Shown in pieces: positions 1 through 32,604 of a stretch of 32,604 bases of DNA (positions are counted from its first letter, which is position 1; the number at the start of each line of letters is the position of its first letter). The notes under the pieces were generated by a model. That model was given only the letters and a program-made list of their open reading frames with translations. It searched no databases and had not been told where the DNA came from. The DNA comes from an uncultured Adlercreutzia sp. (lineage in GTDB: Bacteria > Actinomycetota > Coriobacteriia > Coriobacteriales > Eggerthellaceae): contig CANEDU010000010.1 in NCBI GenBank assembly GCA_947426355.1, forward strand, positions 1 to 32,604, read 5' to 3'. A program made the position numbers and the translations under genes.

Positions 1-888
<888 letters not shown>

Positions 889-989
889 TCAAAGATTCAT
901 TTCCCCAGTGTAGGCGTGCCCGCCGCACCACCGCGTCCCTCTTCCCCAACCGTATAGCAACCGTGAGCTTGGCTTTACTCCCACTAAAA

Positions 990-1021
990 AGAGCCGCTTC
1001 TCGTTTCGGAGAAGCGGCTCT
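990..1021 (-). terminator. Intrinsic terminator downstream of the AEC permease
   Basis: Perfect 13-bp inverted repeat AGAGCCGCTTCTC-GTTTCG-GAGAAGCGGCTCT; on the minus strand it is followed by TTTTTAG. Confidence 0.8.
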
Positions 1022-1064
1022 GTTTCACGCGAATGCTCGCTGCAGCGTGCGCCCGAGAACGGGT

Positions 1065-2129
1065 TTACGCGCCGAACAAATGCTCGATCATCGGGGTGAC
1101 GACAATCCAGAACGGCATCGTGGCGGCGAAGGCCAGCGTGGACACGGCCACCGTTGAGGCGCCGTCGCGCACATAGATGCTGTAGCGGCTGGAAATGATG
1201 ATGCCCGAGAACGCCGGCGGCAGAGCCACGGCCAGCACGAACATCGAGAGCACCTCGCCGTGCAGCCCGGCCACCAGGCCAAGCGCCAGGCCCACAGCCG
1301 GGGTCAGGAGGTTACGGTAGATGGTGTTCCAAATAATCTCCTTGCCGATGGAGAATTTCACCGTGGAAAGCGCGATGCCGGCGGCAAAGACAGCCAACCC
1401 GGAGTTGGCCTTAGCGATCAGGTCGAAGCACGGATACAGCTCAGGCGGGAACTTGATGCCCACCAGCACGATAACCACCGCCAGAAGCGGCACCCACACA
1501 ACAGGCTGCTTCAGCGAGCTGATAACGGCATCGAGGTTCGACTTCTTGGCCTGCTTGCCCGTGGCCGGCGCCGGCGCGGGCGCAGCACCCTTGACGGCGG
1601 CGGTCGCACCGGTGGCGGCGAGCTTGGTCTTGCCCTGGTTGCCCGCAGCGGACTCGTTCAAGCCCTTGTTCACCAGATAAAAGCCGATGGGAATGGTGAT
1701 AGCGTTCACGATGATGGCAACGATGGCCACAACGAGGCCCGTCTGGGTGCCCGTGCCAAACACCGGGTCAAGCACGGCGTAGCCCAAAAATCCGATGGTC
1801 GGCGAGCCGGCGATCAGTGCGCAGACGCCTGCTTCCTGAATGTTGTGCTTGAACACCTTCCAGCAGAGGAAGAAGCTCACCATGAACATGCCGATGACCA
1901 CGACCAAGCTGACGATGGTCAGGTTCAGGTCGCTGAACAGCATCTCGCGAGTTGCACCGGTGATGGAGACAAACAATGCAGCCGGCAAGGCGATGTCCAG
2001 CACGACCTTGTTCAGACCCTGCATCTGATCATGATCGAACTTGTGAAGCTTGCCTCCCAAGTAGCCGAGGATCATGATCACAAAAATCGGCAGGATGTCT
2101 GCGATGAGTATGTGGCCGATATTGCCCAT
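1065..2129 (-). CDS. AEC (auxin efflux carrier) family permease, possibly YfdV-like oxalate-associated transporter
   Basis: 354 aa hydrophobic protein MGNIGHILIADILPIFVIMILGYLGGKLHKF...; AEC-like N-terminus and repeated TM segments; immediately downstream of oxc on the same strand. Confidence 0.8.
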   Translation of the reverse strand: MGNIGHILIADILPIFVIMILGYLGGKLHKFDHDQMQGLNKVVLDIALPAALFVSITGATREMLFSDLNLTIVSLVVVIGMFMVSFFLCWKVFKHNIQEAGVCALIAGSPTIGFLGYAVLDPVFGTGTQTGLVVAIVAIIVNAITIPIGFYLVNKGLNESAAGNQGKTKLAATGATAAVKGAAPAPAPATGKQAKKSNLDAVISSLKQPVVWVPLLAVVIVLVGIKFPPELYPCFDLIAKANSGLAVFAAGIALSTVKFSIGKEIIWNTIYRNLLTPAVGLALGLVAGLHGEVLSMFVLAVALPPAFSGIIISSRYSIYVRDGASTVAVSTLAFAATMPFWIVVTPMIEHLFGA

Positions 2130-2175
2130 TTTCTGCCTTCTTTCAAAATACGCCGCCCTGCCCGAGTCGGGGGCA

Positions 2176-2211
2176 GGCCAAAGGGCCCGGGTCTTCAGGT
2201 ACCCTTTGGCC
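2176..2211. repeat. Intergenic inverted repeat between oxc and the AEC gene
   Basis: GGCCAAAGGG (2176-2185) / CCCTTTGGCC (2202-2211), perfect 10-bp arms, no T-tract on either side. Confidence 0.6.
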
Positions 2212-2241
2212 GGTTACCCCTACAGGACGGCACAGCGATAG

Positions 2242-4023
2242 TTAATCGACGAGCTTGCCGTTCTCGCGATGCTCGGCGAGGTCTTCCTGCTCGTTTCCCA
2301 CAAGCGGGCCGGTGACCGGCTGCGGATTCAAGTACGTGATGTGTCCCGACTCCTTGCCGGAGTGGATGGAAAGCTCCACGCAGACCATCGTCGGCTTGCC
2401 CGAGGCAACACCGGCAGCCACGTACTTCTCAACCTCCTCGGGGGTTGTGGCGTAATAGCCCGTACCACCGAAGGCTTCCATGAGCTTCTCGTAATGGCCC
2501 AGAGCCGACAAGGTCAGAGGCGACGGATCGCCGTCGTCGCCCAGGTTCTTGAAGTCGCCGCGGTACACACCGCCGTTGTTCAGCACCACCACGGTGATCG
2601 GCAGCTGGTAGCGGCAGATCGTCTCCACCTCCATGCCGTCGAAGCCGAAAGCGGAGTCGCCGTGGATGGAAATGACCGGCTTGCCCGTCGTGGCCGCCGC
2701 GCCGATAGCGTAGGGCAAGCCCACGCCCATGACGCCCCAGGTGCCGCAGTCAAGGCGATGGCGCGGCAGGTACATGTCGATGATGTCGCGGCAGTCGTCC
2801 AGGGCGTTGGCTCCCTCGTTGGTGATGTACACATCCGGGTTCGCGTCGGTAACCTTCTTGATCGCGCCGAGCGCGTTGTAGTGGGTCATGGGCACCGTCG
2901 TCGCCGTCTCAGCGCCGCCGAAGCGGGCATTGTTCTTGGCGGAATCGGCCTGGATAGACTCAAGCCACGCCGGATCGGCCTTGTAGGGCTTCTTGGCGAG
3001 GTACTCGTTGAACATGCCGACAGTCGACTTCAAATCACCCACAACCGGGGCCGCGATGTAGCGGGAGTTGTCGATCTCGGTGGGGTCGATGTCAACCTGG
3101 ATGAACCTCACGTTCTCGTTCCAGGCCTTGCCCTTGCCGAAGTTCAGCATCCAGTTCAAGCGGGCGCCGAGCAGCACTACCACGTCGGCGTTGCGCATGG
3201 TCATGCCACGGGCGGACGCGGCGTTCTGCGGATGGTTGTCGGGCAAAAGACCCTTGGCCATAGACATGGCCAGATAAGGCGCGCCCGTCGATTCGACGAA
3301 CTGCTTCACTGCCTCGTCGCACTGGGCGTAGGCAGCGCCCTTGCCGAGATAGATCAGCGGCTTTTTCGCGGAGGCGAGCACTTCCATGGCCTGGTCGATG
3401 ATGCCTTGAGCCGGAATCTGGGCCGGAGCCGGGTCGTTCACCTCATAGAGCAACGCTTCAGCGGCATCCTTGGCGATAGTCTGGCCGAGCGTATCGCCCG
3501 GAAGATCGATGTACACACCACCGGGACGCCCCGAGCAGGCAGCGCGAATGGCGCGAGCCACCACCAGCGGGATATCCTCAACCTTATCGACGCGGTAGGC
3601 CGCCTTGGCAAAGGGCTTGGCGTAGTTCAGCTGGTCCATGCCCTCATAGTCGCCCTCGCCCAAATCGATGAGCTCGCGGGAAGACGAGCCGGACATCATG
3701 ATGACAGGCCAGCCGTTCTCGGTCGCTTCCTTCAGCGGCACGATGCCGTTCAGAAAGCCCGGGGCGGAAACGGTCAGATACAGGCCCGGCTTGCCGGTGA
3801 TAAAGCCCTCAGCTGCAGCAGCGTTGCCGGCGTCCGACTCATGGCGAAGGCCAAGGTAGCGAATGCCCTTGGCCTGGGCGATACGAGCCACATCGGTCAC
3901 CGGAATGCCGATAACGCCGTACATCCTTTCGAAATGGTTTTTCAGCAGCGTTTCCACCAGCACATGGAAACCGTCGGTAAGGTCGGTCTGCGCGGCGGGA
4001 GCTGCTTGAGTGGTGGTAGCCAT
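2242..4023 (-). CDS. oxc: Oxalyl-CoA decarboxylase (ThDP-dependent)
   Basis: MATTTQAAPAAQTDLTDGFHVLVETLLKNHFERMYGVIGIPVTDVARIAQAKGIRYLGLRHESDAGNAAAAEGFITGKPGLYLTVSAPGFLNG...; ThDP enzyme motifs (HGDSAFGFDGMEVETICRYQLPITVVVLNNGG). AGGAGG 5 nt upstream of the ATG at 4023 argues for this start over the longer ORF. Confidence 0.93.
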   Translation of the reverse strand: MATTTQAAPAAQTDLTDGFHVLVETLLKNHFERMYGVIGIPVTDVARIAQAKGIRYLGLRHESDAGNAAAAEGFITGKPGLYLTVSAPGFLNGIVPLKEATENGWPVIMMSGSSSRELIDLGEGDYEGMDQLNYAKPFAKAAYRVDKVEDIPLVVARAIRAACSGRPGGVYIDLPGDTLGQTIAKDAAEALLYEVNDPAPAQIPAQGIIDQAMEVLASAKKPLIYLGKGAAYAQCDEAVKQFVESTGAPYLAMSMAKGLLPDNHPQNAASARGMTMRNADVVVLLGARLNWMLNFGKGKAWNENVRFIQVDIDPTEIDNSRYIAAPVVGDLKSTVGMFNEYLAKKPYKADPAWLESIQADSAKNNARFGGAETATTVPMTHYNALGAIKKVTDANPDVYITNEGANALDDCRDIIDMYLPRHRLDCGTWGVMGVGLPYAIGAAATTGKPVISIHGDSAFGFDGMEVETICRYQLPITVVVLNNGGVYRGDFKNLGDDGDPSPLTLSALGHYEKLMEAFGGTGYYATTPEEVEKYVAAGVASGKPTMVCVELSIHSGKESGHITYLNPQPVTGPLVGNEQEDLAEHRENGKLVD

Positions 4024-4330
4024 AGGTGCCTCCTGTTGTTGAGTCATACTCTTCCTCGGGACACCTCCCACCCTGCGGCGGCTCATATCGCCGCTCCGTC
4101 AAGGTGGTCTTTGCGGCAAAACAGTAGCCTACAGACCCAGCGGGGGAAATGCCTCGTACTGCAATATAGACGCCCCCATCTGGCCTCTCCGTCTTTCACG
4201 AGCCTATGTTGGCACCAGGTTACCGAACTGCATTGGAAAGGCAATCTGCCTCGTCAACTACGCAATACGCACGAGGGCTATAATCGAAATGAGCCTATTG
4301 GGCGCATGAAATATAAGAGGAGTGAGGAAG

Positions 4331-5764
4331 ATGGCCTCCCGAGACAAACGCGAGCACGAAATCGTCAAAGCGAGCTTCGTCGGCATCGCCGGCAACATGC
4401 TGCTCGTGGTTTTCAAGCTGATCGTCGGCTTTATGTCGAATTCCATCGCCATCATCCTAGACGCGGTGAACAACGCCACCGACGCGCTGTCCTCCATCGT
4501 CACCATCGTGGGCACCAAGCTCGCCGGCATGCGCCCGAACCGCCGCCATCCCTTCGGCTACGGCCGCATCGAGTACCTCACCTCGGTCATCATCGCCATC
4601 ATCATCTTGGTGGCCGGCGCCCTTTCTCTGCGCGAGTCCATCGACAAAATCATGCACCCGGCCGTCACGAACTACACCGCCCTCACCATTGCCGTCGTCG
4701 TAGTGGCCATCATCGCAAAGGTGTTCATCGGCATCTACTTCAAGCGCGCCGGCGACAAGACCAACTCCCAAGCGCTCATTGCCTCGGGCATCGATTCCAA
4801 CTACGACGCGGTGCTCTCGGCAGGCACGCTGGTGGTGGCCATCGCCCAGCTCGCCTGGAACATCAACATCGACGGCATCGTGGGCCTTATCATCTCGCTT
4901 GTGGTAGTGAAGGCGGGCCTCGAAGTGCTCATCGACGCCCTCGGCCCCATCATCGGCACCCGCGAAGACGACACGTTCGGCCAGGAGATTTTGAACTACG
5001 TGAACTCCTATCCCGACGTGCGCGGCACCTATGATTTGCTGCTCGACAACTTCGGCCCCAACGAGATTATCGGCAACCTCCACATCGAAGTGCCCGACAG
5101 CATGACGGCCCGGCAGATTCACGAGCTTACGCGCAACATCTCCGTGGGTCTCCACGAGAAGTTCAACGTGCTGGCCACCGTGGGCATCTACGCCGACAAC
5201 ACGACCGGCGCGTTCGCCCCTCTGCGCGCCTATCTGCAGCACCTTGTGAAAGACGAGCCGAGCATCCTGCAGACCCACGGCTTCTACGTGGACGCAGAAG
5301 CCAAGATGGTCTTCTTCGATCTGGTCATCGATTTCAAAGCCGACGCCGAAGCCATCCGCAGCAAAATCGTCGACGCCATGAAGGCGGCCTACCCCGATTT
5401 CGACTACAGCGTCATCGTGGACCTGGACTCCCCCCGGTCCCGCCCCGAACGACGCCCCCGCGCCACCCCCCTGCTGCCGTCATGCTCCCAGATTCGCGCC
5501 TCGCCCCCCCCCCCCCCCGGAGTTTTGCATGGCTCCGCAAGGCTCGTCGCAGATGAGATGCTCGATGCCTACGCCAAGGCAATCGGCAATCTTGGCGAGG
5601 GTGCGCAGGGTCAGGTTCTTCTTCCCTGCTTCAATCTCGCTCATATAGGATTTCGTCATGTGGGTCATAAGGGCGAGCTGCGACTGGGAAATGCCCTGCT
5701 TCGTCCTTACATCGCGGATTCTCCGCCCCACGGTTTTCTGTATGTTCTTCCCCATGGCGGCTAG
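4331..5764 (+). CDS. Cation diffusion facilitator (CDF) family transporter with an atypical C-terminal extension reading through a poly-C tract
   Basis: MASRDKREHEIVKASFVGIAGNMLLVVFKLIVGFMSNSIAIILDAVNNATDALSSIVTIVG...; CDF TM and cytoplasmic domains end near SVIVDLDSP (about 5430). The rest is antisense to the XRE gene and includes PPPPP. RBS GAGGAGTGAGGAAG. Confidence 0.85.
   Translation: MASRDKREHEIVKASFVGIAGNMLLVVFKLIVGFMSNSIAIILDAVNNATDALSSIVTIVGTKLAGMRPNRRHPFGYGRIEYLTSVIIAIIILVAGALSLRESIDKIMHPAVTNYTALTIAVVVVAIIAKVFIGIYFKRAGDKTNSQALIASGIDSNYDAVLSAGTLVVAIAQLAWNINIDGIVGLIISLVVVKAGLEVLIDALGPIIGTREDDTFGQEILNYVNSYPDVRGTYDLLLDNFGPNEIIGNLHIEVPDSMTARQIHELTRNISVGLHEKFNVLATVGIYADNTTGAFAPLRAYLQHLVKDEPSILQTHGFYVDAEAKMVFFDLVIDFKADAEAIRSKIVDAMKAAYPDFDYSVIVDLDSPRSRPERRPRATPLLPSCSQIRASPPPPPGVLHGSARLVADEMLDAYAKAIGNLGEGAQGQVLLPCFNLAHIGFRHVGHKGELRLGNALLRPYIADSPPHGFLYVLPHGG
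5480..5755 (-). CDS. Small XRE/Cro-CI family HTH regulator with poly-glycine tract near its C-terminus
   Basis: MGKNIQKTVGRRIRDVRTKQGISQSQLALMTHMTKSYMSEIEAGKKNLTLRTLAKIADCLGVGIEHLI... is a clear HTH_3 domain; C-terminus ...NSGGGGGRGANLGA. Confidence 0.85.
   Translation of the reverse strand: MGKNIQKTVGRRIRDVRTKQGISQSQLALMTHMTKSYMSEIEAGKKNLTLRTLAKIADCLGVGIEHLICDEPCGAMQNSGGGGGRGANLGA
5504..5518. repeat. Homopolymer C15 (G15 on minus strand)
   Basis: Direct count: tcg-CCCCCCCCCCCCCCC-gg at 5504-5518, inside both the XRE ORF (Gly5) and the CDF ORF extension (Pro5). Confidence 0.95.
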
Positions 5765-5832
5765 ACTACCGTGACCGTGCCAGGCCCCGTTTTCTTATAT
5801 ATGAACCCAAAGCTGAAAGGTTGCAAAAATAC

Positions 5833-5872
5833 AGAAGACGCTGGGACCTTTTTGAAAATCCCAGCGTCTTCT
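5833..5872 (-). terminator. Intrinsic terminator downstream of frc
   Basis: Perfect 14-bp inverted repeat AGAAGACGCTGGGA / TCCCAGCGTCTTCT with 12-nt loop; followed on the minus strand by GTATTTTTGC. Confidence 0.8.
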
Positions 5873-5925
5873 CATTGACTCACATTGCGCTTGTGGGCCG
5901 CGCGTGACTCAGCGTCTGCTCAGCG

Positions 5926-7290
5926 TTACTTGGAGGCTTTCTTCATCTGCTGATACTCCTCGTAGGTGATGACTTTCACCGCCGGGTTCGACGGCTGCTC
6001 GGGCGCCTGCAGAACGCCGCTTTGGGTGAACTGCTGCACCTCATCGGCGCTATAGCCCAAGCTCTCCAGAATCTCGGCGTTGTTCTCGCCCAAGTCAGGA
6101 GCGCGCTTGTAGTCCGGCTTGAAGTTCGACATGGTGAAGGGAAGCCCGATGGTCTTGAACTTGCCGCGGGCGCCGCCCTGGTCGATCTCGGGAATGGTGC
6201 CGTCGGCCAAAAGATCGGGGTCGTTCTCAATCTCGTACCAGTCGAGCACCGGGCCCACCGGCACGCCAGCTGCGCCCAGCTTGTCGGTCAGCTCGTACTT
6301 GTCGTACTGCTTGGTGTACTCCTCGATGATGGGGTACAGCTCGTCTTTGTGCAGCTGACGGTTGTTCCACGGCGTGAACTTCGGGTCGTCGGCCAGCTCG
6401 GGCTTGCCGATGGCCTCGCACAGGCCCTTGAAGGCCTTCTCGGAGTTCTGCACCACGATGTACACATAGGCGTTCGGGTCGGTCTCCCAGCCCTTGGCCT
6501 TGTAGCACCAGCCGATGACCTGGCCGCCCTCGGTGTTCTCGGCGCGCGGGATGGCGCGGCCCCAGTTCCAGTCGGGGTACACCTCGTAGTGCGGCAGCGC
6601 CCCCATGTTGTCCAGCATAATCTGGTCGCGCAGCTTGATGCGGCACAGGTTCAGCACGGCGTTCTGCATGGACTGGTACACGTAGCAACCCTCGCCGGTG
6701 TGCTCGCGCTGCAATAGCGCGGACAGAATGCCGATGGTCAGATGCATGCCAGTATTGGAGTCGCCCAAAGCAGCGGCCGACTGGGTGGGCACGTTGAACG
6801 AGCCCTCGTTCCAGCCGGTGGTGGAGGCAGCGCCGCCGGCCGACTGGGCCACCGGCTCGAAGGCCTTCACATGGGCAAAGCGGCTCTTCTGGCCGAAGCC
6901 CTTAAGCGACGCCATGATGCAGCGCGGGTTGATGGCGTGCACCTGCTCCCAGCCAAAGCCCATCTTCTCGACATCGCCGGGGCCGATGTTCTCAACGAAG
7001 ACGTCGGCCTCTTTCAAAAGCTTCGTCAGAACCTCTTTGCCCTCGGGGGTCTTCACATTCAGGGTAAGAGATTTCTTGTTCGCGTTCAGCTGGAGGTAGT
7101 AGACGCTCCAGGAATCGGCGATGTCGAGCAGCTCGGTGCGGGTCGGGTCGCCGCCGGGCCGCTCAATCTTGATGACCTCGGCGCCCATCCAGGCAAGCAG
7201 CTGGGTGCAGGAAGGACCAGACTGGACCTCGGTCCAGTCGATGACTTTCATACCCGCCAAAGGAGCAGTGGAATTGTTTGCAGTAGTCAC
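5926..7290 (-). CDS. frc: Formyl-CoA:oxalate CoA-transferase (CaiB/BaiF family)
   Basis: ...GMKVIDWTEVQSGPSCTQLLAWMGAEVIKIERPGGDPTRTELLDI...VKAFEPVAQSAGGAASTTGWNEG...AALGDSNTGMHLTIGILSALLQREHTGEG...KGWETDPNAYVYI matches remembered Frc sequences along its length. Confidence 0.92.
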   Translation of the reverse strand: MTTANNSTAPLAGMKVIDWTEVQSGPSCTQLLAWMGAEVIKIERPGGDPTRTELLDIADSWSVYYLQLNANKKSLTLNVKTPEGKEVLTKLLKEADVFVENIGPGDVEKMGFGWEQVHAINPRCIMASLKGFGQKSRFAHVKAFEPVAQSAGGAASTTGWNEGSFNVPTQSAAALGDSNTGMHLTIGILSALLQREHTGEGCYVYQSMQNAVLNLCRIKLRDQIMLDNMGALPHYEVYPDWNWGRAIPRAENTEGGQVIGWCYKAKGWETDPNAYVYIVVQNSEKAFKGLCEAIGKPELADDPKFTPWNNRQLHKDELYPIIEEYTKQYDKYELTDKLGAAGVPVGPVLDWYEIENDPDLLADGTIPEIDQGGARGKFKTIGLPFTMSNFKPDYKRAPDLGENNAEILESLGYSADEVQQFTQSGVLQAPEQPSNPAVKVITYEEYQQMKKASK

Positions 7291-7435
7291 GGGAACACCT
7301 CGTTTCTCGAAGGATTAGAATGTGCTACGGAATGCATTCTATGAAGGGCCTCATCGCGATGCGATGACCCTGGGGGTTTGTCAACGTAAGGTTAGGCTGC
7401 CGTCGTTTGAGGGCAACCTGCGGAAAGGGGCGCCT

Positions 7436-8416
7436 GTGACCAGCGAAAGCCAGAAGCTGAAGCTGCTCTACCTGATGAAGATGCTCTACGAGCGCACCGA
7501 TGAGGAGCACGGTCTTACCTGCCCGCAGATCATCGAGGGACTGGCCGAGTGCGGCATCGAGGCCGAGCGCAAATCGGTGTACCGCGACTTGGACGCCCTG
7601 CGCGATTTCGGGCTCGCCGTCGTGAAGCTGCCCACGCGCCCGGTAAGCTACGCGCTGGCAAACCGCACGTTCTCCGCCGCCGAGCTGATGCTGCTCATCG
7701 ACGCCGTGCAGTCCTCGCGCTTTCTCACCCAGCGCATGGCCAATCGGCTGTCGGCGGGCCTCTCATCGCTGGGCTCGATGCACCAAGCCGCCGCGCTCTC
7801 GAAGAACGTGCACGTGGAGGGTCGCATCAAGATGCAGAACGAGTCGGTGTTCCACCATGTGGACACGTTGCACGAGGCCATCCGCCGCCGGCGCAAGGTG
7901 GCCTTCCGCTATGTGAAGCACGATGTGAACAAGCGCCCCACGCCCCAGCACGACGGCCGCACCTACCGCGAGACGCCGGTGCACCTCATTTACTCGGAAG
8001 GCTGCTACTACCTCATTGCCTACAACGAGAAGCACGACTCGTTTCCCAGCTACCGCGTCGACCGCATGCAGGGCTTGCGCATCACCGATGAGCCGGCAGC
8101 CCGCAACAAGCGCGTGGCCACCTTCGACGCCAACGCCTACAGCGCCCGCACCTTTTCGATGTTCGGCGGCAAGACAACCCCCGTTACGCTGCTGGTGGAC
8201 GAGTCGGTCATGAGCGCCATCATCGACCGCTTCGGCAAGGACGTGGAAAGCGCGCCCGTTGACGCAACTTGCGCCCGCGTGCACGCCACCGTCACCGCCA
8301 GCCCCGTCTTCTTCGGCTGGCTCGCCCAATTCGGCACCGCCGTCCGCCTTGAGGCGCCAACGTCCCTCGCCCAGGAATACGCCGGCTACTTGCGAGAAAT
8401 CGCCGACAGCTACTAG
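7436..8416 (+). CDS. WYL-domain transcriptional regulator (HTH + WYL)
   Basis: VTSESQKLKLLYLMKMLYERTDEEHGLTCPQIIEGLAECGIEAERKSVYRDLDALRDFGLAV...HLIYSEGCYYLIAYNEKHDSFPSYRVDRMQGLRIT. GTG start with upstream AAAGGGG. Confidence 0.85.
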   Translation: MTSESQKLKLLYLMKMLYERTDEEHGLTCPQIIEGLAECGIEAERKSVYRDLDALRDFGLAVVKLPTRPVSYALANRTFSAAELMLLIDAVQSSRFLTQRMANRLSAGLSSLGSMHQAAALSKNVHVEGRIKMQNESVFHHVDTLHEAIRRRRKVAFRYVKHDVNKRPTPQHDGRTYRETPVHLIYSEGCYYLIAYNEKHDSFPSYRVDRMQGLRITDEPAARNKRVATFDANAYSARTFSMFGGKTTPVTLLVDESVMSAIIDRFGKDVESAPVDATCARVHATVTASPVFFGWLAQFGTAVRLEAPTSLAQEYAGYLREIADSY

Positions 8417-8577
8417 TGCCGCACGGTCGTCGCGGCGCTTTCTGCAACCACGCAAAGGACAGGGGTTTCCGCTTCGTTACAAATTCGAAGACTTGCCGAC
8501 AGCTTCGCAGGTGACAGCCGGTGTCCGTGGTAGCATGGACGGAAAAGGTTTTCTCGCCAACGAACAGAAAGCACCTT

Positions 8578-10233
8578 ATGACAACGCCGGCGCTCCCCAT
8601 ATCCCCCGCCCTCGCCCAACTCGATATACGAGATGTTCTCGGGCATATGCCCGGAGGCTTTTTCGTCTACCATGCCGAGGGCGACGAGTCGCTGGTCTAC
8701 GCGAACGAGGCTTGTCTGCGTATCTTCGGCTGCGACACCGCCGAAGAGTTCGAAGAGCTTACGGGCAACACCTTCCCCGGTATGGTGCATCCCGAAGACA
8801 TCGATGCCGTGGAACATTCCATCAGCCGCCAGATTCAAGCCGACGAGTACTCCATGGATTATGTGGAGTACCGCATCATCCGCCGCGATGGGTCGGTGCG
8901 CTGGATCGAGGACTACGGCCATTATGTGTCGCTGGACGCGGGCGGCTTTTTCTACGTGTTCATCAACGATGCCACCGACAAGCTGCGCGAGCGCACCGAC
9001 GAGCTGGAGCGCGTCAACGCCGAGCTGCGCGAGGCCTACGCCCGCGAAATCGAGCACCGCACCATGCTGCGCAATGCGCTGTCCCAGGCCGAGGCGGCCA
9101 ATGTAGCGAAGAACACCTTCCTTTCGAATATGAGCCACGACATCCGCACGCCGCTGAACGCGGTGGTGGGCTACGCGTCGCTAATCTCGGCCCATGGGGA
9201 TGAAACCGACCGCGTGCGCGCTTACAGCGACAAGGTTCTGGCCGCTTCCGAGCAGCTGCTCGATGTGGTGAACGAGACGCTGGAAATAAGCCGTATGGAA
9301 TCGGGCCATGTGCAGCTGGCTGAATCGGAGTGCTCGCTTTCCGAGCTCGTCATGCAGGTGCGCATGGATTTAGTCGACCTGGCCGACCGCGAAGACGTCA
9401 CGTTGGAATGCGCCATCGAGCCTTTGGAGCACGACCGGGTGCTGGTGGATGCCGTGCGCCTGTCCCACGTGCTCATGCAGCTGGTAGACAACGGCATCAA
9501 GTACTCGCCGGCGGGCAGCACCGTGCGCCTTATGCTGGCCGAGCGCCCCGGCGCGCCCCAAGGTCTTGTCGGTTTCCGCTTCATCGTGGCCGACGAGGGC
9601 ATTGGCATGGAGCGCTCCTTCATGGACCGCATGTTCATGCCCTTCGAGCGCGAGAGCAACACCACGGCCTCCGGCGTGCAGGGCACAGGCCTCGGCCTCA
9701 CCATCGTGCGCAACGTGCTCGACCTCATGGAAGGCGATCTGTCGGTGGAAAGCACCCCGGGCGAGGGCTCTACCTTCACCGTGGACATCACGTTTCGCCA
9801 GGCTCCCGCCGACGCCGCCGCCGAGGCGCCTCGCCCCGGACGCGGCCGAGGGCCGGTGCACAACATCTTGCTGGTGGAAGACAACGAGCTCAACCGCGAA
9901 ATCGCCTGCTGCCTGCTCGATGACGCGGGCTACGAGGTGGACACCGCGGAAAACGGCGAGGTAGCCCTCGCTATGATCGAGCACGCCGATCCGCGAACGT
10001 ACGACTTGGTGCTCATGGACATCCAGATGCCGGTCATGGACGGCTATGCCGCCACCCGCGCCATCCGCAAGTTGGAAGACCCGACGCGCGCCACACTGCC
10101 CATCATCGCCGTGAGCGCCAATGCCTTCTCCGAAGATCGCAAGCGCTCTCTGGAAAGCGGCATGGACGCCCATCTTCCCAAGCCGCTCGACATCCACCGC
10201 CTCCAATCGCTCATCGAGACCGTCGTGCGATAA
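8578..10233 (+). CDS. Soluble hybrid sensor histidine kinase (PAS - HisKA - HATPase_c - REC)
   Basis: PAS-like N-terminus, FLSNMSHDIRTPLNAVVGYASLI (H box), VDNGIKYSPAGSTVRL (N box), DEGIGM and GTGLGLTIVRNVLDLMEG (G boxes), then NILLVEDNELNREIACCLL...DLVLMDIQMPVMDGYAATRAIRK (REC). No TM segments. Confidence 0.9.
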   Translation: MTTPALPISPALAQLDIRDVLGHMPGGFFVYHAEGDESLVYANEACLRIFGCDTAEEFEELTGNTFPGMVHPEDIDAVEHSISRQIQADEYSMDYVEYRIIRRDGSVRWIEDYGHYVSLDAGGFFYVFINDATDKLRERTDELERVNAELREAYAREIEHRTMLRNALSQAEAANVAKNTFLSNMSHDIRTPLNAVVGYASLISAHGDETDRVRAYSDKVLAASEQLLDVVNETLEISRMESGHVQLAESECSLSELVMQVRMDLVDLADREDVTLECAIEPLEHDRVLVDAVRLSHVLMQLVDNGIKYSPAGSTVRLMLAERPGAPQGLVGFRFIVADEGIGMERSFMDRMFMPFERESNTTASGVQGTGLGLTIVRNVLDLMEGDLSVESTPGEGSTFTVDITFRQAPADAAAEAPRPGRGRGPVHNILLVEDNELNREIACCLLDDAGYEVDTAENGEVALAMIEHADPRTYDLVLMDIQMPVMDGYAATRAIRKLEDPTRATLPIIAVSANAFSEDRKRSLESGMDAHLPKPLDIHRLQSLIETVVR

Positions 10234-10263
10234 CGGTTCTGCGCCGATTGTCCGCAGCACACG

Positions 10264-10291
10264 CAGGGGCGACTTCGGTCGCCCCTGTTTT
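10264..10291 (+). terminator. Intrinsic terminator after the hybrid histidine kinase
   Basis: CAGGGGCGAC-TTCG-GTCGCCCCTG followed by TTTT. Confidence 0.85.
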
Positions 10292-10320
10292 GTCGTGCGC
10301 CTTGTCCCCTCTTTTTCAAA

Positions 10321-11253
10321 CTACGAGAAATCGAACATGGCGGTAGACAGGTAGCGCTCACCGGTGTCGGGCAGGATGACCACGATGTTCTTGCCGGCAT
10401 TTTCCGGGCGGACGGCCAACTTCGCAGCGGCAGCCACAGCAGCGCCCGAGGAGATGCCCACGAGCAAGCCGTCATGGGCAGCCAGCTCACGACCGGCCTC
10501 GAAGGCCTCTTCGTCGGTGATGGCGATAACCTCGTCGTACACCTCGGTATCCAGCGTCTCGGGCACGAAGCCCGCGCCAATACCCTGAATCTTATGGGTG
10601 CCTGCGCGGCCCTCGGAAAGCACCGGAGAGCCCGCCGGTTCCACAGCCACCACCCGAATGTCCGGATTCTGGGACTTCAGATACGCCCCGGTGCCGGAGA
10701 TAGTGCCGCCCGTGCCCACGCCGGCCACCAGGATGTCGACCGCCCCGTCGGTGCCCTCCCAGATCTCGGGGCCTGTCGTGGCGAAATGCGTGGCCGGGTT
10801 CGCCGGGTTGGTGAACTGCGAGGGGATGAACGAATTCGGAATCTCGCGAGCCAGCTCCTCGGCGCGAGCAATGGCGCCCTTCATGCCCTTGGCACCCTCG
10901 GTGAGCACAAGCTCGGCCCCGTAAGCGCGCATGAGGTTGCGGCGCTCCACGGACATGGTCTCGGGCATGGCGATGATGATGCGGTTGCCCCGAGCCGCGG
11001 CAATGGCGGCAAGCCCAATGCCCGTATTGCCGGATGTGGGCTCGATGATAACCGTCTCATCGTCAATCTTGCCCTCAGCCACGGCGGCATCGATCATGGC
11101 CTTGGCAATGCGGTCTTTCACTGAGCCGCCGGGGTTGAACGACTCCACCTTGCCGATAAGCGTGGCCGGCAAATCGTGGTTGCGCTCGTAGTGGGTCAGC
11201 TCCACCAGCGGGGTGCGGCCGATCAGCTCGGCGACGCTTGCGTGGACGGTCAT
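10321..11253 (-). CDS. cysK: Cysteine synthase (O-acetylserine sulfhydrylase)
   Basis: MTVHASVAELIGRTPLVELTHYERNHDLPATLIGKVESFNPGGSVKDRIAKAMIDAA...EPTSGNTGIGLA...GVGTGGTISGTGAYLK: PLP Lys context and PTSGNTG motif. Confidence 0.95.
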   Translation of the reverse strand: MTVHASVAELIGRTPLVELTHYERNHDLPATLIGKVESFNPGGSVKDRIAKAMIDAAVAEGKIDDETVIIEPTSGNTGIGLAAIAAARGNRIIIAMPETMSVERRNLMRAYGAELVLTEGAKGMKGAIARAEELAREIPNSFIPSQFTNPANPATHFATTGPEIWEGTDGAVDILVAGVGTGGTISGTGAYLKSQNPDIRVVAVEPAGSPVLSEGRAGTHKIQGIGAGFVPETLDTEVYDEVIAITDEEAFEAGRELAAHDGLLVGISSGAAVAAAAKLAVRPENAGKNIVVILPDTGERYLSTAMFDFS

Positions 11254-11459
11254 GGGTAATCCTTTCTCGAGATTCGCTTGGCCCTATCCTAACGGGAGCT
11301 TCGCCCCCGTCAACCGAAGCCGCTATAGCACTTTCCGATGGCGCGAAACCGTAAGAAACCTGCGCTCGCTATCATGTTCTCTTCCCGTCGGGGATTTTTT
11401 CGCCGTATAATGTCCAGCGTATTACTAGACTAATTGAACCACCGTCATAGGAGCGTCCC

Positions 11460-12386
11460 ATGACCTTGCAGCAGCTGCGCTACCTCATCGCCATCGCGAA
11501 CCACGGCTCCATTTCCGCGGCGGCCCACACGCTGTATGTGTCGCAATCGAGCCTGTCGGTGGCCGTGCGCGACATCGAGCGCGAGACCGGCGTCACCATC
11601 TTCGAGCGCAGCAATCGCGGCATCACGCTCACCAGCGACGGCATCGAGCTTTTGGGCTACGCCCGCCAAGTGGTGGAGCAGGCCGACCTCATGGACGAGC
11701 GCTACTCCGGCCGCGGCGAGCGCGCCACGCAACGGCTGGCCATCACCTCCCAGCACTACGCCTTCGTCGTTGAGGCGTTCTTGGAGCTGGCCGAGCAGTA
11801 CGAGGGCGAGGGCTACAACTTCAGCCTGCGCGAGACCCGCACCGCCGAGGTCATCGAAGACGTGCGCGATTTCCGCAGCGATTTAGGCGTGCTGTACCTG
11901 TCCACCTTCAACGAAAGCGTCATCGGGCATGCGCTGGAAGACGCGAACCTCTCGTTCAACCTGCTGTTCACCGCCCAGCCCCATGTGTTCGTGAGCGCCA
12001 CCCACCCCTTGGCCGACCGCGCCGAAGTGACGGTGGAGGATTTGGAAGACTACCCCCGCTACGCCTTCGAGCAGGGGTCGAACAACTCGTTCTTCTACGC
12101 GGAAGAGCCCTTGGCCGAGCTGCCCCACAGCAAGTGCATCGCCGTCAGCGACCGCGGCACGCTTTCGAACCTGCTCGCCCATCACAACGGCTACACCATC
12201 TCCACCGGCGTGCTCTCCAGCGAAATGCACACGGGCATCGCCAGCGTTCCCTTGCAGACCAAAGAGCTCATGCGCGTGGGCTACCTCGTCCACAACGAGC
12301 GCCAGCTATCGCCTTTGGCCCAAAGCTACATCGAGAAGCTGAATCTGTTCGTGGAAGGCTACCAGATAGGTCTTGCGGGCCTGTAA
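11460..12386 (+). CDS. LysR-family transcriptional regulator, divergent from cysK
   Basis: MTLQQLRYLIAIANHGSISAAAHTLYVSQSSLSVAVRDIERETGVTIFERSNRGITLTSDG: canonical LTTR HTH; RBS AGGAG; TATAAT upstream near 11406. Confidence 0.92.
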   Translation: MTLQQLRYLIAIANHGSISAAAHTLYVSQSSLSVAVRDIERETGVTIFERSNRGITLTSDGIELLGYARQVVEQADLMDERYSGRGERATQRLAITSQHYAFVVEAFLELAEQYEGEGYNFSLRETRTAEVIEDVRDFRSDLGVLYLSTFNESVIGHALEDANLSFNLLFTAQPHVFVSATHPLADRAEVTVEDLEDYPRYAFEQGSNNSFFYAEEPLAELPHSKCIAVSDRGTLSNLLAHHNGYTISTGVLSSEMHTGIASVPLQTKELMRVGYLVHNERQLSPLAQSYIEKLNLFVEGYQIGLAGL

Positions 12387-12415
12387 GCCCCAAAGCGCCC
12401 GCGCCCGCGCGTCGT

Positions 12416-13831
12416 CTACTCCTGCGGCGCAGTCTCCCGTTGGTCGATGCCCAGAAGATCGAACAGCTCCTGACGCGTATGGATGTCCAGCTTCTGGTAG
12501 ATATGACGCACGTGGGCTTTGGCCGTGCCGTTGGCGATGAGCAGCTCGCGCTCGATAATGCCCACGGTCTTATGCTGGGCCAGCAGCAAGAGCACCTCCT
12601 CCTCGCGGGCCGACAGCTTGTAGGTGCGCGCGATTTCGGTGCAGCGGTCGGCGAGCTCCTGCTTGTGAATCATGTCCGCAGAGTCCGTGCCGCCGGCAAG
12701 GAAATTGGCGCCCCAGCGACTCGAGAGATCACGCTCGGAGAGCAGCACCATCGTGGCAAACACCACAGCCACCACGGCGAGCACCGATACGGCCACGTCT
12801 CCCATAGCGCCGAAGGCTTCGAAGCCCTCCACACCGTCGGCCGTTACGCGTCCAAGCCACATGAACACCTGGCGCACCCCTCGCTCGATGCCAAAGAGCC
12901 AGACCGCCGAAACGCCATAGCGATAGCAGATATTGGCGCAAATAAGCATGATGAGAATCGACTGCGCCGTATAAGCCGCCGTCATGCAAAAGTTCGCCGC
13001 CTGTCCCGGCACATGTCCGAAAACCGGCACGAGGAACAGGGCGATGACCGTGAGGGGCAGTGCGAAGCGATAGATGAGCGAGAAATCGAAGCGGCCGCCG
13101 CGGAAGGCGACTCCCAAAAAGACAAGGACCGCCACGCATACGGCTCCAGGAGCCGAATGGGGGCCGAAGGACCCCACGTACATGCCGCCTTCCATAAGGC
13201 CGTAACCGAAAGCGTAGGCCGCCATAAACAGCACGGCTTTCCACGGCACGGAGAACTGGGTCCACGTTGTTGCCGGACGCTCGGGCGGCGGCAACAGAGA
13301 GAAGCCGCGGCGGGCGGCCATGAGCGACACGGCGGGCAGAAGAGCCGTCATAACGAACAACCACGGCAGCATGAAGCCGCGATACATGTACAGCACCAAG
13401 GCGCCGACAACGATGGAAGCCGAATAGTACAGCGCAACACGCAAAGGGTTAAGACAGCCGTACAACTCGCTCCAAACGAGAATCATCAAGGCAATGCCGA
13501 AGCCACCCACCACGGCGGCCACATACCCCGACCACGAGGCTACCGTCGGCACCCAGCAGCTCGCGAACATCAACACCGTCGAAACCGTCAGAGCCACCCC
13601 GCCGAGCACAAACGGCGCACGCTTGTTGAAGAACGGGCCAATGCGGCGAGCAAGCAGCGTGCACGCGATGGCAGTCGCCACCATGGTCCAATCGAAGAAA
13701 TCGCGCACCGTCACCGTGGCGGAGGGAAACGAAACGAACGTCCCCACAAACACAATCTCAATCCACGCGCGATAGAGTCCCAGGCCGAGGAAGACCACCG
13801 GTATGGCAAACGCAGCTTGCGCTCGTCGCAA
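12416..13831 (-). CDS. Polytopic membrane LuxR-family regulator
   Basis: About 12 hydrophobic segments followed by YKLSAREEEVLLLLAQHKTVGIIERELLIANGTAKAHVRHIYQKLDIHTRQELFDLL (LuxR HTH). Confidence 0.85.
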   Translation of the reverse strand: MRRAQAAFAIPVVFLGLGLYRAWIEIVFVGTFVSFPSATVTVRDFFDWTMVATAIACTLLARRIGPFFNKRAPFVLGGVALTVSTVLMFASCWVPTVASWSGYVAAVVGGFGIALMILVWSELYGCLNPLRVALYYSASIVVGALVLYMYRGFMLPWLFVMTALLPAVSLMAARRGFSLLPPPERPATTWTQFSVPWKAVLFMAAYAFGYGLMEGGMYVGSFGPHSAPGAVCVAVLVFLGVAFRGGRFDFSLIYRFALPLTVIALFLVPVFGHVPGQAANFCMTAAYTAQSILIMLICANICYRYGVSAVWLFGIERGVRQVFMWLGRVTADGVEGFEAFGAMGDVAVSVLAVVAVVFATMVLLSERDLSSRWGANFLAGGTDSADMIHKQELADRCTEIARTYKLSAREEEVLLLLAQHKTVGIIERELLIANGTAKAHVRHIYQKLDIHTRQELFDLLGIDQRETAPQE

Positions 13832-14034
13832 AAGCGATCCTCTGTCTTGCTACGTCTCCTGCTACGCTCCCTCTGTCGTCGAAGCGCAATCGGCCACGAT
13901 GACCTTCCCTCCTCACTCAAAACCGCTCTTCAGTTGTCGGGGGTTTGAAAAGATGATGGCTCGAATTATAAATCATCGACGCCCCTTGCCGCTTCCCGAG
14001 CCCCTCCCAAAAGCCTTCCTCATTCCAAAATAAA

Positions 14035-14057
14035 GGGTTATAGGAGGGGGTTATAGG
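14035..14057. repeat. 10-bp direct repeat GGGTTATAGG x2 in LuxR/reductase divergent region
   Basis: GGGTTATAGG at 14035-14044 and 14048-14057, 13 bp apart start to start. Confidence 0.75.
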
Positions 14058-14218
14058 GCGGATAAGGGTCCTGGGTTACGAAATTAGACCATCATTTTGC
14101 CCCATCGGTCGATGCGCGAGGATGCTCGAGATTTTATGGTGTCGGCAGCAAGACGGCCGGATGCCGTTTGCGGAGCGCCGAAGCGCGGCGCTCGTCTAGC
14201 TTACCAAGGAGGGAATTT

Positions 14219-15832
14219 ATGGCTAGCATTTCTCGCAGGGATCTGTTCAAGTTCGGCGGCGTGGCCGCCGCGGGCGCCATGGGCGCGTCCATGCTCGGGG
14301 GCTGCGCGCCCCAGCAGCCGGTAGCCGCCACCGGCGAGGGCGCCGCGGCAGCCGGAGACGGCACCCCGGCGTTCTTCGTGAAGCCCGAGCCCATCACCGA
14401 CATCGCCGACACCCGCGATTACGTCTTCGTGGTCATCGGCGCCGGCGCTGCGGGCGTGCCCGCCGCCATCTCGGCCCACGAGGCCGGCGCGAAGGTGGCG
14501 CTGCTTCAGAAGGAGGCCACGGCGGTGTCCCAGGGCAACACCTGCGACTCCATCATCGTTGAAGAGACGGCTCCCGGCGGCGTGGAGGCCGTGGTGTCTC
14601 TCATCAACGCCGACTGCTGCCATATGTCCGATCGCGAGCAGGTGCGCCTGTGGGCCTACAACTCCGGCGAGGCCTTGAAGTGGCTGTGGAACATCGGCGA
14701 GCAGGCCGGCGCCCAGATGGTCGACTCCACCGCCAAGTGGACCAGCAACATCGGCAACATCAACGGCTACGACGTCACCTACTTCGCCTTCGACTTCGGT
14801 CCGAAGCCCTACAACACCGGCAACGGCATGCGCGACATCGCCGATTGGGCCGAGCAGCAGGGCGTTGAGATCTTCTACTCCACCCCGGCCGCCCAGCTCG
14901 TGCAGGACGAGTCCGGCGCCGTGACCGGCGTCATCGCCGAGGGCGCCGACGGCTACATCCAGTTCAATGCCGCCAAGGGCGTCATCGTGGCCACGGGCGA
15001 CTACGAGAACGACGACGAGATGATGGCCTACTACGAGCCGGCCATGGCCAACATCTACCGCAAGGAGCAGAACAAGACCGGCGACGGCCAGAAGATGATG
15101 GTGTGGGCGGGCGCCTGCATGGAGGACGCCTGCGGCTCCAAGGTGCAGCACGACTTCGACGCCGGCCCGGGCTCCATGGCCGACATGCCGTTCTTGGCCG
15201 TGAAGAACGATGGCTCGCGCTTCTGCAACGAGGCCGCCTGCGAGATGGCCGTCATGGGCAACTTCCTGCGCAGCGAGGCCGACCAGGGTTGGTACAGCCA
15301 GATCTTCGACAGCAACTACATGGCCGACACCGAGGGCTGGCCGGGAGTGGCCCTGCCGCCCGAGGCCATGGCGAGCTACATGCCCGAGGTCGAGGGCGAG
15401 AAGACCGGCGTCTACGAGAGCCTCATCAACACCTTCTCTGCCGATACCCTGGAAGAGCTCGGCCAGAAGCTCGGCCTGACCGACGTCGATGCCTTCGTGA
15501 AGACCGTCGAGCGCTACAACGAGCTGGCCGAGAAGGGCATCGATGAGGACATGGGCAAGCCGGCCCAGTTCCTGAAGGCCATCAAGCAGCCTCCCTTCTA
15601 CGGCATCCATCGTCACATCGGCCTGTCCACCATCATTCACGGCGTGAACGTGAACAAGGACATGCAGGTGCTGAACGCCGACGGCGAGCCCATCGAGGGT
15701 CTGTACGCCATCGGCAACTGCGCCGGCAACTTCTTCGGCAGCCCCGACTACCCCATGACCGTGCCCGGCCTCTCTCTCGGCCGCTGCCACACCCAGGGCT
15801 ACGTCGTCGGCCGCGCCGTGGCCGGCAAGTAA
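14219..15832 (+). CDS. Tat-exported lipoprotein FAD-dependent reductase (fumarate/urocanate reductase flavoprotein superfamily)
   Basis: MASISRRDLFKFGGVAAAGAMGASMLGGCAPQQP (Tat motif + lipobox), YVFVVIGAGAAGVPAAISAHEAGAKVALLQKE (FAD-binding), C-terminal GLYAIGNCAGNFFGSPDYPMTVPGLSLGRCHTQGYVVGRAVAG. AAGGAGGG upstream of the ATG. Confidence 0.88.
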   Translation: MASISRRDLFKFGGVAAAGAMGASMLGGCAPQQPVAATGEGAAAAGDGTPAFFVKPEPITDIADTRDYVFVVIGAGAAGVPAAISAHEAGAKVALLQKEATAVSQGNTCDSIIVEETAPGGVEAVVSLINADCCHMSDREQVRLWAYNSGEALKWLWNIGEQAGAQMVDSTAKWTSNIGNINGYDVTYFAFDFGPKPYNTGNGMRDIADWAEQQGVEIFYSTPAAQLVQDESGAVTGVIAEGADGYIQFNAAKGVIVATGDYENDDEMMAYYEPAMANIYRKEQNKTGDGQKMMVWAGACMEDACGSKVQHDFDAGPGSMADMPFLAVKNDGSRFCNEAACEMAVMGNFLRSEADQGWYSQIFDSNYMADTEGWPGVALPPEAMASYMPEVEGEKTGVYESLINTFSADTLEELGQKLGLTDVDAFVKTVERYNELAEKGIDEDMGKPAQFLKAIKQPPFYGIHRHIGLSTIIHGVNVNKDMQVLNADGEPIEGLYAIGNCAGNFFGSPDYPMTVPGLSLGRCHTQGYVVGRAVAGK

Positions 15833-15883
15833 GCACCTGCCACCCGGCGGCTTTCGCCGCACCTCCCTACCCTCCCAAGTGTT

Positions 15884-15914
15884 CGGGGCGCCTGAAGGCG
15901 CCCCGTCGCTTTTT
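15884..15914 (+). terminator. Intrinsic terminator after the flavin reductase
   Basis: CGGGGCGCC-TGAA-GGCGCCCCG followed by TCGCTTTTT. Confidence 0.85.
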
Positions 15915-16001
15915 CGAGGTGTAGAAGATATCGCAGAACGTCCCGTTCGCAAAGCAGCGCCTTTAGGGGCTATTGAACGTTATCGAATTTGACGCCTCAA
16001 G

Positions 16002-17126
16002 CTAGAAAGCCCTCACGATGGTGCCGCCGCCGAGGACTTCGTCTCCGTCGTAGAGGACGACGGATTGACCGGGCGCAGCGGAACGCTGGAACTCGTCGAA
16101 GACGACGGTCAGCTCATCGTCGCCGGACATTTCGACCGTAGCAGCTACCGGGCGTTGGCGATAATGGGTCTTCACCTGAACCGCCCGCGGACCCGCGAAG
16201 GACTCGCCGCCGATGAGATTAACGTCGCGAGCCACAACGCCATGGCTCAGCGTCTCGTCTTTGAAGCCGACGACGAGGCGATTGGCCGTCAAATCCTTCT
16301 CCAACACATACAGCGGCTCGGGTGCCGCCACACCGATGCCCTTGCGCTGACCTATGGTGTAATGGACAAGCCCGCCATGCTCCCCCAGCACCCGGCCCTC
16401 CCGATTCACGATGTCCCCCGGCTCAAACGCAGCAGCCGCGCCGCAATGCCCCTCGATGAACCCGACGTAATCGCCGTCGGGCACAAAGCAGATGTCCTGG
16501 CTTTCGGGCTTTTCCGCTGTCACGAACCCATGGGCGCGGGCCAGCTCGCGCACTTCGTCCTTGGTCAAATCGCCCAAGGGGAACAACATGTGGGCCAGGG
16601 TATCCTGGGTCAGGTGGTACAGCACGTAGCTTTGGTCCTTAGCCCCGTCGCGGGCCTGCAAGAGCTTCCAGCGCCCTGCGGCCTCATCCCATGCCCGACG
16701 GGCGTAGTGTCCCGTGGCCACGTAATCGAGCCCCATCTCGCGCCGACTCCGCTGCAAGGCCTCGAACTTCAAATGGCGGTTGCAGTCGATGCACGGATTC
16801 GGCGTCCGCCCGCACAGATAGGCATCGCAGAACCGGTCGACAACCGCCTCGCCGAAGCGATTGCGCAGGTCGAAGACGTGGTGGTCCACGCCCAGACGCC
16901 GGCAAACCGTCCGTGCGTCTTCCACATCGGCGCTCGACCCGCAGCTCGCGCCGTCCTCGTCCTTCGCCACGTCTTCTGCCGGTGCGCCATCGCGAAGCAC
17001 CATGGTGGCACCAACGACCTTATAGCCGGCCTCTTGCAGCAGCAGCGCGCATACCGAGCTATCGACACCGCCGCTCATGGCGGCCATAACCGTGCCAATG
17101 CCGTCTTTTTTCTTCCGTAGATTCAT
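16002..17126 (-). CDS. mnmA: tRNA-specific 2-thiouridylase MnmA
   Basis: GTVMAAMSGGVDSSVCALLLQEAGYKVVGATMVL...GRTPNPCIDCNRHLKFEAL...YVATGHYARR...KDQSYVLYHLTQDTLAHMLFPLGDLTKDEVR...KPESQDICFVPDGDY. Confidence 0.95.
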   Translation of the reverse strand: MNLRKKKDGIGTVMAAMSGGVDSSVCALLLQEAGYKVVGATMVLRDGAPAEDVAKDEDGASCGSSADVEDARTVCRRLGVDHHVFDLRNRFGEAVVDRFCDAYLCGRTPNPCIDCNRHLKFEALQRSRREMGLDYVATGHYARRAWDEAAGRWKLLQARDGAKDQSYVLYHLTQDTLAHMLFPLGDLTKDEVRELARAHGFVTAEKPESQDICFVPDGDYVGFIEGHCGAAAAFEPGDIVNREGRVLGEHGGLVHYTIGQRKGIGVAAPEPLYVLEKDLTANRLVVGFKDETLSHGVVARDVNLIGGESFAGPRAVQVKTHYRQRPVAATVEMSGDDELTVVFDEFQRSAAPGQSVVLYDGDEVLGGGTIVRAF

Positions 17127-17158
17127 GCGAGCATCTTAGCACGGACCCGACCGTGCTA

Positions 17159-17269
17159 CCCTACGACCCATGCAGGGGTACCGCCCTGCGGCACCGCCAG
17201 GAGCCGCGATGCGGTTGAGAGGGCCTTGCGCCCAACCCTTCGAACCTGTCAGCTAACACTGTCGTAGGG
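17159..17269 (+). promoter_or_regulatory. TPP (thiamine pyrophosphate) riboswitch, THI element
   Basis: P1 pairing CCCTACGAC (17159-17167) / GTCGTAGGG (17261-17269); core AGGGGTACC, GGTTGAGAGG, ACCCTTCGAACCTGTCAGCTAACACTG; immediately upstream of thiM. Confidence 0.9.
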
Positions 17270-17290
17270 AGCATGCTCACGAGCAAAAGG

Positions 17291-17315
17291 GCGCTTCCTG
17301 CGGGAGGCGCTTTTT
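17291..17315 (+). terminator. Riboswitch-associated intrinsic terminator
   Basis: GCGCTTCC-TGCG-GGAGGCGC followed by TTTTT, between riboswitch and thiM start. Confidence 0.8.
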
Positions 17316-17359
17316 GCGCAGCCCGCGGCCAGCACCCCGGCTTCCGGAGAGGAACCGCC

Positions 17360-18235
17360 ATGACCGAACCTTCCGCCACCCGCACCGAAGCAGAGCTGCG
17401 CGCGCTTATGGCCCGCGCCGTGCGCGAGGTGCGCGAGGCCAACCCGCTCGCCCCCTCTATCACCAACACCGTGACCCAGAACTTCGTCGCCAATGCCCAG
17501 CTGGCCGCAGGCGGCTCGGCTGCCATGGTGTACCTGCCCGACGAGGGCGAATGCGTGGCGGCCATGGGCGGCGCCGTCTACATCAACCTGGGCACGCTGC
17601 TGCCCATCTATGAAGAGAGCATCCCCCGCACCACCCATGCGCTTTCTGCGGCGGGCAAGCCCTGGGTACTCGATCCGGTGGGCGTAGGTATCGGCAACCT
17701 GCGCACCCAGCTCATTCGGACTGTCCGCGACGATAAACCGGCTCTCTTGCGCGGCAACGCCTCAGAGATTATCGCCGTGGCGGAGTTGTGGGGGCTCGAT
17801 GGCGCCGCGGCGGCGGGCGCCGATGGCCCGCGCGGCGTTGACACCACCGATTCCGTCGACGCCGCCGAGCGCGCCGCCGTGGCCATCGCGCGCTTCACCG
17901 GCGGGGCCGTGGCCGCATCGGGCGCCACCGACCTCGTTACCGACGGCGCCACCGTCGCGCGCCTTGCCGGCGGCTCTCCCCTCATGACCCGCATCACCGG
18001 TTCGGGCTGCTCGCTCGGCGGCGTCGCGGCCGTTTACGCCTGCGTGACCGATCCCTTTGTGGCGACCCTCACCGCCACAGCCGCCTATAACCTCGCCGGC
18101 GCTCGCGCGGCCGAACGGTGCACCGGCCCCGGCAGCTTCCAAGTCGCCTTCCTCGACGCTCTTTACCAGCTCACTCCCGAAGACGTCGCCGAAGCCCCTC
18201 TGCAGCTCGCCTGCGCGTCCGCCGATCAGGCGTAA
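17360..18235 (+). CDS. thiM: Hydroxyethylthiazole kinase
   Basis: ANPLAPSITNTVTQNFVANAQLAAGGSAAMVYLPDE...PWVLDPVGVGIGNLRTQ...LLRGNASEIIAVA...ATDLVTDG...MTRITGSGCSLGGVAAVYA: ThiM motifs; RBS GGAGAGGA. Confidence 0.93.
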   Translation: MTEPSATRTEAELRALMARAVREVREANPLAPSITNTVTQNFVANAQLAAGGSAAMVYLPDEGECVAAMGGAVYINLGTLLPIYEESIPRTTHALSAAGKPWVLDPVGVGIGNLRTQLIRTVRDDKPALLRGNASEIIAVAELWGLDGAAAAGADGPRGVDTTDSVDAAERAAVAIARFTGGAVAASGATDLVTDGATVARLAGGSPLMTRITGSGCSLGGVAAVYACVTDPFVATLTATAAYNLAGARAAERCTGPGSFQVAFLDALYQLTPEDVAEAPLQLACASADQA

Positions 18236-18266
18236 TTCCGTTTGAATTTTTCAGGATTTCGACCGG

Positions 18267-18380
18267 AAATGCCACTTTATGCCCGAAATGGCACGAATCT
18301 CTGCCATTTCGACTCTTAAGTGGCATTTTTGCGCCCGCACACCCCTTTTACCCTGCCATTTCGGGCACGAAGTGGCATTT
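18267..18380. repeat. Three copies of a 27-bp imperfect palindrome (TGCCATTTCGnnnnnnAAGTGGCATTT)
   Basis: 18267-18293 (reverse orientation), 18302-18328 and 18354-18380 (forward). Confidence 0.9.
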
Positions 18381-18414
18381 TCCTACGAAACTCGCGAACA
18401 GAAGGAGTATCCCC

Positions 18415-18711
18415 ATGAACACCTTGATTGCTGTCGCTATCGCGCCCTTTGGCGTGGGAGACGAGCTGGCACCCTACGTGGCCGAGGCGGTCCGCGTCAT
18501 TCGCGACTCGGGCCTTCCCTATCGCACCACCTCTATGTTCACGGAAATCGAGGGCGAATGGGACGAGGTGATGGCCGTCGTGAAGGAGGCCACGTTCGCG
18601 CTGGCCGAACAGGGCATCCGCACCGAGGTGGTTTTGAAGGCCGACATTCGCCCTGGCCACACCAACACCATCAACCGCAAAATTGAAAAGGTGGACGAGC
18701 TGCTCGCGTAA
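18415..18711 (+). CDS. MTH1187-family thiamine-binding protein
   Basis: 98 aa MNTLIAVAIAPFGVGDELAPYVAEAVRVIRDSGLPYRTTSMFTEIEGEWDEVMAVVKEATFALAEQGIRTEVVLKADIRPGHTNTINRKIEKVDELLA; RBS GAAGGAG; downstream of thiM. Confidence 0.85.
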   Translation: MNTLIAVAIAPFGVGDELAPYVAEAVRVIRDSGLPYRTTSMFTEIEGEWDEVMAVVKEATFALAEQGIRTEVVLKADIRPGHTNTINRKIEKVDELLA

Positions 18712-18801
18712 CAGCTTTCCGTCCGAACTCTGGCCATTGGAAGGACAGGGATAGCTTGCGGCTATTATGAATCGCGAGAACACGAGCCGGAAGGAGCTCC
18801 C

Positions 18802-19548
18802 ATGAAGCGTACGGTTATCCACATTGACGAGGAGAAGTGCACGGGTTGCCGCCTGTGCGTCGATGCCTGCCACGAGGGCGCCATCGGCATGGTAGGCGGC
18901 AAAGCCCGCCTTCTGCGCGACGACTACTGCGACGGATTGGGCGATTGCCTGCCCGCTTGCCCCACCGGCGCCATCACGTTCGTTGAACGCGAGGCCGCGC
19001 CCTACGACGAGCATGCCGTCGCCCGGCACCTGGCCGCACGCGCAGTGGCGGAACAGATTGCCGAAGACGACCTCGACCGCACCATCGCCGATGTGGCCCT
19101 CCAAGGTTGTCCCGGCTCGCGCGCTCGTAGCCTTGCCGCAGACGCAGACCCCACCGACGCTGCGCCCTCCGTCGCCGCCATGCCGAGCCGCCTTATGCAG
19201 TGGCCGGCGCAAATCAAGCTCGTTCCCACGCAGGCGCCCTACTACAACGGCCACGGCCTGCTCATCGCCGCCGACTGCACCGCCTTCGCCTGCGCCAGCT
19301 TCCACGAGCGCTTCATGCGCGGCAACGTGACCATCATTGGATGCCCCAAGCTGGACGAGGGCTCTTACACCGAAAAGCTTGCCACCATCATCGCGACCAA
19401 CGACATCACCTCGGTCACGGTAGCCCGCATGGAGGTGCCCTGCTGCGGAGGCCTTGAGCGCGCCGCCGCCGAGGCCCACGCCCGCTCCGGCAAGGACATT
19501 CCCTTCGAAGTCGTCACGTTCTCCGTCACCGGCGACGTCATCAGCTAG
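18802..19548 (+). CDS. 4Fe-4S dicluster ferredoxin-type protein with an additional Cys-containing C-terminal domain
   Basis: DEEKCTGCRLCVDACHEGAIG and CDGLGDCLPACPTGAITF; C-terminal ADCTAFACASFHERF, IGCPKLDEG, PCCGGLE. Confidence 0.85.
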   Translation: MKRTVIHIDEEKCTGCRLCVDACHEGAIGMVGGKARLLRDDYCDGLGDCLPACPTGAITFVEREAAPYDEHAVARHLAARAVAEQIAEDDLDRTIADVALQGCPGSRARSLAADADPTDAAPSVAAMPSRLMQWPAQIKLVPTQAPYYNGHGLLIAADCTAFACASFHERFMRGNVTIIGCPKLDEGSYTEKLATIIATNDITSVTVARMEVPCCGGLERAAAEAHARSGKDIPFEVVTFSVTGDVIS

Positions 19549-19759
19549 CTCGCCACCAACAACGCGACTCCAACGCCCTTGATGCAAATCACAGCTTCGC
19601 CCCTCGTTGGCAGCAAGTCGTTCCGAAGGCTTCGTCGCAACGACTTTCCTCCGTCGGTAAAACCAAATGCACACGCGCCCATAGCCAAGCCCTGCCGGAC
19701 ACCCGCAAAAGGGAAAACGCCCCGAAACTAGCCCGTTTCCGCCTCCAGGGACGTCAGCG

Positions 19760-20263
19760 TCAAACTTGGTGCGCGCGGGCTATCAGGTCGGCCATTTCGG
19801 CAGCGGTCTTGGTGGCGATGTTGGCGCGCTTGGCGAGCTCCTTGTCGTGGGTCACCAAGTAACGCGCTTTGCACAACTCGCAGGCGGCGAGCACCGAGCC
19901 ATCCTCGTAGTCGGAGGTGATGTCGCGATAGTGCCGGGCCAGCCACGCCGTGCGATCGTCCAGGGGAATTGAAACCGCCAAATCGGTCATGTGATCGACG
20001 CAGCTCCAAGCGAAGTCATTTATGCCGCGCGCCGTGCACTCGTCAACCGCGCCTCCGTTTTCGCGCACCTTTTGCTTCAGGTATTTCCCCACTATGTAGA
20101 AAACCTCGTTGACGGCATCTGCCGGCGTTCCCAGATTGGCGTTGTACTTCTCCGCAACACAAACGAAACGCGCCGCCTCTTCGTGGAGGGGACGTTCTTT
20201 CAGATAGAAATCGAGCCAGATGTTCTTATCCACGACAATAGCGTTCTCACCCGTTTTCACCAA
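19760..20263 (-). CDS. PIN-domain putative toxin
   Basis: IVVDKNIWLDFYLKERPLHEEAARF...DYEDGSVLAACELCKARYLVTHDKEL: PIN-like acidic residues (D, E, D, D); overlaps the upstream RelB-like ORF by 7 nt. Confidence 0.75.
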   Translation of the reverse strand: MVKTGENAIVVDKNIWLDFYLKERPLHEEAARFVCVAEKYNANLGTPADAVNEVFYIVGKYLKQKVRENGGAVDECTARGINDFAWSCVDHMTDLAVSIPLDDRTAWLARHYRDITSDYEDGSVLAACELCKARYLVTHDKELAKRANIATKTAAEMADLIARAHQV

Positions 20264-20619
20264 AGCCCCCTCTCGACCATCTTCTCGACTTTCGCTTCGT
20301 AGAGAAGCTCTTCTAGGTCCTCGTCGGTGAGCACCCGCGAAGGATTAGGAGGAATCCCCAGTGCCTCCCGCTGGGCCTGAAGTGATGCCAAGAAATCTTC
20401 GACAGCCTGGACGCGCTTCTCGCCTTCATCTTGGGCCGTGGCCCCTTCCGACCCCAAGAGGCGCCGAAGCTGCTCCTCGGACTCGTCGTCGTAGCGGGTG
20501 GCACACTCGTACAGCCGGCGCATGGCCTCCGACGGCGTGCACCCGAAGCTGGCGAAGCGCTCATCGCCGCGGCGCTTGAGCTCGGCATCAATTCGGAAGT
20601 TCATCTGAGCATTCGGCAC
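20257..20619 (-). CDS. RelB/DinJ-like antitoxin
   Basis: MNFRIDAELKRRGDERFASFGCTPSEAMRRLYECATRYDDE; GTG start with AAAGGAG RBS; translationally coupled to the PIN gene. Confidence 0.75.
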   Translation of the reverse strand: MPNAQMNFRIDAELKRRGDERFASFGCTPSEAMRRLYECATRYDDESEEQLRRLLGSEGATAQDEGEKRVQAVEDFLASLQAQREALGIPPNPSRVLTDEDLEELLYEAKVEKMVERGLW

Positions 20620-20673
20620 AACCGCTCCTTTCTATTGCTAGCAGTATAGCATGCATGAAAGGTCTCAATGAAC

Positions 20674-20736
20674 GGAAGTGAATGGCGTTTCGTTTCCATA
20701 ATTTGATTTAGAAGAAGCGAACGGCGCTTCGCTCCC
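20674..20736. repeat. Two copies (A and B) of a 24-bp imperfect palindrome between the TA operon and the MarR gene
   Basis: A: GGAAGTGAATGGCGTTTCGTTTCC (20674-20697); B: AGAAGCGAACGGCGCTTCGCTCCC (20713-20736). A third copy is at 23635-23658. Confidence 0.8.
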
Positions 20737-20852
20737 GCTCATTGGACTTCTATGGTCCAAGCAACCCCAGGATGGCTCAACTTAGCCAATCATCCTTCGT
20801 TTTCCAGCCACCGCGCCTAACAGCTCAAGCGAGCTTTAGCTAAAATGACCCT

Positions 20853-21746
20853 ATGGGCAAAGTAGCAAATTCTCACCAGATGATGACAGTTACTGTCGAG
20901 CACTTTCGACAGGTATCACATTGCGTGCGAGAGAACCTGGGCCTGACCTACAACGAGCTCCTTGCCCTTATTGCGCTTTACGAAACCAGAACGACGCTTG
21001 GCGCTTCGGATCTTGCAGATTATCTTTTACTGCAGAGAAAAACAACTTGGAATATTCTGCTCGCTTTAGAAGACCGGGGGCTCGTCTCGAAAACGGTCGA
21101 AGAAGACGACCACCGAACCATGAGATGCGCTCTGACGGTCAAAGGAGAAGACGCAGCCGCCCGAGGGGCCGAAATAATTGCCGGGCTCCTCCGTGAACGA
21201 TTCCTGCGGAACTTGCAAGATGAAGAGTTTTTCAAATTTATGCGAGATTCCTCCATGGACAGCTGCGACTTTGCTCGCGGGCATCACGTCGACGCGCTGT
21301 CCGTCCAGCCAGATCGAAAGCTCTACTTCGGCTCGTCACACCTGCTTTTATGGCGCGTAACGATTGACGAATGGAAGCGAGCTATTCGAGGCCTTGCGCC
21401 CTTTAGTCTCGCCGAATACCGCGCTCTCGATGTTCTGGAATCCGAGGGAGTCCTCACGCCTTCTGAATTATCATCGCTCTTGCGCATTCCGCGGAGCAAC
21501 ACAACCCTTGTGCTGCAAAAGCTTGAAGGGGCAAGCCTGATACGCATCGAAGAGGATGACGATGACGGACGACAGAGAGTCATCACGCTCACCGAAGCGG
21601 GTGCCCAAAAAGCAAGCATTCTTCGCCGTGCAGTGAACGAGGTAACCCAGGCAATGCACAGTCCCATCAAGCAAAACGGGAGCATGGTGGTAGACGCATG
21701 GTACATGAGAATGTACCTTAATCTTTCAACAGAGCAGCCCAATTAG
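20853..21746 (+). CDS. Fused tandem MarR-family regulator (two winged-helix domains in one chain)
   Basis: 297 aa; domain 1 LGLTYNELLALIALYETRTTLGASDLADYLLLQRKTTWNILLALEDRGLVSKTVEEDDHRTMRCALTVKG; domain 2 FSLAEYRALDVLESEGVLTPSELSSLLRIPRSNTTLVLQKLEGASLIRIEEDDDDGRQRVITLTEAG. Confidence 0.85.
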   Translation: MGKVANSHQMMTVTVEHFRQVSHCVRENLGLTYNELLALIALYETRTTLGASDLADYLLLQRKTTWNILLALEDRGLVSKTVEEDDHRTMRCALTVKGEDAAARGAEIIAGLLRERFLRNLQDEEFFKFMRDSSMDSCDFARGHHVDALSVQPDRKLYFGSSHLLLWRVTIDEWKRAIRGLAPFSLAEYRALDVLESEGVLTPSELSSLLRIPRSNTTLVLQKLEGASLIRIEEDDDDGRQRVITLTEAGAQKASILRRAVNEVTQAMHSPIKQNGSMVVDAWYMRMYLNLSTEQPN

Positions 21747-21888
21747 TCCCTTCATTGTAATCACTTTTCTGTTATTGCTTTTTAGCAAAGCTCTCACCTG
21801 GCATTCTGCGTTAGCTAGATTCAATTGCTGTAATTTTTCTGCGCCTCTATGCTCTCCTTGTTTCCACAATCAGACGAACGGAGGGATC

Positions 21889-23514
21889 ATGGAGACAATC
21901 ACAAACAAAGCAGCAGGCAATCAGCGGGGCATGAGCCGCAGGGGGTTCATCTCGGGTGCCGCCCTCGGCACCGTGGCGTTGCTGGGACTTGCGGGGTGCA
22001 CGCAGCCGAACCAGGCCAGCACGCAAAAGGAGTCCGAGCCGTCGAATCAGGGTGCGCAAGCGCCCACGACGCCTGACAACGTATCCGAGACGCTCGAGTG
22101 CGACATCGTTGTCGTAGGTGCGGGCATCTCGGGACTCGCCGCCGCTGTGCAAGCAGCAGAAAACGGCAACAAAGTCATTGTTCTCGAAAAAGGCGGCGCA
22201 GCGGGCGGCAATGGCGCGGGCACCGAAGGCGTCTTCGCCGTGGGCTCGAAGCTGCAGAAAAACCTTGGCATCGAAATCAACGAGGTAGACATCATCCGCA
22301 CCGAACTTGAAGAGGCCCAGTGGGTGACCAATGGCGCACTTTGGTACGACATGGTGCATAATTCCGCTGAGAATATCGACTGGCTGCAAGGCAACGGCGT
22401 GCAGTTCAACGGTGTTGTGGACAACTATGGCGCCGGTCTCTACAACACCATGCACTGGTTCGACAACGACTCTGCCGTAACGAGCTATATCGAGCCGATG
22501 CAGGCCACAGCCGAGCAGAACGGCGCGGAATTCCGCTTCAGCACCGCAGCGACAAGTCTTAAAGTGGATTCTGGCACCGTTTCGGGACTGTACGCCGAAG
22601 ACAGCTCGGGCAACGTCATCGAAGTTAACGCTAAAGCCGTCATCCTGGCCTCGGGAGGTATCGGAGCCAACCCCGACCTCCTCGTGCAAGCGGGCATGGC
22701 CCAAAATCAAGTGGACGAGATGATGACCAACTGCTCGCCTTCCGTGTGCGGCGATGGCTACAACATGGCCATGGCCGCGGGGGGCCGCGACTTTCTCCGC
22801 AATGCCGCCATCCAGGGCTTCCAGATGGTGAAGGCATTCGGCACGGACACAACCGTCCCCTACAACAGTCCCTTGAACGGCGGCAATGGCCTTGTTGGCA
22901 ACGGCCTGTGCGTGTGGGTCAACCAAGATGCGCGCCGCTTCAACGACGAGTCTCTGGCCATGACGTTCAACATGGCGGCCAATCTTGGCGCATGCCTCGG
23001 CAATCGAGAGTCCTATGCCATCTTCGATCAGGCTATCCTCGATGGCTGCGAATTGGACGAGGCCGACAAGAAAACGGTCGAAGATGCGTTGGCCAACAAC
23101 GACGGCACGAGCGTCTTCACGGCGAATTCGTTCGAAGAGCTCGCCGAGCACTTCGAACTGGACGCGGAAACGTTAGCGGAAACCATGGAACGCTACAATC
23201 AGTTCTGCGCCCAGGGTTTTGACGGCGAGTTCGGCAAGGCCCAGCCTTTCCTTGCCGCCATCGAAAACGGGCCATTCTACATCGCCCGCATCGATGCGCT
23301 GATCGTGGTAGTGGACGGCGGCATTATGACCAATATCCGCAGCGAGGTGCTCGACGACGCTTCTGATCCCATTCCCGGCCTGTATGCCGTCGGCTTGGAC
23401 GGAGCCATGCTTTGGCGCAACGTGTACACACAAAATATGCCCGGCACTGCTATGGCCAACAATATCAATTCCGGCCGCAACGCCGCCAACGCCGCAGCGA
23501 AACACATCGCCTAA
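21889..23514 (+). CDS. Tat-exported lipoprotein FAD-dependent reductase (fumarate reductase flavoprotein superfamily)
   Basis: MSRRGFISGAALGTVALLGLAGCTQPN (Tat + lipobox), LECDIVVVGAGISGLAAAVQAAENGNKVIVLEKGGAAGGNGAGTEG; C-term RNVYTQNMPGTAMANNINSGRNAANAAAKHIA; GGAGGGATC upstream of the ATG. Confidence 0.88.
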   Translation: METITNKAAGNQRGMSRRGFISGAALGTVALLGLAGCTQPNQASTQKESEPSNQGAQAPTTPDNVSETLECDIVVVGAGISGLAAAVQAAENGNKVIVLEKGGAAGGNGAGTEGVFAVGSKLQKNLGIEINEVDIIRTELEEAQWVTNGALWYDMVHNSAENIDWLQGNGVQFNGVVDNYGAGLYNTMHWFDNDSAVTSYIEPMQATAEQNGAEFRFSTAATSLKVDSGTVSGLYAEDSSGNVIEVNAKAVILASGGIGANPDLLVQAGMAQNQVDEMMTNCSPSVCGDGYNMAMAAGGRDFLRNAAIQGFQMVKAFGTDTTVPYNSPLNGGNGLVGNGLCVWVNQDARRFNDESLAMTFNMAANLGACLGNRESYAIFDQAILDGCELDEADKKTVEDALANNDGTSVFTANSFEELAEHFELDAETLAETMERYNQFCAQGFDGEFGKAQPFLAAIENGPFYIARIDALIVVVDGGIMTNIRSEVLDDASDPIPGLYAVGLDGAMLWRNVYTQNMPGTAMANNINSGRNAANAAAKHIA

Positions 23515-23628
23515 TACGGTTCTTGTCAGATACTGGAACTTGCCTTTCTGCACTGAGAGGCCCGTGTGGTGTGGACCCCTCGTCGCTTAACTGACAGATG
23601 GGAGTAAGTTTCACTTCTTTAAATCTCA

Positions 23629-23664
23629 ATTAGCGGAAGCGAATTGCATTTCGCTTCCGCTAAT
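23629..23664. repeat. 36-bp near-perfect palindrome (copy C of the family)
   Basis: ATTAGCGGAAGCGAA-TTGCAT-TTCGCTTCCGCTAAT, 15-bp perfect arms, 17 of 18 half-site positions paired. Confidence 0.9.
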
Positions 23665-23928
23665 CTTCGTCCACCTGCGCTGCTCGTAGAGCAGCCCGTC
23701 GTCAATTCTGACTACATGGCAAACGAGCTTGAGATAACCCGCAGAGCGGCAACGTCCATCATCAACAGAGCATGCGAATACGGCATATTGAAGCCCCTTG
23801 GCAATATGCGACGCGGCGATTTCTACCAAGCCCCTGAACTGATTGCCGTCCTTGACGAAATCTCGAGCATGGCCGGTATACGCCGTCTCGTGGCAGGCGC
23901 AATCAGCGTCGGGCAACCATGTCCTTGA
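23665..23928 (+). pseudogene. Remnant resembling the C-terminal winged-helix part of a Fic-family protein
   Basis: ...PPALLVEQPVVNSDYMANELEITRRAATSIINRACEYGILKPLGNMRRGDFYQAPELIAVLDEISSMAGIRR; no Fic core (HPFxxGNGR) upstream and no convincing start. Confidence 0.55.
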
Positions 23929-23947
23929 CCGTCTTCCCCCGAAGACG

Positions 23948-23982
23948 AAAAGACCCAGAGTCAACACGACCCTGGGCCTTTT
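23948..23982. terminator. Possible (bidirectional) intrinsic terminator between zinc-ribbon gene and Fic-like remnant
   Basis: AAAAGACCCAG / CTGGGCCTTTT (11-bp arms, one wobble) with T-rich outer ends on both strands. Confidence 0.6.
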
Positions 23983-24021
23983 CAAAACCCGAACTACTGG
24001 AAGAAAACCGATTGCGCAGAG

Positions 24022-24288
24022 CTATTTCGTGCCCGGTGCTTTGGGGGCCGAAGGAGCACCCGGGGCCTTGGGAGCTGCCGGGGCACCGGGAACACCAGGG
24101 GCCGCCGGGGCACCAGGGGCTGCTGGGGCGCCGGGAGCGCCCGGAGCAGGCGGGGCCGCCGGGGCGAGCGAACCTGCAGCAAGCTCAGCGCCGCAATGGG
24201 CACAAACCTGAACGCCCGGGTCGTTCATCTCTCCACACTGCGGACATTGTGTTGGCAGAGTTGAAACGTCTGAGGGTCTGAAGCACAT
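24022..24288 (-). CDS. Zinc-ribbon protein with Pro/Ala/Gly-rich low-complexity tail
   Basis: MCFRPSDVSTLPTQCPQCGEMNDPGVQVCAHCGAELAAGSLAPAAPPAPGAPGAPAAPGAPAAPGVPGAPAAPKAPGAPSAPKAPGTK; CPQC/CAHC zinc ribbon; RBS CAGGAG. Confidence 0.75.
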   Translation of the reverse strand: MCFRPSDVSTLPTQCPQCGEMNDPGVQVCAHCGAELAAGSLAPAAPPAPGAPGAPAAPGAPAAPGVPGAPAAPKAPGAPSAPKAPGTK

Positions 24289-24464
24289 AACTTTCTCCTG
24301 TCTAATCAACAAAACGGCCTAACGCTCAACGCCGCCACGGGCTGGCGCGCCTCTTGCAAGATGGAGCATCGCGCTTGGGCAGTGAACAGTCCGAGGGAGT
24401 GTTTTCTCAATTCACCCTCAAGGTGTGATAGCTCACACTCGCGCATCCAGACGCCATCAGCCCC

Positions 24465-24647
24465 TCACCGCGGTGTTGCATGAGCTTTTTCGAGAGATAC
24501 TCCCGGGCGCAGCGAAGCGCCGCAACGGGAGCAGCTCATTGATCCCGGGTTCAGAGGGGCGCCACATGTCGGACAAGGAAAGGGAGGCATAGGCCGATCG
24601 GGTTTCTTGCCGCATCGACCGCATCCCACGCAAGCATATCCGCACAT
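24465..24647 (-). CDS. Small (60 aa) zinc-ribbon protein
   Basis: MCGYACVGCGRCGKKPDRPMPPFPCPTCGAPLNPGSMSCSRCGASLRPGVSLEKAHATPR; CPTC/CSRC zinc ribbon plus CVGCGRC; RBS GGAGGGG upstream of ATG at 24647. Confidence 0.75.
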   Translation of the reverse strand: MCGYACVGCGRCGKKPDRPMPPFPCPTCGAPLNPGSMSCSRCGASLRPGVSLEKAHATPR

Positions 24648-24666
24648 ATCGCGCCCCTCCTTTAAA

Positions 24667-25002
24667 CTAGTTCGGCATCCAGAGCACCTGGCGAGGCTTC
24701 TTCTTGAACTCCTCAACCAGGTCATCGATGCGACCAAACTGCATGACCTGCGCGAGGCAGTGATGCACGCAGGCAGGCTGCTGATGATTCATTACGCGAC
24801 GAGCGCACAAATCGCAGCGATCGGAGGGCACGGGAACGTAGTTCCAGTTCCACTTGCCATCGGCATACTCGAAAGGCCCGTCCTCGAAGACGCGGATGCC
24901 GCGGGCCTCAGGCGGGAAGTCGTGAGTTTCCTCGCAAGCCACTTCGCAAGAATGGCAGTTCGTGCAGTACTCGTAGTCAATGAGAAGACCGTACTCGCTC
25001 AT
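24667..25002 (-). CDS. Small two-cluster 4Fe-4S electron-transfer subunit
   Basis: MSEYGLLIDYEYCTNCHSCEVACEETHDF...CDLCARRVMNHQQPACVHHC (8 Cys), DmsB/HybA-type fold start, no signal peptide; directly downstream of the Mo catalytic gene. ATG at 25011 is an alternative start. Confidence 0.85.
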   Translation of the reverse strand: MSEYGLLIDYEYCTNCHSCEVACEETHDFPPEARGIRVFEDGPFEYADGKWNWNYVPVPSDRCDLCARRVMNHQQPACVHHCLAQVMQFGRIDDLVEEFKKKPRQVLWMPN

Positions 25003-25016
25003 GTTCCTCATCCTTT

Positions 25017-27422
25017 CTAGCGGGCTGTCGGATCCAGCGTGGGATCATCGATGCGGAAGAAGTTGTCGGTGTGCACCAGCGGCTTGCCGTCCTCCCCTTC
25101 GAGTCCGAAACGATCGGCCTCGACAAGGTCGTCCTCGTGCGCCTTGGAAATCTTGACGAGCGTGGTGCGGAACGGAGCGCCAAAGCCGAGCTTGCCCATA
25201 CGGGAGTGGGGAATGAGCGTGTTGATGTTGGACTTCCACACACCGTAGAGATGCGGTGCCTCTGCATCTTCCTCCGGGAACCACCAGCCGTGCTGGGCCT
25301 GGATGTAGCCCTCCTTGATGATGGGGGTCACCTTGGCCTTCAGGAACGCCAGGCCCCACGGGTTCTCGATGCGCACCCAGTCGCCAGCCTTGATGCCGTA
25401 GGTCTCGGCGTCCTTCGGATTCAGCTCGACGAGCGGATCGGGGCACAGATCGCGCAGCTTCTCGATCTGTCGACCCTCGGAATGGAAGTAGCCGATCTCG
25501 CGAGCACCGCTCATCATGGTAAACGGGTACTCCTTGGCCAGCTCCGGCGTGGAAATCGGCGTTGTGGGAGCCTCGAAGTAGTAGGGCAGCGGATTCTCGC
25601 CCACGGCCTCGAACATCGGGCTGTACAGCTGGATGCGGCCCGTAGACGTGTTGAAGCCCTTGGCGCCATCGGGACGCAGCTTGCCGGTCTCGTATTTGCG
25701 ATAGGACACGTCGCGCTGGATGACAACCTTCTCTTGCAGCTCGTCGTAGTCGAACTCATAGGCACGCATCATGGCAATGTCGTAGAACTCCTTGAAATCC
25801 TTCTCTCGGTTTTCCCACGCCTCGGGATTCAGAGCCAAGCCCAGAATGCGGTAGAGTTCCCACTCGGGCACAGCCTCGCCGCACTTGACGCACTTGTTCA
25901 GAGCGCCGACGTAGTTCGGAGATCCGCCGTAGTGGGTCGGCACGATGGTCTCCATCTCAAGTGAAGAGGCCAGCGGCAGCACCACGTCGCAGCAACCCTG
26001 GATAGTCGGGGTCATCCATGTGTCGGTGGCGAAGTTGAAGTCCACCTTGCGCAGGGCGTCATACCAGCGCTTCGGCTGGGCGGAGCACGTAGGCGCAATG
26101 ATGTTAGTCTCGCCAAGCCACGTCAGATGGATGCCGTAGGGCTTGCCGGTTTCCAGGGCATCGAGTTGGCGATCAGCCTGGGACATTTTGAGGCCACCGG
26201 TGTAGAAGGGGAATTCCTCGCGGCCAATGATGGTGTCGCGCAGTTCCTGCTTCATCTCCGGCCAACCGACGGAATCGATGTCCTCCTGCATGCCACCGTC
26301 ACCGGCGGTCATGTCGACGAGCACCTGACCGCCAGGCACATCCATGTTGCCCGTAATGGACATAAGAGCGAGGATGGCCTGGCCAGCCTGAGAGCCGTTG
26401 GGGCTCTGATCGATGGACACGCCCCAGGCGATGGAAGCGGGCTTGGCGTTGGCATACAAGCGGGCGACGCGGATGATCTGCTCCTCGGGAACCTCGCAAA
26501 TCTCGGCGGCCTTCGAGGGCGGCATCTCCTTGACACGCTCGGCGAGCTGCTCGAAGCCATAGCACCACAAATCGACGAACTCAGCGTCGTAGAGCTTCTC
26601 CTCGATGATGACGTTAAGCATAGCCATGGCCAAAGCCGCATCAGTGCCGGGGCGCAGTCGCACGTTCTCGATGGCGCGGGAACCGGTCCACGTGATGCGG
26701 GGATTCACGTTGATGAGCTTGGCACCGCGCTTCATCAAATCGATAATGGCGTGACCGAAGAAGCCGTCGGGGCTTGAGTAGATGGGCTCCTTGCCCCACT
26801 GGATGATAATCTCGGGAACCGTGAAGGCCGGATCTTCGTAGCCGCCCGGCAGACCGCCAGCGTAGTCGATCTCAGGGTAGGAGGAGCCGATAACGTCCAT
26901 GGTGATGGACACACGCGGGCCGTAGCAAGAAAAGCCACTCAACGGGTAGCAGCCATTCGGCGTGCCGAGAACTCGATGGGCGCCCGTAGCGCCGATGTTG
27001 CCCTGGCGGCCCGTGCCCATGAAGGCCACCATGGACTGAACGCCGTACTTCTCCTTGACCTCATCGTAGTTCTTCTTGATGATGGCGATGGCCTCGTCCC
27101 AGCTGCAGCGCTCCCACTTATCCTTGCCGCGATCGGCGCGGTCGCGCTTCATCGGATAGATGATGCGATCGGGATGGTACAGGAAGTCCTTCATGGCCAG
27201 GCAGCGCACGCACAGACGACCCTTGGTAACCGGGTGGTTCTCGTCACCCTCGATCTTCACCACTTCGCCGTCCTTGACGTAAACCTTCAGACCGCATCCC
27301 ACAGGATGGCAGCCCGGAGCGGACCAGACGCAGGTACGGGTAACCGTGCAGCCGTCCTCCTCATAACGCCAGGGCTTTCCCACATCGTCCTGCATTTTTA
27401 CGGCATCATCATTGAATTCCAT
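25017..27422 (-). CDS. Molybdopterin (bis-MGD) oxidoreductase, acetylene hydratase / catechol-dehydroxylase-like clade
   Basis: MEFNDDAVKMQDDVGKPWRYEEDGCTVTRTCVWSAPGCHPVGCGLKVYVKDGEVVKIEGDENHPVTKGRLCVRCLAMKDFLYHPDRIIYPMKR...GTDAALAMAMLNVIIEEKLYD...PLPYYFEAPTTPISTPELAKEYP; 4Fe-4S Cys motif; no Tat signal; RBS CAGGAGG before the ATG at 27422. Confidence 0.88.
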   Translation of the reverse strand: MEFNDDAVKMQDDVGKPWRYEEDGCTVTRTCVWSAPGCHPVGCGLKVYVKDGEVVKIEGDENHPVTKGRLCVRCLAMKDFLYHPDRIIYPMKRDRADRGKDKWERCSWDEAIAIIKKNYDEVKEKYGVQSMVAFMGTGRQGNIGATGAHRVLGTPNGCYPLSGFSCYGPRVSITMDVIGSSYPEIDYAGGLPGGYEDPAFTVPEIIIQWGKEPIYSSPDGFFGHAIIDLMKRGAKLINVNPRITWTGSRAIENVRLRPGTDAALAMAMLNVIIEEKLYDAEFVDLWCYGFEQLAERVKEMPPSKAAEICEVPEEQIIRVARLYANAKPASIAWGVSIDQSPNGSQAGQAILALMSITGNMDVPGGQVLVDMTAGDGGMQEDIDSVGWPEMKQELRDTIIGREEFPFYTGGLKMSQADRQLDALETGKPYGIHLTWLGETNIIAPTCSAQPKRWYDALRKVDFNFATDTWMTPTIQGCCDVVLPLASSLEMETIVPTHYGGSPNYVGALNKCVKCGEAVPEWELYRILGLALNPEAWENREKDFKEFYDIAMMRAYEFDYDELQEKVVIQRDVSYRKYETGKLRPDGAKGFNTSTGRIQLYSPMFEAVGENPLPYYFEAPTTPISTPELAKEYPFTMMSGAREIGYFHSEGRQIEKLRDLCPDPLVELNPKDAETYGIKAGDWVRIENPWGLAFLKAKVTPIIKEGYIQAQHGWWFPEEDAEAPHLYGVWKSNINTLIPHSRMGKLGFGAPFRTTLVKISKAHEDDLVEADRFGLEGEDGKPLVHTDNFFRIDDPTLDPTAR

Positions 27423-27569
27423 GGTTTCCTCCTGTCTCAAGTGATGCCCTACAACTGGCGCACGGCGCACTCCGCCAAAGAACACCCCGTGTAAGCGCCA
27501 GACCTCCTAGTCACATTATTGAGAGTGGAGGGTGTGACAAAAAGACAGCAGTCTTTGGGTTCTGCTCCA

Positions 27570-27603
27570 AGATTGGAACAGAACTGTTCAATTGTTCCAA
27601 TCT
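27570..27603. promoter_or_regulatory. Candidate operator: 34-bp inverted repeat upstream of the Mo operon
   Basis: AGATTGGAACA-GAACTGTTCAAT-TGTTCCAATCT, perfect 11-bp arms, with inner palindrome GAACTGTTC; no T-tract, so unlikely to be a terminator. Confidence 0.7.
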
Positions 27604-27639
27604 GCGCCCAGAACGGCGTTATTGCAAGTCTGGCGGTGT

Positions 27640-28260
27640 TTAATACCCCGCCACAAGCGTTGTGAGAGGAAAGGCGAACTCGGGCGCATCCTGAGGGCTA
27701 TCCTCTATATCAAGCGCGTCATAGAGGCCACGAGGCACGGCGGATAGGAAGATGTCGATGTACTCCTCGGATTGGTCCGGGTCGCTGGACGACTGCCACT
27801 CCTTGATGCACTCGATGCTCATTTTCGCAAACGCCGTGATCTGAAAGGCTATCTTCTCGTCAGGAGCGCAACCCGTGGCCGCCTCGTATTGCTCGCGGTA
27901 GTGGATAACGAAGTTCTGCTCGATTGTGCGCTCCATGACGGTTTTGCCAATTGCCGACGAGCCTCGCATTTGAAAGAATCGCTCAATGAAACCCCGATTG
28001 TTGGCCACGAAGGCAAACAGACGGCGATGGCCCGTCTTCCAACCGCAGGTCACTCCAATCTGCCGAACGGAGTGCCAGGCCCCCTCCTCCATAAACCAGA
28101 TAGCAGCGTCGTATTTGTCCGTGAAGTTCCGGTAGAACGTCTGACGGGACACGCCAGCCTTGGCGCAAATATCAACCGTGCGTATCTCTTCAAGGGACCG
28201 TTCTACCATGAGCTCATTCATGGCACGCACGATAGCAATCTTGCTTTCCAGCGAGCCCAT
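27640..28260 (-). CDS. TetR/AcrR-family transcriptional regulator
   Basis: MGSLESKIAIVRAMNELMVERSLEEIRTVDICAKAGVSRQTFYRNFTDKYDAAIWFMEEG; RBS GAGGAGAGG. Confidence 0.88.
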   Translation of the reverse strand: MGSLESKIAIVRAMNELMVERSLEEIRTVDICAKAGVSRQTFYRNFTDKYDAAIWFMEEGAWHSVRQIGVTCGWKTGHRRLFAFVANNRGFIERFFQMRGSSAIGKTVMERTIEQNFVIHYREQYEAATGCAPDEKIAFQITAFAKMSIECIKEWQSSSDPDQSEEYIDIFLSAVPRGLYDALDIEDSPQDAPEFAFPLTTLVAGY

Positions 28261-28386
28261 AGTCCACCTCTCCTCTAGCAGGGAACACGATCCACGTCGC
28301 GCGCTTCCCAGTGTACACGTTTCGTCCTATCTACGCGTGTCGCAAAGCGCCGCCTCGCATGTTCTGCCTCCCTCCCCAAGCAGCGC

Positions 28387-28418
28387 GAAGCCCCGGCGCA
28401 AGAGGCGACCGGGGCTTC
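28387..28418. repeat. Strong GC-rich intergenic hairpin between reductase 3 and TetR
   Basis: GAAGCCCCGG (28387-28396) / CCGGGGCTTC (28409-28418); no clear T-tract. Confidence 0.65.
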
Positions 28419-28450
28419 GATGAGGGAGGGCCGAAATCTGCTTCGTGCGG

Positions 28451-30079
28451 CTAGGCGGTAGCGGCCGTTTCGCCCGCAACGTAGCCGGCAACCATGGCCT
28501 GGGAGTTCGACATGCCCATGCCCGAGCTCTCGTAGGCGTAGCCAAAGCGACGTCCCACGGTGTTGCCCGCGGCGAACAGGCCCGGGATAACCTCATGGTC
28601 GGCGTTCAGCACCTGGAACTTGTCGTTGGTGTGCACGCCGGCGATGGAGCACACGAACACCCACTTCTCGTTGAAGGCATAGAACGGCGGGTTCTTCACG
28701 GGGATGAGGTACTCGGAGCTCTTCATGAAGTCCTCGTCCACGCCCTTCTCGCACATCTCGTTGTAGCGCTCGATGGTGGCCGTGAAGGTGGCCGGATCCA
28801 CGTTGATGAGCTCGGCCAGCTCCTCCAGGGTATCGGCCTGGTACACGCCGGTGCCGCTCTTGGCGATGGTGTCCAGCACGTTCGGATCGATGCCGATGAA
28901 GCAGGGCATCAGCTTATCCTCGGTAGAGGAAATCTCCCACGTGAAAGCGCCGTTGGGCATAGAGGCTGCCGAGACCACCTGCTGTACCTGGTTCACGGGG
29001 AACAGGGCCTCGTTCATGTAGCGCATGCCGGCCTGGTCCACTTCCAGGTTCGGGCAGCCGATGTGGCCGCCGTTCGGCCAGCCGAGGAAGCCGTGGGGGC
29101 CGCCCTCCATCTCGGCGCCGGCCCAGCACATCATGCGGTGGCCGATGCCGTCGTCCATAGGCTCGGTGCTGGAAATGTCGTCGGCTTCCATGTACATGGT
29201 GTACACGTTGCCTTCCTCCAGCAGCTTCGACACCTTCTCCTGCTGGAACTTCTTCACCATGGCGGCGTTGCCGGCGTAGCTGCCCGTGCACACGATGACG
29301 CCCTTGGCGGCGTTGAACAGCGTGCGGGAGCCGTCCTCGGCCGTGGCGATGACGCCGGTCACGCGGCCGGCCTCGTCCTGCATAAGCACCTCGGCCTTGG
29401 TGTTGTAGCGAATGTCGGCGCCGTTATCGGCCAGGTAGGCGTGCATGCCCGCCAGGAACTCCTTGTAGTTGTCCTTCGTGGGATCGCCCAGCACCACGTT
29501 GATGTCGAACACGCGGTTCAGCCACAGCTCGGGCTCATCGGGCGCCGGAGAGCAGGTGAAGGGGATGTTCGCCGGGGTGAGCACCTTCTCGATGAGGGTG
29601 TCCACCAGCTCGCCGGAACGGTCGGCCCACACGCGCCACTGGCGAATGTCGCAGCGGTTGGCGGTATTGCCCACGATGTGGTAGACAATCTCCTTCGGAT
29701 CGTAGGTGGGCTTGCCGGACTGCTTCTGGAACTCGGAGTTCAGGAAGGAACCCTGGTTGCCGCCGTAGTGGAAGATCTTATTGCGCTCGAGCACAACCAC
29801 CTTCGCGCCGTTCTCCAGCGCGCCGAACGCGGAAAGCGAGCCAGCCACCGCAGAGCCGATGACCACCACGTCGGCATCGACCACGTTGTCGCAGTCGGCC
29901 TCGGTCAGCGCCGGCGCCTCGCCGAGCCAGTCCTCTTCAGTTGCCGCACCGGTCTCGGCCATGGACGTGTCCTTCGGCGCCGGGCTGCAGCCGGCCAGAC
30001 CGGCCAGAGCCGCAGCACCGCCGAGCATGGCGGAACCGGTCAGAAAGCTGCGACGCGAAATACCCTTCATATCAGTCAT
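28451..30079 (-). CDS. Tat-exported lipoprotein FAD-dependent reductase (fumarate reductase flavoprotein superfamily)
   Basis: MTDMKGISRRSFLTGSAMLGGAAALAGLAGCSPAPKD (Tat + lipobox), VVDADVVVIGSAVAGSLSAFGALENGAKVVVLERN; C-term GLFAAGNTVGRRFGYAYESSGMGMSNSQAMVAGYVAGETAATA; RBS GGAGGG at the 30079 start. Confidence 0.88.
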   Translation of the reverse strand: MTDMKGISRRSFLTGSAMLGGAAALAGLAGCSPAPKDTSMAETGAATEEDWLGEAPALTEADCDNVVDADVVVIGSAVAGSLSAFGALENGAKVVVLERNKIFHYGGNQGSFLNSEFQKQSGKPTYDPKEIVYHIVGNTANRCDIRQWRVWADRSGELVDTLIEKVLTPANIPFTCSPAPDEPELWLNRVFDINVVLGDPTKDNYKEFLAGMHAYLADNGADIRYNTKAEVLMQDEAGRVTGVIATAEDGSRTLFNAAKGVIVCTGSYAGNAAMVKKFQQEKVSKLLEEGNVYTMYMEADDISSTEPMDDGIGHRMMCWAGAEMEGGPHGFLGWPNGGHIGCPNLEVDQAGMRYMNEALFPVNQVQQVVSAASMPNGAFTWEISSTEDKLMPCFIGIDPNVLDTIAKSGTGVYQADTLEELAELINVDPATFTATIERYNEMCEKGVDEDFMKSSEYLIPVKNPPFYAFNEKWVFVCSIAGVHTNDKFQVLNADHEVIPGLFAAGNTVGRRFGYAYESSGMGMSNSQAMVAGYVAGETAATA

Positions 30080-30221
30080 TGTTTCCCTCCTTGCATAGAT
30101 GCCTTTTTCAAAAGCCGAGGGCCTCCGCCCTCTCACCCGCCGCGCTCCGCGGCTCTCAGGTGATGTCGTTATCATGGATGAAACACCTGGTGAAAGCATC
30201 ATCTAAACTAGTTGATATCCA

Positions 30222-30238
30222 TCCACTGAAGCAGTGGA
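30222..30238. promoter_or_regulatory. Candidate operator palindrome in reductase 3/LuxR divergent region
   Basis: TCCACTG-AAG-CAGTGGA, perfect 7-bp arms. Confidence 0.5.
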
Positions 30239-30324
30239 AACCGTCTTAGCCGCTGCCTGACGCAGGCGCGACGGGCGCGGCGGCCTGTGGTAAGCTGAGC
30301 CCGAACATTTGGGGGGAGGACACC

Positions 30325-31767
30325 ATGGGAGCAACGAGCACGGAGGCGAAGACCCGACAGCAGCGACTTGGAACCACGCTCGATCTGGGCGTCTACTGGG
30401 GCTGGATGAGCCTCGTCTTTTTCTCGACAGCCCTCACAGGCACCGGAGGCATCGCCTCAGTGGAATTGGCGAACTTCGTGGCCCTGGCCGTGAGCACGGC
30501 CGTAGTGGGCATCGTGGCGTTTCTCTCACCTGCCCTGGCGCAAAAAGTGGCCGAAGGCCGCCTGCTGCGCGCAGGGGCAACCCTGGCCGCGTCCGCTGGC
30601 ACGCTGCTGGTGCTCTGGGGAACGAGCGGCGATGCGCTGCTTGTTATCGGAGCTTGCTTGGTGGGGCTGCCCGAAGGGCTTCTCCTCTATCTTTTCGTCA
30701 ACCGAGCCCTCCGCCAATGCCAATCGGCGGAAGACGTCGTCATGCTGTTCTCGTGGGCTCTCCTCATAGCAGCTGCCCTGTATTTGGCGGTGGCCTTCCT
30801 CGGAGCCGCCGCTGGCTACGTCTGCGCCGCGCTTCCGCTGCTCTCCCTTGCGAGCCTCGCGGCAGATACGCGCAAGGAAGCCGTTCCGAGCAACGAGGAG
30901 GCCGGCGGGGAGACGGCAGAAGCGAGGCTCTCTTTTTGGGACGCCACCCGGAAGCTCCCTTGGAAGCTGCTGCTGGGCCTGGCCGTCTTCGGCATCGCCT
31001 TCGGCCTCATGCGCATTTCCGCCAGCAGCGCGTCAGTCGAGGTGTTCCAAGAGAGCTATCTGGCCCACACCCTTGCCCGAGCCGGCACGACCGTGGTGGC
31101 GCTGGTGCTTATCGGCAAGTTGAAAAAGGCCTACTGGGTGCTGAGCACCTTGCAGCTGCTTGCCTTTACGCTGGGCATTTGCAGCTACTGGCTGCCCTTT
31201 GAATCTACCGCCGTCCTCACGGTGGCCGCCACCACCGCGGGATACACCTGCCTTGAGCTCATGCTGTGGGCCGTGCTCTTCGAGTTGTTCCTGGAAACGA
31301 ACGTGGCCTTCAACACCTTGTACGGCATCGTGCGAGGGCTCGTCAGCCTGGCAACGCTCGTCGCCACCGGCTTCTCCCTTTTCGTCATGGCCTCCATGGC
31401 CGCCGGCATTGTGCATGTGGTGCTGCTCTTCTTCCTGCTGGCCATGATTTTGGTCTCGTCGCTTCTGTTCGGCAGCCGCAACGTGGCCTCGCTTTGGGGG
31501 CTCGAGCGACCCGCCATCGCCCCCGAAGCCACCGACACCGAGCAGGTCACGCAAGCTTTGGCTGAAAGCTACGGCCTCACGGCCCGCGAAACTGAGGTAA
31601 TGACGCTCCTGATGAAAGGCCGCAACGAGCCGTTCATATCGGAGGCGCTGTTCATTTCCCCTAGCACCACCCACAGCCACGTCAGCCACATCTATGCCAA
31701 GATCGGCGTCCACTCCCGCCAAGAGCTGCTCGACGTGGCCGAACAACGCTTGGCCGGCGACTCCTAA
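30325..31767 (+). CDS. Polytopic membrane LuxR-family regulator
   Basis: About 12 hydrophobic segments then YGLTARETEVMTLLMKGRNEPFISEALFISPSTTHSHVSHIYAKIGVHSRQELLDVAE; RBS GGGGGGAGGA. Confidence 0.85.
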   Translation: MGATSTEAKTRQQRLGTTLDLGVYWGWMSLVFFSTALTGTGGIASVELANFVALAVSTAVVGIVAFLSPALAQKVAEGRLLRAGATLAASAGTLLVLWGTSGDALLVIGACLVGLPEGLLLYLFVNRALRQCQSAEDVVMLFSWALLIAAALYLAVAFLGAAAGYVCAALPLLSLASLAADTRKEAVPSNEEAGGETAEARLSFWDATRKLPWKLLLGLAVFGIAFGLMRISASSASVEVFQESYLAHTLARAGTTVVALVLIGKLKKAYWVLSTLQLLAFTLGICSYWLPFESTAVLTVAATTAGYTCLELMLWAVLFELFLETNVAFNTLYGIVRGLVSLATLVATGFSLFVMASMAAGIVHVVLLFFLLAMILVSSLLFGSRNVASLWGLERPAIAPEATDTEQVTQALAESYGLTARETEVMTLLMKGRNEPFISEALFISPSTTHSHVSHIYAKIGVHSRQELLDVAEQRLAGDS

Positions 31768-31856
31768 TCGCCGCCGCATCCCCTTCAAACGCTAGCTTCG
31801 GAGGAAGTAAAGGCGCTTGCGGCACCTCTGCTCCGTGCCACTCCCCGCCCACTCCG

Positions 31857-32426
31857 TTATTCCTGGTCGGGAAAGGCCTCGTCGTAATCGGCCTCGCCAT
31901 CGCGGCGAACGAAATCGTAGAGAAGGCGCCGGGTGGCGGGAAGCTCCTTTTTCTTGAGCTGATGCTCCCACAGCATGAGCACGTCCCAGCCGGCTTCTTC
32001 CAAAGCCGCCTTATTGCGCTCGTCGCGCTCGATGTTGCGGGCGAACTTCTCCTCCCAGTATTCCACGTTTTTCTTGGGCACCGACAGGTTGCACACAGGG
32101 CACCGGTGCCAAAAGCAGCCCATAACGAAAATCGCCTTCTTGCGACCGACAAAGGCCACGTCCGGCCGACCGGGAGCCTTCTTCCAATCGCAGCGATAGC
32201 CCGTATACCCCATCTCGCGCAGCATACGGCGCACCAGCATCTCCGGCTTCGTGTCGCGCCGCTTGTTCCCCTGCATCGATTTGTGGGTGGCCGCCGACAC
32301 CACACCGAAGTCGTAGCGATGAGTGCCCGAAAGCCGCATGGCCGGCGCATCGCTTTTCGCGGCGTCTGCCCCTTCCGTCTCCTCGAGCTGTTCGAGCCTC
32401 TCGAGCTGTTCGTCCTTTTTCACCAT
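31857..32426 (-). CDS. vsr: Very-short-patch-repair (Vsr) DNA mismatch endonuclease
   Basis: HKSMQGNKRRDTKPEMLVRRMLREMGYTGYRCDWKKAPGRPDVAFVGRKKAIFVMGCFWHRCPVCNLSVPKKNVEYWEEKFARNIERDERNKAALEEAGWDVLMLWEHQLK: Vsr signature. ATG at 32426 preferred over an upstream GTG. Confidence 0.9.
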   Translation of the reverse strand: MVKKDEQLERLEQLEETEGADAAKSDAPAMRLSGTHRYDFGVVSAATHKSMQGNKRRDTKPEMLVRRMLREMGYTGYRCDWKKAPGRPDVAFVGRKKAIFVMGCFWHRCPVCNLSVPKKNVEYWEEKFARNIERDERNKAALEEAGWDVLMLWEHQLKKKELPATRRLLYDFVRRDGEADYDEAFPDQE

Positions 32427-32604
32427 AGGCGCATTATACCGTCCGGCTGAATCGGGCTTACGAAACCTTAAGAACACCGGTTAAGAAAGCGTAAGGTGTG
32501 CGTCTTTTGCCGCGTCGTGTCACGCGGCTGCCGGAACCGCGCTACCATAGACCCCCGCAAGCCACGCGGAACTGCCCGAGGCCAGCTGGGTCGAAGAGGA
32601 AGAG

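Follow-up and report, generated by a model that had tools for sequence, protein, structure and literature searches.

A putative Gordonibacter-type catechol dehydroxylase operon in Adlercreutzia that carries genes of two recurrent small zinc-ribbon families

Gene content of the operon and its shared cassette

The window analysed here, a stretch of 32,604 nucleotides from an uncultured Adlercreutzia sp., contains an operon with the gene order TetR regulator, catalytic subunit, FeS protein, 60-aa ribbon protein, 88-aa ribbon protein, every gene lying on the minus strand. Its features are listed below.

27640..28260 (-): TetR/DhaS-like regulator (Pfam TetR_N, NCBIfam DhaS-like)
25017..27422 (-): catalytic subunit, 801 aa, bis-MGD Mo/W oxidoreductase assigned to the Gordonibacter-type catechol dehydroxylase class (Pfam PF00384/PF01568/PF04879)
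24667..25002 (-): small FeS protein, 111 aa, with eight Cys and two predicted [4Fe-4S] clusters (Cys pattern; Fer4 matches below cut-off)
24654..24660 (-): GGAGGGG, ribosome-binding-site-like, upstream of the 60-aa gene (read from sequence)
24465..24647 (-): zn60 family protein, 60 aa, eight Cys, with a Cx3Cx2Cx2C motif and a zinc ribbon
24295..24299 (-): AGGAG, ribosome-binding-site-like, upstream of the 88-aa gene (read from sequence)
24022..24288 (-): zn88/MCFRP family protein, 88 aa, with an MCFRP N-terminus, a zinc ribbon and a Pro/Ala/Gly-rich tail
24556..28260 (-): TetR-catalytic-FeS-zn60 cassette common to several genera (DNA alignment)

The four ORFs from the catalytic to the 88-aa gene lie where the original prediction had placed them, all on the minus strand. 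Its four-gene operon holds for these genes, but the unit also takes in the TetR gene upstream on the same strand, which moves together with them. The FeS gene starts 14 bp downstream of the catalytic gene, and the gaps before the 60-aa and 88-aa genes are 19 and 176 bp, with a Shine-Dalgarno-like stretch, read from the sequence, directly 5' of every small gene. No membrane anchor gene is present in the operon. As predicted, neither the catalytic nor the FeS protein has a Tat motif (no SRRxF-type motif, checked in the first 60 aa of the catalytic subunit), and such motifs do occur in the three flavin reductases nearby, two with SRRxFx and the third (14168-15832) with ISRRDLF, recognized by eye.

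Orthologs of the catalytic subunit (89-92%) are present in Gordonibacter pamelaeae, Adlercreutzia faecimuris and Enterorhabdus sp. P55. The cassette aligns as a single DNA block, 80-82% identical to loci L059, L060 and L061, with no aligned homology on the flanks. The block carries the TetR, catalytic and FeS genes and the start of zn60; in each of the three orthologous loci the TetR gene sits at the corresponding place and is ~80% identical. The shared block does not extend to the 88-aa gene. Conservation of the ribbon genes beside orthologous Mo genes, on which the original prediction depended, is split: the 60-aa gene adjoins the enzyme in four of four loci, and the 88-aa family occurs in three of the four, not being found in the orthologous locus of G. 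pamelaeae.

The molybdenum enzyme and its class

The catalytic subunit matches the Pfam families Molybdopterin, Molydop_binding and Molybdop_Fe4S4 above cut-off, and its closest solved structure is acetylene hydratase (2e7z, E 2e-77). The C-terminal likeness to acetylene hydratase, noted in the original prediction, is borne out by alignment, in which PLPYYfEapTtpIStPELAKEYP of the catalytic subunit pairs with PLPYYhEplqTeISdPELAKEYP of 2e7z. Two metal sites are predicted from alignment.

26925..26927 (-): Cys166 codon, predicted Mo ligand (Cys in 47/47 aligned relatives)
27201..27311 (-): Cys38, Cys43, Cys71 and Cys74, predicted [4Fe-4S] site (alignment of 47 relatives)

Cys166 lines up with the active-site Cys of acetylene hydratase, which is the tungsten ligand of that enzyme. 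Spacing at the predicted [4Fe-4S] site is unusual (PGCHPVGC...LCVRC), and its four positions, in order, are Cys in 42, 46, 45 and 42 of the 47 relatives. The FeS protein matches Fer4 families just below the Pfam cut-off, and its CxxCxxCxxxC...CxxC...CxxxC pattern is kept in all 74 related small subunits compared.

Gordonibacter-type catechol dehydroxylases are known to consist of two cytoplasmic subunits without a Tat signal and to be related to acetylene hydratase. Membership of the operon enzyme in this known class is strongly supported, and its plan, a cytoplasmic enzyme accompanied by a minimal FeS subunit, is already known from the published members. With DOPAC dehydroxylase (Dodh) the catalytic protein shares 39% identity. 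In a tree that had Dodh as its one named catechol dehydroxylase, it clusters with relatives from Eggerthellaceae, among them the Dodh clade (L183_1), but belongs to a different sub-clade from Dodh. The enzyme probably removes hydroxyl groups from plant-type catechols.

Three other assignments were considered. The dehydroxylase half of the predicted "reductive dehydroxylase/transhydroxylase" is supported at the level of class, as an uncharacterized acetylene-hydratase-related enzyme judged from its sequence, but the transhydroxylase half is not: pyrogallol-phloroglucinol transhydroxylase is unlikely given the far weaker match to pyrogallol hydroxytransferase (4v4c, E 4e-11) than to acetylene hydratase. 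An Eggerthella-type dehydroxylase was rejected, the operon having no Tat signal, four-cluster FeS subunit or membrane anchor. The steroid 21-dehydroxylation cluster Elen_2451-2454 was set aside; its described members are FdhD, a ferredoxin, a Mo enzyme and an SPFH protein, and ribbons are not among them.

Two ribbon families and their genomic neighbours

The novel part of the operon is zn60 and MCFRP, two undescribed families that recur beside such enzymes. No mention of either was found in the open-access papers searched, in line with the original remark that a role for them had not been described. Both small proteins match zinc-ribbon families above the Pfam cut-off. The description as two tiny zinc ribbons stands, except that in the 60-aa protein the ribbon is preceded by another four-Cys motif (C2, C6, C9, C12). 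All eight Cys of zn60 are invariant in 21/21 relatives, as are the MCFRP N-terminus and four ribbon Cys in 25/25 members of the zn88 family. MCFRP is expanded, with up to 29 matches per genome, and full-length forms of both families were confined to Eggerthellaceae in a 397-genome sample of the phylum. AlphaFold models of the two proteins are of low confidence, with mean pLDDT values of 69 and 65, exceeding 80 in the ribbon part only.

Both families are concentrated near Mo enzyme genes. In one Gordonibacter genome (G066), a PF00384 domain is found no more than 5 kb away from 18 of the 19 MCFRP genes (rotation mean 3.8) and no more than 3 kb away from 12 of the 13 zn60 genes (rotation mean 1.7), counts never reached in 5000 rotations that preserve the clustering of the Mo genes. 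A second genome (G067) has 10/11 MCFRP and 7/7 zn60 genes within 5 kb of a PF00384 domain. Of 56 MCFRP loci chosen regardless of Mo genes, 45 lie no further than 4.1 kb from a Mo catalytic gene; no such gene was found near the other 11, some of which have UvrA/EAL, FtsX, MFS or purine-permease genes as neighbours. MCFRP occurs in 50/58 genomes with the enzyme versus 4/82 without (Fisher P 1e-24, uncorrected for kinship), and the published dodh locus, located through published qPCR primers, has an MCFRP gene ~230 bp upstream.

The zn60 gene is on the same strand as the catalytic gene in 24 of 28 cases and downstream of it in 23 of 28, and its divergence parallels that of the catalytic partner (Mantel r 0.42, P 0.0014). 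No co-divergence of MCFRP with the neighbouring enzyme was detected in a mirror-tree test (r 0.02). The neighbourhood survey thus upholds a preference of the ribbons for Mo loci, but not a constant association: viewed from the enzyme side, either ribbon lies within 1.5 kb in 12 of 29 catalytic loci (41%). (+)-Eldh1/2 are active in E. lenta. The 41% rate, together with the activity of relatives in other hosts, argues against a strict requirement for the ribbons. Trigger factor and FKBP genes are also recurrent in these loci.

We propose, tentatively and at slightly less than an even chance, that zn60 and MCFRP are expanded Eggerthellaceae-specific families that act as maturation or electron-transfer partners of cytoplasmic Mo dehydroxylases, and form an unrecognized accessory class.

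Possible roles of the ribbon proteins and comparison with known systems

The ribbon proteins may help to build or power these enzymes. A cytoplasmic two-subunit Mo dehydroxylase with the 60-aa and MCFRP proteins as accessory or maturation factors is a reading that we hold at about even chances. Judging from the family, the small two-cluster FeS protein would take up electrons and hand them, by way of the [4Fe-4S] cluster in the catalytic subunit, to a Cys-ligated Mo-bis-MGD centre, where a hydroxyl group would be reductively taken off a catechol-like substrate. The enzyme would be inducible, probably under the TetR-type regulator and not the usual membrane LuxR. The 60-aa and MCFRP proteins would most likely be factors for enzyme assembly and not catalytic subunits; their Cys sites may coordinate Zn or Fe, and they may hold apo-subunits while the cofactor or FeS cluster is inserted, in the manner of FdhE with respiratory formate dehydrogenases. 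That they are dedicated maturation factors, as FdhE is for formate dehydrogenase, is our best guess by analogy, and is unproven. It is favoured because trigger factor and FKBP are repeatedly encoded in the neighbourhood, because Eggerthella-type enzymes need accessory genes that are encoded in their own cluster and are cluster-specific, and because FdhE, an iron-binding rubredoxin-type protein, binds the catalytic subunits of Mo formate dehydrogenases.

The 60-aa protein could instead be an electron carrier, its Cx3Cx2Cx2C motif holding an FeS cluster, or a rubredoxin-like Fe, that feeds the FeS subunit, with MCFRP being structural. Four of its eight invariant Cys lie outside the ribbon, its gene directly follows the FeS gene on the same strand, and neither a membrane anchor nor another evident electron donor is encoded in the operon. 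Once purified, enzymes of the class work with methyl viologen, which does not indicate the natural donor. We nevertheless regard this role as unlikely: the protein has zinc-ribbon matches only and none of Fer4 type in Pfam, and zn60 was not found beside many enzymes of the class, to which electrons must therefore arrive another way.

The ribbons could also serve in regulation or as scaffolds. As small adaptors that bind DNA, RNA or proteins, they would modulate expression of the loci or bring pathway proteins together by means of the Pro/Ala/Gly tail, and the link with Mo genes would then reflect the regulation of a large number of substrate-induced loci. The high copy number of MCFRP, its lack of co-divergence with the enzyme and its occurrence beside transporters and flavin-reductase loci with LuxR are consistent with this. 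The strong preference for Mo loci argues against it, as does the presence of TetR, LuxR and LysR regulators in the loci already, and we consider it improbable. Still less probable is hitchhiking, in which the ribbons would be encoded by small mobile or island-associated genes that gather at dehydroxylase clusters without an enzyme-tied function. Dehydroxylase genes are indeed clustered and horizontally spread, and the position of the 88-aa gene outside the shared block would fit, as would the fact that it was not found in the G. pamelaeae locus. Yet rotations that keep the Mo-gene clustering never attain the observed 5-kb counts, the invariant motifs imply purifying selection, and the ribbon genes are placed in same-strand operons.

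In the gut, catechol dehydroxylases change what becomes of dietary polyphenols and host neurotransmitters. Hundreds of these enzymes have no assigned role, in part because they are difficult to express. Should the ribbon proteins prove to be partners in assembly or electron transfer, co-expressing them could make many more enzymes testable, and their genes could serve as markers for further enzymes of the class.

The FdhE analogy that underlies the maturation reading concerns a rubredoxin-type helper that is rich in Cys, binds metal and is encoded close to a bis-MGD enzyme, metal binding being predicted for the present proteins; FdhE has four CX2C motifs and Tat-exported clients, whereas the present proteins have 60 and 88 aa and accompany a cytoplasmic enzyme. 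Eggerthella-type enzymes (Dadh, Hcdh, Cadh) share the superfamily and the expected chemistry, but are larger, Tat-exported and built of three subunits with a membrane anchor, traits that are all absent here. The Gordonibacter-type enzymes (Dodh, Cldh/(-)-Eddh, Gp Hcdh, Gs Vadh, Eadh1-3), of which only Dodh was compared by identity, are likewise two-subunit and cytoplasmic, with no Tat signal, a small 4Fe-4S subunit and an acetylene-hydratase-related catalytic subunit of ~800 aa. The present operon differs from them in its TetR regulator, where LuxR or LysR is usual, in a cassette that lacks an MFS gene, and in the attached zn60 and MCFRP genes. Acetylene hydratase of Pelobacter acetylenicus has the C-terminal motif and the active-site Cys in common with the catalytic subunit, but is a single-subunit, non-redox hydratase; the operon encodes an FeS partner, and net redox chemistry is therefore expected.

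The operon and its shared cassette

The four genes lie at the coordinates of the original prediction, all on the minus strand:

25017-27422, minus strand, Mo catalytic subunit (801 aa)
24667-25002, minus strand, FeS protein (111 aa)
24465-24647, minus strand, eight-Cys protein (60 aa; family zn60)
24022-24288, minus strand, ribbon protein (88 aa; family MCFRP)

The source genome, placed in Eggerthellaceae by the named orthologs described below, is an assembly of 2.09 Mb (~80% complete, 230 contigs). Intergenic gaps are 14, 19 and 176 bp, and a good ribosome-binding-site-like stretch precedes each small gene. Pfam backs the assignment of the catalytic subunit, and supports the predicted zinc ribbon in both of the smallest proteins. 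The catalytic and FeS proteins indeed lack the Tat motif that is present in the neighbouring flavin reductases. One Tat-type flavin reductase adjoins a divergent membrane LuxR-type regulator (28451-31767), a typical substrate-inducible reductase pair in Eggerthellaceae. On inspection by eye, genes at 1065-7290 resemble those for a transporter of the AEC type, a thiamine-diphosphate enzyme similar to oxalyl-CoA decarboxylase, and a CoA transferase, possibly an oxalate pathway.

G. pamelaeae 7-10-1-b, Adlercreutzia faecimuris and Enterorhabdus sp. P55 carry orthologs of the catalytic subunit (89-92%); at the cut-off applied, no ortholog turned up in eight further genomes from the same genus as the window. 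A single DNA block, which spans the TetR, catalytic and FeS genes and reaches into the 60-aa gene, aligned with 80-82% identity to each of the three orthologous loci (L059, L060 and L061); outside it, the sole alignment was one of 66 bp in L060, to another Mo gene. This single block, with almost nothing aligned outside, points to horizontal transfer of the TetR, catalytic, FeS and zn60 genes as one unit. After zn60, the three loci encode a predicted small membrane protein (about 13030-13530, ~165 aa) that has no Pfam match and is absent from the window. The MCFRP gene comes next in two of them, and was not found at the G. pamelaeae locus, where the downstream DNA is partly masked.

Linkage of the ribbon families to Mo enzymes

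Eight Cys residues are invariant in 21 zn60 relatives (C2, C6, C9 and C12, plus ribbon C25, C28, C39 and C42), among which mean column identity is 34%; because of these residues, the 60-aa protein is more than a zinc ribbon. The zn60 gene lies on the same strand as the catalytic gene in 24/28 cases and downstream of it in 23/28, and the two co-diverge (Mantel r 0.42, P 0.0014, 13 non-redundant pairs). In the 88-aa family, the N-terminal MCFRP sequence and four ribbon Cys are invariant in 25 relatives, a Pro/Ala/Gly-rich tail follows the ribbon, and single Eggerthellaceae genomes contain up to 29 matches. For MCFRP, no signal of co-divergence with the enzyme beside it was seen (r 0.02, 17 pairs); its link is thus less to a single partner than to a type of locus.

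In the Gordonibacter genome G066, 18/19 MCFRP genes lie within 5 kb of a PF00384 (Molybdopterin) domain (rotation mean 3.8, maximum 10 in 5000), as do 12/13 zn60 genes within 3 kb (rotation mean 1.7, maximum 7). The counts within 5 kb in G067 are 10/11 for MCFRP, two of the eleven being short partial matches, and 7/7 for zn60; the two genomes share one genus and are not independent. Of 56 loci from many genera, selected solely by an MCFRP match, 45 carry a Mo catalytic gene no more than 4.1 kb away; when BLAST against the window enzyme served as a stricter criterion, the figure was 37/57 within 5 kb. From the reverse direction, either ribbon lies within 1.5 kb in 12/29 catalytic loci. The presence of a ribbon therefore predicts the enzyme far better than the enzyme predicts a ribbon. 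Across 140 genomes of the family, MCFRP is present in 50/58 with the enzyme versus 4/82 without it, counts that agree with this linkage but are uncorrected for kinship. Full-length zn60 and MCFRP occurred only in Eggerthellaceae among 397 genomes drawn from the phylum; the remaining matches start partway into the model, and resemble generic ribbons or low-complexity tails.

A Mo catalytic gene was not found nearby in 11/56 MCFRP loci, one of which (L123) is a short contig, yet carries FeS and zn60 genes. At L131, L149, L162 and L164, where no Mo gene was found nearby, MCFRP sits beside UvrA/EAL, FtsX, MFS or purine-permease genes.

A possible role in maturation

The ribbon proteins may be maturation factors for the putative dehydroxylase, a reading that we put slightly short of an even chance. 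It is based on their operon position, on the trigger-factor and FKBP genes that recur in MCFRP loci, on the cluster-specific accessory genes required by Eggerthella-type enzymes, and on analogy with FdhE, the assembly factor of respiratory formate dehydrogenases. The trigger-factor-like and FKBP-type genes (L130, L134, L139, L140, L146, L151, L173 and others) suggest locus-specific folding helpers. The main rival is that zn60 is an electron-transfer protein. Against a strict need for the ribbons, Gs Vadh and (+)-Eldh1/2 are active in other hosts, in which the hosts' own ribbon genes could be present. The MCFRP genes of L131, L149, L162 and L164 are unexplained if the ribbons act in maturation.

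Comparison with characterised dehydroxylases

Acetylene hydratase is the best solved relative of the catalytic subunit (E 2e-77), and the C-terminal likeness noted in the original prediction is visible residue by residue. Matches to formate dehydrogenases and thiosulfate reductase are weaker, and that to transhydroxylase is far weaker. Cys166, the predicted Mo ligand, is invariant across 47 relatives.

The DOPAC dehydroxylase gene (dodh) was located with the published qPCR primers, the forward primer matching a single gene per genome in five genomes of the genus Gordonibacter, and both primers being exact in two of these. The window protein shares 39% identity with this Dodh and sits in a separate clade that is well supported, in a comparison covering Dodh among the named enzymes. 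An MCFRP gene lies upstream of dodh, at a distance of ~230 bp, and a gene for a RanBP-type ribbon lies downstream. Beyond MCFRP, small Cys-rich proteins occur around dodh-type loci (L154, L165, L167, L169, L179 and L180), including a RanBP-type ribbon of ~76 aa and a 117-aa protein; their gene order relative to MCFRP and to the catalytic, FeS and MFS genes is conserved. Zinc ribbons are unmentioned in the main texts of the catechol-dehydroxylase literature searched, and a literature search was also without result; co-induction of ribbon genes may already be recorded in the supplementary tables.

The predicted FeS site of the catalytic subunit (Cys38-x4-Cys43...Cys71-x2-Cys74, residues 38-74) has an unusual spacing common to most of the enzyme class, C-x3/4-C...C-x2-C in contrast to the usual CxxCxxxC...C, many members having x3 instead of x4. 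Published Gordonibacter-type catechol dehydroxylases combine a Tat-less catalytic subunit with a small FeS protein, both thought to be cytoplasmic. The window operon has exactly this layout, so the arrangement singled out in the original prediction was already known.
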